From NCBI GenBank assembly GCA_029861865.1, contig JAOTYL010000012.1, positions 1 to 64,000 on the forward strand: a DNA stretch of 64,000 nt, given 5' to 3'. Under the pieces are notes generated by a model. That model had not been told where the DNA came from and searched no databases. It saw only the letters and a program-made list of their open reading frames with translations. Origin of the DNA: Myxococcales bacterium. GTDB lineage: Bacteria; Myxococcota_A; Polyangia; Polyangiales; Houyiibacteriaceae. Shown piece by piece: positions 1 to 64,000 of this stretch (within the stretch, counting starts at the first letter, position 1; every line of letters starts with the position of its first letter). Both the position numbers and the translations under genes were made by a program.

Positions 1-871
<871 letters not shown>

Positions 872-1202
872 TTTACTCCTAAGACGCGTCTCGTACTTCG
901 TGTTTCGTTGCCTCCACACGAAGCTGGTGTGCTCCTGAACGCGATATCCAGGAACCACCTAGTGCTTTGCCATGACGGAAAGGTTATGGCGCAGCACTCT
1001 CGCAACTCGAGACCAGGGTTCGAAAGAAGAGCCTGGTCACAGTCGCGGCTAGAAAGAGAAAATTTTCTACGATATTCAGTTGTCAAAGAGCTGCGAGAAT
1101 CGAGCTTTGAATCTTGATTGCTCGGGTCGATTGCGCGGCTTTCGCGCCGCCGACCGAAGGAATCAAGGTTGGGCTTTCAAGGGATTTTTGGCAAGTGGCC
1201 AG
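872..1202 (-). other. Spacer between tRNA-Ala and 23S rRNA
   Basis: A transcribed spacer of about 330 bases. It holds one boxA-like site (1081-1091) and A/T-rich sequence near 1060 that may form part of the 23S processing stem. Open frames here have no recognisable product. I see no further tRNA (no tRNA-Glu or 5S). Confidence 0.7.
1081..1091 (-). promoter_or_regulatory. boxA-like antitermination site before 23S
   Basis: The reverse complement reads GCTCTTTGACA, one base off the E. coli rrn boxA core GCTCTTTAACA. boxA RNA binds NusB/S10 and makes rRNA transcription resistant to termination. A boxA between the spacer tRNAs and 23S is usual in bacterial rrn operons. The same 11-mer recurs at 1521-1531. 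Confidence 0.65.
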
Positions 1203-1278
1203 TGGTGGAGCTGAGGGGGCTCGAACCCCTGACCCCCGGCTTGCAAAGCCGGTGCTCTCCCAACTGAGCTACAACCCC
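1203..1278 (-). tRNA. tRNA-Ala (anticodon TGC)
   Basis: The reverse complement starts GGGGTTGTAGCTCAG, has anticodon TGC in the loop of an ACCGGCTTTGCAAGCCGG-like arm, a TTCGAGC T-loop, and ends ...CAGCTCCACCA. The acceptor stem GGGGTTG/CAGCTCC pairs, with G-U allowed. The 3' CCA is encoded. It lies 151 bases downstream of tRNA-Ile on the same strand, in the normal rrn spacer order Ile-Ala-23S. Confidence 0.97.
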
Positions 1279-1429
1279 AATGGGCAAACCGCTGACCAGT
1301 TCTAACACCGGCGCAGGATTTTTGTGTCAGGACCGAGCGCCCCCGCAGGTGCGGAGTGAGAGCTACACCAGTAGCTCGCAGCGCAGCGCCGAGGAGGAAA
1401 GCCGGTCCTGGCGCAAAAAGACAAGCCGG

Positions 1430-1503
<74 letters not shown>

Positions 1504-1520
1504 GTGTGCATCTCGCAAAC

Positions 1521-1531
1521 TGTCAAAGAGC
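1521..1531 (-). promoter_or_regulatory. boxA-like antitermination site in the leader
   Basis: An exact second copy of GCTCTTTGACA (reverse complement), 17 bases upstream of the tRNA-Ile 5' end. Together with the possible promoter at 1642-1670 it looks like an rrn-type leader feeding directly into tRNA-Ile, tRNA-Ala and 23S. Confidence 0.6.
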
Positions 1532-1641
1532 GCCAGAGAGCCGTTTCCGTGAACCGTCTCCGAAGCCCGTTTGGGCCTAAGCCCTGAAAACTACTTCGTT
1601 TTGTTGGTCCCGGCCCCAACTTCCTCCGCCAAGGGACGCCT

Positions 1642-1670
1642 TGTTTAGCGGCTCCCCCAAAGCCGGTCAA
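1642..1670 (-). promoter_or_regulatory. Candidate sigma70-type promoter of the tRNA-Ile/tRNA-Ala/23S unit
   Basis: On the minus strand TTGACC (1665-1670) is followed after exactly 17 bases by TAAACA (1642-1647). Transcription would start near 1635, about 105 bases before the boxA-like site and 130 before tRNA-Ile. The -35 hexamer touches the edge of a palindromic repeat. This is a motif match only. Confidence 0.4.
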
Positions 1671-1685
1671 GGGGACAGTCCCCTT
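1669..1685. repeat. Palindromic repeat copy 1 (AAGGGGACAGTCCCCTT)
   Basis: Perfect 8-base arms around a central A, with an extra T run on the right. It is one of eight copies, plus a relic, seen in the window. This one is intergenic, upstream of the rRNA unit. Confidence 0.85.
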
Positions 1686-1744
1686 TTTCCAAGGGTTAAG
1701 CGGAAGAGATGGACCTGCGGGACCCCTGAAAATTAACCCCTGAG

Positions 1745-1764
1745 AAAAGGGGACTGTCCCCTTT
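1745..1764. repeat. Palindromic repeat copy 2
   Basis: AAAAGGGGACTGTCCCCTTT, about 60 bases right of copy 1 and with the complementary central base. The two copies could pair with each other or fold separately as hairpins with short T tracts. Confidence 0.85.
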
Positions 1765-1881
1765 CCTCTAAGCGCTTGCAATGTTTATTGAACTTCCCCG
1801 GATCGGGTCTTTGAGGTGAGGTCCCGAGGCTGCTGGCAATCGGCCACGCGCTGGTGAGGCGAATCCTGGTAGAAAAAGCCG

Positions 1882-3462
1882 ATGAAGAGCGATCGACTGT
1901 ACGACATGCCTCTCCTTCCCCATCTGGTCATCGATGGGCTCAACCGCTACGACGACCGGCCCTTCCTGTTCTTGGGAGAGGCCGTGATCACGTATGCCGA
2001 AGTTCGCGCGCACGCGAGCCGTTTCGCGCAGGCCCTCGAATCCAAAGGTGTACGAAAAGGATCGCGTACAGCGGTTCTCTCGGCCAATCGCCCTGAGGTT
2101 CTCTACAATCTCTGTGCGAACTTGTTGATCGGATCGTGCAACACCCCGCTTCATCCGCTCGGGTCGCTCGATGATCAAGCGTACGTTCTCGAGGATGCCA
2201 AGATCGACACCCTGGTGTACGACCCGGCCGTCTTCGAAAAGCGCGCTTTGGAGCTCGGGAAGCGCGTGCCCCGCCTGAAGAATCTCCTCGCATTCGGATC
2301 GACCCAAGGAGGTGAAGATCTGAATGCGCTTGCTGCGGCGTTTGAGCCTAAACCTCTGGTTGCGCCAGACATCGGCCCTGAAGAGCTCAACTCGATCGTC
2401 TACACCGGAGGTACGACCGGCCGCCCGAAAGGCGTGCGACAGCCGTACCGCTCTGCCGCATACATGACGATCGTCCAGATGGCCGAGTGGGAGTGGCCGG
2501 AGGAGGTTCGGTTCTTGATTGCTACGCCACTGTCCCACGCGGCTGCAGCCTTCGTCGTGCCGACACTCCAGCGGGGCGGTGCTTTTGTGGCGTTGCAGGG
2601 CTTTACGCCTGATCTCTTCTTTGACGCCATTGAGAAGCACAAAATCACGTCGACGTTCTTGGTCCCGGTGATGATCTATCCGCTCCTCGATCATCCACGG
2701 GCAACGACGGCGGATCTGTCGAGCCTCGAAACGCTCTTCTACGGAGCCTCCCCTATGAGCCCAGCCCGACTCAAAGAGGCTGTCGAGAAGTGGGGGCAGA
2801 TCTTCTTTCAATGCTTCGGTCAATCGGAAGCGCCGATGGCGATCACACATTTGAAGAAGAGCGAGCATGACCTCTCGAAGCCGGAGCGATTCGCGTCTTG
2901 CGGTCGACCAAGCCCCTGGGTGCACGTTGCCCTTCTCGGCCCCGACAACGAGCCGGTCCCAAAAGGAGAGGCTGGCGAAATCTGCGTTCGCGCCCCATTC
3001 GTGATGCAAGGGTACAACGGCTTGCCCGATCAAACTGCTGAAGCATTTGCGGGGGGGTGGCTTCACACGGGTGATGTCGGTCGATACGACGACGAGGGGT
3101 ATCTCTACATCGTCGATCGCAAAAAGGACATGATCGTGACCGGCGGGTTCAACGTGTTCCCGCGCGAGATCGAAGACGTGATCTCTGCGCATCCGGCCGT
3201 TGCACAGGTCGCCGTCGTCGGTGTGCCCGACGAGCGTTGGGGCGAGGCCGTGAAGGCGGTTGTCATCCTCCGGCCCGATCATGAAGCCAGCGAGGCGCTT
3301 GCTTCCGAGCTACAGGCAGCCGTCAAAGGTGCGAAAGGGTCCGTGCAGTCACCGAAATCGATCGACTTCGTAAAATCGATCCCACTTTCACCATTGGGCA
3401 AGCCCGACAAAAAGGCGCTTCGTAAGCAGTTCTGGGGCGACCAGGAGCGCGGTGTGAACTGA
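1882..3462 (+). CDS. Fatty-acid/acyl-CoA ligase (AMP-binding family)
   Basis: A 526-residue acyl-adenylate-forming enzyme that would activate a carboxylic acid as acyl-AMP and then acyl-CoA. Visible motifs are the P-loop-like YTGGTTGRPKG (174-184), the GWLHTGD core (392-398), the hinge DRKKDMIVTGGFNVFPREIE region (412-431) and the C-terminal catalytic Lys507 in PLSPLGKPDKK. The length is normal for FadD-type ligases. A steroid side chain or a fatty acid are both possible substrates; the sequence alone does not decide. An SDR gene follows 37 bases downstream on the same strand and may be co-transcribed. Confidence 0.92.
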   Translation: MKSDRLYDMPLLPHLVIDGLNRYDDRPFLFLGEAVITYAEVRAHASRFAQALESKGVRKGSRTAVLSANRPEVLYNLCANLLIGSCNTPLHPLGSLDDQAYVLEDAKIDTLVYDPAVFEKRALELGKRVPRLKNLLAFGSTQGGEDLNALAAAFEPKPLVAPDIGPEELNSIVYTGGTTGRPKGVRQPYRSAAYMTIVQMAEWEWPEEVRFLIATPLSHAAAAFVVPTLQRGGAFVALQGFTPDLFFDAIEKHKITSTFLVPVMIYPLLDHPRATTADLSSLETLFYGASPMSPARLKEAVEKWGQIFFQCFGQSEAPMAITHLKKSEHDLSKPERFASCGRPSPWVHVALLGPDNEPVPKGEAGEICVRAPFVMQGYNGLPDQTAEAFAGGWLHTGDVGRYDDEGYLYIVDRKKDMIVTGGFNVFPREIEDVISAHPAVAQVAVVGVPDERWGEAVKAVVILRPDHEASEALASELQAAVKGAKGSVQSPKSIDFVKSIPLSPLGKPDKKALRKQFWGDQERGVN

Positions 3463-3499
3463 TGAGGGGCTCCCGACTTGCTACGCGCGCAAAGCACCC

Positions 3500-4330
3500 A
3501 TGACGAAAAGAACGGCATTGATCACGGGGGCCGCGGGTGGCCTCGGCCACGCCACTGTCGAGCGCCTAGTCATGGACGGTTGGCAGGTGTTCGCCACCGA
3601 CATCAACCCGGATATGCTGAGAGCTTCCGCCCACGACCCAGACATCGTGCCCGTTCTCATGGATGTTACCGATCGTCAAAGCATCAGGAACGCGTTCGAT
3701 GCGATTTCGAGCCGCACCGATCACTTGGACGGGATCGTCAACTTCGCGGGCATCATGGGTATTGGATCGTTGACCGACATTCCCGAGGAGCGCCTTTGGC
3801 AGGTTCTCGACGTCAACGTAATGGGCACTTATCGGGTCAACAAGAAGTTCCTGCCGCTCGTGATGGCTGCTGGCGGGCGTATCGTGAATGTGAGCTCCGA
3901 AACCGGGTGGCAAACCGCCGCGCCGTTCAACGGACCGTACGTGATGAGCAAATACGCCATCGAAGCTTATTCCGATGCGCTGCGACGCGAGCTGGCGCTG
4001 CTGGGTGTGAAGGTGGTCAAGATTCAGCCGGGGCCCTTCAAGACCGCCATGGTCGCAGGAATCGAGCGCGCGTTCGACCAGGCGGAGAGTGAGACGACGA
4101 ACTTTGCGAAAGTGATCAGGAAGCTCAAGCGGCTCGCTGCCAAGCAGATCAACACTGCCCACGATCGGGACATTCTCGCCCAGGTCGTCGAAAAGGCTTT
4201 GACCACCAAGAATCCGAAACCGGTCTACTCGGTGAAGCCAGACCGCCTCCGCACGTCGCTCGAAAAGCTCCCTTTGCGCGCGGCCGACGAGATTTGGTTG
4301 ACCGTGCTACGCCGAGCAAACAGGGACTGA
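3500..4330 (+). CDS. Short-chain dehydrogenase/reductase (SDR)
   Basis: A 276-residue NAD(P)-dependent Rossmann oxidoreductase. It shows the cofactor motif TGAAGGLG (9-16), NFAG (81-84, the NNAG position) and the catalytic set Ser132/133, Tyr147 and Lys151 in YVMSK. The C-terminal extension of about 60 residues (KLPLRAADEIWLTVL) is basic and amphipathic, as in membrane-associated SDRs acting on lipids or retinol/steroids. It follows the acyl-CoA ligase. A palindromic repeat starts three bases after its stop. Confidence 0.9.
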   Translation: MTKRTALITGAAGGLGHATVERLVMDGWQVFATDINPDMLRASAHDPDIVPVLMDVTDRQSIRNAFDAISSRTDHLDGIVNFAGIMGIGSLTDIPEERLWQVLDVNVMGTYRVNKKFLPLVMAAGGRIVNVSSETGWQTAAPFNGPYVMSKYAIEAYSDALRRELALLGVKVVKIQPGPFKTAMVAGIERAFDQAESETTNFAKVIRKLKRLAAKQINTAHDRDILAQVVEKALTTKNPKPVYSVKPDRLRTSLEKLPLRAADEIWLTVLRRANRD

Positions 4331-4332
4331 GC

Positions 4333-4353
4333 AAAAGGGGACTGTCCCCTTTT
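4333..4353. repeat. Palindromic repeat copy 3, between convergent stops
   Basis: A perfect 10-base-arm palindrome around T, with four A on the left and four T on the right. It lies between the SDR stop (4330) and the ferredoxin stop; the final TT form part of the ferredoxin TAA (4352-4354 read on the minus strand). The shape suits a bidirectional intrinsic terminator. Confidence 0.9.
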
Positions 4354-4660
4354 AGTCGTCGCAGACTTTGAGGGTTACTTGGGTGACGGCGCCGCCGACT
4401 AGCTTGGTTTGGCAGCAGAGACGGACGTCTTCAGGGGAGTCGCCGAAGATGTCGAGAACCTCGATTTCGTCGAGCTCGGCCTTCGAGAGCGCGTCGCCGC
4501 CTTCGAGGACTTCGACTCGGCATGTGCCACAGGTCGCGGCGCGGCACGAGTACGGTACATCGGCTGCAGGATGGGCATCGGTGATGTCCATGATCGCCTC
4601 GCCAGGCTCGGCGTCGACCTCGAAGCCAGAGGGTTCGAATCGTACTCGGATCACGCTCAC
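4352..4660 (-). CDS. Plant-type [2Fe-2S] ferredoxin
   Basis: A 102-residue ferredoxin with the ligand pattern CRAATCGTC (Cys-X4-Cys-X2-Cys) and a fourth Cys in LCCQTKL. The GTG start at 4660 overlaps the stop of the upstream P450 as GTGA, so the two are translationally coupled; a longer frame reading back into the P450 gene is not needed. Its likely role is to pass electrons from a reductase to the P450(s) encoded just upstream. No ferredoxin reductase is adjacent; the closest is at 29255-30418. Confidence 0.92.
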   Translation of the reverse strand: MSVIRVRFEPSGFEVDAEPGEAIMDITDAHPAADVPYSCRAATCGTCRVEVLEGGDALSKAELDEIEVLDIFGDSPEDVRLCCQTKLVGGAVTQVTLKVCDD

Positions 4661-5883
4661 GGTTTGATACGGATCGGGAGCTTCGTGTAGCCGCGGGTGA
4701 AACCGGACTTTCGGCGCTCTGCGTTGTCCCAATCGACATCGTAGCTCTCCCCGATGCGCGCGCCCATCTCTTCGAAGTAGATGCGGATCATCAATCGTGC
4801 GACATGAGCGCCAATGCAGAAATGCGGGCCCTGTGCGAACGAGAGGTGTTTGTCGATCTCGCGGTGGATGTCGAGCTCGTCAGCGTCGTCACCCCAGTGT
4901 CGCGGATCACGATTGCCGGAAGCGTATAGGTTGTGAACCTTGCTGCCGGCGGGAATCGTCGTGCCATAGTACTCGACGTTTTGGGTGGTGGTACGCGACA
5001 AGCCCTGAACGACAGACTCGATGCGAAGAAGCTCCTCGGTAGCATTCGGGATGCACGTCGGGTTGTCGATCATCTCGCGGCGCTGGTCGGGATGTTTGTC
5101 GAGCTGCTCGGTCGAGTTGCCGATGAAGTTGCTCGTCGTGTCGTTCCCTCCGGCGATCATGACGAAACAAAAGCCGAGGATGTCCCAGTCGGTGAGCGTG
5201 TCGCCATCGACTTCTGCCTGGGTGAGCTTGGTGATCATATCGTCGGTCGGATCGGCGCGGCGCGCCTGACACATGCCGCCGAAGTAGGTGACCAACCCCT
5301 GCACGGCACCGATGGCCTTTTCGACATCGAGGGTGAAATCCGCAGACGCCGAAGTGATCGCATCCGACCACGGGTCGAATTTCTCGCGGTCCTCGGGTGG
5401 CACGCCGAGAATGTCGGCCACCACCATCGTCGGAAGCGGGGAAGCGATCTCGGGGATCAGATCGATGGTCTCGCCGTTCGCCGCTTTGGCTTTCATCGCC
5501 TCGATACGCTCTACCACGAACGCTCGGATCTTCGGCTCCAACGCTTTGACGGTATCGGGAGTGAAGGCTTTGGTAATCAGACGTCGGAGCCGCGTATGAT
5601 CGGGCGGGTCCATCATGATGAAGGTCGGCGGAATTCCGAGCTTGCTGATCTCATCCTTTTCCGGGGTAAGCCCTTGAGCCGATGAAAAGATCTGGGGCTT
5701 TCGGAGAGCACGGTAGATGTCGTCGTACCGCGACAGCACGTAGCAATCGAGCCGCTCATTGTAATAAACCGGGTGCTCGTCACGTAGCCGCGCGTAGTAA
5801 GGATACGGATCGGCGATCAACTCGGGGTTGAACGGATCGTAAATCGGATCATATTCGATCGTCTTTGTCTCTTTCGCAGTCAC
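4657..5883 (-). CDS. Cytochrome P450 (soluble bacterial class I type)
   Basis: A 408-residue P450 if the GTG at 5883 is used. That start has AGGA about nine bases upstream and gives the usual bacterial length; starting earlier would translate the palindromic repeat. Motifs: I-helix AGGNDTT (244-250), ExxR within EELLR (284-287) and the haem loop FAQGPHFCIG (349-358) with proximal Cys356. Its partner is probably the overlapping ferredoxin. The substrate is unknown; the neighbourhood suggests lipid or steroid hydroxylation. Confidence 0.93.
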   Translation of the reverse strand: MTAKETKTIEYDPIYDPFNPELIADPYPYYARLRDEHPVYYNERLDCYVLSRYDDIYRALRKPQIFSSAQGLTPEKDEISKLGIPPTFIMMDPPDHTRLRRLITKAFTPDTVKALEPKIRAFVVERIEAMKAKAANGETIDLIPEIASPLPTMVVADILGVPPEDREKFDPWSDAITSASADFTLDVEKAIGAVQGLVTYFGGMCQARRADPTDDMITKLTQAEVDGDTLTDWDILGFCFVMIAGGNDTTSNFIGNSTEQLDKHPDQRREMIDNPTCIPNATEELLRIESVVQGLSRTTTQNVEYYGTTIPAGSKVHNLYASGNRDPRHWGDDADELDIHREIDKHLSFAQGPHFCIGAHVARLMIRIYFEEMGARIGESYDVDWDNAERRKSGFTRGYTKLPIRIKP

Positions 5884-5902
5884 TTCCAAGTCCTGGTAGG
5901 AA

Positions 5903-5923
5903 AAAAGGGGACTGTCCCCTTTT
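5903..5923. repeat. Palindromic repeat copy 4, between two co-directional P450 genes
   Basis: Same core as copy 3, preceded by two extra A. Its right end supplies the TT of the TAA stop of the upstream P450 (5922-5924, minus strand), and the next P450 starts 20 bases further on. As a hairpin with a T run it could terminate or attenuate transcription inside this operon. Confidence 0.9.
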
Positions 5924-7310
5924 AGAAGAAACGGACGTCCATGGGTAGGCCGCGTTCGCCTGGGTGCATCGACAGCTCGGTCACGAAGTCCGGTTCGAAG
6001 CCGTCGGGGATGTTGGGCTCGACCCGTTGAAGGAGGGTGCCGAGGATCATTTGCATCTCCATCATCGCAAACTGCTTGCCAAGGCAAACGCGGGGGCCGC
6101 CAGCAAAGGGGGTGTAGGCGCCCCGCGGGAGGCTTCGTTCGAACTCGCGCGTCCAACGCTCGGGCCTAAACTCCATGGGGTTGTCGTAGTACTTCGGGTT
6201 TCGACCCATGGCGATGTGGCTGATGGTAATGGGCTGCCCCTTCTTGAATTCATAACCTTCGATCACGATGTCGCGCTGTGGCTCGCGCGCGTATGCCCAC
6301 ACCGAGGGCAGAAGACGAAGCGACTCCTTCACCACCATCTCGAGATAGGGAAGGTCTGGAAGGTCTTTGACCTCGATGCGTCGTCCCTGAACGACGCGGT
6401 TTAGCTCCTCTCGCATCTTGGCAACCTTCTCGGGGTTTTTGGCAAGGAGGTACCAGGTCCAAGTGAGCGCGTGGGCAGTCGTCTCATGGCCCGCGAAGAT
6501 CAACGTCATCGCTTCGTCCCGGAGCTGCTTCTCGGTCATGCGGCCCTCTTCGTCCTCGACGAACACCATATGTGAGAAGAGGTCGCCTCGGTCCTGGCCC
6601 GTCAGGCGGCGCTCTTCGATCGCGCGATGGATGATGTCCTCCACGGCTTTGATCGCCTTTCTCTTGCGGCGGCTCTCCCGAGTGGGCCACCAACTCGGCC
6701 GTGGAACCAGTTTGTCGGCGTCGCGAACCAGAATCTCACTGATGTCGATCATCGCGTTCCGAATGCTCTTCGCATCGCCCTTTTCGATGTCGATGTCGAA
6801 CAACGTGTTGGCGACGACGACGAGCGCCAAACCGGTCATCTCTTCACGAAAGTCCCGCCGCTCGCCCGCTTGCCAACGGTTGATCATGCGCTCGGTGAAC
6901 TCGACCATCCGGGGTGCGTAGGCGTCGACTCGCTGCTTGTGAAAGCCTGGCATGATCAGCTTGTGTTGACGCTTCCAGGACTCGCCGTCGTTGGGCACGA
7001 GGCCCTCGCCGAGAAACGGCTTCCACATCATTTTGATGTGCGCGGGCTTGTAGAAGTCCTGCCAATACGTAACGTTGATCGCGTTCACGATCGCGGGGTC
7101 ACGGATACAAATCAGTTTGCGCCCGACGAGACGTGCGGCGAACACGTCCCCGTAATCGCGGTGACCGTCGATCAAGAACCCCGATCGGTCTTCGATCAGC
7201 TCGAAGAGGTTGCCCCAGAACCAATGCCCAGGTTTTCGTGGAATCGGCTTCGTGGTGCTCGAGCGTCCACCCGATTGGATTGCGGTCTCCCCAGGCACTT
7301 CAACTAGCAT
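5922..7310 (-). CDS. Cytochrome P450 (CYP4/CYP102/CYP110-like class)
   Basis: About 462 residues from the ATG at 7310; the start is uncertain, with GTG 7298 an alternative and no strong ribosome site for either. Motifs: I-helix AGHETT (273-278), ExxR in KESLR (329-332), FRPERW, and the haem loop PFAGGPRVCLG (401-411) with Cys409. The N-terminal PGHWFWGNLFEL stretch is typical of fatty-acid or terpenoid hydroxylases. It is first in a minus-strand group P450, P450, ferredoxin. Longer upstream frames are non-coding. Confidence 0.9.
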   Translation of the reverse strand: MLVEVPGETAIQSGGRSSTTKPIPRKPGHWFWGNLFELIEDRSGFLIDGHRDYGDVFAARLVGRKLICIRDPAIVNAINVTYWQDFYKPAHIKMMWKPFLGEGLVPNDGESWKRQHKLIMPGFHKQRVDAYAPRMVEFTERMINRWQAGERRDFREEMTGLALVVVANTLFDIDIEKGDAKSIRNAMIDISEILVRDADKLVPRPSWWPTRESRRKRKAIKAVEDIIHRAIEERRLTGQDRGDLFSHMVFVEDEEGRMTEKQLRDEAMTLIFAGHETTAHALTWTWYLLAKNPEKVAKMREELNRVVQGRRIEVKDLPDLPYLEMVVKESLRLLPSVWAYAREPQRDIVIEGYEFKKGQPITISHIAMGRNPKYYDNPMEFRPERWTREFERSLPRGAYTPFAGGPRVCLGKQFAMMEMQMILGTLLQRVEPNIPDGFEPDFVTELSMHPGERGLPMDVRFF

Positions 7311-7416
7311 TTGTAGACGCAGAACAAGGGAGTCCGCAAGCCGTCGTCTGGACGGACTGCCACCGCAGCATGAGAGCACTTTACGGATCGGGCCCAAGCG
7401 AGCTATACGCCGGAGC

Positions 7417-7908
7417 ATGTATAAGAATGCTTTTGGTTTCCTGGTGCTGTGCGTGGGGCTATGCGTCCTCGGGTGTGGCGGTGACAGCAGCGCTTGCACC
7501 GAAGGACAGTTTCTCTGTGACGACATGTGCATCGACGAATGCGGCGTCGATGAGGTCGAGTGCGACTGCGTTTGCATTCCAGAGATCGAGCCCGTGCTGG
7601 CCGACATCCAAGCGAGCGTCTTCGACATCAGCTGCACCGCCAGCTCGTGTCACGGCGGCCCAAACCCACGGGAGATGCTCGACCTGAGCACGGCTGAGCT
7701 CTCCGAAGCAACTCTGATCGACGTGCCGTCCAACCAGGTAGCGAAGGATAGGGTTACGCCCGGTGACGTCTCCGCATCGTACCTCTACAACAAGCTCACA
7801 GGGCAAGACATCGCGCAAGGCACGGATCCAATGCCTCAACTCGGCTTCCCCTTGTGCGAAGCAAAGATCTCGGCCGTCGAGACGTGGATCGCTGCCGGCG
7901 CACCGTAG
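7417..7908 (+). CDS. Small Cys-rich lipoprotein with CX4CH motif
   Basis: 163 residues. A signal peptide (MYKNAFGFLVLCVGLCVLGCGG) ends in a lipobox LGC, so it is probably exported and lipidated. A segment with seven Cys in about 30 residues follows, then FDISCTASSCHGGPN, where CTASSCH is a Cys-X4-Cys-His variant of the haem c motif seen in some planctomycete and myxobacterial surface cytochromes. The remainder (SYLYNKLTG... CEAKISAVETWIAAGAP) matches the general pattern of such cytochrome-like domains. Haem binding is an inference. It is followed 15 bases later by the aldo-keto reductase. Confidence 0.75.
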   Translation: MYKNAFGFLVLCVGLCVLGCGGDSSACTEGQFLCDDMCIDECGVDEVECDCVCIPEIEPVLADIQASVFDISCTASSCHGGPNPREMLDLSTAELSEATLIDVPSNQVAKDRVTPGDVSASYLYNKLTGQDIAQGTDPMPQLGFPLCEAKISAVETWIAAGAP

Positions 7909-7923
7909 CCTTAGAAGAACGCC

Positions 7924-8886
7924 ATGGATATGGAGTATCGGCGACTCGGTCAAGCTGGCATCAAAGTCAGCGTCCTGTCGTTCGGCTCCTGGGTAACGTT
8001 CCACAACCAACTCGGCCATCAAACGGCGCTCGAGTGCATGCAGGCAGCGTGGGATGCCGGGGTGAACCTCTTCGACAACGCGGAGATCTATGCGAATGGC
8101 GCGTCGGAGAAGATCATGGGTGATGTCGCGCGCGAGCTCGGTTGGCCGCGCGAATCGTACCTGCTCTCGACCAAACTCTACTGGGGCCTCCGCGAAGGCC
8201 CCAACACGAGGAACACGCTCAACCGGAAGTACTTGTTGCACGCGATCGACGGCTCGCTCGAGCGTCTCGGCACGGATTTCGTGGACTTCGTGTTTTGCCA
8301 TCGGGCCGACCCCGACACGCCGATCGAAGAGACGGTCTGGGCCATGCACGACATCGTCTCCTCGGGCCGTGCGCTCTATTGGGGCACGTCCGAGTGGCCG
8401 GCACACGCCATTGCCGACGCGTACGAAATCGCGGAGCGATACCACCTGCGAAAGCCGGTGATGGAGCAGCCGCAGTACAATTTGCTCTCTCGAGAACGGG
8501 TCGAAGAAGAGTATGCACCGCTCTACGAAAAGTACGGAATGGGCACGACGACATGGAGCCCGCTCGCATCGGGGGCGCTTACCGGGAAGTACCTCGACGG
8601 GATTCCCGAAGAGAGTCGTGCGAACCTACCCGGCTACGAATGGCTGCGCGAGATGATCGTCTCACCCGCCAGCCACGACACGACGCGGAGGGCGGTCGAG
8701 GTCGCAAAAGAGCTCGGTTGCACCCCCGCCCAGGTCGCCATCGCGTGGTGTGCCAAGAACCCCCGCGTATCGACGGTCATCACCGGCGCGAGCCGCGTAG
8801 AGCAGGTCCGAGAGAACATGGAAGCGCTGCAGGTGATGCCGCTCTTGACCGAAGATGTGATGGCACGCCTCGAAGGCGCCTCCTGA
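7924..8886 (+). CDS. Aldo/keto reductase, voltage-gated K+ channel beta-subunit type
   Basis: 320 residues forming a TIM barrel NADPH-dependent carbonyl reductase. The catalytic tetrad is visible as Asp and Tyr in [10 protein letters not shown], Lys in LSTKLYWG and His in VFCHRADP. The sequence ([50 protein letters not shown]) is closest to the AKR6/Kv-beta-like group common in bacteria. The true substrate is unknown. Confidence 0.93.
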
Positions 8887-8895
8887 GCGCTCGGA

Positions 8896-10911
8896 CTAGA
8901 GCGCGTTACTCGCGGCATCGATAGCCGCGCGCGCCTCGACGAGCTCGGCGTCGATCGGGTTGCCCGCATCGAGAGCCTGCACCGCTCGATCGACCGCTCG
9001 CTGCGCTTCCCGAAATTGCATGCTCATCTCGGCCAACCCAGTTTCCCGCGCCACTACATCTGCAGCACCCAGTTGAACCAGCGCACGTCGCAGATAGTCA
9101 CGAACGCTGATGCCGCCCGGTCTCGCACCCATTTCGGCACGAGTAAGCAGGTCGGAGCCCTGCTCGAGCCCGGCGATGATCTGCGCCTCCGGCAACAACT
9201 CGGTCATGGCGTCGGGGGTATAGCGACTCATGCCGATGAGCGTTCCAGTGTAGACCGTGCTGTCGGGGCCGACGGTGGTCGCGGAATAGATCGAGTTCTC
9301 GCAAGAGTTTGGCACCTGTTCAAGGACTTCACTCACCCCCGGAAGGAGCCCGACGATTCTCGTCAACGCAGGGTCACAAGTCCCGGGACCGGCCGGCGCC
9401 CAGAGCACCGACTCCCCGGTGTCGAGGTCGAGCCCTTCGAGGCCCCATTGCCCATCGCGCTGTCCGATGCCGTAGACGAGACCGCTTGCCTCGCTGATGC
9501 TCGGGATCCCATTGGGTACGCTGACCGTGGTATTGGCCCAAATCGAGGCGCAGGTTTGGCTTTGGGGGTCCCAGTCGATCCGCTCGAAACCGAAGGGCGC
9601 CTTTTCTGGGATGCCCCCCTCGAGCGCAGAAACGAGGTTCTGTGCAAGGGCCAAAGACATGGAGGAGTCGTTGATCGTCGGATCGCGAAGCAGATCGTTG
9701 ACTACCACGGCCGAGTAGCCGCGGACCGCAACCGACTGCTCGGAGCACGACTCGGTCGCCTCGGGAACGCCGAACCGGATCGGGATCTCGCAGGCGATCC
9801 GCCGGTCTTTACCGGGCGCGATCGGCTCCCAAGCTTCGGGAATCTCGTCTCTCCAAAAGAGGACAAGATGCATCAGGTCTTGGCCGTCGGTGATTACGAC
9901 GAACCGATCGTCATCGGCTGCGGTTCCCATCAGACTCGGCGTCGAGCCCGAGCCGGGTCCAAGCCTGATTGCGCAAGGCTTTTCGACCGTCTCGTATTCG
10001 GCGCGCCAGGCTTGCTCGAGCGCGGTGCCGTCCCACTGGTACCGATACATCGCTGCGCTGGTGACGAGGTAAATGCCTCCGTTCTCATCGGCGGCGATGC
10101 TGTTGGACACGATCTCTAGGTTGGCGGGATCAGCCGTTCCGCAATCGGGATTTGCCGATGCGATGGGCAACTGGCCGAGGTCCGTGGGATTCGCATTTGC
10201 GGGAATAACGAAAACGTTGCCGAGCTCGGTGGCGAAAGCAAGGTCGCCGCCATAAGTCAACGACATGCCGGCAATGATGTCGTTGTCGTTGCAGAACACC
10301 TCGTCTGGCATGAAGATTCGTTGCTTGAGCTCGATCGGCGACGCGCGGTCGCCTTCGGCGCTGTCGCCGAAGAACGAAACGAACCGAGAGCGTCCGACAA
10401 TGAATCGATTCTGCGCGTCGATCGCGGTGTAGGCACCGCTTATGCCCAGGGTAATCGTTGGAGCGCTGTCTTCTCGCTCTGCCGGGATGTAAGTGTCGAC
10501 GAGCTCGAACGTCTGGTGGTCGACCTTGACGATCGCGCCGTCGACGCCCGTGACGGTAGACCAGACAGCGCGGCCGCCGTCGTCGTACGGCTCGCTGAAG
10601 GACATGATCACCGGGACCCCTGCCGACGGAATCGCCAGATGTGCGCTCGTCACGGTTGCACCCGCAGCCGGGCCCGGGAAGGCCGAGGAGCCCTGAGCAT
10701 AACTCGAGCGGTGAGATGCGGCCCAGATCGTGTCGCCGAAGGCGGCGCTACACAACGGCTCGGTCGGCGCGAGGGGGGTCTCACACAGGTCAGCTGTCTC
10801 GGTGGCGGGCGTGTATCCCCCGTCGCCGCCGCTGCTGCACGAAACCGTTGCCAGGGCCAGAGCTAACAAGACAACCAAATGAAGCACCCAGGAACTCCCT
10901 GTCTTTTGCAT
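8896..10911 (-). CDS. Large secreted lipoprotein, beta-propeller-like
   Basis: 671 residues. The signal peptide (LVVLLALALATVSCSS) ends in a lipobox, so it is probably a cell-envelope lipoprotein. The body is rich in short beta-strand segments with Asp/Gly turns (ENGGIYLVTSAAMYRY, DDDRFVVITDGQDLMHL), resembling quinoprotein/YVTN beta-propellers. The C-terminal 80 residues are helical (RREVL-like, LDAGNPIDAELVEARAAIDAA). No catalytic motif is recognised. It is transcribed divergently from the gene at 10939, only 27 bases away, so the promoters must overlap the coding ends. Confidence 0.8.
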   Translation of the reverse strand: MQKTGSSWVLHLVVLLALALATVSCSSGGDGGYTPATETADLCETPLAPTEPLCSAAFGDTIWAASHRSSYAQGSSAFPGPAAGATVTSAHLAIPSAGVPVIMSFSEPYDDGGRAVWSTVTGVDGAIVKVDHQTFELVDTYIPAEREDSAPTITLGISGAYTAIDAQNRFIVGRSRFVSFFGDSAEGDRASPIELKQRIFMPDEVFCNDNDIIAGMSLTYGGDLAFATELGNVFVIPANANPTDLGQLPIASANPDCGTADPANLEIVSNSIAADENGGIYLVTSAAMYRYQWDGTALEQAWRAEYETVEKPCAIRLGPGSGSTPSLMGTAADDDRFVVITDGQDLMHLVLFWRDEIPEAWEPIAPGKDRRIACEIPIRFGVPEATESCSEQSVAVRGYSAVVVNDLLRDPTINDSSMSLALAQNLVSALEGGIPEKAPFGFERIDWDPQSQTCASIWANTTVSVPNGIPSISEASGLVYGIGQRDGQWGLEGLDLDTGESVLWAPAGPGTCDPALTRIVGLLPGVSEVLEQVPNSCENSIYSATTVGPDSTVYTGTLIGMSRYTPDAMTELLPEAQIIAGLEQGSDLLTRAEMGARPGGISVRDYLRRALVQLGAADVVARETGLAEMSMQFREAQRAVDRAVQALDAGNPIDAELVEARAAIDAASNAL

Positions 10912-10938
10912 TTCGGCGGAGACTAGTATGCTCTCGAA

Positions 10939-11325
10939 ATGTCGGCCATCGATACCTTGGGCAAGACGCGGTACGTCAACCTGGAAACGTTCCGAAAGAA
11001 CGGCACCGGCGTCCAGACGCCCGTTTGGGTCGCTAGAACGGCCAATGAGTTGGGGATCTTCACCAACGGCGATTCCTACAAGGTGAAGCGCTTACGACGG
11101 AACCCGAAAATCCGAATCGCCAAGTGCGGCGTCCGAGGGGGGCTCAAGGGGCCTTGGCATCACGGCACGGCACGCGTGGTCGAAGACAAAGCGGGTCAAA
11201 AGGCGATCCTCGATGCACTCCACCGCAAGTACGGATGGCAGATGAAGCTAGCGGACTGGGGCGCTCGCATCGGACGCACGAAGAAGAACTGGGCCTTCAT
11301 CGCCGTCGAGGTGTCGGAGGGTTAG
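10939..11325 (+). CDS. PPOX-class F420/flavin-dependent oxidoreductase
   Basis: 128 residues with the split-barrel pattern of the pyridoxamine-phosphate-oxidase superfamily: KTRYVNLETFRKNGTGVQTPVWVA, FTNGDSYKVKRLRRNPKIRIA, GTARVVED. This arrangement is typical of small F420- or flavin-binding reductases of the TIGR03666/Rv-type group. Cofactor choice cannot be settled from sequence. The next gene begins 32 bases downstream. Confidence 0.85.
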   Translation: MSAIDTLGKTRYVNLETFRKNGTGVQTPVWVARTANELGIFTNGDSYKVKRLRRNPKIRIAKCGVRGGLKGPWHHGTARVVEDKAGQKAILDALHRKYGWQMKLADWGARIGRTKKNWAFIAVEVSEG

Positions 11326-11357
11326 CTCGCCCCCGAGATCCGCACTACCCTCGCACG

Positions 11358-12236
11358 ATGCGTTTCCTTGTTCTTCTTATTGCGGTCGCGTTCCCGTGTT
11401 TTGCTCTTGCGCAGGACACTTCGAGCGAGGGTGACGTACGGTCGGCCGACGAGATCCCTGAAGACATGCCGCCTCCGCCGGACAATGCGCCGCCGGCAGA
11501 AGCGCCGCCGACCGGGGGCACCGACGAACGTCCTCCGCATCCCGAAACACCCGAGTCACTCGAAGAAGCCCAACCCACCGCCGAAACGCTCGCGAAGACC
11601 AAGTACCACTGGCTCCCCGGCCATTGGGTGTGGACCGGCGAGCAATTCGAATGGCGAAGCGGGCAATGGGTTTACAAGGTCAAGGGCTACATTCTCGTGC
11701 CGCCGCGTTGGGAATGGGACGGGAAGCAGTGGGTCTTCCACAATGCGGGTTGGGCCAAACCTGGCACCAACGAAGTTGTCTACCGGGCGACACCGGCGCC
11801 TGATGCCGAAGCGGCCGCAAACGCTGAGCAACCGCCCGGAGGAGGAGGCGAAAACGTGCAGGTACAGCCGGCTACAACGACGGTCTATGTCTACAGCGGA
11901 GTCTACGTCGCCCCGTTGATCGTGTATCCGATCTGGCACCCTTGGTATCACTACCATTGGTACCATCGGCATCCGTACTACGGACGACCGCCCGCGTATC
12001 GGCACCGAAGCTACCACTACGCGCAAACGCATCGGCGTGCACACTACAGACATCAAAGTAGATCGCTGAGCCAGAGTCGTCCGCCCAGTCAAGGGGGCTC
12101 GAAGCCGGGCACCAAGCCATCGACAAAGCCTTCGCAGCCAAAGAGCAAGCCGTCGACGCAGCCGTCAGGCAGTCGTGGCACCAGCGGCAGCACGAGACGA
12201 AGTGGGCGACGCCGCGGAGGCGGGCGACGGCGCTGA
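11358..12236 (+). CDS. Exported Trp/Tyr-rich YXWXGH-type protein with basic C-terminus
   Basis: 292 residues. A clear signal peptide (MRFLVLLIAVAFPCFALAQ) is followed by an acidic Pro-rich linker and two aromatic repeats (YHWLPGHWVWTGEQFEWRSG; PPRWEWDGKQWVFHNAGW) of the YXWXGH type found in many myxobacterial envelope proteins. Next come a His/Tyr-rich stretch (IWHPWYHYHWYHRHPYYG) and a Ser/Lys/Arg tail ending RRSGRRRGGGRRR. Function unknown; metal or cell-wall binding are possibilities only. Confidence 0.8.
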   Translation: MRFLVLLIAVAFPCFALAQDTSSEGDVRSADEIPEDMPPPPDNAPPAEAPPTGGTDERPPHPETPESLEEAQPTAETLAKTKYHWLPGHWVWTGEQFEWRSGQWVYKVKGYILVPPRWEWDGKQWVFHNAGWAKPGTNEVVYRATPAPDAEAAANAEQPPGGGGENVQVQPATTTVYVYSGVYVAPLIVYPIWHPWYHYHWYHRHPYYGRPPAYRHRSYHYAQTHRRAHYRHQSRSLSQSRPPSQGGSKPGTKPSTKPSQPKSKPSTQPSGSRGTSGSTRRSGRRRGGGRRR

Positions 12237-12247
12237 CTCAAGCCGAC

Positions 12248-12994
12248 TTACTTGCGGCGGCGAACGAGAACACCGACGTATGGCGTGAGCCACCAGCGCG
12301 ATTGCTGGAAGAAGTCGCCCTTGCCGGTGAACGAGTACCGAAGCCCGAGATCGACGTAGATGCCGTGGTTCACCTCGAAAGCCAGACCTCCCCTGCCGGT
12401 GAAGCCTGGCGTGAAGCGATACACCGAGCTTTGGTTGCAGTAGTAAACGCTACAGACCACCTGCGTTTCGCGGAAGTTCCAGAAGTTCATGTCGAACGAG
12501 CCGCTGATGTAGGGCAGCACGACCTTGAGATCGGGAATCTGAACCCGGAACTCGGGGATCGAGAGGAACAGCCGGGTCACCGGGCTCCTACCGTTAAGCC
12601 CCGAGATCCCTGAAGCGTTGAGGTCGACGGGATTCCAGCCCATGCCGGCCGCGCCGCCGATGATGAAGTAGCCGAAGTCAGCCCCTCCAAAGAAGCCGAT
12701 ATCCGCCCCGGCCTTCACGATGTCTCGGTCCACGTCGAGAAAGATCGGAACGCCGATCTGGAGCGCCCAGGTGAAACCGACTTCGAGGCCCTTCTCCTCG
12801 GGCGGTTGAAGCGAAGATTGGGCCAGAGGCGGGCTCTCTACCATCTCGGCAGGAGCGGGTGGCGGAGTAGGCGCAACTGTAGCGGTCGTCGATGTTCCAG
12901 CCTCGTTCGAGGCGTCCCATTGGGCCGAGGCCACGGATACTGGAACGAAAAGCGTGAGAACGAGTGCGGCTGGTTTCGGGCTCCAGGCTCTCAT
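12248..12994 (-). CDS. Probable outer-membrane beta-barrel protein
   Basis: 248 residues from the ATG at 12994, which has GGAGG eight bases upstream. A signal peptide ending VASAQ precedes a Pro/Ala-rich linker. Then come alternating strands (FTWALQIGVPIFLDVDRDIV, GADFGYFIIGGAAGMGW, GIYVDLGLRYSF) and a C-terminal strand WWLTPYVGVLVRRRK. It faces the preceding gene tail-to-tail, 11 bases apart. Function unknown. Confidence 0.75.
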   Translation of the reverse strand: MRAWSPKPAALVLTLFVPVSVASAQWDASNEAGTSTTATVAPTPPPAPAEMVESPPLAQSSLQPPEEKGLEVGFTWALQIGVPIFLDVDRDIVKAGADIGFFGGADFGYFIIGGAAGMGWNPVDLNASGISGLNGRSPVTRLFLSIPEFRVQIPDLKVVLPYISGSFDMNFWNFRETQVVCSVYYCNQSSVYRFTPGFTGRGGLAFEVNHGIYVDLGLRYSFTGKGDFFQQSRWWLTPYVGVLVRRRK

Positions 12995-13055
12995 CGTAAC
13001 CTCCGACCGCGAGATGCTAGCGCAGTGTCCGTAATCATTCAATCGACGCCGACGG

Positions 13056-13615
13056 TCAACGTTTGTTCAGCGCTTCCAGCCGACGCCTGCCGGCCTGGCG
13101 AAACGGCTCGAGCAACTTGAGCCCTGCCGTTGGAAACGGTCGCAAGATGTGCGCGAGCGCGGCCCTTCTGCGGGGCATCGTGACGACGAGCTTCGGGTTG
13201 TCGACGAGCTCCAGAACGGCATCGCCAACCTGGTTGACGGTCAGGAGCTTCTTAGCAGAGAACAGAAGGCCAGCATCTCGATGGTGAGCGACGTCTCTCA
13301 CCATGTCGGTATCGATCGCGTCCGGACAAACGGCGCTCACGTCGGTCGAGCTCCCAGACCGCGCCAACTGTCAATACGCCTGCATTGTTAACCCACAACT
13401 TCAAAGAACCACGCTCTTTGGCCGCCTCGGAAACCGCGCGATGCGATGCGGGGTCGCGTACGTCTTGTTGCATCGACCACGCCTGCGAGCCGATCAGGGC
13501 TGCGGTCGCCTTCGCCGCCACTTCATCGACGTCGGTAACCAAACCTCGAGCCCCGATCGACACCCAATCGGCTTACCAGCGCGGCGTGGACGAGTAGGCC
13601 GATACCGATCTTTTG
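13056..13615 (-). pseudogene. Decayed short-chain dehydrogenase gene
   Basis: Pieces of an SDR are spread over different minus-strand frames. Near 13570-13615 is KIGIGLLVHAALVSRLG (like the nucleotide-binding GIG region). 13480-13563 has GLVTDVDEVAAKATAALIG, and near 13380 is WVNNAGVLTVGAVWELD (NNAG motif). A C-terminal tail, CPDAIDTDMVRDVA to LLEPFRQAGRRRLEALNKR, covers 13330-13056. The frames differ, and about 90 central residues, including the catalytic YxxxK, are missing. The gene therefore carries at least one frameshift and an internal deletion. Confidence 0.75.
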
Positions 13616-13652
13616 ATTCCCCCGCGCGGGGCGCTATCCTCCGGACGGTCTG

Positions 13653-15080
13653 ATGATCCGACTTCTCGCGAGCCCTTGGAGCGTCGTCTTTCTCGTCACC
13701 ACCGCATGCATCGGAGGAGGCACTGTCGCATTCGGTGAGCAGGAGACGGGAGTCGAGACGCGCGCCGCAGACCGCGGCAGCTCCGAACACAACGCACCCG
13801 CACAGGCCACTCTCGAGAGCCACCAACGGGTTCTCCAAGCGCCGACCAACGAATGGGATGGTCCTTCACCTCCCAAGAACAACCCCGGTCGAAGCGAGCT
13901 CTTGGGCAAAGCCTTTCACTATGACGCGTTCGTCTACGACAAGGCAGGCGACAAGCCTGGTGTCGCGGGCATTATCCGACGAGGGAGCATCCTTCGAGTC
14001 GGTGGGATCGTGAACGGCTCGGGTTGTAAGAACGGGACCTGGTACAAGGCCGAACCCTTTGGCTACGTCTGTACGAGCCTCGGCTTCCACGTGAGCGGCG
14101 AACCGAGCAACGACAGCTACGGTGTTCCTCCAGCGAAGGTCGAGGCGCGCCTTCCCTATCAGTACGCGCGAGTGACGACCAAGCGAGCTCCTCGCTACTA
14201 TCGGATGCCAACCGTTCAAGAGGAGAAGCAAGCACGCCGAGCGATGCAGAAGAAGGGCCCGACTCCGGAGGCGGTCTCTTCGCTGATGGAGGGCGACTAC
14301 TTCCTCGCCCTTGCCGAGACCGAAACCCGTGAAGCCGATGGTGCCGTGTTTTATCGTACGGTCCGCAATCGCTACGTGCGCGAGGACGACCTCGAGCTCC
14401 GCAACCCAGAGGTGGTGCGGGGTGAGCGACTTGGCACGGACGGTTGGGCGCTTCCGATCGCTTTCGTGTACGGCGAGGATCGACCCCTCCTCGAGCGTCG
14501 CAAGGGGGCTCTAGAGAACGTTGGGGTCGCCAAGAAGCACGTTCGGTTCGTCATCGAGGAAGAGTTTCATGACCGCGACCGAGCCTATGTGGCAGGACCA
14601 GACGGTATCGTGCTTCGTGACGAAGTGCGGATCGTTCGCGAGGTGAAGCGCCCGAGCGGCATTCCAGCAAACACGAAATGGATCCACGTCGACCTGAGCC
14701 AGCAGACGCTGGTCGCGTACGAAGGAGATCGGCCCGTGTACGCGACGGTGATCTCGAGCGGCAAGGAAGGCTACGAACCGCCGACCGGAACGTTCCAAGT
14801 CCAAGAGAAGCACATCTCGACCACCATGAATGCCACCGACCCGATCGACGGCTTCTACGAGGTCGAAGAAGTCCCTTGGACGATGTACTACCACGGCGGG
14901 TACGCGCTGCATGGAGCGTATTGGCACACCGACTTTGGAGGGGTGCGTAGTCACGGTTGCACCAACATCGCGCCCGTCGATGCCCGTTGGTTGTATTACT
15001 GGAGCGATCCAGACGTGCCGCCCGCGTGGCATGGGGTTCGCTTTCGGCCCGAGACGACCTGGGTGTACTTCACCAGTTGA
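13653..15080 (+). CDS. L,D-transpeptidase (YkuD domain), exported
   Basis: 475 residues. The N-terminal signal (LLASPWSVVFLVTTACIGG) may be a lipobox. A middle SH3-like region is followed by the YkuD domain from about 340 (WIHVDLSQQTLVAYEGDRPVYAT). The catalytic signature is HGGYALHGAYWH ... SHGCTN (His420, Ser433, His434, catalytic Cys436). It would make or edit 3-3 peptidoglycan cross-links or attach proteins to the wall. Its last 11 bases overlap the end of the convergent transporter gene. Confidence 0.93.
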   Translation: MIRLLASPWSVVFLVTTACIGGGTVAFGEQETGVETRAADRGSSEHNAPAQATLESHQRVLQAPTNEWDGPSPPKNNPGRSELLGKAFHYDAFVYDKAGDKPGVAGIIRRGSILRVGGIVNGSGCKNGTWYKAEPFGYVCTSLGFHVSGEPSNDSYGVPPAKVEARLPYQYARVTTKRAPRYYRMPTVQEEKQARRAMQKKGPTPEAVSSLMEGDYFLALAETETREADGAVFYRTVRNRYVREDDLELRNPEVVRGERLGTDGWALPIAFVYGEDRPLLERRKGALENVGVAKKHVRFVIEEEFHDRDRAYVAGPDGIVLRDEVRIVREVKRPSGIPANTKWIHVDLSQQTLVAYEGDRPVYATVISSGKEGYEPPTGTFQVQEKHISTTMNATDPIDGFYEVEEVPWTMYYHGGYALHGAYWHTDFGGVRSHGCTNIAPVDARWLYYWSDPDVPPAWHGVRFRPETTWVYFTS

Positions 15081-15810
15081 GCGCTCCCCGGACGAGCAAC
15101 ATCAACGCGGCCGCGCCCGCAACGACGACGATAGCGTTGCGCAGGCCCGTTCCCTCGACCCGGGGAAGAAGCCCGCGGCTCGCACGAAGCCCCATCAGCA
15201 CGGCGGGAATGAACGCTAGGCCGACCACCACCTCGTCCAGGCTCACTTCGCCCGCCGCCGTACGAACCGTAATCGTGATGCAGACTCCAATCGCAAACAC
15301 CAGCCCGAGATTGGCACGGACCGTAGGGCCGGTGTCGTTTCGGTATAGAAGGGCGATGGGCGGCCCACCGATCGCTGACACCATCCCCATGACCCCCGAC
15401 GCACCACCTGCAACGACTTCGGTCCATCGAGTTCGCCGAAAGGTCGTGGTGCTCACCACCAGAAAGACGCCGATCAACACCATCGACGACATGAGCACAT
15501 CCAACGCCGGCGCCGAGAGGAGCTTCAGCAATGCGACCCCGACGAATGCGCCGGGGATCCGCCCCGCGAAGATCCACACCGTGCTTCGCGGCTCGACGGC
15601 TCGCCACTCGCGGATGACGATGGCGATGGTGAGAGGCAAAACGACGATCAACTGTGGGACAGGCGCGAAAATGGGGTTGAGCAGCGACAAGAGCGGCACG
15701 CTGAGGAGGGCAAAGCCGAAACCCACCGTGCTCTGAAGAGTCGCCGCGACGAACGTGATGACGAAAGCTATGGCGAACTCGGGTGTCGCGATGTGTGCTA
15801 GGGCGTCCAC
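15070..15810 (-). CDS. TauE/SafE-family sulfite exporter-like membrane protein
   Basis: 246 residues with seven to eight hydrophobic segments and the two-fold pattern of the TauE/SafE (DUF81) family: LQSTVGFGFALLSVPLLSLL in the first half, GGASGVMGMVSAIGGPPIALL in the second. It probably exports sulfite or organosulfonates at the inner membrane. The 29 bases to the divergent sulfotransferase start may hold both promoters. Sulfate/sulfite chemistry next to a sulfotransferase is suggestive but not proof of a link. Confidence 0.88.
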   Translation of the reverse strand: MDALAHIATPEFAIAFVITFVAATLQSTVGFGFALLSVPLLSLLNPIFAPVPQLIVVLPLTIAIVIREWRAVEPRSTVWIFAGRIPGAFVGVALLKLLSAPALDVLMSSMVLIGVFLVVSTTTFRRTRWTEVVAGGASGVMGMVSAIGGPPIALLYRNDTGPTVRANLGLVFAIGVCITITVRTAAGEVSLDEVVVGLAFIPAVLMGLRASRGLLPRVEGTGLRNAIVVVAGAAALMLLVRGALNW

Positions 15811-15839
15811 TGGCGGTGCTAGGGTAGTCAGGTCTGATC

Positions 15840-16724
15840 ATGCGGCCAACCAAGACAGCAAGCCGGGTCCTCGGACTCACGACGAGTATCCTCGAGTCGA
15901 CCGTTCGCAATCTCGACAACGCTCGCCGAATCGCCAACTTCCTGCGTGGACGCATGGACTTCGAGGTGCGCCCGAGCGACGTGTTCATTTCGAGCTATCC
16001 ACGCTCGGGCACCACCCTCACTCAATGGATTCTCTACTTGTTGACGCGTGCCGATCGGCCGGACCCACCGCACTTGACCCGAGTGTCTCCTTGGTTCGAG
16101 CGTTCCCTGGCGATCGGCGAGCTGACCGCTTCCGATCTGAACACCTTGCCATCACCGCGAATCTTCAAGAGCCATCTGCCACGGCAGTGGCTCCCCGATG
16201 GCGCACGCTACATCTACGTCGAGCGCGAAGGCCCGGACGTGCTCGTGTCGTACTTTCATTTCTATCGGGCGTACCTCGGGTTCGAAGGAACGCTGGACGA
16301 GTTCTACCGGCACTTCATGCGCGGACGCGTGCAATACGGCTCCTGGTTCGACCACATTGCCGGTTGGCACGAGCACGCGTCCGACTCGGATGTGTTGATC
16401 CTTCGCTACGAAAGCCTTCTCAGTGACCGACGCGGATGCATAGAACAAATGGTCAATTTTTTGGGGTGGGAGCGGAACGAGCAGCAGATCCAACGCGCCG
16501 TGATCGAAAGTGGATTCGAACGGATGAAGCGTCGTGAATCGATGTTCGACCACGCGACGGCGCTCCTGCTCGAGCGCGGCGTGAAGCCACAGTCCTTTCT
16601 TCGCACTGGAGAAGTCGGGCAGGGTCGAAGCGCACTGAACGAGGTGCAGGTGCGGTCTCTCAGGGAGACAGAATCGAAGGGGCGCCGGCTCGCGATTCGC
16701 GGGCTCGCCGCTTTCCTACAGTAG
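15840..16724 (+). CDS. Sulfotransferase (PAPS-dependent, Sulfotransf_1 type)
   Basis: 294 residues. The 5'-phosphosulfate loop YPRSGTT (53-59) and the 3'-phosphate region (YVEREGPDVLVSYFHFYR, about 125-142) match cytosolic/aryl sulfotransferases. A typical C-terminal GxxGxxR-like tail (TGEVGQGRSALNE) is present. It transfers sulfate from PAPS to an alcohol or phenol. Since the window has many steroid-type enzymes, sterol sulfation is a reasonable but unproved idea. The 3' end overlaps the convergent neighbour by 65 bases. Confidence 0.88.
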   Translation: MRPTKTASRVLGLTTSILESTVRNLDNARRIANFLRGRMDFEVRPSDVFISSYPRSGTTLTQWILYLLTRADRPDPPHLTRVSPWFERSLAIGELTASDLNTLPSPRIFKSHLPRQWLPDGARYIYVEREGPDVLVSYFHFYRAYLGFEGTLDEFYRHFMRGRVQYGSWFDHIAGWHEHASDSDVLILRYESLLSDRRGCIEQMVNFLGWERNEQQIQRAVIESGFERMKRRESMFDHATALLLERGVKPQSFLRTGEVGQGRSALNEVQVRSLRETESKGRRLAIRGLAAFLQ

Positions 16725-17556
16725 TTGGCGTGGCCGATACGTCCACTACGAACTGAAGGAAACTCTCAGGCGTGCCGGAGTCTTCACCCGTGAGGTGTCG
16801 GTACGCTCGAGCCAGCTTACCGAGCAACCGACGGTAGCCCCTAACGGCCGTCGTGCTGGTGTCGGCATAGAGCTTGTGAACCGCGTTTTCGCGACCGCCG
16901 AGCAGCAAGCGCTCTCGCGGCTCCCGACACAGATACGGGCAGGCTCGTGGGCGGTGCGGGTTGAGGGTGCGGCCCCCGATGGTGTAGGCAAAGGTCACCT
17001 GGTGACCAAACCGGTTCGCGTACAAACGATCGAAATAGGTTTCGTCGTAGGTGCATGCAGAAAGCGCCCAACCGACCTTCACACCGGCGCCGCGCTCGCG
17101 CATGATCTCGGTCTGCACTAGTTGCTGGGCGACGTAGCCGTTTTTGATCTCGAGCGCTTGCTGCTTGCGCTCGACTTCGGACGCAGGCGCCAACTGAGAA
17201 GCCCGGCGGATCTCGACAGGGAAGCCAAAACGGTCGATCAGCAATTCGAGCGGAGCCTGTGCCAGCGACGCTGCGCGGTGCACATCGAGTCGAGGGACAC
17301 CCGCGTCACAAGCGTTACTGTCGGCGATCAAGATGGTGCTCTTCAGATGGCCGAGCTCGCGACGAACCATCTCTTGGGCGAACACGAGAATCAGCACGTC
17401 GACTGGAAGACCACAGCTCGCCGAATCGGTCGCGACGCCGACGCCGAACCAAGTCGAAGTGCTGCTGGCAAGCGCTTCGTCAGCAATGACGGGTTCGTAT
17501 TGTCGCCGAGCGAAAAGCTCTTGACGGTTGACTAGCGATGCGAGGCGCTCCCCCAT
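16660..17556 (-). CDS. Conserved protein of unknown function
   Basis: 298 residues from the ATG at 17556, which has GGGAG five bases upstream; earlier ATGs lack such a site. I do not recognise the family with confidence. It has an alternating alpha/beta core (LPVDVLILVFAQEMVRRELG, LKSTILIADSNACD), a Tyr/Gly/Arg-rich middle (VGWALSACTYDETYFDRLY, TFAYTIGGRTLNPHRPRACPYLC) and a helical C-terminus. A distant similarity to class I aminoacyl-tRNA-synthetase-like Rossmann folds is conceivable but weak. The 65-base convergent overlap with the sulfotransferase means its C-terminal residues are constrained in both frames. Confidence 0.7.
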   Translation of the reverse strand: MGERLASLVNRQELFARRQYEPVIADEALASSTSTWFGVGVATDSASCGLPVDVLILVFAQEMVRRELGHLKSTILIADSNACDAGVPRLDVHRAASLAQAPLELLIDRFGFPVEIRRASQLAPASEVERKQQALEIKNGYVAQQLVQTEIMRERGAGVKVGWALSACTYDETYFDRLYANRFGHQVTFAYTIGGRTLNPHRPRACPYLCREPRERLLLGGRENAVHKLYADTSTTAVRGYRRLLGKLARAYRHLTGEDSGTPESFLQFVVDVSATPTTVGKRRARESRAGAPSILSP

Positions 17557-17734
17557 TTTTCTCCCGTCGTGGTCAATCATCCCGTGTATCGGCACATGGC
17601 TTGAACCGGCACCCTAGCGGACCTGCGCCGAGGTCGCAAAACCTTTGAAGATCCAAAAAAACTGAACAGTTAGGCCGTAAAGTTGGTTCCGCCCGGCCAG
17701 GGACGGCATTCTGTATCTTATCCCGGAGTGTCGC

Positions 17735-19120
17735 GTGAAACCCTTTGCTAGTTTGCTGAGCTTGATCGTTCTCTGCGCGCTGACCGTCAGCCTTCGGTCG
17801 ACCCATGCGCAGAAGACCCCGTGGAACCGCCGTCTTCGGACGAGCGTGGTGCTGTCGGATCGACCTGCACTAAAGGCTGACGCGCGACCTGGGTCTTTGG
17901 ACCCCCAGGAGTTGAGGCGTCTCGGGCTGAGGCCTCGCGGGGCTGGCCTGCTGGACCTTTCGCATTGGCCCGACGAACCGCCCTCGCCGGCCACGGTGTT
18001 GCCGGACGAGCTCGCAGCCGCCATGGCAGAGCTCTGTCCAGCTGAAACGAGCAGTGAGGACTTGGCAACCTACTCCCAGGCGATAGTTCGCTACAGTCAG
18101 AAGTTCAGCGTCGACCCGTGGCTCTTGGCCGCGCTCGTGTACACTCAGAGCGCCTGCTCTACGCAACCGAACAACAGCTACGGAACAGGGCTGACCCTGA
18201 TCAACGTGGGGATGCACCGAGAGCACGTCCGTCATGGCGTGTACCGATTCGGCGTGTATGGCGGCGAAGGGTGGCGCCGTAGAGAGCTCGTTGTCGACGC
18301 ATTTCCATTCAACCGAAAAGCCCTCACCGACCCGAACGCGAACCTGTACTTCGCCGCGGCGTTTTTGAGTGTGTTCAGCGAACAGTGTCCGCAGATCGAC
18401 CAAGCCTTCGACTCGGCCCCCCATCGGCATTTCGTTTCGCACTTCGTATGGGGAGACAGGGTCGCTGATACCGGGCCCGAGGATCGGGTCCTGACCGCGC
18501 GGCGGCGGTTGTTGAAAAGTCACGCCGAAACGAATCGCAGGAGTCGTAGGCTTTCGGGGATCTCGTTCGTCAGCCCGCTGGACGGCTTTCCACGTATCGC
18601 AACGAGCGGCCTCGGTGAGCCACGAGCCAATGGCCAACGCCTGCACCGCGGCATCGACTTCGCATCCGAAACAGGAGAGCCCGTTCGAGCGGTGGCCTCG
18701 GGCATCGTGAGATTCGCTGGCGTGGATTGGGAGCGCCGCGCACACATCGCGCTCGAGCCATGGGGCGCGCTTCTCGTGCACGAGCGCCATATGGGGCCGA
18801 AGGGTCTGTTCGTCGAAGTCGACCACGGGGGCGGCGTCGTGAGCCTGTACGCACACCTCGCGAGCTACGACATCCAAGCCGGTCAAGAGATCGAGGCAGG
18901 GCAGCAGCTCGGCGTCGTCGGGCGAACGGGGGTTCGCGACTCCGCCGCCCACCTTCACTTCGGCCTCTTCAAAGACGGTGAAGTCCTCGACCCGCTCGAC
19001 CACCTGGCCGCGTACGTGTTCCCGCCCACCCTCACGCGAAGAGGCCAAGCAAATCTAGCCAGACCTGCAAAGAAACGCCGCGTAAGACCCCAGCGCCACC
19101 GCCGCAAACTCCTACGCTGA
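17735..19120 (+). CDS. Exported M23 metallopeptidase with lytic-transglycosylase-like region
   Basis: 461 residues from GTG 17735 (GGAG upstream), with a signal peptide ending THAQ. Residues about 110-230 (VDPWLLAALVYTQSACSTQPNN ...) resemble a degenerate SLT/lysozyme-like domain, with TQSA where ESGG/ESSF is usual. Residues about 300-430 form a LytM/M23 zinc endopeptidase: HRGIDFASETG (His, Asp ligands), VDHGGGVVSLYAHL, and AHLHFGLFKDG (HxH). It is likely to cleave peptidoglycan peptides in the periplasm, during growth or division. Confidence 0.9.
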   Translation: MKPFASLLSLIVLCALTVSLRSTHAQKTPWNRRLRTSVVLSDRPALKADARPGSLDPQELRRLGLRPRGAGLLDLSHWPDEPPSPATVLPDELAAAMAELCPAETSSEDLATYSQAIVRYSQKFSVDPWLLAALVYTQSACSTQPNNSYGTGLTLINVGMHREHVRHGVYRFGVYGGEGWRRRELVVDAFPFNRKALTDPNANLYFAAAFLSVFSEQCPQIDQAFDSAPHRHFVSHFVWGDRVADTGPEDRVLTARRRLLKSHAETNRRSRRLSGISFVSPLDGFPRIATSGLGEPRANGQRLHRGIDFASETGEPVRAVASGIVRFAGVDWERRAHIALEPWGALLVHERHMGPKGLFVEVDHGGGVVSLYAHLASYDIQAGQEIEAGQQLGVVGRTGVRDSAAHLHFGLFKDGEVLDPLDHLAAYVFPPTLTRRGQANLARPAKKRRVRPQRHRRKLLR

Positions 19121-19155
19121 CACTGGCACTGGCATTGCCGCCCCCACGCCAGCGC

Positions 19156-19863
19156 CTACTGCGCGCTGCCGCCCATGCCGCCAGCTCCGCCCGCGCCGCC
19201 AGAGCCGCCCATGCCACCGGACCCGCCCATGCCCCCATTGAGCCCGGTTTGGTTGGATGGCCACTGCTCGAAAATCGCGGTTACCGCGGTGCGGATTCGC
19301 TCTTCGTTGTTGGCGCCCACGTAATCGATACCCCGGGCGAGACCCCAGAAGATCGGCTCTTGGGTGGCGGAGGACCCGACCGGAATCAAGAGCGACCCGA
19401 TATCGAATTCGACGATACGAGGGACGACCCAAGCACAGGGATCCCAGTACCACCCCCAATAACCCCACCACCAACCGCCGACACAATCGTAAACGACGCC
19501 TTGCGCCTCGGTGACCGCGCCGACATTGCCTGCCCACAGATCGGGCTGGTTCTCAGGAGTCACTTGGTCAGGGGGAATATACGTATAGCCGAGACCCGTC
19601 GGACCCATGGCCTCGATGATCAAAGCATTGATCTGCGCAATCGCCGTTTCGGCATCAGCAGGCAGGTCTGGCGGCGGTTGGGGAAGGTCGGGATTGCTCT
19701 CGATGATCTGCCTGGTCACCACGCTGAAGGTCTGAAACTGGGTAAAATCGACGGTCCGATCCCAATCGACGGTCAGACTCCCGGTCTGGCCACCCGAATC
19801 ACCGCAGCCGAGTACGACGAACGAAAAGGCAATGACAAACGCAAATGGCCAGTAACGAAGCAT
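19156..19863 (-). CDS. DUF4136-like lipoprotein with Gly/Met/Ser repeat tail
   Basis: 235 residues from ATG 19863 (GGGAGG seven bases upstream). A lipobox VVLGC follows the signal. The TVDWDRTVDFTQFQTFSV start and NALIIEAMGPTGLGYTYI are typical of DUF4136, a periplasmic domain in which a small Asp-rich strand set recurs. An unusual Trp patch, GGWWWGYWGWYWDP, replaces the usual smooth core. The C-terminal 26 residues are repeats of GGMGGSGG, often seen in myxobacterial surface proteins. Function unknown. Confidence 0.82.
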   Translation of the reverse strand: MLRYWPFAFVIAFSFVVLGCGDSGGQTGSLTVDWDRTVDFTQFQTFSVVTRQIIESNPDLPQPPPDLPADAETAIAQINALIIEAMGPTGLGYTYIPPDQVTPENQPDLWAGNVGAVTEAQGVVYDCVGGWWWGYWGWYWDPCAWVVPRIVEFDIGSLLIPVGSSATQEPIFWGLARGIDYVGANNEERIRTAVTAIFEQWPSNQTGLNGGMGGSGGMGGSGGAGGAGGMGGSAQ

Positions 19864-19986
19864 CAGGTACCTCCCTTGGGGCGGGGGGATAGCACGGCTG
19901 AGATCCCCTCGCATCAGAGCCGGTGCGCTGTTTCGACGGAACGATTTCGATCGGTATACTGGCCCGGTGCAGATGGGAGCGCTCAG

Positions 19987-20775
19987 GTGAAGCGAGTACG
20001 TTTGGGGCGAATCTACGCGCATGCGCTGACGTTTTCAGCAGCGCTCCACCAAGTGGCCGAGCTCATCGGGCGCGGGAGCGGTGGATACGTCGTAACCCCC
20101 AACGTCGACCACGTCGTCCAAGCCGAGCACAGCGAAGAGCTGCGGGCCGCATACGAAGGCGCAAGCTTGTCGTTGGTGGATGGTCAACCCTTGATTTGGT
20201 TATCGAAGCTGATGCGACAGCCCTTCCCAGAGAAGATCTCAGGAAGCGACCTAGTCCCAGCGCTGATGGAGATGGCCGCCAAGAACGGCTGGCGCATCTT
20301 TTTCCTCGGCGCAGCTGAAGGTGTTGGCGCCAAAGCTGCAGAGGTCCTGCGACAGCGCGAGCCAGGCCTGCAGATCGTAGCGACGCTTTCTCCCCCATTT
20401 GGTTTCGACACCGACCCTGAGGAGCGAGACCGGGTGCTCGAGTTGGTACGCGAAGCCAAGCCCGATCTCCTGGTGATGGCGCTTGGATGCCCCAAGCAAG
20501 AGCTTCTCATGCACCGATGGAAAAACGACATCGCGCCAGCGGTTGCCATCGGAAGCGGAGCAACGTTGGATTTCATTGCAGGCAACGTTTCTCGATCCCC
20601 GGTTTGGATGTCGAAAGCCGGGCTCGAATGGCTGTATCGACTCGCGCGCGAACCGCGGAGGCTCGCCCACCGATACCTGGTGCGCGATCCCGAGATTGTA
20701 AAGGTCGCGTGGCGGATGTTGCGCCTACCGCCAGAGGCGCGAGTCCTCGAAGAAACTCAAACCGGCGGGCGTTGA
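19987..20775 (+). CDS. WecG/TagA/CpsF-family glycosyltransferase
   Basis: 262 residues from GTG 19987 (GGGAG seven bases upstream). Family marks: YVVTPNVDHVV, LVDGQPLIWLSKL, GWRIFFLGAAEGVG, and LGCPKQELLMHRW. These enzymes transfer an N-acetylmannosaminuronate or similar sugar to undecaprenyl-PP-GlcNAc during surface polysaccharide synthesis at the inner membrane. It runs tail to tail with the poly-gamma-glutamate genes (19-base overlap with pgsW), so a capsule or envelope setting is plausible. It is divergent from the DUF4136 gene, with 123 bases between starts. Confidence 0.9.
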   Translation: MKRVRLGRIYAHALTFSAALHQVAELIGRGSGGYVVTPNVDHVVQAEHSEELRAAYEGASLSLVDGQPLIWLSKLMRQPFPEKISGSDLVPALMEMAAKNGWRIFFLGAAEGVGAKAAEVLRQREPGLQIVATLSPPFGFDTDPEERDRVLELVREAKPDLLVMALGCPKQELLMHRWKNDIAPAVAIGSGATLDFIAGNVSRSPVWMSKAGLEWLYRLAREPRRLAHRYLVRDPEIVKVAWRMLRLPPEARVLEETQTGGR

Positions 20776-22064
20776 GATGGAGACTGAGACGGGGACTTAG
20801 ACTGGTTGGCCCCTTTGCCGTCGCCCTCCCCGGTGATCGTGGTCATGCCCGTTACCGGACGCGGCGCAGGCGGCACGACGCTCTCGGGCGGAATCGTCGT
20901 TCGAAGCATGCGCGTTCCCCAAGGGGCGCGCGCGACGACGAACACCGACAAGAGGATCAGCACCAACACGATCCCAGCTAACCAGCGATTGGGCTGGCGT
21001 TTCTGAAAAACATCGCCTTGGCCGACTTCGGGCATACGCCGTGGTGCGATCTCGAGGCCGTACTCCTCTGCCAGATCGATGATGCGCGTTACGTGAATCG
21101 CGGGCACGCCGGACCGCAGAAATGCCCCGAGCACCGAAGGCGGCATCTCGTCGATCCCTTTGGGCGGCCGACGATTGACCCCTGGTAAAAACTTTCGCTT
21201 GCCGACTTTGGTGCCCACGGAAACCGTACCACCGCCGACGTTGACGTACGCACGAATCGGACGATCTCCGGCGTTCTCGTAGTACACCCGCATGCGTTCC
21301 CGGACCCTGTTCTGGTCGATTGGAGCGAGCTCCGGAGGCGGTTCCTCTGCTCCCTCCTCGGCACGCGGTTCTTCTTGCGGCTGGACCACTCCAATACCCG
21401 GGATCTCGTTTCGCTCGATCGCGCGCATGAGCATCTTACGGCCGCGCTCGGTGATGCCGATCGCCTCGTCACCAACCCCGCCTAACGAAGCGGCCTTTGA
21501 TTTGTAAGGAAAGACCTCCTTTTTCCGGAGCACTGACTCCATGTCGAGCCAGGTGAACCCCGGGTTGTTGGCCCCCCACTGCGATGCGGCGGTGCTCGAA
21601 ATGATGATCGGCTCGATCCCGAGCTCATGGAGCGCGGAATAGACCGCGATATTCATGGCCGGGAAAGACCCCGAGACGCCCACTGCAACTGTGTCCCCAC
21701 CCTTGAGACCCAAGTCCTTCGCCCACTGCACGACGACCGCGGCGAAGTTCGGGTTCACACTGGTTTGCTTCGAGACGAGGCTGCCACTTCCGCTCGTGAT
21801 GGGCGACAACACTTCGCCGATGAGGCGGGTCCCCGAGGGGTCGGTCTTGGATCGAACCCGCAAACCGCGCCTCTCCGAGGCGTCTCTTATCACGTCCATT
21901 GCTTCCTTGGCCTTGCGGGCGGCGAGCATTTTTTCTGCGTAAAAAGGCTGCTGCTCTTCCGACGGAAAGCGCTCGACAGCGACGAGGCCCGTGATCGCCA
22001 GGGCAGCGACCAATGCACGTTGGACCTGGGAGGCGCCCTCCGGCTTCCAATACATCCCCCTCAT
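20757..22064 (-). CDS. pgsW: Poly-gamma-glutamate system protein (PgsW-like)
   Basis: 435 residues from ATG 22064, whose ATGA overlaps the pgsC stop; ATG 22055 is an alternative. It matches the poly-gamma-glutamate system protein family: an N-terminal membrane segment (RALVAALAITGLVAVERF), VGVSGSFPAMNIAVYSALHELGIEPIIISSTAASQWGANNPGFTW, and a second membrane segment near the C-terminus (LAGIVLVLILLSVFVVA). The tail is Pro/Ser-rich. The middle, SGSFPAMN, resembles the active-site environment of an alpha/beta hydrolase, which may process polymer. It is third in the pgsB-C-W operon. Confidence 0.85.
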   Translation of the reverse strand: MRGMYWKPEGASQVQRALVAALAITGLVAVERFPSEEQQPFYAEKMLAARKAKEAMDVIRDASERRGLRVRSKTDPSGTRLIGEVLSPITSGSGSLVSKQTSVNPNFAAVVVQWAKDLGLKGGDTVAVGVSGSFPAMNIAVYSALHELGIEPIIISSTAASQWGANNPGFTWLDMESVLRKKEVFPYKSKAASLGGVGDEAIGITERGRKMLMRAIERNEIPGIGVVQPQEEPRAEEGAEEPPPELAPIDQNRVRERMRVYYENAGDRPIRAYVNVGGGTVSVGTKVGKRKFLPGVNRRPPKGIDEMPPSVLGAFLRSGVPAIHVTRIIDLAEEYGLEIAPRRMPEVGQGDVFQKRQPNRWLAGIVLVLILLSVFVVARAPWGTRMLRTTIPPESVVPPAPRPVTGMTTITGEGDGKGANQSKSPSQSPSQRPPV

Positions 22065-22519
22065 ATCGTGATGTCTCCCATGAACAGCACGAGTACCATG
22101 CGCACGATGATCGCCGCGGTAATGAGGCTCAAGGTCGTTTCGAGCACGCCCTGGCGTTGGTACCAAATCGCAATCAACCCCGGAATGATGAACCCGATCA
22201 CGGCAGCCTCGGAGAACGGCGTGATTTGACTTCCGAGCCACCACCGAAACGCCATGCCGACGAGGTAGCCCACTAGAATCGTCAGCGCGGTGCGTCGGCG
22301 GCCGTAGACGATTGCGATCTGCGACAGACCCTTGAGCACGCCGAACGTGAGGAGCGCCGCAAGCAATGTGATCGCAACGTCCACGGGCTTGTTCGCATAG
22401 AGCGCGATGTAACCCGGAACGACCATTCCGCCCGCTGCAAGGCCGAAGAGCTCACCATAGAGAAGACTCGCCGCAAGGCCGAGCCCGATTGACAAAGATA
22501 GCAACTCAAACTCTGGCAT
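22061..22519 (-). CDS. pgsC: Poly-gamma-glutamate biosynthesis protein PgsC/CapC
   Basis: 152 residues from ATG 22519, with GAGGGA seven bases upstream. It has four to five membrane segments and the typical GELFGLAAGGMVVPGYIAL and RRRTALTILVGYLVG stretches. PgsC works with PgsB at the inner membrane to polymerise glutamate through gamma-amide bonds. The start overlaps the pgsB stop by 14 bases and the stop overlaps pgsW as ATGA, so the three are translationally coupled. Confidence 0.93.
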   Translation of the reverse strand: MPEFELLSLSIGLGLAASLLYGELFGLAAGGMVVPGYIALYANKPVDVAITLLAALLTFGVLKGLSQIAIVYGRRRTALTILVGYLVGMAFRWWLGSQITPFSEAAVIGFIIPGLIAIWYQRQGVLETTLSLITAAIIVRMVLVLFMGDITI

Positions 22520-23786
22520 GACCCGTCCCTCGGTTGGCAAAGTATTCCACTAGCGCCAACCCTGGCCCCGCAATGTTCCCAAGCCCCATCACTAGGGCTG
22601 AGGATTCGGCGAGACCAAGCAGAATTTCGAAAATGTCGGCCGGATGAGACCGATCGACGAAAACGAGTCGAGTGGGGTCGAGCCCACTCTTGACCGCCGC
22701 ACGGGCGAAAATGTACTGGCCTGTGCCGAGCAACACCACTTCGTCCGCTTGCACCCAGTCGGCATACGATCTTGCGAGCTGCTCAGATCGGTCCGCGCGG
22801 TCGGCACGGCAGTTGAATACGGCGATGCGCTTCTTGAGATCACGATGCCGTTCCAATGACTGTTCCCAAATGTACTTAGTCGAAATTGGATCGTTCGCCG
22901 CGAAGCCGTTGACGAATACGAGCTGTCGGCCAAAAAACTCGATGCTCGCCTCGATCATCGCTCCAGGGTCGGGCTTGGCGCGCCACATCCCTCGAAGCGC
23001 GGTCTCGGCGTCTATCCCAAGCTCCTCACAGGTGGCGAGGGCAAGCTGGACGTTCTCCTCGTGCTCCAGATAGGAGAATGCGTTCATGTCGAAGTTCGTA
23101 ATGGGACGGCGGAGGTCCTGGGCGGCGCGAAACCTCGAGCGACGCTCCTCGGCAACCTGCTGGAAGAACGGACGATGCTTCTTTTCAGCTGTCAGAAACA
23201 CCCCGTCGAAGGGTACGGTCGCGGCTAGGGCCCGGGCAACATCCTCTTCGGTGGGGCCCATGACATCGAGGTGATCCGGGCGCGCGTTCGTGATCACACC
23301 ATGGGTTGCCCTAACGAGCTTCGCCTCGGAAAGCCATTGGAGCTGAGGCTGAAGCGCCATGCATTCGACGACGAGAGCTTCGGCGCGCTGAGCCGCCGCC
23401 ATGGTGACCGCTTGCTTCTGTTCGATGATATTGGCGCCGCCCGGCCTATAGACCGGCACTTCACGCCCGTTCGGTAGAATGAACCGGGGAACGGTTCCCG
23501 TCGTTTTGGCGACACATCGAATACCCGCTTCGCGGAGCCCGGCCGTGATCAGGCGCGTGACACTGGTTTTCCCGCGGGTCCCGTTGACGTGGATCCGGAT
23601 TGGAATCTTGGCCAAGCGCCTGCGATGCAGGATGAACTCCACCACGCCGAGAAGCGCGAGCACCCCGAAGGCCGTTAGGATGATGAGAATCTCTGTGGTC
23701 AGGTGGACGTCCCCGTGGCGGCTGAAACCCCGAACGGCGAGCCATGTATCAGCTCGCTGCCCGGTCGCAACCCTGCTCTTTATCAC
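22506..23786 (-). CDS. pgsB: Poly-gamma-glutamate synthase PgsB/CapB (Mur-ligase-like)
   Basis: 426 residues if GTG 23786 is used; the family usually starts at the membrane helix TEILIILTAFGVLALLGVVEFIL, so the first 28 residues are doubtful. The ATP loop NGTRGKTS (68-75) and MALQPQLQWLSE with ITNARPDHLDVMGPTEEDVA match PgsB/CapB. It activates glutamate with ATP and extends poly-gamma-glutamate. No pgsA/capA gene is seen in the window. The polymer may be capsular or osmoprotective. Confidence 0.93.
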   Translation of the reverse strand: MIKSRVATGQRADTWLAVRGFSRHGDVHLTTEILIILTAFGVLALLGVVEFILHRRRLAKIPIRIHVNGTRGKTSVTRLITAGLREAGIRCVAKTTGTVPRFILPNGREVPVYRPGGANIIEQKQAVTMAAAQRAEALVVECMALQPQLQWLSEAKLVRATHGVITNARPDHLDVMGPTEEDVARALAATVPFDGVFLTAEKKHRPFFQQVAEERRSRFRAAQDLRRPITNFDMNAFSYLEHEENVQLALATCEELGIDAETALRGMWRAKPDPGAMIEASIEFFGRQLVFVNGFAANDPISTKYIWEQSLERHRDLKKRIAVFNCRADRADRSEQLARSYADWVQADEVVLLGTGQYIFARAAVKSGLDPTRLVFVDRSHPADIFEILLGLAESSALVMGLGNIAGPGLALVEYFANRGTGHARV

Positions 23787-23942
23787 TTTGTTCCGGTCTC
23801 ACGTCTCGTTTTTGGACTCTTCGACAGTAGAATCGGTTCGCACCGGAAATAACCCTAAGAGATGCTTAAAGTTGTAATCAAGTGTCGTGGTTCCTAGACA
23901 CCTACACCTCTAAGGCGCAATACCCAGCCTAAGGGGTGTTCA

Positions 23943-25715
23943 GTGTCGCGAGGGTTTGTAATCGTCCTTTTGGGCTTGTTTCTAGTCGGCTGTGAAGGGG
24001 TAATCGGGGGCACGGACGGGATCGTGGGAGGTCCCGACGATCGACCGGCAAGCGGCAGCCCCGGGGCGAGCTTCCCGAGTCAAGCGTCGATGCTGCGGAT
24101 GACCAAGCAGCAGCACCAGCGGACGGTCCAAGACCTCCTCGTTCATTTCCTCGGCGGAGACGCGCAGCCCGTACTCGATGCCGTCGAACCGGTGTACGGC
24201 ATCATCCCCGACGACCCATCTGAGCTCGACTTCGGCGAATTGGTGGGCGCGACCTTCAGTCGAATGTCGCAAAACGTTGGCGAGCTTCATATTCGCGGCT
24301 ACTACGACGTCGCGGTCACCGTCGCAGACGCGATTGTTCAAGACGACCTACGAAGGCAAGCGCTCTTCGGCGACTGCGTCGACCAACCTGTAGACGATCA
24401 CACTGCCTGCATCGGTACCTTTATCGACACCTTTGGCCTGTGGACGACCCGTCGCCCATTGACGCAAAACGAACGCAGCTTCTTTCTCGACTCGGTATTC
24501 GCTGACGACGGGAACAGCTATGCAGCAACGCCGCAGGCAATCCACGATCTGCTCGTCGCCATGATGGTGTCGCCGACCTTTCTGTACTTCGTAGAAAACC
24601 AAGGTACCGAACTCGAGGACGGGCTCTACGAGCTCGACGCCTACGAGTTGGCCTCACGTCTCTCATTCCACTTCTGGAGCTCGATGCCGGACGAAGAGCT
24701 CTTCGACGCGGCCGCAGACGGGTCGCTTCTCACTGAGGCAGGCTATCGGGCCCAGGTGGAGCGCATTTACGCAGACACGCGGACGCGAGCGACCTTCGAC
24801 CGGTTCTTTTTCGAGTGGCTTTCTCTGTATCGCACAGGCGACCCCTTCGGCGGAGTCGCGTCGCTCGACCCTCAGAAAATGACCTTCGTCGAGGGTTATG
24901 ACGTCTCACCGGCGCTTCGTGAAAACATGATCGACGAAGTCCTCGAGATGACCGAGTACTACCGAAAATCCGGCACTTTCGACGACCTCTTCACGAGCAA
25001 TGCATCGTTTGCTCGCACCAGCGACCTCGCTGCGATCTACGAGGTTCCCACTTGGGATGGTTCCGAGCCGCTTATCGAGTTTCCGACCTCCGAACGGTTG
25101 GGACTACTAGGTCGAGGCGCGCTTCTTTCGGCCGCCACCGTGTACACGCACCCGATCTTACGCGGCGTGCGAATTCGCGAGGACTTCATGTGCGACGAGC
25201 TCGGGACGCCGCCAGCCAACGTCAACGGGGCACCAGATGAGGCGACCACCCTGATGACGACGCGCGATCGCATCGAGGCACTGACGAGCCCGTCGAATTG
25301 CAATGGTTGTCACCAGTTCATCAATGGGCTCGGGTTTCCGCTCGAATCTTTTGACGCGCTAGGGCGTTATCGCACCGACGAGATGATCATCGACGTCGAC
25401 GGTGATGTGTCGATGGTTCCGATCGAGCTCGATGCGACGCCTTATATCGAAGGCCCGTCGGACGCCACTGTAGTCTCTGGCCCAGCGGACTTGGTGAATG
25501 ACCTTCTCGACAGCGGAAAGCTGCAAAGTTGCTTCGCGAAACATTACGTCCGGTTCGCGCTCGGCCTCGCTGCCGATCCGGCATACGGCGGAGATGTCGG
25601 CACCATCGAAGCATTGAGCGAACAGATCACGAGCGGGGCGCCACTGGCTGATGTCTTTAAGGGGATCGCCTTCATGCCCGCGTTCAAGCAACGTCTGAGA
25701 GGAGACGAGTCCTAA
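23943..25715 (+). CDS. DUF1592/DUF1588-family c-type cytochrome lipoprotein
   Basis: 590 residues from GTG 23943. The signal ends in a lipobox LVGC. The order of domains follows the planctomycete/myxobacterial pattern DUF1587-1595-1592-1588-1585: RMTKQQHQRTVQDLL near 45, TRRPLTQNERSFFLD near 165, LDAYELASRLSFHFWSSMPDEEL (DUF1592), YTHPILRGVRIREDFMCDELGTPPANV and CNGCHQFINGLGFPLESFDALGRYR (DUF1588, single haem CxxCH), and SCFAKHYVRFALG (DUF1585). The role is unknown but extracellular oxidation chemistry is suspected. Its TAA overlaps the ATG of the DUF1552 gene. Confidence 0.92.
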   Translation: MSRGFVIVLLGLFLVGCEGVIGGTDGIVGGPDDRPASGSPGASFPSQASMLRMTKQQHQRTVQDLLVHFLGGDAQPVLDAVEPVYGIIPDDPSELDFGELVGATFSRMSQNVGELHIRGYYDVAVTVADAIVQDDLRRQALFGDCVDQPVDDHTACIGTFIDTFGLWTTRRPLTQNERSFFLDSVFADDGNSYAATPQAIHDLLVAMMVSPTFLYFVENQGTELEDGLYELDAYELASRLSFHFWSSMPDEELFDAAADGSLLTEAGYRAQVERIYADTRTRATFDRFFFEWLSLYRTGDPFGGVASLDPQKMTFVEGYDVSPALRENMIDEVLEMTEYYRKSGTFDDLFTSNASFARTSDLAAIYEVPTWDGSEPLIEFPTSERLGLLGRGALLSAATVYTHPILRGVRIREDFMCDELGTPPANVNGAPDEATTLMTTRDRIEALTSPSNCNGCHQFINGLGFPLESFDALGRYRTDEMIIDVDGDVSMVPIELDATPYIEGPSDATVVSGPADLVNDLLDSGKLQSCFAKHYVRFALGLAADPAYGGDVGTIEALSEQITSGAPLADVFKGIAFMPAFKQRLRGDES

Positions 25716-27508
25716 TGCCCGTCCGACAATTGGGTCGACGCCACTTCCTATTAGGTACCGGCGGCGCCGTTCTTTCGATTCCATTCCTTCATTCACTCGC
25801 GCCTCGCCGGGCGAAAGCGCAAGCCCCGGACCCCCGGTTCTTCGTGGCTTATCTCACCGGTCATGGCGGTGTTTGGCCCGAGCACATGTACCCGGGCGAC
25901 CAGGCACTGAACAACTCGCACAACCTCTATAGCGATCACACGATCCGGTACGGACGTCTTTCAGCGAGCTCTTCGGGCGGGCAAGTGGCGCTGTCGCCGG
26001 TGCTCACATGCCCCTCAGGTGACATGCCGCAAAGCCTTGTCGACAAGATGATGCTGATCCGCGGCCTCGACATTCCCTTTTATGTGGGGCACAGCACGGC
26101 GCATGTGCTCGGCAACTACGAGCGGCGGGATCAGGGCCCGGACAGCGTGTCTAACTATGTCCCGACCATCGATCAGGTCCTTGCCGCTTGGTCAGGCTTC
26201 TATGGAGCGGGTGATCCGTACTTCTTGAAGTCGATGCACGTGGGCGAGGGGCTTTCTTGGATCGAGCGGTCCGCCGGGGTGCAAGCGATGTCACCTGCCA
26301 CGAGCCCCGACGTGCTCTTCCGAACCCTGCTTTCGACGATGTCTCCGTACCAGCCACCAGATACGCCGACGCCGACTCCGACGCCGACTCCGACGCCGAC
26401 TCCGACGCCGACGCCGACGCCGACTCCGACTCCGACTCCGACTCCGACGCCAACGCCAACGCCAACGCCGACGCCAACGCCAACGCCGACGCCGACGCCG
26501 ACGCCAACGCCAACGCCGCCGCTTCCAATGCCGCCTGGCGAAACACGGACGCACGTCTTGAATCGCGTCGTCGAGCACTACAACAACCTGGTGAACGGAT
26601 CGTTCGGAGACGCACGCCGGTTGAGCGCCAACGACAAGGCACGACTCACCGACCACATGGACATGGTCTCGGACTTGGCAAGGCGTTTCGATGCGGCCAC
26701 ACCCGTTCCCAAGGCCGTCGGCGCGGGAGCGGCGTGTGACCCTCAGTCCGCGAATCGCGGCAACACCGACGATTCGGGCGACATGTACAGACCGCAGTAC
26801 AGCGACTTGGTGCAATGGCACCGCGACTACAACGCGGTCTTTGCAGCTGCCATTTCGTGCGGCGCATGCCGGATCGCAACCGTGCGGGTTCAAAACACGT
26901 TCCACCAAAGCCCGAGCTTCACCGTCGACTGGGAGCAGTGGCACGAGCCGATCGCGCACCGCGCAATCTTCACCCGGAGCCGCTGGGCTGCTGAGGGAAA
27001 TCTTCCCGAGCATCCGCAAGACACGCTGGTGACGGCCAACAACAACTTCTACCGCGAAGCTTTCACCGACCTCATCGGGAGGCTCGACGACATCGACGCG
27101 GGAGACGGCACATCGCTTCTCGACCAGGGCATGGTCATGTGGGCGCACGAGTCAGGGATTAGGACCCACTCGGCGGACCAAATCCCTGTCGTGACCGCGG
27201 GTAGCGTAAACGGCTACTTCAACACGGGCCACTACTTCGACTTGCGCAATCGCGACGGCGCCGAGATGAACGGCACTAGTTCAGGTAACAGCGCGATTCA
27301 CGCGCAGCGTCGACCTGGGATTCTTTACAATCAGTGGCTGTCCAACATCCTCCAATCGATGGGCATGAGCCCGAGTCAGTTCCAACGAAGCCATGCTTAC
27401 GGTTGGGCGGGCTACGGCTATACGAACATAGAGTCGAGCGAACGCTGGCCGCAGCGACTGGTTACCGACGCGAACAAGAAGATCCCAAAGGTCACATCAG
27501 GCACGTGA
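25715..27508 (+). CDS. DUF1552-family exported protein with Thr-Pro repeat
   Basis: 597 residues. The N-terminus has a twin-arginine-type signal (GRRHFLLGTGGAVLSIPFLHSL). The DUF1552 body follows: FVAYLTGHGGVWPEHMYPG, MLIRGLDIPFYVGHS, TRSRWAAEGNLPEHPQD, MVMWAHESGIRTHSADQIPVVTAG. Around residues 217-268 it carries about 25 Thr-Pro dipeptides, an extended linker absent from the usual family. The start shares one base with the DUF1592 stop (TAATG), which fits the known co-occurrence of the two families. The active chemistry is unknown. Confidence 0.92.
   Translation: MPVRQLGRRHFLLGTGGAVLSIPFLHSLAPRRAKAQAPDPRFFVAYLTGHGGVWPEHMYPGDQALNNSHNLYSDHTIRYGRLSASSSGGQVALSPVLTCPSGDMPQSLVDKMMLIRGLDIPFYVGHSTAHVLGNYERRDQGPDSVSNYVPTIDQVLAAWSGFYGAGDPYFLKSMHVGEGLSWIERSAGVQAMSPATSPDVLFRTLLSTMSPYQPPDTPTPTPTPTPTPTPTPTPTPTPTPTPTPTPTPTPTPTPTPTPTPTPTPTPTPPLPMPPGETRTHVLNRVVEHYNNLVNGSFGDARRLSANDKARLTDHMDMVSDLARRFDAATPVPKAVGAGAACDPQSANRGNTDDSGDMYRPQYSDLVQWHRDYNAVFAAAISCGACRIATVRVQNTFHQSPSFTVDWEQWHEPIAHRAIFTRSRWAAEGNLPEHPQDTLVTANNNFYREAFTDLIGRLDDIDAGDGTSLLDQGMVMWAHESGIRTHSADQIPVVTAGSVNGYFNTGHYFDLRNRDGAEMNGTSSGNSAIHAQRRPGILYNQWLSNILQSMGMSPSQFQRSHAYGWAGYGYTNIESSERWPQRLVTDANKKIPKVTSGT
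26365..26518 (+). repeat. Hexamer tandem repeat coding for Thr-Pro
   Basis: About 154 bases of six-base units ACGCCG, ACTCCG and ACGCCA, coding for (Thr-Pro)n in the DUF1552 gene. Unit variants are grouped (CCGACT early, CCAACG late), as expected from expansion by slippage. Copy number may differ between strains and would change linker length without a frameshift. Confidence 0.95.
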
Positions 27509-27511
27509 GCA

Positions 27512-27531
27512 AAGAAGGGACTGTCCTTCTT
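27512..27531. repeat. Palindromic repeat copy 5 (variant)
   Basis: AAGAAGGGACTGTCCTTCTT, a compensated variant of the family: both arms changed from GGGG/CCCC towards GAAGG/CCTTC so that pairing is kept. It lies between the DUF1552 stop and the dehydrogenase gene, supplying the TT of the dehydrogenase TAA stop (27530-27532, minus strand). Confidence 0.85.
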
Positions 27532-28549
27532 AGACGGCGCCGGTGGCTTCTAGGTGCTGACAGGTGCGCTCGATGCCTTCATCGACGCTGACGGACGGGT
27601 TGTAGCCGAGGTCTCGGCGAGCTTTTTCGATGCTGAAGTAGTGGTGCGTGCACATGTACCGGATCGCGAAGCGCGTGAGACCGTCTTCTGCATTCAACGT
27701 GCCCCCTTTTAGCGTGTCGATGCCCTCTTTCACAGCAGCGATTGCGTAGACCAGCGACTTGGGTGCGCGATACTTGATCGGGGGGAACCCGAGGCGTGCT
27801 GCGACCTTCCGGACGAAGTCCCAAAACGGCATCGGCTCGCCATTGGTAATGAAATAAGCCTGCCCGGCGGCTACGCTCTCGAGGCCGTCGTTGGCCAGCG
27901 CTTCGTCGGCGAGGATCACCGCATCGATCAGGTTAGTCACATAGGTGTAGTCCGAGAGCCAAACGCCTCGACCTACCTGAACGCGCAGCCGTCCCGATCT
28001 TGCTTGGTTGAGAAGGGCCGGCATGAAGCGTCGGTCACCGGGGCCAAAGACGACGTGGGGCCTGAGCGCCGTGGTCGCGACTCCACCCTTTCTGTTCGCA
28101 GAAAGGACATACTTTTCCGCGGCGATCTTGCTGTCGGCGTAGGGCGCTTGCGAAACCGACGAGTACGGCAAGCTTTCATCGCCGTTCTCGATGTCCTTTC
28201 CCTCGTAGACGACGCTCCCTGAGCTGATGTACACGAACCGTTTGACGCCATGTTGCTGGGCAGCCTCGAGCATGTTCTTGGTGCCGCCTAGATTCACCGC
28301 CCACACGAAGTCTTTCTTGTTCTGCTTGGTATGCACGATCGAGGCGTTGTGGATGATTGTGTCCACACCCTTGCAGGCCTCCATGACAGCGGCCTTGTCG
28401 GTGATGTCGATCCGTCGGTACTCGGCCCCCTGGACGGGGCATTCCTCCGCCAAGTCGATCGCGATGACCTCGTCGCCGCGAGCCTCGAGGGCGCGGGCGA
28501 TCTCGGCGCCGACGAACCCGCAGGCGCCCGTAACCAAGCTGACCGTCAT
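27530..28549 (-). CDS. NSDHL/ERG26-like 3-beta-hydroxysteroid dehydrogenase, C4-decarboxylating
   Basis: 339 residues of an extended SDR. Cofactor motif TGACGFVG (7-14) and catalytic Tyr137/Lys141 in PYADSKIAAEK. The sequence (IIHNASIVHTKQNKKDFVWAVNLGGTKNMLEAAQQHGVKRFVYISSGSVVY) follows the 3-beta-HSD/sterol-4-alpha-carboxylate 3-dehydrogenase family. In sterol synthesis this enzyme oxidises the 3-hydroxyl and releases the C4 carboxyl as CO2. It lies 3 bases downstream of a sterol-desaturase-type hydroxylase, the enzyme that would supply the C4 carboxylate. Hopanoid or other steroid substrates are alternatives. Confidence 0.85.
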   Translation of the reverse strand: MTVSLVTGACGFVGAEIARALEARGDEVIAIDLAEECPVQGAEYRRIDITDKAAVMEACKGVDTIIHNASIVHTKQNKKDFVWAVNLGGTKNMLEAAQQHGVKRFVYISSGSVVYEGKDIENGDESLPYSSVSQAPYADSKIAAEKYVLSANRKGGVATTALRPHVVFGPGDRRFMPALLNQARSGRLRVQVGRGVWLSDYTYVTNLIDAVILADEALANDGLESVAAGQAYFITNGEPMPFWDFVRKVAARLGFPPIKYRAPKSLVYAIAAVKEGIDTLKGGTLNAEDGLTRFAIRYMCTHHYFSIEKARRDLGYNPSVSVDEGIERTCQHLEATGAV

Positions 28550-28552
28550 GGT

Positions 28553-29227
28553 CTACTCCACGGTGCCGAAGATGATGTCGGGCAGTGGCGTGATCGACGC
28601 GTAGTTGCCGGAGATCATGCTGTGATGGTGCCGGTCGTGTTTGGCCGCGAGGATGCCCAAAGTCCTGACGGGGAAGCGCGGAATGTCGACGCCGGCATGG
28701 TTCAGAATGTTGAAGGCGGTGTACGTGATGAACAACAATGCAAGTGTGTAGAGATGCACGCCGCCCACGAGCGCGACCGAGCCGAAGAACAACGAGAGCC
28801 CCATGAAAGTCTCGATCGGATGAAGCAGCAGACTGTCGATGACGCGAGGATTGCGGGCGGCATGATGCACAGAATGGACCCCGCGGAGGATTCTCCACTC
28901 GTGGAAGAGGAATCGATGCATGAAGTAGTACCCGAAGTCGTATAGCAAGATGACAGTCGCGGCTTCGAGAGCGAAGCGCCAAGCGGGGATGGCATGATCG
29001 TAATAGAGGTAGTCGCCTAGGCCGTACATCACTGAGAAGATCAAGGTGATCGAGACCGTGGTGTTCAGGATGACCCTAGAGCGGAGCTCACGATCGGTTG
29101 CCGATCGGTGTGGATCGTCGCTGATCAGGAACTCTTGTGCGCGCTTGGAGCGGTACGCGTAGAGCAAGAGCGCGATCGCGAGGCCGGCTGAAGCGTAGCT
29201 CGCGAGAATGACGATGAGGACCTTCAT
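28553..29227 (-). CDS. Sterol desaturase/C4-methyl oxidase-like fatty acid hydroxylase
   Basis: 224 residues, membrane di-iron enzyme of the fatty acid hydroxylase superfamily. The histidine clusters are HRFLFH (104-109), HSVHH (118-122), NILNHAG (His177) and HDRHHH (197-202). Four hydrophobic segments surround them. This family includes ERG25/SMO (C4-methyl oxidation), C5-desaturases and alkane/carotenoid hydroxylases. The neighbouring NSDHL-like gene makes C4-methyl oxidase the best guess, but family similarity alone cannot decide. It needs an electron donor, possibly the reductase 27 bases upstream. Confidence 0.82.
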   Translation of the reverse strand: MKVLIVILASYASAGLAIALLLYAYRSKRAQEFLISDDPHRSATDRELRSRVILNTTVSITLIFSVMYGLGDYLYYDHAIPAWRFALEAATVILLYDFGYYFMHRFLFHEWRILRGVHSVHHAARNPRVIDSLLLHPIETFMGLSLFFGSVALVGGVHLYTLALLFITYTAFNILNHAGVDIPRFPVRTLGILAAKHDRHHHSMISGNYASITPLPDIIFGTVE

Positions 29228-29254
29228 TGGGATGCCTGTACATTCATTGTAAAC

Positions 29255-30418
29255 CTAGTGCACCAATCTGAGAACTAGCGTGCCGGCGACCATGAACGCG
29301 AACACCGCGGCCGCCGCCAGCTGCGAAACACGCCTGCCGTACGAGGACTTAACCGCAGACGCCGTGCGAAACGAGGTGGAATCGGCGTCGAGCTCGAGTG
29401 GCTCGCTGCTCGCCGGGATGCTTTGGCAGAGGAGCGCAACCCCCCTTGCGATGTCTCGTTCGGAAAGCGCCTCGTGCGTTCGCATGTAGACCCGGCCGGT
29501 CCTGACGTGAGCCATGCACGAGCCGCAGTAACCGGACTCGCACGAGTGCCCAGGGTTCAAGCTGGCCGCCTGGGCACATTCGAGCAATGTCTTGCCCCGC
29601 ACGTAGGGAACCGACCGCGACCGGCCGTCGAGCCAAAGGCTGAACTTCGGGGGCGACTCGAAGGACTGGACATCTACGAGGCCGCGCTCTACCTGGTCGG
29701 GATCGGCAGGTGAGACGAATCGCTCGACGTACACCAGTTCTTCGTGCACGCCTGCTTCGTCGAGAGCGTCTTCGACGAGCTCGATGAACGCAGCTGGACC
29801 GCAGATGTAGAACTCGCCGATGTCGGTGTCATGCAAGTGCGACCGCAACTCGTCGCGGCTGAGATATCCGCTCGCGGAGTCGTAGTGATGGTGGACGACC
29901 AGGCGTTCCGAGTGCTCCCCGACGAGTCGATCGACCTCGTCTGCGTAGATCACCGAGTCGGGGCGCTGGTTTGCATAGACGAGGGTGATCGTTCGTTTGG
30001 TGGTGGCCAACGCGCTCTTGAGGAGGGAAATGATCGGGGTAATCCCGCTCCCGCCTGCGAACAGAAACAATGGAGCACCGTGGCGCGTCTCAGGGTCGAG
30101 AACGAAGCGTCCCTCGGGCACACTCGCACGAATCTTGTCACCAACTGCGAGATTGTCGTTCATCCAGTTCGAGACGCGACCGCCTTCGACTCGCTTGACG
30201 GCGATTTTCAGGGGCTCATCGAGGTCTGGGCAGCTCGACAGGGAGTAGCACCGCGTGACCTCGTGACCTTCCCATGGGAGCTCGAAGGTGAGATGCTGCC
30301 CGGCTCTGTAACGATACGCCTCGCGCAGCTCGGGCGGAACCCAAAGCTCGAACGAGGCACAGTCCGCGGTCTCTCGAGTCACGGCCGTAATCTCCAGCTC
30401 ATGAAGCTCGACGGTCAC
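29255..30418 (-). CDS. Ferredoxin reductase with [2Fe-2S] domain and C-terminal membrane anchor
   Basis: 387 residues from GTG 30418, which overlaps the TetR stop as GTGA. FAD motif RCYS (56-59), NAD motif GGSGITP (122-128) and YICGP (204-208), then a plant-type 2Fe-2S domain with Cys293, Cys298, Cys301 and Cys331. This is the arrangement of phenylacetate/KshB-type oxygenase reductases. Unusually, a hydrophobic helix at 366-385 (QLAAAAVFAFMVAGTLVLRL) follows the iron-sulfur domain. It may tether the protein to the membrane to serve the di-iron hydroxylase downstream, as cytochrome b5 does for ERG25. Confidence 0.88.
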   Translation of the reverse strand: MTVELHELEITAVTRETADCASFELWVPPELREAYRYRAGQHLTFELPWEGHEVTRCYSLSSCPDLDEPLKIAVKRVEGGRVSNWMNDNLAVGDKIRASVPEGRFVLDPETRHGAPLFLFAGGSGITPIISLLKSALATTKRTITLVYANQRPDSVIYADEVDRLVGEHSERLVVHHHYDSASGYLSRDELRSHLHDTDIGEFYICGPAAFIELVEDALDEAGVHEELVYVERFVSPADPDQVERGLVDVQSFESPPKFSLWLDGRSRSVPYVRGKTLLECAQAASLNPGHSCESGYCGSCMAHVRTGRVYMRTHEALSERDIARGVALLCQSIPASSEPLELDADSTSFRTASAVKSSYGRRVSQLAAAAVFAFMVAGTLVLRLVH

Positions 30419-31104
30419 GAGGCGTCTCCAAGGCCTGCCGATTCGAGCACCGAGGCGAGCCGCTCGGGTCTGCAGTAGCTCCGAAGCATGTGTCGGATCG
30501 CCTGATCTGTGACGTGCTTGGCATCCTGCTTGCAGCCGCGATCCATCCACATCGCAAGCCTCACCTGTTGGGAAACGATTACGATTCTCGCCATCAGCTC
30601 TGGATCGTCGTCGATCAGGTAACCATCTTCGATGCAACGTCGAAGGATGTCGGCGAAAAGCTGCAAGCCAGCGCCGAGCGCCTCTACTTGCTCAGGGCTT
30701 CGAAGAAGCTCGATCGTCGACCACGCGGTGACTTCTTTGAGCTGCATTCGCAGGAAGTCGCGACGCTTCATGAAGAACGCGAGCTGCATCCTGGTTCCGG
30801 CGATCAGCATCTCGATCGACGGGGCATCCTCTTGGAGAATCCCTTGGGCAAGCACCATGACCTCGCTCAGCCGGCGGCGATTGACGGCCCGGTAGATCTC
30901 CCACTTCGATTCGAAGACGCTGTAGAGCGTGGTCAGCGATACCCCCGCCTCGGCCGCCACCCGCTGGACCTTGGTGGCCTCGTAACCCACCTCGCCAAAC
31001 ACACGCTCGGCCGAATCGAGGATGGCCTCGCGATAGAGGTCTCGCTTCTTGTCTTTGAGGCTTTTCCGCGCTTTTGGCGCGATTTCTGCTGTTGGCATCA
31101 ACAT
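30415..31104 (-). CDS. TetR-family regulator heading the hydroxylase/dehydrogenase operon
   Basis: 229 residues. N-terminal HTH (REAILDSAERVFGEVGYEATKVQRVAAEAGVSLTTLYSVFESK, about 25-70) and a ligand-binding C-terminal domain. The start is ATG 31104, or the in-frame ATG 31098. It is first in an operon of TetR, ferredoxin reductase, C4-oxidase-like and NSDHL-like genes, with GTGA coupling to the second gene. It probably represses its own operon and responds to a lipid-like ligand; this is inference from family and context. Confidence 0.9.
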   Translation of the reverse strand: MLMPTAEIAPKARKSLKDKKRDLYREAILDSAERVFGEVGYEATKVQRVAAEAGVSLTTLYSVFESKWEIYRAVNRRRLSEVMVLAQGILQEDAPSIEMLIAGTRMQLAFFMKRRDFLRMQLKEVTAWSTIELLRSPEQVEALGAGLQLFADILRRCIEDGYLIDDDPELMARIVIVSQQVRLAMWMDRGCKQDAKHVTDQAIRHMLRSYCRPERLASVLESAGLGDAS

Positions 31105-31137
31105 TCGGAATGATAATAAAGAAAATCAGAATGTCAA
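31102..31137 (-). promoter_or_regulatory. Candidate promoter and palindrome before the TetR operon
   Basis: On the minus strand TTGACA (31132-31137) and TATCAT (31110-31115) are separated by 16 bases. CATTCGGAATG (31102-31112) is a perfect 11-base palindrome overlapping the -10 region and the first ATG. Transcription would start at or just inside the start codon, implying a leaderless or very short leader message. A TetR operator at this site is an inference. The divergent DUF1214 gene starts 68 bases away. Confidence 0.45.
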
Positions 31138-31171
31138 TTCCGCAGCCGTTCCGCGCGCTACGATGTGCCCG

Positions 31172-32407
31172 ATGTCTGATGAGATCACACGTAGCCAGGC
31201 CCTTTTCAATCGGTTCGCCGATCAACTGAAGGCGATCGGCGACAAGATCGTCGGTCCAACGGGTGCGAAGGGTCCGCGAGAGCGCGCCGAGGGGTTTCGC
31301 TACCTCGTCGCGTTGTTGGCGGCGGCGCACGAGCTCGAGATGGAGATCGAACGGACGCACCCGAGGCTGACGCGCATGTTCACGCCGATGCGAAGCTTCA
31401 TCGCAGACGGGACCGACACGCTCTACCACGAAGCCAAGCTCGCGGAGTCGCATTCGTACGAGCTCACCGTGAGGCGTGGTGACGATCTTTTTCTTTCGAC
31501 CGTCGTCTACGCGAGCGACGACGAAGGCATGCGCGAAATGGTCAGCTTCCTGATCGATGAGGACATCGCTTTCGAGACCGAGGAGGAAGACCAGGTTGCT
31601 ACGATCCACATCAGCGCGAAACGTCCAAAGGACGCGAAGAACTGGCTCGAGCTGAAAGGACAGCAGCCATTCGTTCTAATCCGTCAATACTTTCCCGAAT
31701 CGGTGATCGAGGTCGACGATGGGAAGTACAGACAAGCCGCCATGTCGATACAGTGCATTGAAAATGTCCCCGTTCCGCACACGTACAGTCCAGATGATGT
31801 TGCGTCAGGACTCGATCGCATTGTCGCATTCATGGAGGACACCCTCGACGCAGCCCTCGGAATCTCGGCGTACGTTGCGCTCAACATGATCGAATACGAT
31901 CAGGACGTTGCGAACCCTACCCGAATTGCAGCAGACGGCAGTCTCATCCTGGACGAGGAGCGTCACGACGAATACACGCCAGATGAGCTGGTCGACATGG
32001 TCGACCCGAAGGTCGTCGCCAACAATCTACCTGGTCCCGGCATCGGCTATGTCGGGGCCTCGTTCAAGCTCGCTGACGACGAGGCGATTCTTATCGAGGG
32101 CAAAAACGTGCGGTGCCGCTACTGGTCTTGCCAGTTGTTCAACCAGTTCCTGCAATCCGGTGACTATCGCTATCACAGAGTGTCGCTCAACAACCGGCAA
32201 GTGCAGTTCGACGACGACGGCTCGTTTCGGATCTACGCAAGCCGGAAAGACCCGGGCGTGAAGAACTGGCTAGATACGGAAGGCCGGAGGAGAGGCCAGG
32301 TCGTGCTTCGAACCTTGCTGGCCGAAACAGACTTGGACCCCGAGCTCTCGGTCATCAAGATCGCCGACATTCCGAAACGCGACTTCATCCGAGCTGACAC
32401 GGATTAA
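31172..32407 (+). CDS. DUF1214-domain protein
   Basis: 411 residues from ATG 31172 (ATG 31163 possible). The C-terminal third (NVRCRYWSCQLFNQFLQSGDYRYHRVSLNNRQVQFDDDGSFRIYASRKDPGVKNWLDT, written in part) matches the DUF1214/DUF1254 pattern. The N-terminal half is acidic and helical. No signal peptide is seen. Function unknown; homologues often sit near steroid or lipid genes in actinobacteria and myxobacteria. It is divergent from the TetR operon. Its stop overlaps the stop of the convergent SDR by four bases. Confidence 0.8.
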   Translation: MSDEITRSQALFNRFADQLKAIGDKIVGPTGAKGPRERAEGFRYLVALLAAAHELEMEIERTHPRLTRMFTPMRSFIADGTDTLYHEAKLAESHSYELTVRRGDDLFLSTVVYASDDEGMREMVSFLIDEDIAFETEEEDQVATIHISAKRPKDAKNWLELKGQQPFVLIRQYFPESVIEVDDGKYRQAAMSIQCIENVPVPHTYSPDDVASGLDRIVAFMEDTLDAALGISAYVALNMIEYDQDVANPTRIAADGSLILDEERHDEYTPDELVDMVDPKVVANNLPGPGIGYVGASFKLADDEAILIEGKNVRCRYWSCQLFNQFLQSGDYRYHRVSLNNRQVQFDDDGSFRIYASRKDPGVKNWLDTEGRRRGQVVLRTLLAETDLDPELSVIKIADIPKRDFIRADTD

Positions 32408-33228
32408 CCCTTTGAAAAAGGAAACTGTCCCCTTTGCTGCTGGTCGAGGGCTGCGAGGCCGCGCTTTTCGGCGTCGTCCATCCCGCGTGCGACTAGACCA
32501 GGAAACAGCCCGAGCAGCCGGATGAGCTTTCCTCGCATCGCCGGTACGAGCAGCTCACGCCGAGGCTCGTCTATCACGCGTATCACCTCGCGTGCAAACC
32601 TGTCGGGCGACATCGCTTTCTCGGTAAAAACGACGACGCCGGCACGTTTGTCGCGCATGGTCTGAAGCATCGGCGTTTCGACGGCGCTCGGGCAGGCCAC
32701 CGTCCAGTGAATCGGTGAGTGGCGGTGATCGAGGGCACAGCTGTGCGTGTACGCGCGGATGGCGTGCTTGCTTGCACAATACGCGGCGAGCTCGGGCGAA
32801 GGCGCAAACGCCGCCATGCTCGCGACATTGATGAAATGCCCTCTTTCCCGCTCGAGAAAGCGGGGGAGCAGGGTTCGCACCCCGTGCAAGACGCCCATGA
32901 TGTTGACCTCGACGGTGACGCGGTCGTCGTCCGCGGACACGCGGTCACATCGGCCGGGCAAGCATACCCCTGCATTGTTGATCAACACGTCGATCGGTCC
33001 GCCGCGAGTCTCAACCTCGCCGACGACGCGCTCCCACATCTTCAGGTCACGTACGTCCAAAGTTGCGGTCTCGATGCCAGGAAGCTCGGTGCGAAGCCGT
33101 GTGAGAGCCTCCGAATCGATGTCCGTGGCAACGACCGAATGCCCCGCTTCACGACAAAGGCGCGTGATCGCAGAACCGATTCCGTTTGCGGCTCCCGTGA
33201 CGAACACTCTCTTCGTCGCCTCGGTCAC
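32404..33228 (-). CDS. SDR-family oxidoreductase with repeat-encoded C-terminus
   Basis: 274 residues from GTG 33228, whose GTGA overlaps the upstream SDR stop; ATG 33243 is an alternative. TGAANGIGSA near 12-21, NNAG near 87-90, Ser in INVASMAAF and the catalytic YCASKHA (Tyr-X3-Lys) are present. The final residues QRGQFPFSKG are read from a copy of the palindromic repeat (32415-32435), which has displaced the original stop. The C-terminal ELLVPAMRGKLIRLLGLFPGLVARG is typical of lipid-type SDRs. Confidence 0.9.
   Translation of the reverse strand: MTEATKRVFVTGAANGIGSAITRLCREAGHSVVATDIDSEALTRLRTELPGIETATLDVRDLKMWERVVGEVETRGGPIDVLINNAGVCLPGRCDRVSADDDRVTVEVNIMGVLHGVRTLLPRFLERERGHFINVASMAAFAPSPELAAYCASKHAIRAYTHSCALDHRHSPIHWTVACPSAVETPMLQTMRDKRAGVVVFTEKAMSPDRFAREVIRVIDEPRRELLVPAMRGKLIRLLGLFPGLVARGMDDAEKRGLAALDQQQRGQFPFSKG
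32415..32435. repeat. Palindromic repeat copy 6 (imperfect, inside a coding end)
   Basis: AAAAAGGAAACTGTCCCCTTT: the left arm has AAA where others have GGG, so pairing is weakened. It is read through by the SDR gene and adds a short tail, unlike the other copies, where the stop falls at the repeat edge. Confidence 0.75.
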
Positions 33229-34094
33229 GCCCACGGCCCCCATTTGTACATCTTGAGCAAGATTCGGTCGGCCAGTCGGTCCGGCATCATCCCAAACATG
33301 CGAGCCGTCGTACGCGCCGCCCGAGGCACGAAATATCGAGTCTTGGGCGCATCTGCGGTTGCAGCCTTCACGACCACCTTGCCCACGTCTTCCGGAGAGG
33401 CCGCGCTCTTGAGCTGCTCCTTCGCGAATTCGTCGAGGTCTGTCATCAGCTTGCGGTAAGGATTTTCGGGATCATCGCGAAGGTGCTGCCCCGCCTCGCG
33501 CGCGGTGTCGAACGTCGGCGTGTCGACGAAGCCGGGGACCACCAGGCTGAGACGAATGTTCCAAGGAGCAAGCTCGAGCCGCATGCACGCCGTCATTGCT
33601 TCCATGCCCCCTTTCGTGGCCGCATACGCTGCCGCAATCGGTGCGCCCACGTATCGTGCAAGCGATCCAATGTTGATGATGCGGCCCCCGCCCTGCGCTC
33701 GCATCACCGGTGTCAGTTCGCCGATCAACTGCATCGCCGATAGCAGGTTGACGTCGAAGACGTGCCGCAAGGCCTGCCGATCGAGTTGCTCGAGCGCGTA
33801 CGGCGGTCCGTACCCCGCGTTGTTCACCAACACGTCGACGCGCCCAAACTCCTCGAGCGCTTTTCTCACCAACGCCGAAGTGGCCTGTGCGTCGCTGAGA
33901 TCGGTCGGCACGCTCAGCGCTTTGCCACCTTTCTTGGTTATCTCTTCGGCGACTTGATCGAGTAAGGCTCTGCGTCGGGCAGCGAGCACCACCGTGAAGC
34001 CCGCCTCGGCGAGACAATGGGCAGTCGCCTCGCCGATGCCGGAGGAAGCCCCGGTCACGATCGCAACCTTTGCGGGTTTCTCATCACCTTTCAT
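33225..34094 (-). CDS. SDR-family oxidoreductase
   Basis: 289 residues. TGASSGIGEA (14-23), LVNNAGYGPP (88-97), INIGSLARY and the catalytic YAATKGG (Tyr-X3-Lys) are complete. The C-terminal region (TRYFVPRAARTTARMFGMMPDRLADRILLKMYKW) is long and basic, as in hydroxysteroid/keto-lipid SDRs. It is the first gene of a coupled SDR pair. A 3-ketosteroid reductase role (as ERG27/HSD17B7) would fit the C4-demethylation genes nearby, but this is a guess. Confidence 0.92.
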   Translation of the reverse strand: MKGDEKPAKVAIVTGASSGIGEATAHCLAEAGFTVVLAARRRALLDQVAEEITKKGGKALSVPTDLSDAQATSALVRKALEEFGRVDVLVNNAGYGPPYALEQLDRQALRHVFDVNLLSAMQLIGELTPVMRAQGGGRIINIGSLARYVGAPIAAAYAATKGGMEAMTACMRLELAPWNIRLSLVVPGFVDTPTFDTAREAGQHLRDDPENPYRKLMTDLDEFAKEQLKSAASPEDVGKVVVKAATADAPKTRYFVPRAARTTARMFGMMPDRLADRILLKMYKWGPWA

Positions 34095-34117
34095 GCGTGC
34101 TCCACGTTTTGCCGGCT

Positions 34118-35416
34118 ATGGCGGAGCGTGCTACGCGACGCAACCCGGTGGGACACCGAGCTTCTGCCGCGCGTCGGTCCCAAGTGTCAGCCCCGCCGCC
34201 ACATCGCACCCGCTTCATCCGCCTGCTGAACAGGATCGGAGGCGTGATGGCGCCCCGCTGGCCGTCGCTCGAACCGAACAGCATCATCCGCACCGCTGCA
34301 CGCAAAGCCAAGTCTGATCATTTTGGCGACGACGGCTTCTTGGAGGCGCTTCCGGTTTTTCTCGATATGGTCGATCGTGAGGCACAGCTGACGTGGATCG
34401 GTCGAGTGGCCTGCCGCCAATCGCTCACCATGGCCCTAGAGAGTCGCTTCGGCATTTACCGGCATCGTGCACGGCATCCGGAGATCGTAGGCGTGCCGAT
34501 CGACCGGCCCCTCTTCATCGTTGGTTTCCCTCGGACTGGGACCACCATCTTGTTCAACCTTCTCGCCCAGGATCCAGCGAACCGAGCGCCACTCGGCTGG
34601 GAAACCCAGTTTCCCAACCCACCACCGGAGACCGCGACTTGTGCGACCGATACTCGCATCGAAAAGGCGCGCAGGTACTTCGGCCAGATGGATGCGATGG
34701 CACCTTCGTTGGCGTCGATTCACGAGGTGGGCGCCGAGCTTCCCCAAGAGTGCATGCCGATCCTGGCACACAGCATGCTGAGCCCTCAGGCGAGCATCGC
34801 GTTCAATGTGCCGAGCTATCAAGACTGGGTCGACGAGCAGGATGCAGCACCGGCCTACACCTACCATCGGCATTTTCTAGAGCACCTTCAAAGTCGCCAC
34901 ATGAAGGATCGGTGGGTGCTGAAGAGCCCCGTACACCTCGCAACCCTCGATGCCCTGCTCGACGAGTATCCCGATGCCCGGCTGATCTTCACGCACCGAG
35001 ATCCTGCGAAGACGATCCCATCGCTTGCGAGCCTGGTCTACACCGTCAGGGGGATCGTCACCGATGCAGTCGATCCGAAGAAGGTCGGCCCAGAGCAACT
35101 CGAGTGGTGGGCCAAGTCGCTCGACCACGCGATGAAAGTGCGCGATCGGCACGCGGACAAGAGCGACCAATTCATGGACATTCAGTTTGAAGAGGTGATC
35201 GCCGATCCGGTTGCTGCGCTCGCACGGGCGTACGAGCACTTCGGCATTCCGTGGTCGGACGAAGCCGAAAGCCGCATGCGAAGGTTTGTGGCCGACAATC
35301 CGCACGGAAAGCATGGCGCGCATCGCTACGAGCTCGAAGATTTTGGGATCGAGCTCGACCTCATCCGCGAGCGGTTCGCCGACTACTGTCGAAGGTACGG
35401 CATTACTCTCGACTGA
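34118..35416 (+). CDS. Sulfotransferase (Sulfotransf_3 type)
   Basis: About 432 residues from ATG 34118; GTG 34184 is a possible later start and neither has a strong ribosome site. The PAPS loop is FPRTGTT (137-143), and the second binding region is LIFTHRDPAKTIPS (near 290-303). An N-terminal helical extension (SIIRTAARKAKSDHFGDDGF) is typical of this bacterial group. The acceptor is unknown. It precedes an aldehyde dehydrogenase on the same strand by 59 bases. Confidence 0.88.
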   Translation: MAERATRRNPVGHRASAARRSQVSAPPPHRTRFIRLLNRIGGVMAPRWPSLEPNSIIRTAARKAKSDHFGDDGFLEALPVFLDMVDREAQLTWIGRVACRQSLTMALESRFGIYRHRARHPEIVGVPIDRPLFIVGFPRTGTTILFNLLAQDPANRAPLGWETQFPNPPPETATCATDTRIEKARRYFGQMDAMAPSLASIHEVGAELPQECMPILAHSMLSPQASIAFNVPSYQDWVDEQDAAPAYTYHRHFLEHLQSRHMKDRWVLKSPVHLATLDALLDEYPDARLIFTHRDPAKTIPSLASLVYTVRGIVTDAVDPKKVGPEQLEWWAKSLDHAMKVRDRHADKSDQFMDIQFEEVIADPVAALARAYEHFGIPWSDEAESRMRRFVADNPHGKHGAHRYELEDFGIELDLIRERFADYCRRYGITLD

Positions 35417-35475
35417 GTACCGAGGGCTTCCACCGGCGTTGACATCGTCGAAGCGAATGCTACGCGAAAATCAAG

Positions 35476-37068
35476 ATGACTGTTCCGGTGCACGTGCAGC
35501 GCGGAGCGGCAGCCGCCGAAAAGCCGACCCACATCCCTTGCGTCGACCCCGCGACTAAAGAAAGACTCGGTGACATTCGCATCGACACCCCTGCCGATGT
35601 CGACGCCGCAGTCGCGCGTGCGAAAGTAGCCCAACGCGACTGGCGCCAGACTTCTTTTGAAGAGCGGCGCGCGGTGTTGCGCAGGTTGCTGGCGTACACC
35701 GTCGACAACAAAGACGAGATCTGCCTGACCATTCAACGCGACTCGGGCAAGACCCGCGAAAACGCACTCATCGGAGAGATCTGGACCACCTGCGAGAAGT
35801 TTCGGTGGATGATCAACAACGGCGAGAGACACCTTCGCCCTGAACGAGTGTCATCCGGGTTGCTCGTGCACAAAAAGGCGCGACTCGAATTCCATCCACT
35901 CGGTGTCGTTGCTTCGATCATTCCTTGGAACTACCCATTTCAGAACATCGTCAACCCGATCATTCCAGCGTTGATGGCTGGCAATGCGATTGTGATCAAG
36001 CCTTCCGAGTGGGTGGCCTGGTCGAGCGCACGATTCATCCAAGCGTTTCGAGGAGTGATCGAACAGGCCGGACACAATCCGGACCTGATTCAGTCGGTGC
36101 AAGGGTATGGGGCGACGGGCGCCGCACTTGTCCGCTCCGCGGTCGATACAATCGTCTTCATCGGCTCGGTCGAAAATGGACGACGCGTCATCGAGGGCAG
36201 CGCAAAGCGCACGACACCGGTGGTGATGGAGCTCGGCGGGAAGGACGCCTTCATCGTATGCGACGATGCTGATCTCGAACAGGCGGTTCATGCCGCGCTC
36301 GCCGGTTGCTATGTCAACTGCGGTCAGAACTGCGTCGCCTCCGAGCGGCTCCTAGTGCATGACGCCATCTACCAGGCCTTCGAAAGGCGTGCCGCTGAGC
36401 TCGTCAGAGGCTTTCGACAGGGCAACGGCCGCGAGGCGATTGTCGACGTTGGCGCGATCGTCACGCCGCTTCAGCTCGAGATCATCGAAAAAGCGGTCGA
36501 CGGGGCGATCGCCCAAGGGGCACGTCTGGTGGCTGGCGGCAAGCGAACGCTCACGGACCAAGGCGACTATTTCGAGCCGACGATCCTCGCCGATGTCACG
36601 CCCGACATGGAAATCGCACGAGACGAAGTGTTTGGCCCGATCATGCTTCTCATGCGCGTTCGCGACGACGAACAGGCGGTCGAGATCGCAAACGGCGTTT
36701 CTTACGGGCTTTCGTCTTCCGTTTTCTCGAAGAATCGTTCTCGCGCCCGGAAAATCGCATCGCAGCTCGAAGCGGGGATGAGTGCGATCAACGAGTTTGG
36801 CGGGATCACCTACATGGCTCAGGACCTAACGTTCGGCGGTGTCAAAGCATCGGGCTACGGGCGGATGAACGGGCGAGAGGGGCTGCGATCGATGTGCAAC
36901 ATCAAAGCGGTCATCGACGATCGACTCCCGATCAACCGAGCCAACAAATTGTTCCCGGTCCCTCCGAAGCTCTACGGCACGTTTAGCGGGGTCATCGACC
37001 TGGTCTACGGACGAGGATTGGCGCGACGGTGGCGCGGACTGGTGAAGCTGCTTAGTCGTAAGCCATGA
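35476..37068 (+). CDS. Aldehyde dehydrogenase
   Basis: 530 residues of an NAD(P)-dependent aldehyde dehydrogenase. IIPWNYPF (Asn152), VIKPSEW, the general base Glu252 in ELGGKDAF and the nucleophile Cys286 in GQNCVASER are all present. A C-terminal extension of about 40 residues (VPPKLYGTFSGVIDLVYGRGLARRWRGLVKLL) is amphipathic, suggesting membrane contact as in fatty aldehyde dehydrogenases. The stop overlaps the GMC oxidoreductase start as ATGA. An alcohol-to-acid conversion by the pair is plausible. Confidence 0.94.
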   Translation: MTVPVHVQRGAAAAEKPTHIPCVDPATKERLGDIRIDTPADVDAAVARAKVAQRDWRQTSFEERRAVLRRLLAYTVDNKDEICLTIQRDSGKTRENALIGEIWTTCEKFRWMINNGERHLRPERVSSGLLVHKKARLEFHPLGVVASIIPWNYPFQNIVNPIIPALMAGNAIVIKPSEWVAWSSARFIQAFRGVIEQAGHNPDLIQSVQGYGATGAALVRSAVDTIVFIGSVENGRRVIEGSAKRTTPVVMELGGKDAFIVCDDADLEQAVHAALAGCYVNCGQNCVASERLLVHDAIYQAFERRAAELVRGFRQGNGREAIVDVGAIVTPLQLEIIEKAVDGAIAQGARLVAGGKRTLTDQGDYFEPTILADVTPDMEIARDEVFGPIMLLMRVRDDEQAVEIANGVSYGLSSSVFSKNRSRARKIASQLEAGMSAINEFGGITYMAQDLTFGGVKASGYGRMNGREGLRSMCNIKAVIDDRLPINRANKLFPVPPKLYGTFSGVIDLVYGRGLARRWRGLVKLLSRKP

Positions 37069-38654
37069 GCGACGCCTTCGACTACATCGTGGTCGGCGGC
37101 GGTTCCGCCGGTTGTATCGTCGCGGCCGAGCTTGCAAAGGACTCGCGTGCGCGGGTGCTCTTGCTCGAAGCAGGCCCGACCGCGGAGGAACACCCCGAGA
37201 CGCTGGTCGCTAGCGGGTACAAGGAGGCGTTCATCAATGACGCCGTGATGGGAGAACGCTTTTCCGTGCCCCAAGATCACGCTGCCAAGCAGCGCGTGTT
37301 CGCAGGCACTGGAACGGTGATGGGCGGGAGCGGATCGGTGAACGGCATGGTCTACACGCGCGGGGCTCGCGAAGACTACGCGCAATGGCCCGACGGGTGG
37401 CATTGGGACGACAACCTCGCCGATTTCGAAGCGATCGAAGAGATCCTCCGCCCGCATCAGCGACCTCCCACCCTGTGGACCGAAGCCTGCATCGCGTCGG
37501 CTGAGGAAAACGGGTTCGAACGCAAGGAAGACCTCAACGATGGCAACATGAGCAATGTCATCGGCTACGAATGGATGTCGTACGAAGGCGATGAGCGTCG
37601 AAGCTCTTACGTGGCCTTCATCAAGGATGCGGGAGCGCGCGAGAACCTCACCGTACTGCCCGAAGCACGCGCTCACAGGGTCGTCTTCACGTCGGACAAA
37701 CGCGCGCGGGCTGTCGAGTTCGAGCACGAAGGAGAGTTGAAGCGTGCCGCGGCCGAGCGACAAATCGTTTTGTGCGCCGGGGCGCTCGAAACTCCGAAGC
37801 TTCTGCTTCTTTCAGGCATCGGGCCGAGTGAGCACCTACGCGCGTTCGACATTCCGATCGTGGCCGACCGTCCCTGCGTTGGAAGTGGCCTTCACGATCA
37901 TCCGAATGTCCCGATCTTCTTCAAAGCGAGTAGACACATCGATTGCTTCTACCCTCAGCTCTACAGCTTCTATCGAACCAATCAGGACAGTGACCTTCCC
38001 CCTTCACAAAGCGACACGTGCTACGTTTATTGGCCGGCACCCTCCGCCATGAAGCAGATGGCGCAGCGCATGCTTCCACCGCAAGTCATTCCTCACGGGT
38101 TCTACGGACCGCGTTCGAGGGCGATGGTCCGCGGCATGATCGGCGCGGCGTTCAAAGTCGGTGCGCTCCAGCGTTTTACCGATCGCATGTTCGGGATCAT
38201 CTTGATTCTGGGCAAGCCCAAGAGCCGCGGCACACTCCGATTGCAATCGACGCACGTGACTGAGCAAGCGCTGATCGACCCCGCCTATTACTCCAACGAA
38301 GAGGACATGGACACGATGATCGAGGGAGTTCGCGTCGCTAGACGGATCGGCAACGCAACGAGCCTCACGGCATGGGGCGCAAAAGAGCTGATGCCGGGCA
38401 AGCGGGTAACGAGCGATCAGGCCATCGCAAAGTACGTACGCAAGAACACGATCACGACCTATCACTTTGCCGGATCATGTGGCATGGGGGTGTGCGATTC
38501 CGACGCGGTGGATACGGAGCTGCGTCTTCGGGGCGTGACCGGCCTCCGAGTAGCCGATGCATCGGTGATCCCCTGGACTCCGGTTTCAGCGCTCAACGCG
38601 CCGAGCATGTTGATCGGCTATCGCGCCGCACGACTCATCCGCAATGCGCGATGA
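37065..38654 (+). CDS. GMC-family FAD-dependent oxidoreductase
   Basis: 529 residues. FAD-binding YIVVGGGSAGCIVAAELA at the N-terminus, GTGTVMGGSGSVNGMVYTRG (GMC signature 1), CAGALETPKLLLLSGIGP (signature 2), and the C-terminal YHFAGSCGMG ... ASVIPWTPVSALNAPSMLIGYRAA with the catalytic His. It oxidises an alcohol, transferring electrons to FAD and then oxygen or an acceptor. Translationally coupled to the aldehyde dehydrogenase. Related enzymes include choline dehydrogenase and cholesterol oxidase-like proteins. Confidence 0.94.
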   Translation: MSDAFDYIVVGGGSAGCIVAAELAKDSRARVLLLEAGPTAEEHPETLVASGYKEAFINDAVMGERFSVPQDHAAKQRVFAGTGTVMGGSGSVNGMVYTRGAREDYAQWPDGWHWDDNLADFEAIEEILRPHQRPPTLWTEACIASAEENGFERKEDLNDGNMSNVIGYEWMSYEGDERRSSYVAFIKDAGARENLTVLPEARAHRVVFTSDKRARAVEFEHEGELKRAAAERQIVLCAGALETPKLLLLSGIGPSEHLRAFDIPIVADRPCVGSGLHDHPNVPIFFKASRHIDCFYPQLYSFYRTNQDSDLPPSQSDTCYVYWPAPSAMKQMAQRMLPPQVIPHGFYGPRSRAMVRGMIGAAFKVGALQRFTDRMFGIILILGKPKSRGTLRLQSTHVTEQALIDPAYYSNEEDMDTMIEGVRVARRIGNATSLTAWGAKELMPGKRVTSDQAIAKYVRKNTITTYHFAGSCGMGVCDSDAVDTELRLRGVTGLRVADASVIPWTPVSALNAPSMLIGYRAARLIRNAR

Positions 38655-38746
38655 TGAGGTCATTCGCAGCGAACGTCGGCATTTTGCAGGGTTTCGATCA
38701 CCTCGTCACCGATAGGGAGTGGGGCTTCCCGTTTGACCATGGCCTC

Positions 38747-39829
38747 CTAAGGTCGCGCACGGGCGGTGTAGAGGGGCAGATCGAGGATCGACAGCACGCC
38801 GGGCTCGGCCGCACAAACTGCAGGGATCGCATTGACGACCCGCATCGCCGTTCCCGTGACGATACCGGTGTTGTGATCCCCGTCGTCGCCTTTGAGATCG
38901 ATCTCGCAGTTGAACTCGGGGGAGCCCTTGATCTCGATGCGGTATCCGGACTTGTCGCCACTCAGCCGCTCCCAATGTGGCGCGATATCTCCCCGCAGGC
39001 GCTGCGTGTGGGACGAAATCACGACCGGGCGACCATCGCTGATCCCTCGAACCTCGAAACGCACGCCGGCGCACATGCCCTTCTTGATGACGCCCATGTC
39101 GGTGTTGAACGATTCCGGTGCGGGCGCACGCTCGCTGTCTTCGCGGATCTCGTCGAGCTCGAAGCCCAACGCGTCGGCGACGAGCTCGATCACGCTGCCC
39201 CAGCCGGCCTTCATGGCGCCCGGGTAGAACATCGGGGCTTTGAAATCGAGTGGGTGGCCGAAGCCAAAGAACTCGCCGGTGAAGCTCGGGTCTGCGTAGG
39301 TCGAGTAGTCCATTATCTCCGCCACGCGCACCGAATCGACACGCTCACACCCGGCCGTGAGGATCAGCGGGATCAGGTCTCCCGTGAAACCCGGGTCGAA
39401 ACCAGAGGTAAAAAAGCTGACGTGATTTGCGGCGCAGGCCTCAGAGAGCGGGCCGGTGAGCTTCTTGCTAGCAAACGGTGGATAGACCATCGACACTACG
39501 GCCGTGTTGGCGATGTTCTTTCCCGAGCTCAAGATTCTTAGCCAGTCATCGAGCGCCTCGTAAACCCGGGTCTCGCCAATCGCCATGTAACAGACACAAT
39601 CGGCATCGATCGACAAGAGGGCTCCGGCGTCGTTGGTGGCGATGATCCCAGTCATTTTGTCGAGGCCACAAAGCTCGGCGGCATCCTTGCCGACCTTGTC
39701 CTCCGAGTGCGCATGGACCCCGACGAGCTCGAGGTCGGGATGGCTCACAATGCCGCGCAGGGCGCGGTACCCGGTGTTGCCAGTTCCCCATTGGATCACG
39801 CGCAGCGGCTTGTTCGCGTGAGCCGTCAT
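38747..39829 (-). CDS. DapB-like NAD(P)-dependent reductase/dehydrogenase
   Basis: 360 residues. The N-terminal Rossmann motif VIQWGTGNTGYRALRGI and C-terminal domain resemble the dihydrodipicolinate reductase-like group of mycobacteria and other steroid degraders, and 2,4-diaminopentanoate dehydrogenase. The lysine-biosynthesis catalytic HxxxHH is not apparent, so it is unlikely to be DapB itself. It starts two bases after the extradiol dioxygenase stop and is probably co-transcribed with it. Substrate unknown. Confidence 0.85.
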   Translation of the reverse strand: MTAHANKPLRVIQWGTGNTGYRALRGIVSHPDLELVGVHAHSEDKVGKDAAELCGLDKMTGIIATNDAGALLSIDADCVCYMAIGETRVYEALDDWLRILSSGKNIANTAVVSMVYPPFASKKLTGPLSEACAANHVSFFTSGFDPGFTGDLIPLILTAGCERVDSVRVAEIMDYSTYADPSFTGEFFGFGHPLDFKAPMFYPGAMKAGWGSVIELVADALGFELDEIREDSERAPAPESFNTDMGVIKKGMCAGVRFEVRGISDGRPVVISSHTQRLRGDIAPHWERLSGDKSGYRIEIKGSPEFNCEIDLKGDDGDHNTGIVTGTAMRVVNAIPAVCAAEPGVLSILDLPLYTARARP

Positions 39830-39831
39830 CG

Positions 39832-40755
39832 TCAGTCTTTCTTTTCTCGCTCTCGTTTCGCGTCGCGGTAGGCCTTAGTCAGAAGCTGCGGCGGATGGTG
39901 CCCCCACTCGCTCACGATGCCATGCGTGGTGGGCTCCCATGTCTCGTCGTCGACCTCGACGCCACCGTAGCCAAACTCGAAGTGGAACCCCGAAGGGGTG
40001 TACCCGTAGAACGAGAACATCTTGTCGTTAGGATGACGTCCGAGGGTTTGGTGCACCATCCCGCCAGAGAACAGGAAGCGATCGTAGCAGAGCCCTACCT
40101 CATCCATCGCTCGTGCCTGGACCATGAAGTGATGAATGCGCTTGCCGTGCCCCTCGCCAAAGGCGAACGAATGGTGTCGCGGGTTGGCGTGCATGAAGGT
40201 CACGTCGATCTTGTGGCCGAAGTACTCGCAGCGGATGTAGTCGCTCAGCCTGAGCCCGAGCATGTTCGCATAGAAGGCTTCGTGCTCCTCCGCGTTCTTG
40301 GAGGCGACAACCACATGGCCGAGGCCCTGCGCGCTAGCGACGAATCCCGAGCGAACGACCTCCGAGACGAAGGGCTCGTCTGCCATCTTCGGACCATGGT
40401 AGAGCTCGCATGGGTTGCCCGCCGGATCTTCGAACCGAACGAGCGCATCGACGTTTCGACGTGCGGTGTCTTCGGCTGTGCCGCGTATCACTTCGTGGCC
40501 GGCGGCTTCCAAACGCCCGACGATGCTTTCGAGCGCTTCAGGGCCTTCGACTTCCCAACCTACCGCGGCGAGGTCGTCCGCGGCCCCTGGTTGGATGAAA
40601 AAGCGCTGAAAATGCTCGTCCATGCGCAGTCCGAAGCCCTGCTGGCCCCTGTCGCCGACGATCTCGAGGCCCAGGATTTTCGTGCCGAAGTCCCTCCATG
40701 CAGCGAGGTCGCTCACCTCGAAGACCAGGTACCCCAACTGCAACACGCGGCTCAT
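39832..40755 (-). CDS. Extradiol ring-cleavage dioxygenase (BphC/HsaC-like)
   Basis: 307 residues from ATG 40755 (GGAGG seven bases upstream). A two-module vicinal-oxygen-chelate fold. Ferrous iron ligands fall at His147, His209 and Glu260, and the second-shell residues His195, His241 and Tyr250 are also present. These are almost exactly the positions in BphC-type enzymes. HsaC cleaves 3,4-DHSA in cholesterol ring degradation. It therefore probably opens a catechol ring of an aromatic or steroid metabolite. A DapB-like reductase follows. Confidence 0.88.
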   Translation of the reverse strand: MSRVLQLGYLVFEVSDLAAWRDFGTKILGLEIVGDRGQQGFGLRMDEHFQRFFIQPGAADDLAAVGWEVEGPEALESIVGRLEAAGHEVIRGTAEDTARRNVDALVRFEDPAGNPCELYHGPKMADEPFVSEVVRSGFVASAQGLGHVVVASKNAEEHEAFYANMLGLRLSDYIRCEYFGHKIDVTFMHANPRHHSFAFGEGHGKRIHHFMVQARAMDEVGLCYDRFLFSGGMVHQTLGRHPNDKMFSFYGYTPSGFHFEFGYGGVEVDDETWEPTTHGIVSEWGHHPPQLLTKAYRDAKREREKKD

Positions 40756-40816
40756 TTGCTTTGCCTCCGCGCTGAGCATAGTACGTCGCTACAGTCTCGC
40801 ACGGAGAAAGGAAACC

Positions 40817-41590
40817 ATGAAGGAGCTCCTGGACCTTCGAGAGAAGGTAGTCGTCGTCACGGGCGGCACGATGGGCGCTGGGAAAGGGATCGCACTTCGA
40901 TTCCTCGAGATGGGAGCCCACGTGATCATCTGTGCGCGTAACCAGCCCGGGGCACCGATCGCGGTAGACGGCCGCGAGGCGCTCTTCATTCCCGCGAATG
41001 TGCGCGAGCTCGAAGACCTCGACCGGGTGATCGAGGAGGCGACGACACGCCATGGCCGCCTCGACGTGCTCATCAACAACGCGGGCGGTTCTCCTCCCGC
41101 AGATGCAGCAACGGCTTCACCTCGGTTTTCAGCTGCGATCATCGATCTCAATTTGACCGCGCCCCTCAACTTCGCTCAGAAGGCAAACGCCGTCATGCAG
41201 CAGCAAGATGATGGCGGCTGCATCATCAACATTGGAAGCGTAAGCGGCCTCCGTCCCTCACCCGAGACGGCCGCGTATGGAGCAGCCAAAGCCGGGCTGC
41301 TCAACTTGACGACATCGCTCGCGGTGGAGTGGGCGCCCAAGGTTCGCGTCAATGCGGTGGCGGCTGGGATGATTCTTACCGAGAAGGCAGAGCTACATTT
41401 CGGCGAGGGAGAGGTCCGAGAGGCCATCGAGAAGACCGCGCCGATGGGACGGATGGCGCTCCCACGAGACATCGCCGATGTGTGCCTCTTCCTCGCTTCG
41501 CCACTTGCGAGCTACGTCACCGGCGCCACCATCCTTCTTCATGGCGGGGGCGAATGGCCGGCGTTTCTAAGGGCTTCCAAGGGGGCGTGA
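40817..41590 (+). CDS. SDR-family oxidoreductase
   Basis: 257 residues from ATG 40817 (AAAGGA upstream). Cofactor motif TGGTMGAGKGIA (15-26), INNAGG and IINIGSVSG are present, with catalytic YGAAKAG. The ending (PRDIADVCLFLASPLASYVTGATILLHGGGEWPA) is typical of classical FabG-like SDRs. It is divergent from the dioxygenase (61 bases between starts) and lies 81 bases before the EXPERA-like gene. Confidence 0.92.
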   Translation: MKELLDLREKVVVVTGGTMGAGKGIALRFLEMGAHVIICARNQPGAPIAVDGREALFIPANVRELEDLDRVIEEATTRHGRLDVLINNAGGSPPADAATASPRFSAAIIDLNLTAPLNFAQKANAVMQQQDDGGCIINIGSVSGLRPSPETAAYGAAKAGLLNLTTSLAVEWAPKVRVNAVAAGMILTEKAELHFGEGEVREAIEKTAPMGRMALPRDIADVCLFLASPLASYVTGATILLHGGGEWPAFLRASKGA

Positions 41591-41671
41591 GCCTGCTCGC
41601 GGTTCTGCATCGCTCCCCGGCCCCGTTGCTGCTTGCAGAATCGAGCTGGAAACGGCACTTTCGCAAGCCAA

Positions 41672-42406
41672 ATGGAATCTGACCTTCAAACCACGCTCGC
41701 CGTCGACGGCGACCAGGAACAGGCGCGCGGGCTCGCGATCCCGGCGTGGACTTTCATGATCGCCTTCATCGTCGGCGGCACCTTGTTTCACATCTGGCTG
41801 CACCGGACCGTGCGCGAGACGTACAACGTCCACCAAATCGGCCTGATCTTCTTTTTGATGGTGAACCTTCTGGTGAACTTCTGGGAGATCGGTCTCTTCG
41901 TCTGCCGCGACCAGATCCGCGACGAATACGAGGCCACCAAAGACGCATATCGTGGGCGCGAAGCCGATCGCTTCAGCGAGATGTTTCAAAAGCGCATCCC
42001 GGTGTTGAGGCTGCTCTCGTTCAGGCAGTGGACCGAAGTTTGGTCGAGCTATGCGCTCTTCGACCCAGGCTATGCGAGCCGAAGCTCCTTCGGCTTCAAC
42101 ATCGACTTCGGCAATGGCTGGTCTACCCCGATTTTCGCGACACTCTTCGCCTTTGGCATGACGTTCGAGCTCATGCCCGCGCGCATCCTCGGCATCATCG
42201 GCGTGATCATGTTCTGGCAGATGTTCTACGGAACCGTGGTTTACTTCTTTCAGTTCTTCAACGCCGGGCGACACAAAGGCCACTCCCCGGGCACGTTGGC
42301 GTTGTTCATCGGCACGAGCAACGGCCTCTGGTTCATCTTTCCACTCTGGGGCCTCGCCCTCAGCATCCAAATGATCCTGAACGACTCGTACACCCTATTC
42401 CTCTAA
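41672..42406 (+). CDS. EXPERA/EBP-like membrane protein, candidate sterol Delta8-Delta7 isomerase
   Basis: 244 residues from ATG 41672, with five hydrophobic segments. The last third, QMFYGTVVYFFQFFNAGRHKGH then FIGTSNGLWFIFPLWGLALS, follows the spacing of human EBP (Gln-X2-Tyr-Gly, Tyr-Phe, Gly-His, Asn-X-Leu-Trp-X3-Pro). The first helices (FWEIGLFVCRD) include a Glu at the position of an EBP active-site acid, but the preceding His is not in register. EBP shifts the sterol C8 double bond. It lies tail to tail with the cycloeucalenol cycloisomerase gene. Assignment is by pattern and context. Confidence 0.6.
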   Translation: MESDLQTTLAVDGDQEQARGLAIPAWTFMIAFIVGGTLFHIWLHRTVRETYNVHQIGLIFFLMVNLLVNFWEIGLFVCRDQIRDEYEATKDAYRGREADRFSEMFQKRIPVLRLLSFRQWTEVWSSYALFDPGYASRSSFGFNIDFGNGWSTPIFATLFAFGMTFELMPARILGIIGVIMFWQMFYGTVVYFFQFFNAGRHKGHSPGTLALFIGTSNGLWFIFPLWGLALSIQMILNDSYTLFL

Positions 42407-42427
42407 AAAGGGGACAGTCCCCTTTTT
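42405..42427. repeat. Palindromic repeat copy 7, bridging two convergent stops
   Basis: Five A, GGGGACAGTCCCC, five T. The first two A belong to the TAA stop of the EXPERA-like gene (42404-42406) and the last T to the TGA stop of the cycloisomerase gene (42427-42429). It fills the whole intergenic gap and would make an ideal bidirectional terminator. Confidence 0.92.
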
Positions 42428-43221
42428 CAGATCGGGCCGAAGATCGCCGCAGCGAAGTCCAACAGAAACAACATGATGAGGCCCGCCGTGCAAGCCGCCC
42501 CCGCCGTCATCGTCAAGCTCCAGCTCGTGCTCGGCTTCTCGTCCAAGTGATAGAAAATCGGAAAGCTCGCGATGAAGTAGAGCGAATAGAAAAGCGATCC
42601 GTAGGCCAGCATGCGGTCGATGTCTTTGTAGTGAAACTGAGTGGCGATCAACGGGTTTGCCATCGCCCGTGTCTCGATCCACGCCCAAGAATAGGCGACA
42701 ACGACGACTAGCACCGGCCACATGATCGTGCCGAAGGGAAGCCTCGAGGTGCGGAGTCGGCGTAACACGATGATCGCCGTGGTGTGATAGGTCATGAAGA
42801 ACGCTTGGGTCAGGAGATACATGACTATCGGGACGCGTTGTTCTCCCGAGCCTACGAGTGTGGCATCGAGATTGAGCTCGATCATCGGGTAGTCGTAGAC
42901 CATGCCGAGAATGTCGAAGAAGTACTCCGAGCCAAAGTAGTTTGCGGCAAAGCTGAAGATCGCGATGTAGAGATTCGCCTTGAACCAATACGTCTGGTAC
43001 CAGGCTCTACCGAGTGGTCTTTCGTCACGAATCAGTGCTGGCACGACCATCAAAGGAAGTGCCACAGCCAACCCAGTGATGAAGAAGCCCCACTCCTCGA
43101 TACGGTTGGTGATGCCGAGAGCCATCACCAGGCCGATCAGGGCCATCCAGATCGGTGAATAGATCAGAAAAAACTTTTCGCCCCACGCCTTACTCGGGTT
43201 CTCGGAAAACCAACGCGCCAT
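42427..43221 (-). CDS. Cycloeucalenol cycloisomerase (CPI1 homologue)
   Basis: 264 residues with six to seven membrane segments. It follows plant CPI1 along its length: ENPSKAWGEKFFLIYSPIWM (start), YWFKANLYIAIFSFAANYFG, HTTAIIVLRRLRTS, MLAYGSLFYSLYFIASFPIF, YHLDEKPSTSWSL and the C-terminal FLLDFAAAIFGPI. CPI1 opens the 9-beta,19-cyclopropane ring of cycloeucalenol to give obtusifoliol in plant sterol synthesis. Here it is the last gene of a TetR, CYP51, NTF2-like operon, nine bases after the previous stop. A bacterial substrate could be a cycloartenol-derived sterol. Confidence 0.92.
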   Translation of the reverse strand: MARWFSENPSKAWGEKFFLIYSPIWMALIGLVMALGITNRIEEWGFFITGLAVALPLMVVPALIRDERPLGRAWYQTYWFKANLYIAIFSFAANYFGSEYFFDILGMVYDYPMIELNLDATLVGSGEQRVPIVMYLLTQAFFMTYHTTAIIVLRRLRTSRLPFGTIMWPVLVVVVAYSWAWIETRAMANPLIATQFHYKDIDRMLAYGSLFYSLYFIASFPIFYHLDEKPSTSWSLTMTAGAACTAGLIMLFLLDFAAAIFGPI

Positions 43222-43230
43222 CGGTCGTAG

Positions 43231-43833
43231 CTATCCAAACAACGCGATTCGTACGAGCGCCTGAAAATTCTTCAGCTTTTCCAACCTGCCGGGCTCTTTA
43301 CGGATACGCTCGTGGCCTGGCAGCATCTCGCCTTTTGCCTGGCGGTGGATCTTCTCCTTGATCGTCGCGTTGAGATGTCCGGCCCCCGCAAGCTCGAAGA
43401 AGACCGCTTTCGTGTTACCAAAATCGAAGAAGTCGCGCTGCCAGCTCCACTTGTAGTCGCCTGCGTACTTGAACCACGAACCGCCCACCCCAGAGATCTC
43501 ATAGTCCGTGCCGTCCGGCCGCTTGAAAGGAGCGACCTGTCGCCAGAATCCAACCACCTGCCCCTGTTTGTCGTCGATCAAAACGGTTTCGTAGGGATAC
43601 GCCCACTCCTCGAATCCACGCATGTGATAACCGAGTGCGACCTCTTTGATCTCCTGAAGGCCGCGCGCCCAAAACTCCTCGTTTGGACCGACATTCCAGC
43701 GGTAGACGGCGTCGTGGGTATAGTGAGCGCCGAGATGGGTGCTCCAGTCGCCCTCCCGTTCGGCGTTGCGGTTTGCTTCGAGCCACCGCTTCATCATTTC
43801 TTCGAGCTCTTCACGCGGGAACGCGGGCATCAT
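43231..43833 (-). CDS. NTF2/SnoaL-like protein
   Basis: 200 residues with the cone-shaped NTF2-like pattern: EELEEMMKRWLEANRNAEREGDWSTHLGAHYTHDAVYRWN, GLQEIKEVALGYHMRGFEEWAYPYETVLID and GFWRQVAPFKRPDG. In such proteins a hydrophobic pocket binds steroids or polyketides (as ketosteroid isomerase and SnoaL). It sits between CYP51 and the cycloisomerase in the same operon, so a sterol-binding or isomerase role is plausible. The TGA of CYP51 ends one base before its ATG. Confidence 0.8.
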   Translation of the reverse strand: MMPAFPREELEEMMKRWLEANRNAEREGDWSTHLGAHYTHDAVYRWNVGPNEEFWARGLQEIKEVALGYHMRGFEEWAYPYETVLIDDKQGQVVGFWRQVAPFKRPDGTDYEISGVGGSWFKYAGDYKWSWQRDFFDFGNTKAVFFELAGAGHLNATIKEKIHRQAKGEMLPGHERIRKEPGRLEKLKNFQALVRIALFG

Positions 43834-43834
43834 C

Positions 43835-45211
43835 TCATCCTCTCTGACCCTTGCGGTAGCGCACGTGGATCGGGGGCTTGGGCCCGAGCACGACGCGTTC
43901 GAAGTCGGTAGTGATCGGGTCGCCGACGAGCTCGAAGTCGTAGTTGTTGAGCAGGACAGCCATGATGGTCTTCATCTGCAAGAGCGCAAAAGCATTGCCC
44001 AAGCATTTGTGGCGACCACCACCGAAAGACACGTAGGCGAATGGCACCCGGTCCTCTTCGCGGCCCGGTCCATAGCGCTCGGGGTCGTATTCGAGAGCGT
44101 TCCGGAACACCGCGTCTTCGCGGTGGGCGACGATCGGCGACACCGACACCCAGTCACCCTTCTTGATCTGATAACCGAGGATCTCGCAGTCCTGCATCGC
44201 AGCCCGGAAGAGCATGAAGAGCGGAGGATGAATGCGTAGGGCCTCCTTGATTGCCCATTCGGTCCTCTCGAGGTCGCGCATGGCGGAGAAGCCATACTCC
44301 TCGCTGTCGGCGAAGCGGTCGCGCACCTCTGCACAGACCTTGGCGTAATAATCGGGCGCGCGTAACAGCTCGAGCAGCGACCATGCGGTCGTGACCGAGC
44401 TCGTGTGATGGCCCGCAAACATGTTGGCGATCAGAATCCCGGTGATCTCGTGGTTGGTCAGCATCGACCCATCCGAGTATTTCGACTCCATCAAGGTCTG
44501 GGTGAAATCCTCGCCGGAAATGCCGCTCGTTCTGCGTCGTTCGACGATGGTCGAGACCATCTCGCCGAGTCGCTTCCGGGCAGCGTCTCGCTTTCGAAAC
44601 GCTGGAATGGGCAAATGCGCGTTGATGTACGCGATGGGCACGATCCCCGCTTCAAGATCGGCGTATACTCGTGCGAACTCTTCGCTCATCTCGTTTCGAA
44701 ACTCTTCCCCGAGAAGGCAGCGGCTGGACGTGAAGCTCGTCAACGTTCCAAAAAACCCGCAGACCTCGATCTGACCGGTGTCGCCCCAGTCCGCGATCAT
44801 CTGGTTGGTTTCGTCGGCGATAATGTCGGTGTACGTTCGCATGCGGTTCTGGCGAAGGGCGGGGTGCATCATGTGCAACTGCTCGTACATTCGCTCTGGA
44901 GTCGTGTCGTAAACGACCCCCTTGCCGAAGACGGGAATCATCATTTTGTAGGCTTCAGTGGGGCTCAACACCTCGTCGGGAAGCCGGAAGAGTGACTCGT
45001 GAGCCTCCGGCCCCGTGAAAAGGGTCACGCTCTTGCCAAACAGCTTGAACTGGGCCACCCGTCCGCATTCGTCGTACGCCCGCTGCAGGAGACCCACCGG
45101 ATCGCGTGCGAAATCGATGGTGTGGCCGATGAAAGGAAACCCGCCCTCGAGTCGAGGGGGCTTCCTGAGCACGGTGGACGCTGTGGTACGGGCTCGTGCA
45201 GTCGTCGTCAT
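43835..45211 (-). CDS. cyp51: Sterol 14-alpha-demethylase CYP51
   Basis: 458 residues. The CYP51 BC-loop signature is clear in AYKMMIPVFGKGVVYDTTPERM. The I-helix is FAGHHTSS (265-272), as in Mycobacterium CYP51 (GHHTSS instead of the generic AGxDT). The ExxR is in KEALRIHPPL, and the haem loop is FGGGRHKCLG (396-405) with Cys403. There is no N-terminal membrane anchor, so it is soluble like bacterial CYP51s. It removes the C14 methyl in three steps and needs ferredoxin and a reductase. The start overlaps the TetR stop as ATGA. Confidence 0.94.
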   Translation of the reverse strand: MTTTARARTTASTVLRKPPRLEGGFPFIGHTIDFARDPVGLLQRAYDECGRVAQFKLFGKSVTLFTGPEAHESLFRLPDEVLSPTEAYKMMIPVFGKGVVYDTTPERMYEQLHMMHPALRQNRMRTYTDIIADETNQMIADWGDTGQIEVCGFFGTLTSFTSSRCLLGEEFRNEMSEEFARVYADLEAGIVPIAYINAHLPIPAFRKRDAARKRLGEMVSTIVERRRTSGISGEDFTQTLMESKYSDGSMLTNHEITGILIANMFAGHHTSSVTTAWSLLELLRAPDYYAKVCAEVRDRFADSEEYGFSAMRDLERTEWAIKEALRIHPPLFMLFRAAMQDCEILGYQIKKGDWVSVSPIVAHREDAVFRNALEYDPERYGPGREEDRVPFAYVSFGGGRHKCLGNAFALLQMKTIMAVLLNNYDFELVGDPITTDFERVVLGPKPPIHVRYRKGQRG

Positions 45212-45831
45212 CCGTTCCCCTTGATGAGAATTCGTTCGAGCTGCTGCTCCACCTCATCGGCCAGGTCGTCCGCATCGACCTTCATGCCTGCCTCGACCCA
45301 TGCCGAGATCAACACCTGCTGGATGGCAACCATGAGGCGCGCCTGGATCACCGGATCGCCTTCGAAGACATCGCCGTCGCACATCGCTTCTTCGATGACG
45401 CGCGCGATCAAACCGATGCCACGTTGCCATGCGCTGACCAGCCCTTCCCCGACCTCCTGCGGATTGGATGCCCACGCACCACTGCTGTGGAGATGAATGC
45501 GAAGATAGTCGGGGTGCTCCGTCAGCCAGCATATGAAAACTCGATTCCCTTGCCTCAAGCGGGTTGCGGCCTTGTCGTGGGTCCCGAGCGCTCTACCGGC
45601 GAGCTGAAACAGCTGGCCGAGGCGATCGTCGTGGACGGCATCCAAGATGTCGGACTTGCCCTCGAACACGGAGTAGAGCGTGCCGAGGGACAGCCCAGAC
45701 TCCGCCGCGATGTCTTGGATCTTCGCCCCTTCGTAACCGCGCGATGCGAACAGCCGTTCGGCGGCGTCCACGATCAGCGAGCGATACATCGTCGTCTTGG
45801 CGCTTCGGGCTCTGGCCGCGGCTTGTGACAT
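45208..45831 (-). CDS. TetR-family regulator heading the CYP51 operon
   Basis: 207 residues. HTH in RSLIVDAAERLFASRGYEGAKIQDIAAESGLSLGTLYSVFEGKSDI (about 17-62); the LSLGTLYSVFEGK recognition helix is close to that of the TetR at 30415. AAGGG lies upstream of its ATG. GAATACGATTC, a GAAT/ATTC inverted repeat at 45849-45859, lies just before it and is a candidate operator. It probably regulates its own operon (CYP51, NTF2-like, cycloisomerase) in response to a sterol or lipid. Confidence 0.9.
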   Translation of the reverse strand: MSQAAARARSAKTTMYRSLIVDAAERLFASRGYEGAKIQDIAAESGLSLGTLYSVFEGKSDILDAVHDDRLGQLFQLAGRALGTHDKAATRLRQGNRVFICWLTEHPDYLRIHLHSSGAWASNPQEVGEGLVSAWQRGIGLIARVIEEAMCDGDVFEGDPVIQARLMVAIQQVLISAWVEAGMKVDADDLADEVEQQLERILIKGNG

Positions 45832-45888
45832 CGAGCCCTTGGAGGCTAGAATACGATTCCTTTTTTTGCAACCTTATTTTACGTCAAG

Positions 45889-45906
45889 AAAAGGGGACTG
45901 TCCCCT
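45889..45906. repeat. Palindromic repeat copy 8
   Basis: AAAAGGGGACTGTCCCCT, followed by ATT. The CCCCTA end supplies the CTA (TAG) stop of the CPBP-family gene (45905-45907, minus strand). On its other side is the leader of the TetR/CYP51 operon. Confidence 0.9.
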
Positions 45907-46702
45907 ATTTGCAGGGGCCTTCGCCGGGGGGTGGGCAATAGCCGATGGCGAGCCAGTCCATCGTCATGGCGACCCCGACGTGAATGACGACGCCCCCCCA
46001 GATCGAGCGGAGGCGCATCGCGAGGGTGCCGAGGGCGATGCCAGCAAGGATGGCACCGAGGGTTTCGGGGATAGGCTTCGGGTAGTGGATCATGCAGTAG
46101 GGCACGATCATCACGAAGATCGCACCATAGCCAAACTTGTGACTCAACCCCTTGAGCATGTAACCACGGAAGAAGAACTCGAGGGCCATGAACTGGAGAG
46201 CGTACAACGCCTGCCAGCGAAGAAAGTGCCCCAACGATTGATTGGCGTACTTGTAAAAAGGATAGGTGTGCTGAAAAGAATCGAACTGGGATACGAAGAG
46301 CACGAACGGAAGCACGAGCAGGTAGAGGCCGATGTAGATCCACATGTGCTTGATGAAACCGCGAAACGAAATGAAGTAGTCCCGCACGCGCTCGCCAGGC
46401 ATTAGCCAGATCGTGATGACCGGGATCACCACGTACGTGATGCATCGGACGAAAGTCCACCAGGCTCGAATCATCAAATCCCAATCCTCTTTCGCATAGG
46501 CTTTCCGCCCGTCGGGAATCAAGCTCGAAAAGGTACTCGCGCCGCCGTAGTAGCGGGCGAGGGTCAGGGTGATGGCTGTAGTGACGAGCACCACGATCGG
46601 GCGCCAATCAAATCGTTCGCTCCGAGCGGTGTCGGCCTGGGCTTCTGCCTCCCGCCAAGAATCGAGGAAAATCCGGCTGAAAAGCCGGCTAAAGATGTTC
46701 AT
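45905..46702 (-). CDS. CPBP (CAAX protease/bacteriocin-processing) family membrane protein
   Basis: 265 residues from ATG 46702, with about six hydrophobic segments. Motif 1 is LEFFFRG; the family usually has EExxxR, so the first Glu is replaced by Leu. Motif 2 is [15 protein letters not shown], and a His follows in VVIHVGVAM. The altered motif leaves proteolytic activity in doubt. Function unknown. The gene ends at a palindromic repeat. Confidence 0.82.
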
Positions 46703-46825
46703 GTGTGCTTTCCAAGAACGACATCTGAGGCTAAACGAACGCATCTGCCGTTGGTATGGCGCACGCTCCGGGCGCGGGACTATAACCGATGGTCGGGTCT
46801 GTTTGTAGGCTAAGCTGAGTACACG

Positions 46826-47827
46826 GTGGCAACGGCAAGAGACAACCGGTTCAAGAGTGGCGTCGTGCTCGCGACCCTGGCGCTTTGCGCGTTTTTTCTA
46901 GCTGAAGGGGCTACTGCCCTGATCGGGGCCAAGGTTCTGGACGGGGACCAAGAGGTGCAGCCTGCCCGAACCCGATCGAGGACGGCCCCGACATTCGTGA
47001 AGAACCGGCATGATCCGGGGGTCATTTTGAGGCGCAACATCTTCAACTCGCAGCTCGGAGACCTGACACAGGCCCCAGTGACGGAGGGAGCGCTCGTCGA
47101 CGGCGAGCTCATCCTCGAGGATGGCGAGGCTGTCAATCGTTGTGCCTCGACGATGCGATTGATGGGAACTGCGGTCGTGCCAGGTGATTTTGAACGCTCG
47201 CTCGCGGTCATTGTCGGCTCCGACCGAAAAGCGGTCCTGTATCAGGGCCCTTCGAAGGTCGAGGACTCCACAATCCGCGCGATTCATTCCGACAGCGTGT
47301 TTCTGCAATCGGGTTCCGGTGCCTTGTGCAGGCTCGCCATGTTTGATGAGAAGGCCCCAGCAGTTGCAGTCCAGTTCAAGAAACCAAGGGACGTGGAGCC
47401 GGGCCAAAAGAAAGCCGATGATGAGAAAAGGCGCATGAGAGCGAGGGCAGCTCGAAATGCGGGCCTAAGCGAAAAGGAGCTCGCGGAAGGCATCGAAAGG
47501 GTGAACGAGACCACCTACAACATCAAGCGCACGCTTATGAACAAGGTGCTCGATAACGCCGGCAAGCTGATCGGGATTGCGGCGGTCGCTCCAAAGATGG
47601 AGGGGGGTAAGTCGATCGGCATGGAGATCCGGGGGATACGGCCAGGTACGTTGCTGACGAAGCTCGGCATCAAGAACAGCGATGTGCTCGAAAGCGTCAA
47701 CGGCCAACCTTTGTCGGGCCCAGATGAAGCACTCGGCGCCTACACGACGCTACGAACCGCCGACAAGTTCACCCTGTCCGTTCAGCGCGGCGGCAAGTCG
47801 GTAATGATCACGTACAACCTCGACTAG
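46826..47827 (+). CDS. GspC-like protein with PDZ domain (type II secretion family)
   Basis: 333 residues from GTG 46826. An N-terminal membrane segment ([22 protein letters not shown]) precedes a homology region with ILRRNIFNS and [20 protein letters not shown]-terminal PDZ domain follows ([27 protein letters not shown]). In type II secretion GspC links the inner-membrane platform to the secretin. No other gsp gene is in the window, so it is an orphan here. Its TAG overlaps the stop of the MscS-like gene through a CTAG. Confidence 0.85.
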
Positions 47828-50800
47828 CTGCGCTCGAAGCTACGCCAGTTGTCAGGCAGCGATCGAAGATGCAAATCCCGCTGCGGGAAGGCGATCTCGA
47901 TTCCCGCGTCCTTGAATGCCTTGTCGATCGCCATGTGGAGCTCATGCCGAACCGGAAAAACTGCAGAGACGTGTGTCACAAAGACGCGCAGCTCGAACGA
48001 GAGCGAGCTATCGCCGAACTCGAGGAAGAGGACCTGGGGCACGGGGTCCCGAAGCACGCGGCGATTGTCGGCGGCGACCCGGCGAAGGACTTCAATCACC
48101 TTGTCCGTATCTGAGCCATAGGCGACCCCGACAGGAACCTCGACTCGCAAAACTGCGTCCGAGAGGGTCCAGTTGATGAGCTCGCCAGTGACGAAGTTCT
48201 TGTTCGGAACGATGAGCTCTTTGCGGTTGAAGCCCGTAATCCAGGTCGCGCGGATCTGAATCTTGGACACAGTTCCGCTGATCTCCCCAACCGTCACTGT
48301 GTCCCCCACGCGTATCGGGCGTTCGAACAGAATGATGAGGCCCGAGACGAAATTCGCGAAAATCTCTTGAAGGCCGAAGCCGAGCCCCAAGCCGACTGCC
48401 GCCACGAGCCATTGGATGCTGGACCACCCGACCCCGATGGCATCGAACGCCAGCGCCAAGCCGGCGAGGGCCACGGCGTACTTGACGATGGTCGCATATG
48501 CATAGCGCTCCCCTGGACCCAGGCGTCGAAGAACGGTGGCCTCGAGTAGACCTGGTAAATTGCGAATGAACGCAATGGCCACGAGCCCGATCAAGAAAGC
48601 GCGAAACAGATCGGCCAGAGTGACTGGAACAGAACGCGTCTCAGTCTGGAGAACCTCGAGCCCAGACGGATCGAGCTCGGTAAGCGTTATCGTCTTGGTC
48701 ACGGTCCAGAGCTCGACCTGTCGAAGTATCCGCGCCGCGGGTAGAAGGTCGGCCCAAATTGCAAGCGCACCCAAGAGGGCGATCAACATTGCTGTGCCGA
48801 TCATCAAGCGACTGACTTGGATGCCCGAAGTGACCGGGGCCGGCCTTTCGTCTGGCACCTCCGCTTCGAGCGCCGCTCGTCTCGCCGAGATCATCGTCCA
48901 CCGAGCGAAAAGTTGCACGACGATGATCAGCAAGAATAGAAATATCAGGGTCATGTGCGTCCGAATCGCGAACTGGAGAGTGGTCCAGTAGAAGCCGCGA
49001 AGCGCAGCAATCGCAAATCCGAGGGGTGCCGCGATCGAGGCGAGCTGCACGGAGCGGAAGGCCAACGAACGGCGTCGTACGCCATCGGGGAGAAGCCCGG
49101 ACAGGGCCCCTTCCGGCCTCAGCACGAGATGGTTGAAGACCGCGATGGCAAGCATCGTCACCACGAAGACGATGCGACCGATCGACTCCCGCCACACGTC
49201 CTCGCCACGCATCTCGAATACGAGGACGACGAAGGTCGCGGGCACCATCACCAGGCTCAGCCACGTGACATGGCGCCATAGGGCATGCGCGCGGCTTTCG
49301 GACCACCCACAGTGTGCTTCGGCAACCCCGCCGCCGCGCGCGATCTGTCGTATGAGCGCCAAGGTGAACCCCAAGCCCGACACGCCAATCAGCCCATAGG
49401 CAATGCTGCGCGTGTAGAGGGTCGCAGCGGGTGATGCGCCGAGTCGCCAGCCGGCATAGGCGAGCAGGGCCGGCACCCATGCCGCGGCGATGACCGTCAA
49501 TGCGAGCGCTGTCGCCGTAGGACCGTAGCGGATGCAGTCTGGTCGGGCGGCTTGCACACCCAGCGCGCGAATCTGGTCGTACAGCCTCCTGCGCGCGGGG
49601 ATGAACAACAGCGCTAAAAGGAATGCCAGGAGGTTCACGGGCCAGAGCCGCGTTGCCGCATCGCGGGCGCCTCGTCCGAGCTGCTCCAAATAACGCGGCC
49701 CGAATAGCCACGCCATCGCGTCGCGCCCATCAGAGAAAATCTCGGTCTCGATGGCCCTCCCGCTCGGGATCCAGAGAATCCGCTCGTCGATGAAGTCCAG
49801 TAAGCTCTGTGTGCGGTCGATCAGCTCTCGCTGTCGTGCATCGAAGTCGACGAGCTTTTGGAAATAGGTTTCGTAGTCTTCGAGCAGCGCATCCATGTAC
49901 CTCATTTGGGTTTCGAAGAGCTGTCGCAAGAGCCCCTCGAGCTGCGCCCTATCCTCGGAGGTTATCGGCTCGTCGACGGAAGCCAACGCTCGATCGATCA
50001 GAGCGTCGATATCCCCGAGCGCCTGACGCTGCTCGCGAAGTCGGATCTGCTGCAGTTGAACATCGCCGATCCGCTCCTTCCTCATGCGGATGAAGCGACG
50101 GTACATGCCGATGTTGGGCGCATCCGCACGCTGTTGCCGAAGCAAAACCCCGACGGACTCGGCCAAACCTACCGCTTCGACTCGCGCAGCCAATCGGGCG
50201 AGCTCGCCTTCCAATGAAGCGACCTTCTTTTCGGTGCGCGAAAGCTTCTCACTCACGTCGTCGATCTGATCGACGACGCCATCCTCCCCGGTCCAGAGAT
50301 CGGCCAGCTCAGCATTGTGCTCAGCCAACTCGCGAAACATTTTCTCGAAGCTCTTCGGTGTCGCCTTGAGCTCTTCCAGCAACCGCCGCGTAGCCTCGTT
50401 CTCACGCGCCACCTCTATACGGCCGCGTCGCTTGGCGGCTTCGCGGAGCTGGGACGCAAGAGTTTCGTAGTAAGCGATGCGAAGCGTGGTCCGGTCACGT
50501 TGCTTGTTCAGTAAGCGCCCGCGCGCCTCATAGCTGGCAAGCTCATTCTGATAAGCCTCGATCTCGCTCTCCAATGCCCCCCGATTCACGGCCTCGAGCG
50601 TGGCGAGAGCCTTGGAGATGGCAGGATCCGGGCTGGTAGGAACGGGCTCGACGTCTAGGGTGCTGCGCTTCTGTTTGGCGGATGCGAGCAACTCCGGAAG
50701 CTTCTTCCTTCGTTCGGCGCGTAGAGCTGTTTCGGCGTCGAGAGCCATCGCCTCGCGTCGCGCGGCCGAAAGATCCTGCTCAGCCTCGAGCAACTGAGCA

Positions 50801-51150
50801 TCGAGCTCAGATGTGGTGGCGTCGGTCGGGAGGACGATGCTCTCACGCGCCTTGAGTTGGTCGATTTCGCGCTCGATGACCTGCAGGCGCGTCGCGGCCT
50901 GCTCCCAGGCACGCTGATACTCGAGCGACTTGCTCTTCCACTCGCGCAGTCGCTCGCGAGAAGCCGCGATCCGGTCTTCGATCTCGCTGAGCTCGAGGGA
51001 TCGTTCGGCTGCGGGCCCCTTTGCCGGGCCTGGCAGTCGAGGCTGTTGCGCCCGTGTCGGCTGGGACGACAGCGCGCCGGCGAGGCAAAGCCCTGACAGG
51101 ACCAGCCACCGAGCCCGACGACCCCTTCTCGGCTGAAATTCACGCCGCAT
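47824..51150 (-). CDS. Large mechanosensitive channel, MscK/MscS family
   Basis: 1,108 residues. Signal peptide (VLSGLCLAGALSSQPTRAQ), a periplasmic coiled-coil half (about 45-480; long Glu/Arg/Leu helices), about ten membrane helices and the MscS core at 935-1090. The core shows GLGFGLQEIFANFVSGLIILFERPIRVGDTVTVG, then GTVSKIQIRATWITGFNRKELIVPN. It resembles KefA/MscK and protects against hypo-osmotic shock. The C-terminal cytoplasmic domain ends with IAFPQRDLHLRSLP. It is convergent with the GspC-like gene. Confidence 0.93.
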   Translation of the reverse strand: MRREFQPRRGRRARWLVLSGLCLAGALSSQPTRAQQPRLPGPAKGPAAERSLELSEIEDRIAASRERLREWKSKSLEYQRAWEQAATRLQVIEREIDQLKARESIVLPTDATTSELDAQLLEAEQDLSAARREAMALDAETALRAERRKKLPELLASAKQKRSTLDVEPVPTSPDPAISKALATLEAVNRGALESEIEAYQNELASYEARGRLLNKQRDRTTLRIAYYETLASQLREAAKRRGRIEVARENEATRRLLEELKATPKSFEKMFRELAEHNAELADLWTGEDGVVDQIDDVSEKLSRTEKKVASLEGELARLAARVEAVGLAESVGVLLRQQRADAPNIGMYRRFIRMRKERIGDVQLQQIRLREQRQALGDIDALIDRALASVDEPITSEDRAQLEGLLRQLFETQMRYMDALLEDYETYFQKLVDFDARQRELIDRTQSLLDFIDERILWIPSGRAIETEIFSDGRDAMAWLFGPRYLEQLGRGARDAATRLWPVNLLAFLLALLFIPARRRLYDQIRALGVQAARPDCIRYGPTATALALTVIAAAWVPALLAYAGWRLGASPAATLYTRSIAYGLIGVSGLGFTLALIRQIARGGGVAEAHCGWSESRAHALWRHVTWLSLVMVPATFVVLVFEMRGEDVWRESIGRIVFVVTMLAIAVFNHLVLRPEGALSGLLPDGVRRRSLAFRSVQLASIAAPLGFAIAALRGFYWTTLQFAIRTHMTLIFLFLLIIVVQLFARWTMISARRAALEAEVPDERPAPVTSGIQVSRLMIGTAMLIALLGALAIWADLLPAARILRQVELWTVTKTITLTELDPSGLEVLQTETRSVPVTLADLFRAFLIGLVAIAFIRNLPGLLEATVLRRLGPGERYAYATIVKYAVALAGLALAFDAIGVGWSSIQWLVAAVGLGLGFGLQEIFANFVSGLIILFERPIRVGDTVTVGEISGTVSKIQIRATWITGFNRKELIVPNKNFVTGELINWTLSDAVLRVEVPVGVAYGSDTDKVIEVLRRVAADNRRVLRDPVPQVLFLEFGDSSLSFELRVFVTHVSAVFPVRHELHMAIDKAFKDAGIEIAFPQRDLHLRSLPDNWRSFERS

Positions 51151-51272
51151 GAATAACCCCCCTTTACCACAGCCGAAGCGGGGGCGAACTCAGCACGCAG
51201 GCCCGCCAAGGGAGGCGCTCAAGGCCCATGGCAGGGCTGGTCTTTATTCCTTTGTTGTTGTATTATTACTGT

Positions 51273-53438
51273 ATGTTTGTTTATGTAGTTAGACTTGGGG
51301 TGCTCCTCGTCGCCATGATGGCGGTGGTGGGCTGCGGTGGTGATGCGACCGGCGCAGGCGCTGGTGGCGGTGGTAGCGGTAGTGGCGGCGACGGTGGCAC
51401 GAGCGGGACCGGCGGGGGCCAAGTGTGCGAGTCCGCACTGCTATGCGGCAGCCCTGCAGTTTGTTGCGACGTCGGCGAGGAGTGCTTCGAGGGTGCGTGC
51501 GTCGCGCCGTGCCCGTCTGGGGTGCGGTGTGGCAACGATGGCTCGGTGTGCTGCGATGCGGGTGACGTCTGTCTGGCGAGCCAATGCGCTACGCCGGGCG
51601 CCGACTGCATAGACAGCTTTGATTGCCCCGAGGGCGAGTTCTGCGAGCCAACCTTGGGCCAATGCCTCCCCCAGCCAGAAGGTGAGCTCTGCGAGCTGCG
51701 GCCTGAGAATCTCACCTTCGAGCCGACCATCGAATGGCACTGGGATGGATGGAGCATGGATCCGGACTTCAAGCAGGTGCAGACCACTCCAGCAATCGCC
51801 GACATCGATGGCGATGGGCTGCCGGAGGTGGCGACAGTGGCCTACAAAGACTCCAGCAACAATATGCTCATCGTCCTCAACGGAGAGGATGGCTCCGAAA
51901 ATTTGATGATCCCAGTGAGCACCTACAACGTGCGTTGGGGTACGGGGCCCGCAGTTGGAAACATGGACGCCGATGCAGAGCTCGAAATCGTCTTCATGAC
52001 GAGCGTGCCAAGGCAATTGGTCGTCATCGAGCATGATGGCACCGAGAAGTGGGTGACACCGTTGACCGGAACTGGCCAGGGATACCCAGCCCTTGCCAAC
52101 CTCGACGCGGATCCGGAACCCGAGGTCGTGATCGGGGGCCAGTGGTTCGATAACGACGGTACCCTACTGCAGGACAAAGGCTGGCTCGCCCAGAACGGCG
52201 AATGGAGCGTCTCCGCCGTTGCTGACATCAGTGGGGACGGAGCGCCCGACATCGTGGGGGGCAACGTCGTCTATCACGTCGATGGCACCGAGGTCTGGCG
52301 CAATGATACCGCGCCAGACGGCTTCGTCGCGGTGGCGGACGTGAACCGCGACACTTTCCCGGACGTCATTTCCATCAGCGGCGGCAACGCACGCGTGTTG
52401 AGCGGAACCGACGGCACCGTGATCTTCGGGCCCGTCGCAATCCCGGGTGGTGGAACCGGGGGAGCGCCCACCGTGGCAGACTTCGACGGAGACGGTCGAC
52501 CCGAGTTCGCTGCAGCGGGTCGCGGACAGTACGCCGTCTACGACCTAGACTGCACGGACACCGGTGAAGCACCGTTCTGCGGGAGCGGCCGCACGGATGG
52601 AATCTTGTGGTCGCTAGCCGTCCAGGACCTATCGTCCAGCGTCACCGGATCTAGCGTGTTCGACTTCGAAGGCGATGGCGAGGCCGAAGTCATCTACAAT
52701 GACGAGTGCACCCTTTACATCCTGTCGGGTAAGACCGGTGAAAAGCTCCTCGAGATGGCCAATTCCTCACGCACGGCCGCGGAGTATCCGCTCATCGTCG
52801 ATGTCGATGCCGATGGCAACTCCGAGTTCGTCGTGCCAGCCAACGACGACCAGATCGTGCGAGATGGCTGCGCGGTCGGAACACACGGCCTCTTTGCCTT
52901 TGGCGACATCAACGACAAGTGGGTGCGCACACGCCGAGTATGGAATCAGCACAGCTACCACGTGACCAATGTCGATGCATCGGGCGCAATCCCCGCGGTA
53001 GAGAGCGATAGTTGGTCGGGCGCGGGTCTCAACAATTATCGTCAGAACGTGCAAGGGGAGGGCGTGTTCAATGCTCCGGATCTTGCGGTCGTGGGCCTGT
53101 CTGTAAACACCACCTCCTGCCCTAGCTCGATCGGGATTCAGGCGCAGATCGCGAACACGGGCTCACTCGGAGTCGGGCCGGGAGTGCCCGTGGGATTCTA
53201 TCTAGGTGTGCCGCCCGATGGCGCGCTGCTCGGATTCGAGATGACCACCGTTGCGCTCCTGCCGGGCCAAAGCGAGACACTCGTCCTGGATTTCACCCCG
53301 GAAAACGGGGACACCGGGCCGTGGGACTTCTACGTCACCGTGGACGACGAGGCCGCAGGGCTCTCTGTGACATTGGAATGCGGCGAGGAGAACAACGAAG
53401 GCAGCGTAGGAGCGGCCGGGTGTATCGTGGTACAGTAG
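51273..53438 (+). CDS. FG-GAP/VCBS-repeat lipoprotein
   Basis: 721 residues from ATG 51273 (ATG 51228 also open). A signal with lipobox VVGC precedes a Gly/Ser-rich stretch and a Cys-rich segment (SGVRCGNDGSVCCDAGDVC, written in part), then FG-GAP/VCBS beta-propeller repeats with Ca-binding-type loops: AIADIDGDGLPEV, AVADVNRDTFPDV, TVADFDGDGRPEF, VFDFEGDGEAEV, VDVDADGNSEF. The C-terminal 120 residues are an Ig-like or CARDB-type module (NAPDLAVVGLSVNTTSCP). It is probably a surface adhesin or polymer-binding protein. Confidence 0.88.
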   Translation: MFVYVVRLGVLLVAMMAVVGCGGDATGAGAGGGGSGSGGDGGTSGTGGGQVCESALLCGSPAVCCDVGEECFEGACVAPCPSGVRCGNDGSVCCDAGDVCLASQCATPGADCIDSFDCPEGEFCEPTLGQCLPQPEGELCELRPENLTFEPTIEWHWDGWSMDPDFKQVQTTPAIADIDGDGLPEVATVAYKDSSNNMLIVLNGEDGSENLMIPVSTYNVRWGTGPAVGNMDADAELEIVFMTSVPRQLVVIEHDGTEKWVTPLTGTGQGYPALANLDADPEPEVVIGGQWFDNDGTLLQDKGWLAQNGEWSVSAVADISGDGAPDIVGGNVVYHVDGTEVWRNDTAPDGFVAVADVNRDTFPDVISISGGNARVLSGTDGTVIFGPVAIPGGGTGGAPTVADFDGDGRPEFAAAGRGQYAVYDLDCTDTGEAPFCGSGRTDGILWSLAVQDLSSSVTGSSVFDFEGDGEAEVIYNDECTLYILSGKTGEKLLEMANSSRTAAEYPLIVDVDADGNSEFVVPANDDQIVRDGCAVGTHGLFAFGDINDKWVRTRRVWNQHSYHVTNVDASGAIPAVESDSWSGAGLNNYRQNVQGEGVFNAPDLAVVGLSVNTTSCPSSIGIQAQIANTGSLGVGPGVPVGFYLGVPPDGALLGFEMTTVALLPGQSETLVLDFTPENGDTGPWDFYVTVDDEAAGLSVTLECGEENNEGSVGAAGCIVVQ

Positions 53439-53444
53439 CGCGGA

Positions 53445-53990
53445 ATGTCGGCTCCAAAGGCGCCCTTTGCGCCTCCGGACAAAATGCCGATAATCTCTAG
53501 CATGGGGGCATTTCCGAAAGTCAGCGGTCCGCCGACCGGCGTTGGTCTCGTGTTCGACGTGTCGATGTGGCCGTTGGTGCTGATCACCATGCCTCCGGTG
53601 ATGGTCGAAGAGGACATCATCTACATGCGTGAGTGCTATGAGCACGTCTTTTCGGCACCCACTCGGCATGCCTTGATCGTCGACACGACGAAGATCGCCC
53701 GTGTACCAGAGGCCACGATGCGCCGGCAGTTGAAAGAGTTCGAGGACAGCAACCGACCGATCATCCGGGAAAAGAACATCGGAAGCGCGATCATCATCCA
53801 GAACGCGATCGTGCGCGGGGCATACACGGCGCTGCGATGGATCTCCCCGCAACCTGCTCCAAACAAGGCGTTTTCGACGATCGACGCCGCCGCGCGGTGG
53901 TGCATCGAGGGCATCGAGGGGGATGGCCAGATCGTGCCGATCGCGGCGTATGCCGTCGCAAGGCTCGCCAACCGCCAGGCAAGCGGCTGA
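53445..53990 (+). CDS. Conserved hypothetical protein, STAS/SpoIIAA-like
   Basis: 181 residues starting six bases after the FG-GAP gene. The sequence (LVLITMPPVMVEEDIIYMRECYEHVFSAPTRHALIVDTTKI) suits a small alpha/beta STAS or SEC14-like fold, as in myxobacterial proteins so labelled. No catalytic motif is seen. No signal peptide. Function unknown. Confidence 0.65.
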   Translation: MSAPKAPFAPPDKMPIISSMGAFPKVSGPPTGVGLVFDVSMWPLVLITMPPVMVEEDIIYMRECYEHVFSAPTRHALIVDTTKIARVPEATMRRQLKEFEDSNRPIIREKNIGSAIIIQNAIVRGAYTALRWISPQPAPNKAFSTIDAAARWCIEGIEGDGQIVPIAAYAVARLANRQASG

Positions 53991-53998
53991 CTAGCCAA

Positions 53999-55018
53999 CT
54001 AGGCGCCTTGGTCGTCTTCGGCACGAACGATGCTACGGGGCGAGCTCAGCAGCTTTGCAAGCCACGACCATTCTTCGGACTGCGAAGCGGTAATGCGCAC
54101 GATGATGGTGAGTGGAACCGAGAGAAGCGCGCCAACCGGACCGAGCACGAAACCCCAAAACACCATCGATAACACGACGACCGTTGGCGAGAGATCGGTG
54201 GCATCGCCTGCCCATCGTGGCTCTATCCCGATTCCGATCACGAAGTTGATCCCGGCATAGCCAGCCGCAAGCCCGATCGCAGGAACCCACCCCAACGTGA
54301 CCAGACAAAGTGCGATCGCAGGCACGGATGCGAGGATGCTGCCGATACTCGGAATGTAGTTGAGGACGAACGCGAGGAGACCGAAGAGCAGGGAGTGACC
54401 CAACCCGACTACGGTCGTGAGCCCGGCAACCAGGAGCCCTGTCGCAGTGCTCGTCACGGTCTTGATCAGCAAATACTGTTGTACGTCGCGCGCAGCCCCG
54501 CGGAGCACACTGACATTCATGCCGCCGAGCCTGTCGGTGGCGGCGAGCTTCTTTGCAAACGATGAGCTCTCGACGACGAGGAAGACCGTGATCAGCAACA
54601 CGAGAAACCCTGATGACACGATGCTCAAGGCCAGTGTGAAACCCGGGACGGCGAGACCTCGGACGAGCTCGCTGGGGTCGAACTCGGTAACCGCAGTTGC
54701 AGGGATCCCGAGCCCTTGGTTCCACAGCCAGCCTGCGAGCTCAGACTGGAGCCGGTCCCAATCGTCGCGATACTGTCCGAACGCCGAGCCGAAATCAGTT
54801 GCGGCCCTAGTGGTCAAGAAGCCCAGGCCCATGACCACCGTCACCGCCGCAAGGCAGGCGAGGAGCACTGTGAGCCACCTAGGAAGCCCCTTCTCGCTCA
54901 GATCGACGATCTTGGAGAGGCTGATCGCGATCAAGGTCGCCAACAGCACGGGGATGACGATGGGACGCCCCAAGCTGAGGATGACCAGGAAAATTCCAAA
55001 CGCGGCTAGCCGAACCAT
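53999..55018 (-). CDS. AI-2E (YdiK/PerM) family transporter
   Basis: 339 residues with seven to eight hydrophobic segments. Family marks: GRPIVIPVLLATLIAISL, an extended soluble loop (LQSELAGWLWNQGLG), and the C-terminal LLFGLLAFVLNYIPSIGSILASVPAIAL and VFWGFVLGPVGALLSVPLTIIV. Members export small molecules such as AI-2 or drugs, or act as Na+/H+ antiporters; the substrate is not predictable. Confidence 0.9.
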   Translation of the reverse strand: MVRLAAFGIFLVILSLGRPIVIPVLLATLIAISLSKIVDLSEKGLPRWLTVLLACLAAVTVVMGLGFLTTRAATDFGSAFGQYRDDWDRLQSELAGWLWNQGLGIPATAVTEFDPSELVRGLAVPGFTLALSIVSSGFLVLLITVFLVVESSSFAKKLAATDRLGGMNVSVLRGAARDVQQYLLIKTVTSTATGLLVAGLTTVVGLGHSLLFGLLAFVLNYIPSIGSILASVPAIALCLVTLGWVPAIGLAAGYAGINFVIGIGIEPRWAGDATDLSPTVVVLSMVFWGFVLGPVGALLSVPLTIIVRITASQSEEWSWLAKLLSSPRSIVRAEDDQGA

Positions 55019-55086
55019 GACAGGAGACTAGCAGACGCGGCACCTACGCACGGGCCGACAGCGTTGCAGAGGCAAAGCACCAAGAA

Positions 55087-55467
55087 CTACTGGGTCTTCC
55101 CCATGAAGAGCTTGAAGGCAGACGCCCCGGTAAGCTTCACCGTTCCAACGAGGTACGTCAGTGAGATCACGCCGTCAAAAACGGCAACTCCATATTCGTA
55201 AGGAGTCGCGAGCCCTTGGGGTACACCATACAGAATGCTGGTCACGGCGGTGAGCCGAACGAGCCCTTGCCAAAAGATGACAGGCGCGCGCACCGCGATG
55301 TCTTTCGACGACCACATCAACGCTGCGCCGGCAAACATGAGGAATGCGCCCAGGGTCATGAGCGACACGAAGGTCCCCTGCTCTGGGTTGGTCAATGGCT
55401 GCGTCCAGACTCCAAGCCCGATCAAGATATCGAGAAACCCCGTGATCCAAACGAACTTCCTGAACAT
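55087..55467 (-). CDS. Small four-helix membrane protein, unknown function
   Basis: 126 residues with four hydrophobic segments (FVWITGFLDILIGLGVW, LMTLGAFLMFAGAALMW, GLVRLTAVTSILYGV, VAVFDGVISLTYLVG). GAGAGC-like ribosome sites are seen upstream (AAGGAGAGCATC). Related proteins occur in many bacteria without a known role. The 68 bases to the AI-2E transporter suggest a separate unit. Confidence 0.75.
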   Translation of the reverse strand: MFRKFVWITGFLDILIGLGVWTQPLTNPEQGTFVSLMTLGAFLMFAGAALMWSSKDIAVRAPVIFWQGLVRLTAVTSILYGVPQGLATPYEYGVAVFDGVISLTYLVGTVKLTGASAFKLFMGKTQ

Positions 55468-55720
55468 GATGCTCTCCTTGCGCTTTCACTCTGGAGCGAC
55501 CCGCGCCGAGTGTAGGCGACGACCCTCGCTCTGTCACAGGCGTCATTGACTTGGGCGCTGGCCCTTCTATCAGTTCAGGACGCAGCGAAGTCGCTCGAGT
55601 TCTGTGAGGGAGCGCACGATCCTCCTCGGTTGACGTTGACGTCCAAGAACCCGACCCCGACACTGAAAGTGGGGATTGCGGCCTGTTTTGGTTGCTCAGC
55701 ATCAACGGTTAGGGGGACCG

Positions 55721-56452
55721 ATGAAGCACTTTGCTTGTATCTTTGGTGTGGCTCTCATGATGGCGTCCGGGGTGGCGGCACAAGAGGTGCAAACAACGTT
55801 TTCTGGCGAAGAAGACGGGGTAGAGCCGACGCCGCCGGAAACCGCCGATAAGCCGAGCGACGAGGAATCGGGCGTCTACAGCAAACGCGTCGGCGGCCTC
55901 GTCTGGCTCGAAGCAACCGCTGGGCCGTCCCGATGGAACGTGACTCAATTCCGGGGCCTGGATTTCATCCCGCCAGAGATCGCGAGCCAGATCCCGTCTT
56001 TGGTCGTCACCGGCCCAGAGTTCGGCGCGGCGCTGAAGTTTAGGGCGGGCTCGACGACGGTAGGCGCTCACTTCAAGAGGAGCAACTACGATCCGTTCGA
56101 CTTGGTCACGGTTGGTCTCGACTTCGGCTTCCTCATCCGGGCCGTTCCCTACGTGCATCCGACGATCAAGCTCGGGCTGAATTACTACACGACCAAAGGC
56201 GGCCTCGCCGTGGGCTTCGAAGACTTGCTCACCGACGTGCGAACCGACGGCGGAGGGGCGTCAATTGGCCTCGATTTGCGGATCCCCATTGTTAAGTGGG
56301 TCTCGTTGGCGGCTGGCTTCGACTACTCGTTGATCGGGTTAGCGATCCGCGGCACCGCCAACGTTGCCGGCAACGAACAATCGATCACGGGCGGCACCGC
56401 TGGCACCGCGATCTCCGGAACGTTTGCCCTCACCGTCCACCTGGGGACCTAG
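55721..56452 (+). CDS. Probable outer-membrane beta-barrel protein
   Basis: 243 residues from ATG 55721 (AGGGGG four bases upstream). A signal peptide ending GVAAQ leads into an acidic linker. Alternating beta-strands follow (GGLVWLEATAGPSRW, FGAALKFRAGSTTVGAHF, VTVGLDFGFLIRAVPYVHP), ending in the strand ISGTFALTVHLGT. Function unknown. The 253-base stretch before it (55468-55720) holds the two divergent leaders and nothing else I can identify. It overlaps the nos-cluster membrane gene by four bases. Confidence 0.75.
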   Translation: MKHFACIFGVALMMASGVAAQEVQTTFSGEEDGVEPTPPETADKPSDEESGVYSKRVGGLVWLEATAGPSRWNVTQFRGLDFIPPEIASQIPSLVVTGPEFGAALKFRAGSTTVGAHFKRSNYDPFDLVTVGLDFGFLIRAVPYVHPTIKLGLNYYTTKGGLAVGFEDLLTDVRTDGGGASIGLDLRIPIVKWVSLAAGFDYSLIGLAIRGTANVAGNEQSITGGTAGTAISGTFALTVHLGT

Positions 56453-57093
56453 GCGCCAACCGCGTCGCGATGACGGCGTCGGCCGATCGCCAGATGAAGC
56501 ACCACCAGCACCGACAGCCCTAACGCAAACGCGGCCACGTAATAGGTCCCGGCCGACGGATTCGCTTCGGTGAAGAAATTGGCGATCTGCTTTTCGCCCC
56601 ATAGGACCGGCGTGAAAGGCTCGATGGTGATGGGCGCCCTTGGGTCGAGGTCGTGCCCAAACGTATAGAGCTTGTAGTAGAGCCTCCCAAATCCAAATAT
56701 CCCAGCGTACGACGTCAGCACGAGCAGATCGATGAGATCGCTTACCTTACCGATCACGGCAGTCCGTAAAGCGAGGATGATCATCCCGACGAAGAGGAAC
56801 GGAATCCAATCGAGATCGGTGAGCTCGGTGCGGTCGAGCGGCCTCATTCCAATGTAGTGGTTCAGGGTGCTGATCTCTTGGACGTCTGCACCATCGTGAC
56901 CACCGTCGACTTTGTAGGAGTAGATGTAGAGATCGAGTCCTTCGGGGTATTGGGGCGCGACCATTCGAATGTGCCACATCGGCGCAGTGAAGCTCGCGAT
57001 CACAAGGAGCGTGAGTACCGCCAAGACGATGCGCGCCCACGGAAATAGCGGCTCATCCAAGAATCGATAAAACGCATCCAAAGCCTTCGTCAT
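56449..57093 (-). CDS. nos-operon membrane protein of unknown function
   Basis: 214 residues with about five membrane segments: VLAVLTLLVIASFTAPMW, WIPFLFVGMIILALRTAVI and AAFALGLSVLVVLHLAIG among them. APMWHIRMVAPQYPEGLDLYIYSYKV is a conserved-looking periplasmic stretch with Met/His that could bind copper. It is the last gene of the nos operon, 24 bases after nosY. Similar proteins accompany clade II nos clusters; the role is unknown. Confidence 0.75.
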   Translation of the reverse strand: MTKALDAFYRFLDEPLFPWARIVLAVLTLLVIASFTAPMWHIRMVAPQYPEGLDLYIYSYKVDGGHDGADVQEISTLNHYIGMRPLDRTELTDLDWIPFLFVGMIILALRTAVIGKVSDLIDLLVLTSYAGIFGFGRLYYKLYTFGHDLDPRAPITIEPFTPVLWGEKQIANFFTEANPSAGTYYVAAFALGLSVLVVLHLAIGRRRHRDAVGA

Positions 57094-57117
57094 CTCGTCT
57101 CCTCTAGCTCTTCTTTC

Positions 57118-57960
57118 CTAGGCGACATCGCCGCGCCGGAGCCTCCAAAGCGCGCCCGACCAGGCAATCGCGCCTAATAACAGTGGCCATCCGAGGCCCA
57201 GAACGTAAAGCCACGTGCTGCCAATTCGATTGGCAAGATAGAACCCGACCGGCCCGAGAACGCTGAGCTGCGGGTCGGCGGAGGAAAGCAATGCCATGCG
57301 AATGCTCTGAACAGGGTTGAGGGCCGCCAGGGCGAACACGACTCTCGGTTCGAGGCGCCACTGAAGCATCATCCCGGCAAGGGCGAAATCGAGCAGCGCG
57401 ATGCCCGCGACCCATATGAGGAGCAAGTACATGGTGGCGCGCGCGGTGTTCGGAACCGACGTCGACACCCACAGGCCCAGACCGCAAAACGCCCAAACCA
57501 GAGCGGTACATAGAATCAAACAGTGGTTGACGAAGCTCCATTCGATCTGCTGCCCGAACACGAGGCGGCCAAAGATGCCCATCGCTACCATCAGGACGAC
57601 GAGAGGCGCAAGCAGGACCACCAAGCGCACGCTCGAAACGGCGCTGAAGAACGCCGCGCGAGAGATCGGTTGACTGAACAAGAGCTCTAGCGTCCCGTCG
57701 TCACGCGCCTTGTTCACGACATGCCCGGTTGCCACGAGGGCCATCAGGGGCAGGAGCACCAGAAGCGCATGTACGTACGAGACCAGCACTCGCCCTGTCC
57801 CTGTGAAACCGAAAACGGTCGACTCCCGCATCCCGACGAGCACGAACACCGAGGCCAAAAGCGCGTAGATGACGACACAAAAGAGCAACCACCTCGACCG
57901 AAGCACTTCAGCCATGTCGAGTTGGGCAACGGCCCAGTACGAGTTCAGCTGTCGCTTCAC
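57118..57960 (-). CDS. nosY: NosY, ABC permease of the copper-site maturation system
   Basis: 280 residues from GTG 57960, whose GTGA overlaps the nosL stop. Six membrane segments and a NosY/ABC-2 permease pattern: VVNKARDDGTLELLFSQPISRAAFFSAV, VWAFCGLGLWVSTSV, ALNPVQSIRMALLSSADPQL. With NosF (ATPase) and NosD it delivers sulfur or copper for the Cu-S centre of NosZ. All are encoded in order nosZ-D-F-L-Y. Confidence 0.9.
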   Translation of the reverse strand: MKRQLNSYWAVAQLDMAEVLRSRWLLFCVVIYALLASVFVLVGMRESTVFGFTGTGRVLVSYVHALLVLLPLMALVATGHVVNKARDDGTLELLFSQPISRAAFFSAVSSVRLVVLLAPLVVLMVAMGIFGRLVFGQQIEWSFVNHCLILCTALVWAFCGLGLWVSTSVPNTARATMYLLLIWVAGIALLDFALAGMMLQWRLEPRVVFALAALNPVQSIRMALLSSADPQLSVLGPVGFYLANRIGSTWLYVLGLGWPLLLGAIAWSGALWRLRRGDVA

Positions 57961-58412
57961 TCGGCCTCCAGGCGTTGGTCTCGCTCGAGCGCGCTTTTTT
58001 GGGCCCACTCCCAGTCGCGTGCCCCTGGCGTGTCGTCGGCCACGGCGGCAATGCCGTAGCCCATCGGAGAATCATCGACGGAGACAAAGCCTGCTTCGGA
58101 TTGGGAGAGCCAACGGTGATCTTCGTAATCGCGGAAGTAGAGGGCGTGTACCTCGATCGGATGCGCCTCGAGGTAGGCGGCCAGGCACCCAGGATCGTCG
58201 AAAGTCATCACCGTTCCATTCGCAGCCTGTAGCTGGGCCGCAAAGCGGGGATCACCGACGTGCATTTTGCAGTGTTCGCAAACCTCGCGGTCCCACACTA
58301 CAGGCGCTGGCCCTTCGGGCAACGAGACGCGATTGAGCCGAGTCAACAGGATGCCCACGAGCAACGCCGCTGCTGCCAAAAGTACGATCTTACCGGCGTT
58401 TGCTGGGCTCAT
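57957..58412 (-). CDS. nosL: NosL, copper chaperone (membrane-anchored form)
   Basis: 151 residues. A hydrophobic N-terminal helix (VLLAAAALLVGILLT) replaces the lipoprotein signal found in most NosL proteins. The Cu(I) site is CEHCKMHV (Cys45, Cys48, Met50). FAAQL, TFDDPGCLAAYL and DYEDHRWLSQSEAGFV are typical of the family. It carries copper to apo-NosZ in the periplasm. It overlaps nosF by 23 bases and nosY by the GTGA. Confidence 0.92.
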   Translation of the reverse strand: MSPANAGKIVLLAAAALLVGILLTRLNRVSLPEGPAPVVWDREVCEHCKMHVGDPRFAAQLQAANGTVMTFDDPGCLAAYLEAHPIEVHALYFRDYEDHRWLSQSEAGFVSVDDSPMGYGIAAVADDTPGARDWEWAQKSALERDQRLEAE

Positions 58413-59286
58413 TCTCTTCCGCTTGGTCGTCTAGCCGCATGGCCTCGGCATCCCGCACGAGGAGGTTACCGAGTCGTCCCGCCATCGTCTCCGAAAGCTC
58501 TGCGACGAGAGCGAGCTTTTCTGCGCGCGTTGCCGTGCGACTCCACCATCCGGCAACCCCGGGCTCGAAACCGAGCCGGGTCAGCGTCTCGCCCCCTGTG
58601 CCGTTCAGCATCTGAACCTCGATGGTGCTCAGCGTAATGCTGTCGAGATAAGCCTCGGTCGGCCCGAAATAAGCCAACTTTCCCTCTTCGAGCACGATCA
58701 CTCGATCGACGAGCGTCCGAATCTCTTCGAGTCGATGAGAGCAAAGGATCAAGGTTGCCCCCTGCGTGCGATGCGACAGTTGATCGAAGAGGTCCATGCG
58801 GGAAGTCGTGTCGAGGCTCGCGGTCGGCTCGTCGAGAACGAACAGCGAGGCCCGGCTGGCCAGCGCAAGCGCGAGGAGGGTCTTCTGCTTGGCTCCGCCC
58901 GAAAGATCACGAAAGGCTTGCCGGTCGATCGCGCGAAAGTCGAGTCCGAGCTGGGCGCCACGCTCCACCACGTCGTCGACGGCGAGGCCCCGGACGCGGG
59001 TGATCGCCTTGACCACCTCGCCCACCGAGGCACCGAGCTTTGGCGCGATCTGTGGGACGTACGCGATCCGGTCGGCGAGCTCGAGACCTCGCTTGCTCGA
59101 GCCATCGAGAAGCAGCTCGCCCTCACATTGCTGAAGCCCGAGCACGATCCGGATGAGCGTCGATTTTCCGGACGCATTTGGCCCGACCAGCCCCACTCGA
59201 CCGCCCGTCGGGATCGTGAAGTCGATCCCGCGAAGCGCTTCGATGCGGCCAAACCGCTTGCGGATATCTCTACCTTCGACCCGCAT
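58390..59286 (-). CDS. nosF: NosF, ABC ATPase of the copper-site maturation system
   Basis: 298 residues. Walker A GPNASGKST (35-43), the ABC signature LSGGAKQ (128-134), Walker B LFVLDEPTASLD (148-159) and switch His in LILCSHRLEE. The C-terminal 70 residues beyond the ATPase core are specific to NosF. It energises NosY for NosZ metal-site assembly. It begins 17 bases inside nosD. Confidence 0.93.
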   Translation of the reverse strand: MRVEGRDIRKRFGRIEALRGIDFTIPTGGRVGLVGPNASGKSTLIRIVLGLQQCEGELLLDGSSKRGLELADRIAYVPQIAPKLGASVGEVVKAITRVRGLAVDDVVERGAQLGLDFRAIDRQAFRDLSGGAKQKTLLALALASRASLFVLDEPTASLDTTSRMDLFDQLSHRTQGATLILCSHRLEEIRTLVDRVIVLEEGKLAYFGPTEAYLDSITLSTIEVQMLNGTGGETLTRLGFEPGVAGWWSRTATRAEKLALVAELSETMAGRLGNLLVRDAEAMRLDDQAEENEPSKRR

Positions 59287-60634
59287 GCCTACCGTCCCAG
59301 GTTGCCGCGCTCATCTTGGGTCGCGGATCGATGAGCGTGGTGTGCGGTTCGACCAATGGAAACAAGAGGCTGATCGCGTCGAGGAGCTCGAGGGTGATCG
59401 CGCCCCGAAAGAAGAGCAGTTGCGGGTAGGTGCTGGCAAGCTGACTGCTGAGCCGCCGGAGCTCGTAGGGGATGTCGCCGTAGCCGTCGTGGTCCATGTC
59501 ATAGCCGGCATAGTCATCGAACGCGTTCTCCCTCCAATCGACGCCTAGCGCATCGCCTCCGCCCTCGACCTCGACCTGAGAATGATTGCTGACGAACGCA
59601 TTGTCCTTGAACGTGTTCCGGCGCTCGCTGCCATGCATCAGGACGGCAACTTCGGAGTGGTAGAATGCGTTGCGCTCGAACCTGTTGAAGTCGTCTTGGT
59701 CGAGCGGCGACGTGTCCATGTAGACGCCCTTGGTGTTTGCCACGAAGAAGTTATCGGACACGGCCAGGTTCCCGGACTCCTTGATCCCGAGTCCCATGCC
59801 GCCAGGCCCGGACGATCGCGCTAGGAGGTTCCGTTTCACCTGGACGTTGCGGCTGTACATGATGAAGACGCCCACCACGTTGTCGATGTAGCGGTTCCCT
59901 TCGAGGACATTGCCGTGGCTGTACATGAAGTGTGTGCCGTATCGGCTTCGGACAACCGCGTTGTCGACGATTCGGTTGTCGCTCGAATACCAAACAACCA
60001 TGTCGCGGCTTCCGATCACTTCGTTACCTTCGACCACCGAGTGCCGCGTCTCCCAAAGCCGAATGCCGTCGCCGCGAAGCCCAAGGGGGCCCTCGTCAGG
60101 CCCCAAGACGAGATTGTTCCGAATCGATGCGTAGTTCGCCTTCTCGACGAGCAAGCCAAAAACCGCGTTGCGAACCACCACGCCCTCAACCCGGTTATGA
60201 TCGCCAGTGACATGGACCGCGGCATCGAGCGAATCGAAGCGTCCACCACTGCCATCGATGGTGACACCAAGTAACGCAGCTCCGTCCGCGCCGAGCTCTA
60301 TGGTCGTCCCCTTGCCCGAGGAGCGAATGACGGCTTCGTGTGGGCCCCAAATCGTTACGTTCTTGGTGACGTCGAGTGGGCCCACATAGTCGCCCGGCTC
60401 GAGGCACAGGGTGGAGCCCTCGAGTGTGTCGTCGATCGCGCGCTGGAGGTTCGAGCCCGCGGTCACCAAAGTGCAGTCGTCTGGTCGAGCGGGTGCTTCG
60501 TGCGGTCGCTCGCCGACGACAGCTGTGTCGGCGTGAGAGTCACACGAAGCCACCACAAGCAGGACTGCAGCGCCCACGCACACACGGTGGAGAGCACCGA
60601 GCCCCCCCCCGTTGCATGCGGCGCCGCGCATCAT
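59270..60634 (-). CDS. nosD: NosD, periplasmic copper-site maturation protein
   Basis: 454 residues from ATG 60634, with ATGA overlapping the nosZ stop; a second ATG lies at 60631. A signal (LHRVCVGAAVLLVVASC) with possible lipobox precedes a right-handed parallel beta-helix (RNNLVLGPDEGPLGLRGDGIRLWETRHS, VVRSRYGTHFMYSHGN, GVFIMYSRNVQVKRN, MGLGIKESGN: CASH/pectate-lyase-like repeats). NosD receives sulfur from NosFY for the NosZ Cu-S site. The signal-peptide region carries a run of nine G in the coding strand. Confidence 0.93.
   Translation of the reverse strand: MMRGAACNGGGLGALHRVCVGAAVLLVVASCDSHADTAVVGERPHEAPARPDDCTLVTAGSNLQRAIDDTLEGSTLCLEPGDYVGPLDVTKNVTIWGPHEAVIRSSGKGTTIELGADGAALLGVTIDGSGGRFDSLDAAVHVTGDHNRVEGVVVRNAVFGLLVEKANYASIRNNLVLGPDEGPLGLRGDGIRLWETRHSVVEGNEVIGSRDMVVWYSSDNRIVDNAVVRSRYGTHFMYSHGNVLEGNRYIDNVVGVFIMYSRNVQVKRNLLARSSGPGGMGLGIKESGNLAVSDNFFVANTKGVYMDTSPLDQDDFNRFERNAFYHSEVAVLMHGSERRNTFKDNAFVSNHSQVEVEGGGDALGVDWRENAFDDYAGYDMDHDGYGDIPYELRRLSSQLASTYPQLLFFRGAITLELLDAISLLFPLVEPHTTLIDPRPKMSAATWDGRHAGRR
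60602..60610 (-). repeat. Nine-base G tract near the start of nosD
   Basis: The coding strand reads nine consecutive G, giving Gly-Gly-Gly at about residues 9-11 of NosD, before the hydrophobic part of the signal peptide. A length change of one base would shift the frame early in the gene. Such runs can vary by slippage. Confidence 0.85.
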
Positions 60635-62604
60635 CCGGGTTCCACCAGGAAGTACCCCGCCATTTCGAGATGGAGAGCCGAGCAGAATTCGGTGCAATAG
60701 AAAGGAAACGTTCCTTCCTTGTCGGCCACGAACGTGACGTCGACGTGCTTCCCGGGCTCGAGGCTGCTGTGAACGTTGTACGACCCGATCGTGAAGCCGT
60801 GCGTCGCATCGTGTGCCTGCTCGACATTGGTGATGTGCAAGTGCACCGTCTCGCCCTTCTTGACGCGAATGATGTCTGGTGTGAAATGACTTCGAACGGC
60901 CGTCATGTAGACGTGGACACCATCGGGCTTACGCTCGATCCGCTCTTCCTTGGCTTTGACGGCAAATTCGGAATGCTCGTCGGTGACGACATCCATCCCG
61001 GCAGGCTTGTAGATGTCGATCGGGTCGAGCTTGTCCGCCTTGATCATCTGAGCGTAGTGAGGCTCCCCGAGCGGAAGCGGCATGTCGTACAAGAGCTGCA
61101 TCTCGTCGTTGTCGATCCCGATCAACTGGAAGTTCTGGGGCAACAGAGGCCCGACCTTCGCGAAGCGGTCGATCGCCCATTTGTTCATGGCGATCAGATA
61201 GCCGCCATCCGGGCTGACGGTGTCACCCTCGGCCGCGACGATATGGCCGACATTGTAGTGAACCTTCTGCTTCCCGATGAGCTTGAGGTCTTTGACCGAC
61301 CACTTGGCGACCGTCGACTCGATGAACACCGAAGTATAGGCATTGCCCTTGTCGTCGAACTGGGTGTGGAGCGGGCCGAGCCCAATCTCGATTTGACCTC
61401 GAATGCTGTCCTTGAAGGGCAAAATCGGAACGCCGTATGTGTCCTTACCCTCATACTTCTTGCTGTCGATGAGGCCCTTGAGCTTCTCCCAACTGTAGAT
61501 CGTTGCGTGGGTGTCGAGCTTGCCAGAGACGACGAGCTCTTTGCCGTCTGGCGTGATGTCGACACCGTGCGGGCTCTTGGGCTCGCCGACGAGATGGAGC
61601 AGGCCTTCCTCGTTGGCGACGCCGAGTGGAATCACTTTCATGCCGGCGATCGTCTTGGTCTTCCCATCCTCTTTGGACACCCTCTCTGCGTTGACCAGGT
61701 CGATGATGTGCAGGTAGTCCATGTCGTTCTGAGACGCGCCCGACTCCATCGGTGGATTGCCCTCCAAGGTGCCGCCATAAGACATCTCGGTGTTGAACGA
61801 GTTGATGAAGACCCAGCCCTCGCTCGCCAGCTTCCCGGCGTCCGAGAGGTCCTGCATGTACGGCGGGAGCTCCATCGCGAAGGATCGCTCAGGGTCGATG
61901 CGGCCCTTGTCCCGATCGAACTTCCAGAAGATGACGGCTCCACGGTACTTGTCTTTGTACTCCTCGATCGGCGCGTAGCTGCCACCGAGGGGCGCCGGAT
62001 ACTGAGAAGACTCCACTACGTACTCGGTGTTCGGAGTGACGAAGGTCGCGCCATGGTCGCTTTGAATCAACTGCGAAGTGACGATTTGCTTGGTGACGAA
62101 GTCGTGGAGGTCGATGACGGCGATCCGGGCATTGGCCTTATCGTTCACGAAAAGGAACTTGCCATCATATTCGCCGCCGGTTTCGCTCAGCGCCGGGTGG
62201 TGCATGTCGCCCCAAGTCATCGTCTTGCCGAACCGCTTGCCGCCGCCGAGAACTTCGTTGCTCTGATCGCCGTAGCCATAGCCCTGCCAGGGCTCCGGTG
62301 TGAACACGCCGACGTACTTCAAGATGCGCATCGATGGCACGCCGATCACGATCAGGTTTCCACCGTGACCGCCGGACGCGAACGTGTAGTACTCGTCCTT
62401 CTTGCCGGTCGGCGTATAGGTCTGGAGCGCAGCGCTTACATCCGCTTCGCTCAGTCCACGCTGCTTCATCAGGTTGGCGACTGACCCCGAAGGTGCAGAC
62501 GACAGCTGCCCCTTGGGTTGTGAGCTGCAACCGAAGCTGACGGCAGCGGCCAACAAGAGAGCCAAACCGGATACGCCCTGCACACCAATCCTGATAAAAT
62601 TCAT
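60631..62604 (-). CDS. nosZ: Nitrous oxide reductase NosZ, clade II (lipoprotein/Sec type)
   Basis: 657 residues from ATG 62604 (GGAGGGA seven bases upstream). There is no Tat RR motif; the signal MNFIRIGVQGVSGLALL... ends in a lipobox-like SFGC (Cys26), so it is a Sec-exported, probably lipidated form, as in clade II enzymes. CuZ-domain His motifs: GHGGNLIVIG, GDMHHPALSETGG and YDGKFLFVNDKANARIA. The CuA site is at the C-terminus: DATHGFTIGSYNV, then CTEFCSALHLEM (Cys637, Cys641, His645, Met648). It reduces N2O to N2. It heads nosD-F-L-Y. Confidence 0.96.
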   Translation of the reverse strand: MNFIRIGVQGVSGLALLLAAAVSFGCSSQPKGQLSSAPSGSVANLMKQRGLSEADVSAALQTYTPTGKKDEYYTFASGGHGGNLIVIGVPSMRILKYVGVFTPEPWQGYGYGDQSNEVLGGGKRFGKTMTWGDMHHPALSETGGEYDGKFLFVNDKANARIAVIDLHDFVTKQIVTSQLIQSDHGATFVTPNTEYVVESSQYPAPLGGSYAPIEEYKDKYRGAVIFWKFDRDKGRIDPERSFAMELPPYMQDLSDAGKLASEGWVFINSFNTEMSYGGTLEGNPPMESGASQNDMDYLHIIDLVNAERVSKEDGKTKTIAGMKVIPLGVANEEGLLHLVGEPKSPHGVDITPDGKELVVSGKLDTHATIYSWEKLKGLIDSKKYEGKDTYGVPILPFKDSIRGQIEIGLGPLHTQFDDKGNAYTSVFIESTVAKWSVKDLKLIGKQKVHYNVGHIVAAEGDTVSPDGGYLIAMNKWAIDRFAKVGPLLPQNFQLIGIDNDEMQLLYDMPLPLGEPHYAQMIKADKLDPIDIYKPAGMDVVTDEHSEFAVKAKEERIERKPDGVHVYMTAVRSHFTPDIIRVKKGETVHLHITNVEQAHDATHGFTIGSYNVHSSLEPGKHVDVTFVADKEGTFPFYCTEFCSALHLEMAGYFLVEPG

Positions 62605-62626
62605 CACTACTCCCTCCGTCCCCTCG

Positions 62627-62640
62627 AAAAAGGGGATCGT
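62627..62640. repeat. Possible relic of the palindromic repeat
   Basis: AAAAAGGGGATCGT keeps the left arm of the family but the right arm (GTCCCC) is lost. It lies between the cytochrome c stop and the nosZ ribosome site. It may be decayed or chance. Confidence 0.35.
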
Positions 62641-62683
62641 CACGAAGACCCTACGTGCAATAAGCAAGCCAGCCCGTCAATCA

Positions 62684-63109
62684 CTACTTGGCGAGATTTC
62701 GGACGTACAAGACGATCTCTTGGACCACCTCGGGCTTCGCGTCGAGGTCTGGATTCGCGGGCATCGTGGCGCTCTTCCCCACGCCGGTCCCGCCGTAAAC
62801 GATGATCTTTCTTATGTGTTCGTCGGTTACCGAGTCCTGCCATTCTGCAAGAGTGAAGTCGCGCGGTTTCGGATCGAGGGCCGCCGAGCCTTCACCGTCG
62901 CCCTTGCCCAACTTGCCATGGCAAACCGTGCAGCGGTTTTCGTAGATCTCGATGGCTTCTGCCTTGGGGTCTGCCACGGCTACTTCGGCTACCTCGGCCA
63001 CGGGTGTAGGCGCCGTCTCTTCTGCGGGTGCAGCCTCTTCCTTTGGGGTGCAGCCGAGCGCCACAACACCGATCCCGAACATGATGAGCGCTACGTACCT
63101 GATGCGCAT
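62684..63109 (-). CDS. Small c-type cytochrome lipoprotein, first gene of the nos operon
   Basis: 141 residues from ATG 63109 (GGGAGGG upstream). Signal with lipobox ALGC (Cys20), then a Pro/Glu/Ala-rich linker and a monohaem domain: CTVCH (Cys60, Cys63, His64) and a likely distal Met116 in SATMPANP. Clade II nos clusters often encode such cytochromes (nosC) as electron donors to NosZ. It ends 79 bases before nosZ. Confidence 0.92.
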   Translation of the reverse strand: MRIRYVALIMFGIGVVALGCTPKEEAAPAEETAPTPVAEVAEVAVADPKAEAIEIYENRCTVCHGKLGKGDGEGSAALDPKPRDFTLAEWQDSVTDEHIRKIIVYGGTGVGKSATMPANPDLDAKPEVVQEIVLYVRNLAK

Positions 63110-63130
63110 AAGCCCTCCCTTGGCGGCTGG

Positions 63131-63158
63131 AGTGTAGGCTAGGGGCACGAATATTCAA
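63131..63158 (-). promoter_or_regulatory. Candidate promoter of the nos operon
   Basis: On the minus strand TTGAAT (63153-63158), 16 bases, then TACACT (63131-63136); transcription would start near 63124, 15 bases before the start codon. No convincing FNR/NNR palindrome (TTGAT-N4-ATCAA) is seen between here and the fasciclin gene. Confidence 0.4.
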
Positions 63159-63284
63159 CCGCGGAAGCCGTGGCAGAATATGCGTTCTCAAAGGAACAGG
63201 CGAATGATCTGCGCGCTATGTTTTCGAGCGCTTTTTGAGTCTATACTGCGCGGCGCACGATGGTGTTTCTCACGGGAGGGTGTG

Positions 63285-63833
63285 ATGAAGAAAAGTCTAC
63301 TGGCAGTCACGATTATGGCCGGACTGGTCACGGCAGGTTGCGAGAAGCAGGAAGCCACCGCTCCTGATGCACCTCCTGCGCCTGCTGCCAAAGAAGTATC
63401 GAATATTCCTCCGCTCGATGAGAACAACATCGTGAGCCTGGCGATCGCGTCGAAAGATCACACGACCTTGGTCGCCGCGATCAAAGCGGCGGACTACGTC
63501 ACTTCGGTTGCTGCCTCAGGTCCGTTGACGGTGTTCGCGCCAACCAACGCGGCCTTCGACAAGCTGCCCGAAGGCACCGTGGATGATCTCCTCAAGCCGG
63601 AGAACGTGGGCCAGTTGAGGAAGATCCTGCAGTACCACGTCACGACTTCCGCGCTCGCGGCAGATAGCTTCACCGACGGACAGAGCCTCAGCATGGCCAG
63701 CGGCAAGAAAGCGACGATGCACGTGAAGGACGGCAAGGTATCGATCAACGACGCCAGCATTATCGCGTCGGCCCCTGCGTCGAACGGCATGCTGCACATC
63801 GTCGATGTCGTGTTGCTCCCGCCGGAGAGCTGA
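63285..63833 (+). CDS. Fasciclin-domain lipoprotein
   Basis: 182 residues from ATG 63285 (GGGAGGG upstream). Lipobox TAGC at Cys19, then a Pro/Ala linker and one complete fasciclin domain: TLVAAIKAADYV, GPLTVFAPTNAAFDKLP (H1 box), LLKPENVGQLRKILQYHV, and NGMLHIVDVVLLP (H2 box). These domains mediate cell-surface adhesion. It is divergent from the nos operon (175 bases between starts). Confidence 0.93.
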   Translation: MKKSLLAVTIMAGLVTAGCEKQEATAPDAPPAPAAKEVSNIPPLDENNIVSLAIASKDHTTLVAAIKAADYVTSVAASGPLTVFAPTNAAFDKLPEGTVDDLLKPENVGQLRKILQYHVTTSALAADSFTDGQSLSMASGKKATMHVKDGKVSINDASIIASAPASNGMLHIVDVVLLPPES

Positions 63834-63851
63834 GTCCACAGTTTCGGCGCC

Positions 63852-63885
63852 GGTGCCAGTGCCAGCGCCAACGCCAGCGCCAGCG
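63852..63885. repeat. Short tandem hexamer repeat GCCAGC/GCCAAC
   Basis: Five to six imperfect copies of a GCCAGN unit after the fasciclin stop. A minus-strand frame through it codes for Leu-Ala repeats but shows no other gene features. The rest of 63834-64000 holds nothing I can identify. Confidence 0.7.
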
Positions 63886-64000
63886 GGTTCTTGAGCGGCG
63901 GCGCCGTGAGTGGGCGATGCTCATTTTCGCTTTGCCGAGTTAGGCCGATAAGGATAGTGTCGAGCTCCGGAGTTCGCCCGTCCGATGAGCTGGTTTTCAC

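Follow-up and report, generated by a model that had tools for sequence, protein, structure and literature searches.

A divergent EXPERA-fold membrane protein, possibly a sterol isomerase, in a sterol gene cluster of an uncultured myxobacterium

A sterol gene cluster of an uncultured myxobacterium contains a gene for a membrane protein that, by structural modelling, has the five-transmembrane EXPERA fold of human EBP, the 3-beta-hydroxysteroid Delta8,Delta7-isomerase (PDB 6oht, 8w0r). The protein belongs to a separate EXPERA-fold subfamily, which was found here only in Myxococcota. Its residues retain most of a carbocation isomerase's machinery, except for the proton donor. We consider it an even chance that the protein moves a double bond in sterols as an isomerase, most likely from Delta8 to Delta7. 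What it acts on, which reaction it performs and in which direction, what donates the proton and what it does for the cell are inferred here.

The gene and its neighbours

The window is the whole stretch of DNA that was analysed, 64,000 nucleotides. The gene under study is called the focal gene. The relevant features are:

27530 to 28549, minus strand: 3-beta-HSD family; candidate sterol C4 decarboxylase/dehydrogenase
28553 to 29227, minus strand: fatty-acid hydroxylase family; candidate sterol C4-methyl oxidase or desaturase
29255 to 30637, minus strand: FAD/NAD/2Fe-2S oxygenase reductase, conserved in congeners
35476 to 37068, plus strand: aldehyde dehydrogenase, identified by reading the sequence; conserved in the cluster
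37065 to 38654, plus strand: GMC oxidoreductase
38747 to 39829, minus strand: DapB/2,4-diaminopentanoate dehydrogenase-like oxidoreductase
39832 to 40779, minus strand: HsaC/BphC-like extradiol dioxygenase, beside the focal gene also in congeners
40811 to 41590, plus strand: SDR oxidoreductase (PRK07856-like), upstream neighbour of the focal gene on the same strand
41672 to 42406, plus strand: focal gene, predicted EXPERA-fold five-helix membrane protein of 244 aa; ATG at 41672, stop codon ending at 42406
42407 to 42425, no strand: palindrome AAAGGGGACAGTCCCCTTT between convergent stop codons; possible shared terminator, dispersed repeat
42427 to 43221, minus strand: cyclopropylsterol (cycloeucalenol) cycloisomerase-like membrane protein (CPI) of 264 aa, apparently similar to plant CPI
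43231 to 43833, minus strand: homologue of the bacterial 8,14-sterol reductase (8,14-Bsr), 200 aa; SnoaL/NTF2-like by Pfam, below the cut-off
43835 to 45211, minus strand: CYP51 sterol 14-demethylase, by PDB matches
45208 to 45831, minus strand: TetR-family regulator, first gene of the group with CYP51

The initial annotation had taken the focal gene for an unassigned membrane gene, and its coordinates hold: this is a real, conserved gene. No better gene was found on the reverse strand or in the alternative frames of the locus, and a TTG at 41633 is a possible alternative start. The dN/dS ratio is about 0.08 against a 94%-identical copy and 0.18 against a 69%-identical one, which puts the gene under strong purifying selection. 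The EBP-like spacing reported for the C-terminal part is present as well (Q183-x2-Y186-G187, Y191-F192, G203-H204, N217-G-L-W220, P224). In a scan of 6,596 open segments of at least 100 aa, a redundant set of 1.43 million residues from fetched loci, this spacing was restricted to the focal gene and its own homologues.

The gene lies tail to tail with the CPI-like gene, as had been noted, with facing stop codons some 20 bp apart and the palindrome between them. Copies of AAAGGGGACAGTCCCCTTT occur at seven places in the window at two mismatches or fewer (1668, 1746, 4334, 5904, 32417, 42407 and 45890), where shuffles lead one to expect none.

The placement in a sterol gene cluster is supported by CYP51, the CPI-like gene and a block around the focal gene that is conserved across the genus. 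The CPI-like protein is 36% identical over its full length (162 bits) to a provisional plant CPI sequence; Pfam and NCBIfam models gave no match on it. The top PDB matches of the CYP51 product are named Cytochrome P450 51 (450.8 bits), and M. tuberculosis CYP51 matches with 374.6 bits. For 8,14-Bsr, Y37, Y43, Y78, Y80, D133 and D136 have been named as pocket residues (PMC13277303). The homologue has all six, at a constant offset of +1: Y38, Y44, Y79, Y81, D134 and D137. On the other side of the focal gene, the SDR gene overlaps it in one relative (L029).

Predicted fold

The AlphaFold2 model of the focal protein, built on an alignment of 15 sequences, has a pLDDT of 86. It contains five membrane helices, all long (residues 25-48, 53-77, 140-165, 170-197 and 206-237), which is the number given by the initial annotation. 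In structural alignment human EBP comes out on top (Z 16.2, rmsd 2.8 over 183 residues), followed by sigma-2 receptor/TMEM97 at Z of about 11, and then by unrelated helical proteins at Z of 6.8 or less. Foldseek also puts human EBP first (probability 1.00, E 1.4e-3), and gives a probability of 1.00 to EBP only.

A second AlphaFold2 model, of a roughly 30% identical relative from another lineage, has a pLDDT of 89. Its top match is again human EBP (Z 16.2, rmsd 3.0 over 182 residues), with the best non-EXPERA entry at 8.1, and the Foldseek probability is once more 1.00 for EBP only.

The annotation had suggested remote homology to EBP/EXPERA, to be checked by structure prediction and by profile-profile search, and to be given up if the fold turned out unlike EXPERA or an unrelated family matched clearly. 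EXPERA structures come first in both models, and neither of these contrary outcomes occurred. Together with the profile comparison below, this bears out the homology.

Homology to EBP

With hhalign, the profile of the focal family matches a profile of human EBP and Myxococcota EBP-like proteins at 92.8% probability (E 4e-7), and at 91.1% in a local repeat. The human EBP query is identical to PDB 6oht from residue 2 onward. As controls, 40 column shuffles gave at most 0.6%, reversed profiles 0.1-0.2% and the cycloisomerase family 0.1%, while EBP against the TMEM97-like set, the positive control, gave 97.9%. When the human sequence is left out, the EBP-like profile still scores 64.7% against the focal family. 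The profile-profile search sets a homology probability of 91-93% against negative controls of 0.6% or less. A genome scan with the EBP profile matched the focal-family homologue in one other genome (G048, E 4e-8); at E 1e-3 it did not pick up the focal gene itself.

Pfam and NCBIfam scans of the focal protein gave no matches, and a PHROGs scan and a PDB sequence search with it gave nothing meaningful. The Pfam model for EXPERA (PF05241) is reached by two of 15 family members, with a best E of 0.033, and the focal protein stays below its gathering threshold. At most, then, the protein counts as a homologue with the EXPERA fold that the Pfam model misses. Pairwise identity to human EBP is about 22%, over 108 aligned columns only. 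Such figures, and the missing Pfam and NCBIfam matches, would also be seen if the EBP resemblance were a coincidence and the gene came from an unrelated membrane family. Given two AlphaFold2 models, a controlled profile comparison and a residue-by-residue register, this is extremely improbable.

A protein of the TMEM97/sigma-2 type, with its four-helix core, was considered and rejected: the focal protein has five helices, and hhalign gives its family 0.2% against the TMEM97-like set. TMEM97/sigma-2 and the bacterial TMEM97-like proteins, including two in the host genome (L001, L002), do share with it the EXPERA fold, an acid at the Glu80 site and the lack of His76. However, TMEM97-like proteins align from residue 48 of the focal protein on only, and so are without its first helix. 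The aromatic W..Y...D..Y register is also absent from them.

In the family tree, the focal family is a separate, fully supported clade beside EBP and the TMEM97-like proteins, on a long branch (2.45). That branch, a conserved ID-V/F-GNG-x-S/T-T motif that is absent from EBP, and the clustering with oxidoreductases could point to some other sterol-acting membrane enzyme on an EXPERA scaffold, such as a reductase, a hydratase or a demethylation partner. But no cofactor-binding motif was seen in the focal protein, and the residues it retains are those of a carbocation isomerase, so that another chemistry is quite improbable.

Residues of the EBP active site

In human EBP, the proposed proton donor is His76 and the acceptor Glu80, with Glu122 in a supporting part and Trp196 assigned to the carbocation; the H76A and E80A mutants have no activity (PMC6549186). 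Asn193 and Trp196 are contacts of ligand and carbocation. W124-x2-Y127-x3-D131-x2-Y134 fixes the register of the focal protein and corresponds to W101-Y104-D108-Y111 in EBP. The putative equivalents are then E72 for E80, D145 for E122, N148 for T125, N217 for N193 and W220 for W196.

E72 is nearly invariant in the focal family, and hhalign pairs it with EBP E80. D145 is invariant, and its spacing from the shared Tyr equals that of Glu122; BLASTP aligns this pair, where hhalign has a gap. D145, N148, N217 and W220 are invariant in all 15 sequences. Together with W124, Y127, D131 and Y134, they remain invariant down to about 30% identity.

The exception is His76. The initial annotation had found the helix-2 histidine out of register, and this doubt was correct: V68, four residues before the conserved Glu, takes the place of H76, and the position is hydrophobic in those aligned homologues that cover it. 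Because the proton donor is missing, the focal protein is, by residue criteria, not an EBP orthologue. It may nevertheless work like EBP. Further EBP-like paralogues without a helix-2 His exist in the same genus: L106 (genome G001), and L162 and L163 in congeners. Among these paralogues the sequence reads ALLWEIPW or NALWEIPW. The loss of His76 thus recurs in this group.

Taken together, human EBP and the focal protein have in common the N..W and YG..YF motifs and equivalents of Glu80, Asn193, Trp196, Tyr104, Asp108, Tyr111, Tyr160, Tyr165 and Pro200. They differ in that the focal protein lacks His76, has Asp for Glu122, Asn for Thr125 and a small residue at the W82 position, has a longer loop between helices 2 and 3, and carries the IDVGNG motif of its own. 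The canonical EBP-like proteins of other Myxococcota (L091-L096, L099-L101) are profile-related to it and share the aromatic/Asp register, the acid pair and N..W. Unlike the focal family, which forms its own clade, they retain HxxxE (H76/E80) and Glu122.

A protein without the donor histidine could also be non-catalytic, and bind sterols, sense them or hand them on to the enzymes encoded nearby, a role suggested for TMEM97. TMEM97-like proteins in these genomes have lost the histidine too; EBP-type isomerase activity is reported to be lacking in TMEM97, itself an EXPERA protein (PMC13382799); and canonical EBP-like genes coexist with distant members of the focal family. Conversely, the focal protein has the extra first helix of EBP, N..W and the acid pair are conserved columns in its family, its profile lies near EBP (91%) and far from the TMEM97-like set (0.2%), and its gene is embedded among sterol-modifying enzymes. 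A purely binding role is unlikely, if by no means far-fetched.

Distribution

Within the 57 genomes searched, the focal gene has homologues in 16 of the 18 congeners and in two other genomes of the order. Two short conserved peptides were the basis of a wider scan, over 84,980 species genomes, which gave 25 loci, all in MAGs. Their titles name Myxococcales, Myxococcota, Polyangiaceae or Deltaproteobacteria, and in one case just bacterium. One congener (G004) has two copies of the focal gene on different contigs (L029, L030), 69% and 62% identical to the copy in the window.

The focal family and CPI occur together in 18 of the 19 family-positive genomes among these 57 relatives. One genome has the family only, and two have CPI only. 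Outside the genus, co-occurrence is 2/2 against 1/36 (p 0.004), which represents few independent events. One of the CPI-only genomes (G025) carries a canonical EBP. In the host genome a canonical EBP was sought and not found; its two other EXPERA genes are TMEM97-like.

Six genomes with distant family members were searched with a concatenated query. All have 8,14-Bsr homologues together with canonical EBP-like genes; CPI gave no match in any of them. Since they hold both, the focal family is not a strict replacement of EBP, and it need not do EBP's job. In one such genome (G363, contig C135) the distant family gene lies beside a gene for an ERG24-type reductase, in divergent orientation.

This leaves room for a sterol isomerase of other positional specificity, for example one that turns a Delta8(14) sterol made by 8,14-Bsr into Delta7 or Delta8. 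An 8,14-Bsr homologue is two genes away in the same cluster, and with 8,14-Bsr and a canonical EBP-like gene in six of the six distant-member genomes, a different job would be left for the focal family. However, no 8,14-Bsr match was found in 10 of 17 family-positive genus members, including genomes G005 and G013, which are rated 100% complete, and nine genomes have 8,14-Bsr without the focal family. Another positional specificity is distinctly unlikely. The narrower idea of service solely to the 8,14-Bsr product is weakened by the same ten genomes.

Sterol synthesis or breakdown

In the host genome, an oxidosqualene-cyclase-type gene with a VSDCTAE motif adjoins a squalene epoxidase family gene, and for that reason the host may make its own sterols. 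It also has two full-length ERG4/ERG24-family reductases (L158 8882-10261, L157 8829-10094). By eye, one looks ERG4-like (C24(28)) and the other Delta14-reductase-like.

No oxidosqualene cyclase match was found in 12 of the 17 family-positive genus members, four of them rated 100% complete. KshA_C-type Rieske genes are present in every searched genus member, with six in the host genome. The host also has an Hsa-type cluster (L170, C8:165500-185400) with an HsaA-like monooxygenase (420 bits, cut-off 450), a meta-cleavage hydrolase-like protein, hydratase, aldolase, acetaldehyde dehydrogenase, KshA and thiolases. A cholesterol-oxidase-like protein elsewhere in the host genome falls below its cut-off. 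KshA adjoins a reductase gene and, elsewhere, a cholesterol-oxidase-like gene (L170, L173, L174).

From these genes, the congeners appear able to break down sterols. The cluster is conserved in congeners that have steroid-degradation markers and no oxidosqualene cyclase match, so it is probably not purely biosynthetic. Gene content and chemistry lead us to infer a locus for reshaping sterol nuclei, in many cases of foreign origin, before they are broken down. According to PMC5790920, an earlier survey of sequenced genomes had the 9,10-seco pathway restricted to Actinobacteria and Proteobacteria; set against that statement, Myxococcota with 9,10-seco genes would widen the known range.

Proposed function

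Cycloisomerase, CYP51 and Delta14 reductase are familiar from eukaryotic sterol synthesis. Here, cyclopropane opening by CPI, C14 demethylation by CYP51 and Delta14 reduction would leave a Delta8-type sterol, which would enter the membrane cavity of the focal protein. There the proton would come from a donor that is not His76, which is missing here, W220 and N217 would stabilise the carbocation, and the E72/D145 acid pair would take a proton off.

The possible use of this lies at carbon 9. A cyclopropane ring or a Delta8 bond would block this carbon to 9-alpha-hydroxylation by KshA. CPI and a Delta8-Delta7 isomerase would free it, and 9,10-seco ring opening could follow. The locus would so prepare exogenous sterols of plant or algal type, or the cell's own where these are made, for breakdown.

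Counted for the isomerase are the conserved N..W and acid pair, the fold, the profile homology, the sterol-gene context, the co-occurrence with CPI, the failure to find a canonical EBP in the host genome, the ERG24-type neighbour of a distant homologue and the steroid-degradation genes. Counted against it are the absence of His76, the change of Glu122 to Asp, the reported lack of EBP-type activity in TMEM97, the coexisting canonical EBP-like genes, the empty Pfam and NCBIfam scans, the EBP-profile scan that missed the focal gene and the two other EXPERA genes of the host. The initial annotation is sustained in part: remote EBP homology, the EXPERA fold and the sterol-cluster setting hold, and its conditional proposal of a Delta8-Delta7 isomerase is plausible. 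The absent His76 and the canonical EBP-like genes in the genomes of distant relatives speak against that proposal. The accompanying remark that this step has not been clearly assigned in bacteria is outdated, because the literature mentions homologues of the C-8 isomerase in Calothrix (PMC10202945) and Methylotuvimicrobium (PMC13277303). Literature searches found no direct prior work on bacterial EXPERA isomerases or on bacterial cycloartenol breakdown.

The widest version of the proposal is that Myxococcota use a cycloisomerase, CYP51, a Delta14 reductase and a His-independent EXPERA isomerase to normalise foreign plant or algal sterols for KshA/9,10-seco catabolism, and that the focal gene founds a class of His-independent sterol isomerases. 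This is tentative, and we lean somewhat against it. If true, sterols are handled in bacteria by an EBP-fold branch that does without the histidine regarded as essential in the human protein, and this has a bearing on the mechanism of a pharmacologically important enzyme. Sterol-modifying enzymes would gain a catabolic role in sediment myxobacteria. It would also matter when sterol gene clusters are taken to mean that sterols are produced, and so for views on how sterol synthesis arose and for sterane biomarkers.

Variation next to CYP51

In some congeners a KshA_C-type Rieske oxygenase adjoins CYP51 (L178 1714-2706; G018 C11:26745-27371). It may be an SdmA-like C4 demethylase. The window's contig has no listed copy. 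In G018, the 8,14-Bsr gene (C11:29808-30403, L028) matches in two frames that adjoin each other, as a frameshift or an assembly error would produce; the CYP51 gene next to it is intact.

Follow-up and report, generated by a model that had tools for sequence, protein, structure and literature searches.

A bacterial operon with CYP51 and a CPI1 homologue: genomic context suggests breakdown of algal and plant sterols over own synthesis

What use does a bacterium have for relatives of the enzymes that finish sterols in plants and animals? The window, a stretch of 64,000 nucleotides from a Myxococcales genome, contains a minus-strand operon (operon 1) whose four ORFs encode, in order, a TetR-family regulator, CYP51, an NTF2-like protein, and a homologue of cycloeucalenol cycloisomerase (CPI1). 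An earlier note described these as four tightly packed genes at 42427–45831, with an ATGA overlap between the TetR and CYP51 genes, and proposed that they belong to a de novo route to cycloartenol-type sterols. The layout is as described, the overlap being four bases, and the names given to the four genes proved correct in domain, PDB, and alignment comparisons (Table 1). A second TetR-headed operon (operon 2) and a pair of genes for an aldehyde dehydrogenase (ALDH) and a GMC oxidoreductase lie 4–15 kb from operon 1. We refer to this collection as the island and consider below whether the genomes that carry it point to synthesis or, as they suggest, to breakdown of algal and plant sterols.

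Table 1. Positions of the features discussed, numbered within the window
Feature	Coordinates	Strand	Evidence or remark
TetR-family regulator, operon 1 first gene	45208..45831	-	PF00440 3.9e-13
CYP51, predicted sterol 14-alpha-demethylase, 458 aa, no fused ferredoxin	43835..45211	-	Pfam p450 2.3e-67
NTF2-like protein, putative 8,14-Bsr homologue	43231..43833	-	six pocket residues in register; weak SnoaL_2 match
CPI1 (cycloeucalenol cycloisomerase) homologue, predicted all-helical membrane protein	42427..43221	-	alignment to plant CPI1
Palindrome AAAAGGGGACAGTCCCCTTTT	42406..42426	no strand	directly 3' of CPI1 stop codon
Palindrome AAAAGGGGACAGTCCCCTTTT, second copy	45889..45909	no strand	upstream of TetR gene
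Convergent membrane protein, conserved near CPI1 in genus	41633..42406	+	57–94% identity in congeners
SDR oxidoreductase, start inferred	40817..41590	+	NF005893 366 bits
HsaC/BphC-type extradiol ring-cleavage dioxygenase	39832..40779	-	TIGR03213 292 bits, HsaC NF045631 244 bits, both under cut-off
DAP_DH_C-domain dehydrogenase	38747..39829	-	PF19328 4.3e-22
GMC oxidoreductase, candidate oxidase of C4 hydroxymethyl group	37065..38654	+	PF00732/PF05199; overlaps ALDH gene
Aldehyde dehydrogenase, candidate C4 aldehyde oxidase	35476..37068	+	PF00171 1.2e-132
Second TetR-family regulator, operon 2 first gene	30415..31104	-	PF00440 3.2e-13
FAD/NAD/2Fe-2S oxygenase reductase, PaaE/KshB type, start inferred	29255..30418	-	PF00970, PF00175, PF00111
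Fatty-acid-hydroxylase-superfamily di-iron oxygenase, candidate C4-methyl oxidase	28553..29227	-	PF04116 5e-25
NSDHL-like putative C4-decarboxylase	27530..28549	-	PF01073 4.7e-63

The second protein of operon 1 is predicted to be a CYP51 from its nearest characterised relatives, all of its leading PDB matches being CYP51s (best, 451 bits), and from its BC-loop, GHHTS, ExxR, and heme-Cys motifs, present as YKMMIPVFGKGVVYD, GHHTSS, EALR, and FGGGRHKCLG. The BC-loop signature and I-helix GHHTSS had already been read from the letters, and the p450 match agrees with them. A genome search found this to be the single strong CYP51. The NTF2-like protein had been guessed to be a third sterol enzyme or carrier, and its pocket supports an enzyme: Y38, Y44, Y79, Y81, D134, and D137 correspond, at an offset of +1, to all six of Y37, Y43, Y78, Y80, D133, and D136 of Methylococcus capsulatus 8,14-Bsr (PMC13277303). 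Five of the six positions are invariant across 33 homologues, and position 38 is Tyr or Phe. By this residue pattern the protein is a putative 8,14-Bsr, an enzyme whose reaction has been demonstrated experimentally for homologues only (PMC13277303). A phmmer search of the PDB returned no relative of the NTF2-like protein, and a plasmid search gave only three matches.

Compared pairwise with an unverified sequence of Arabidopsis CPI1, the last protein of operon 1 is 36% identical across 270 aligned columns (E = 3e-51), bearing out the alignment over most of the length that had been made by eye. This full-length homology predicts a cyclopropane-ring opener of the plant type. No Pfam or NCBIfam model matches the protein, and neither collection is known to hold a CPI1 model. 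The gene is not a chance ORF, as it is conserved both in most congeners (75–89% identity) and in other phyla (about 48–62%). Its AlphaFold2 model is confident (pLDDT 92.5, pTM 0.92), and Foldseek and VIA-align comparisons of the model with the PDB gave nothing convincing (best E 0.58, best Z 4.4), which is no proof of a new fold. The CPI1 alignment comprises 61 sequences; most of the bacterial proteins, as well as the plant sequence, share the acidic residues E183, D227, and E228. Because that plant sequence sits on a long branch (1.86) in the tree, we do not interpret its position among the bacterial sequences. The plasmid search found no CPI1 homologue, and the open-access literature yielded no report of CPI1 in bacteria, a weak absence given that scope. 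An identity of only this level, with no established catalytic residues and no solved relative found, could mean that the protein has drifted to another sterol reaction, such as double-bond isomerisation or binding, and opens no cyclopropane ring. We regard such drift as unlikely given the full-length alignment, the mostly conserved acidic residues, and the linkage to CYP51, which in plants is the step after CPI1.

The remainder of the island could provide chemistry at C4. The operon-2 reductase gene overlaps that of its TetR regulator at GTGA, and its product scores 234 bits against the PaaE model TIGR02160, under the cut-off; the regulator itself and the TetR of operon 1 in a congener share 35% identity. 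The di-iron hydroxylase has the His boxes HRFLFH, HSVHH, and HDRHH. For the NSDHL-like protein, the best PDB match is human NSDHL (6jkg, 1.7e-40), with the next match at 8e-22, which places it nearer NSDHL than other solved members of the 3beta-HSD family.

We think it probable that the island makes exogenous methylated sterols, among them plant or algal cyclopropyl sterols of the cycloartenol or cycloeucalenol type, ready for 9,10-seco steroid degradation. We infer the reactions in this organism, their order, their catabolic direction, and the ligands of the regulators. CPI1 would open the 9beta,19-cyclopropane to give a delta8 sterol, CYP51 would remove the 14-alpha-methyl group to leave a delta8,14 diene, and 8,14-Bsr would convert that diene to a delta8(14) sterol. 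The C4 methyl group would be oxidised by the di-iron hydroxylase with the operon-2 reductase, the oxidised group could be taken on to the acid by the GMC oxidoreductase and ALDH, and the NSDHL-like enzyme would decarboxylate the C4 acid to yield a 3-ketone, the form that enters ring degradation. A sterol or steroid is the probable signal for the TetR regulators. Counting against this reading, several congeners lack Bsr while keeping CYP51 and CPI1, and the di-iron hydroxylase is only 29–37% identical between clusters. In equivalent clusters elsewhere, the GMC oxidoreductase is 45–53% identical and the ALDH 48–55%.

Candidate genes for the later steps are present in the genome. One contig carries HsaA, HsaD-, HsaE/F/G-type, KshA-family, lipid-transfer, and thiolase genes; HsaA scores 420 bits, just below the NCBIfam cut-off of 450, and its best PDB match is the 3-HSA hydroxylase 2rfq (1.1e-94). 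The PDB matches of the HsaC-like protein near operon 1 include 2zi8 of M. tuberculosis (9.5e-59). The KshA family is represented by seven PF19298 matches (best 1.2e-51), with scores of at most 177 bits compared with 276–284 bits in Zavarzinia; this difference and the HsaA score below its cut-off count against degradation as the role of the island.

The island is found well beyond the genus. Gammaproteobacteria and Zavarzinia carry an equivalent gene set, the complete HdN1 genome among them, with homologues of the GMC oxidoreductase, ALDH, hydroxylase, and NSDHL-like protein co-clustered in HdN1, Ketobacter, Zavarzinia marina, Stenotrophobium, Stagnimonas, and others. Outside the genus, the CYP51–Bsr–CPI1 module occurs almost wholly in genomes free of oxidosqualene cyclase (OSC), most of which have steroid-degradation genes; this conserved neighbourhood goes together with genes for degradation, not with cyclases. 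In counts that ignore shared ancestry, a cyclase match is missing from 33 of 50 CPI1-bearing genomes, HdN1 included; HsaA reaches at least 280 bits in 22 of the 40 tested, none of these 22 having an OSC-type cyclase, and is found in none of the 10 with such a cyclase; and KshA_C is present in 30 of 31 genomes tested. Eight of the 40 have neither OSC-type cyclase nor HsaA, which counts against the degradative reading. Remodelling of scavenged sterols for membranes would predict an identical island gene pattern, by uptake and modification without a cyclase, and delta8(14) sterols are normal in methanotrophs (PMC13277303). We consider this salvage rather improbable, as it leaves aside the HsaA, HsaD, and KshA-family genes of this genome, the HsaC-like gene adjoining operon 1, and the HsaA of most genomes with the cassette.

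Could the bacterium instead make its own substrate? The absence of squalene epoxidase and oxidosqualene cyclase had been named as grounds for refuting the cycloartenol-type route, and both are present: they lie with SQS, HMGR, and mevalonate genes on another contig (C5), in a cluster separate from the island. Homologous clusters in two other genomes (G002 and G012) include a CYP51 of their own. The residues that discriminate cycloartenol from lanosterol cyclases, which the earlier note had proposed to read, are of the lanosterol type. The cyclase has HGWPVSDCTAE and V453 and lacks the Tyr410 of cycloartenol synthase, reading A/H/V where the published rule has Tyr at 381/410 and Ile at 453/481 for the cycloartenol type (PMC4919349). 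Wei et al. 2016 (PMC4919349) found that Val at this site meant lanosterol in all the bacteria they tested, and from V453 and the missing Tyr410 we predict lanosterol as the product. No cyclase scores above the cut-off in 14 of 18 congeners, 10 of which retain both CYP51 and CPI1 (five of these 95–100% complete). De novo synthesis of a cyclopropyl sterol finished by CPI1, CYP51, and Bsr, although it accommodates the clustered synthesis genes, is an improbable reading in view of the lanosterol-type cyclase, the congeners with no cyclase above cut-off, the separation of the island from the cyclase cluster, and the module in cyclase-free HdN1. With squalene epoxidase, cyclase, and mevalonate genes on C5 and one strong CYP51, the island that we favour for degradation could also serve the cell's own sterols.

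The island resembles several known systems in part. CYP51/8,14-Bsr pairs of Methylococcaceae, Mycobacteriales, and Sandaracinus likewise place CYP51 beside an NTF2-superfamily protein with the six shared pocket residues, and they occur in sterol makers and sterol degraders alike (Lee, Giner, Welander 2026, PMC13277303). That study does not mention CPI1; the window adds CPI1 after Bsr and C4-processing genes nearby. Operon 1 also has no ferredoxin gene, fused to CYP51 or adjacent, the nearest Fer2 gene noticed being at 4352–4732; one relative (L083) has a CYP51 with a fused ferredoxin. This absence concerns the usual layout of the pair, not Bsr activity. The CPI1 homologue shares with the plant enzyme its length and multi-helix membrane character but is bacterial, lies in a CYP51 operon, and has relatives mostly in cyclase-free genomes. 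With eukaryotic C4-demethylation (ERG25/SMO, ERG26/NSDHL, ERG27) the island shares a hydroxylase-superfamily oxygenase, assigned to superfamily level, and an NSDHL-like decarboxylase, and it adds the ALDH, GMC oxidoreductase, and flavin/2Fe-2S reductase. Bacterial SdmA/SdmB/SdmC perform the same chemical task, Myxococcota included (PMC10202945), but SdmA is a Rieske oxygenase whereas the island has a di-iron hydroxylase, and the island decarboxylase falls outside SdmB (78 bits; cut-off 600). The papers on bacterial C4-demethylation consulted here describe the Sdm proteins and leave a full eukaryotic-type set unreported (PMC10202945, PMC4919349). The 9,10-seco pathway is matched by the HsaA, HsaD, HsaC-like, KshA-family, and side-chain-type genes, to which this genome would add an entry route for nuclei that are cyclopropyl or C4/C14-methylated.

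We lean slightly towards a wider proposal, that an undescribed catabolic front end common to Myxococcota, Gammaproteobacteria, and Alphaproteobacteria digests scavenged cycloartenol-type and C4/C14-methylated sterols by means of homologues of enzymes from the late steps of eukaryotic sterol synthesis (CPI1, CYP51, and an NSDHL-like enzyme). If so, CYP51 gains a role in bacteria that degrade sterols and do not make them. Why mycobacteria and other sterol degraders retain CYP51 is a question raised again recently (PMC13277303), and a conserved cluster with CPI1 and C4-processing genes, in genomes that have ring-degradation genes and no cyclase, offers a testable answer: demethylation and cyclopropane opening may make plant and algal sterols degradable. 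On its own, neither CYP51 nor CPI1 in the genome of a bacterium counts as evidence that it makes sterols. Bacterial CPI1 also offers material for the structure of a family with no solved relative found.

Two features flank operon 1. The convergent membrane protein has no Pfam or NCBIfam match; by eye it looks EBP/EXPERA-like (N230-x-x-W233), an assignment that we do not claim given its poor model (pLDDT 58). The palindrome AAAAGGGGACAGTCCCCTTTT occurs in seven copies in the window, where none is expected.

We infer from homology and genomic context that the gene island formed by operons 1 and 2 and the genes between them acts on scavenged sterols, C4/C14-methylated as well as cyclopropyl ones, to prepare them for breakdown. 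This is the best-supported reading, and each enzymatic step in the window organism is likewise predicted from homology and context. The four minus-strand genes of operon 1 lie where an earlier note placed them, and the identities that it gave them hold. The CYP51 is, by sequence, a clear member of its family: its best-scoring relatives of solved structure all belong to that family (maximum 451 bits), and it carries the diagnostic motifs. The last gene has no match among the curated family models of Pfam and NCBIfam; its product is 36% identical along its length to a provisional copy of the Arabidopsis CPI1 sequence. The CPI1 gene occurs in 17 of the 19 genomes of the genus (window genome included) at 75–89% identity, except in G017, where the match found is limited to 60 residues and is interrupted by a stop, and homologues at about 48–62% identity are found in Gammaproteobacteria, Zavarzinia, and Chloroflexota. 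A membrane protein kept near CPI1 across the genus (57–94% identity) has many invariant polar residues.

Work published in 2026 showed that Methylococcus capsulatus has an NTF2-superfamily protein that functions as an 8,14-sterol reductase (8,14-Bsr) immediately after CYP51, with pocket residues Tyr37, Tyr43, Tyr78, Tyr80, Asp133, and Asp136 (PMC13277303). The NTF2-like protein of operon 1 has Tyr38, Tyr44, Tyr79, Tyr81, Asp134, and Asp137 at the counterpart positions, matched by residue number. This agreement favors the earlier suggestion that the gene encodes a third sterol enzyme, which would be a Bsr. Among 33 Bsr homologues, five pocket residues are invariant and the sixth is Tyr or Phe, a substitution with which 8,14-Bsr is functional (PMC13277303). 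Several congeners (the 18 other genomes of the genus) have CYP51 followed by CPI1 and lack Bsr, and the Bsr gene of G018 lies in two different reading frames, apparently split by a frameshift that arose through assembly error or decay.

The earlier note had read the pairing of CYP51 and CPI1 as a de novo cycloartenol-type sterol route, and it had looked to squalene epoxidase and oxidosqualene cyclase (OSC) elsewhere in the genome. Both are found, grouped with squalene synthase and mevalonate genes on a contig other than that of the window. The cyclase, which has HGWPVSDCTAE at the diagnostic site and is without the tyrosine of cycloartenol synthases, is predicted to be lanosterol-type, and the cycloartenol part of the proposal is not borne out by these residues. 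Valine at this site went with lanosterol in every bacterium tested by Wei et al. (PMC4919349). A cyclase above the cut-off is present in 4 of the 18 congeners searched (G002, G010, G011, and G012); the only match in G004 is weak and below threshold, and the other congeners have none. CYP51 and CPI1 are both kept in 10 of the 14 congeners without an above-cut-off cyclase, 5 of these 10 being 95–100% complete.

Within the genus, HsaA of 9,10-seco steroid degradation scores at least 344 bits in 16 of 19 genomes. One contig of the window genome carries HsaA, HsaD, HsaE/F/G-type, KshA-family, lipid-transfer, and thiolase genes together, and an HsaC-like gene adjoins operon 1. The survey outside the genus started from named loci and covered 50 genomes that carry CPI1, 40 of which were tested for HsaA. 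Related genomes are counted here and below as if they were independent, though they are not. The cyclase had no match in 33 of the 50 (the complete HdN1 genome among them). HsaA scored at least 280 bits in 22 of the 40, none of the 22 having an OSC-type cyclase, and it was found in 0 of the 10 among the 40 that have an OSC-type cyclase. Of 31 genomes searched for KshA-family oxygenases, 30 had them. Within Myxococcota outside the genus, five genomes (G195, G475, G492, G445, and G306) have Bsr and a strong CPI1 without an OSC-type cyclase, and HsaA scores at least 435 bits in four of the five; G026 and G110 have a distant CPI1 type, a lanosterol-type cyclase, and no HsaA.

Homologues of the wider island (see the table) recur in the named Gammaproteobacteria and Zavarzinia genomes, where a distance of 10 kb or less often separates CYP51, Bsr, and CPI1 from the homologues of GMC, aldehyde dehydrogenase, hydroxylase, and NSDHL. 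Identity in these clusters is 50–57% for NSDHL, 48–55% for the aldehyde dehydrogenase, 45–53% for GMC, and only 29–37% for the hydroxylase. The sulfotransferase-family gene could possibly have a role in sterol conjugation.

Features of the window and of loci around homologues
Feature	Position	Description
TetR, operon 1	45208–45831	minus strand
CYP51, operon 1	43835–45211	minus strand
Bsr (NTF2-like), operon 1	43231–43833	minus strand, putative
CPI1 homologue, operon 1	42427–43221	minus strand
Membrane protein	41633–42406	no known family
Operon 2	27530–31104	minus strand, TetR-headed
Reductase, operon 2		FAD, NAD, and 2Fe-2S domains
Di-iron oxygenase, operon 2		fatty-acid-hydroxylase type
3β-HSD-family protein, operon 2		best solved relative, human NSDHL
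Aldehyde dehydrogenase and GMC oxidoreductase	35476–38654	overlapping genes
Sulfotransferase-family gene	34070–35416	between operons 1 and 2
Palindrome copies (starts)	1667, 1745, 4333, 5903, 32416, 42406, 45889	21 bases
L160 (G018)	11805–12403	split Bsr
L113 (G191)	8583–10666	CYP51 and distant CPI1
L060 (Chloroflexota)	10001–10792	CPI1 homologue
L064 (Chloroflexota)	10001–10792	CPI1 homologue

Biosynthetic use of CPI1 is plausible in lineages other than the window genus because Nannocystis combines CPI1 with a lanosterol-type cyclase and the Polyangiaceae MAG G191 combines a CYP51-CPI1 pair with a cycloartenol-type one. The Nannocystis CPI1 homologues (L097, L101–L103, L105, and L106) are at 38–40% identity, and the two cyclases read look lanosterol-type. 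In G191, CYP51 adjoins a distant CPI1, and a cyclase with the cycloartenol-type residues (Y/H/I) lies elsewhere in the genome, which makes this MAG a candidate case of a bacterium that truly converts cycloartenol to sterols. The two Chloroflexota CPI1 homologues are at 56–57% identity, with no CYP51 or Bsr near CPI1 and no HsaA in the genomes.

The palindrome AAAAGGGGACWGTCCCCTTTT has seven copies in the window at three or fewer mismatches, versus 0 expected, and two of them flank operon 1 (TetR-CYP51-Bsr-CPI1). One possible identity for it is a dispersed terminator or repeat element.
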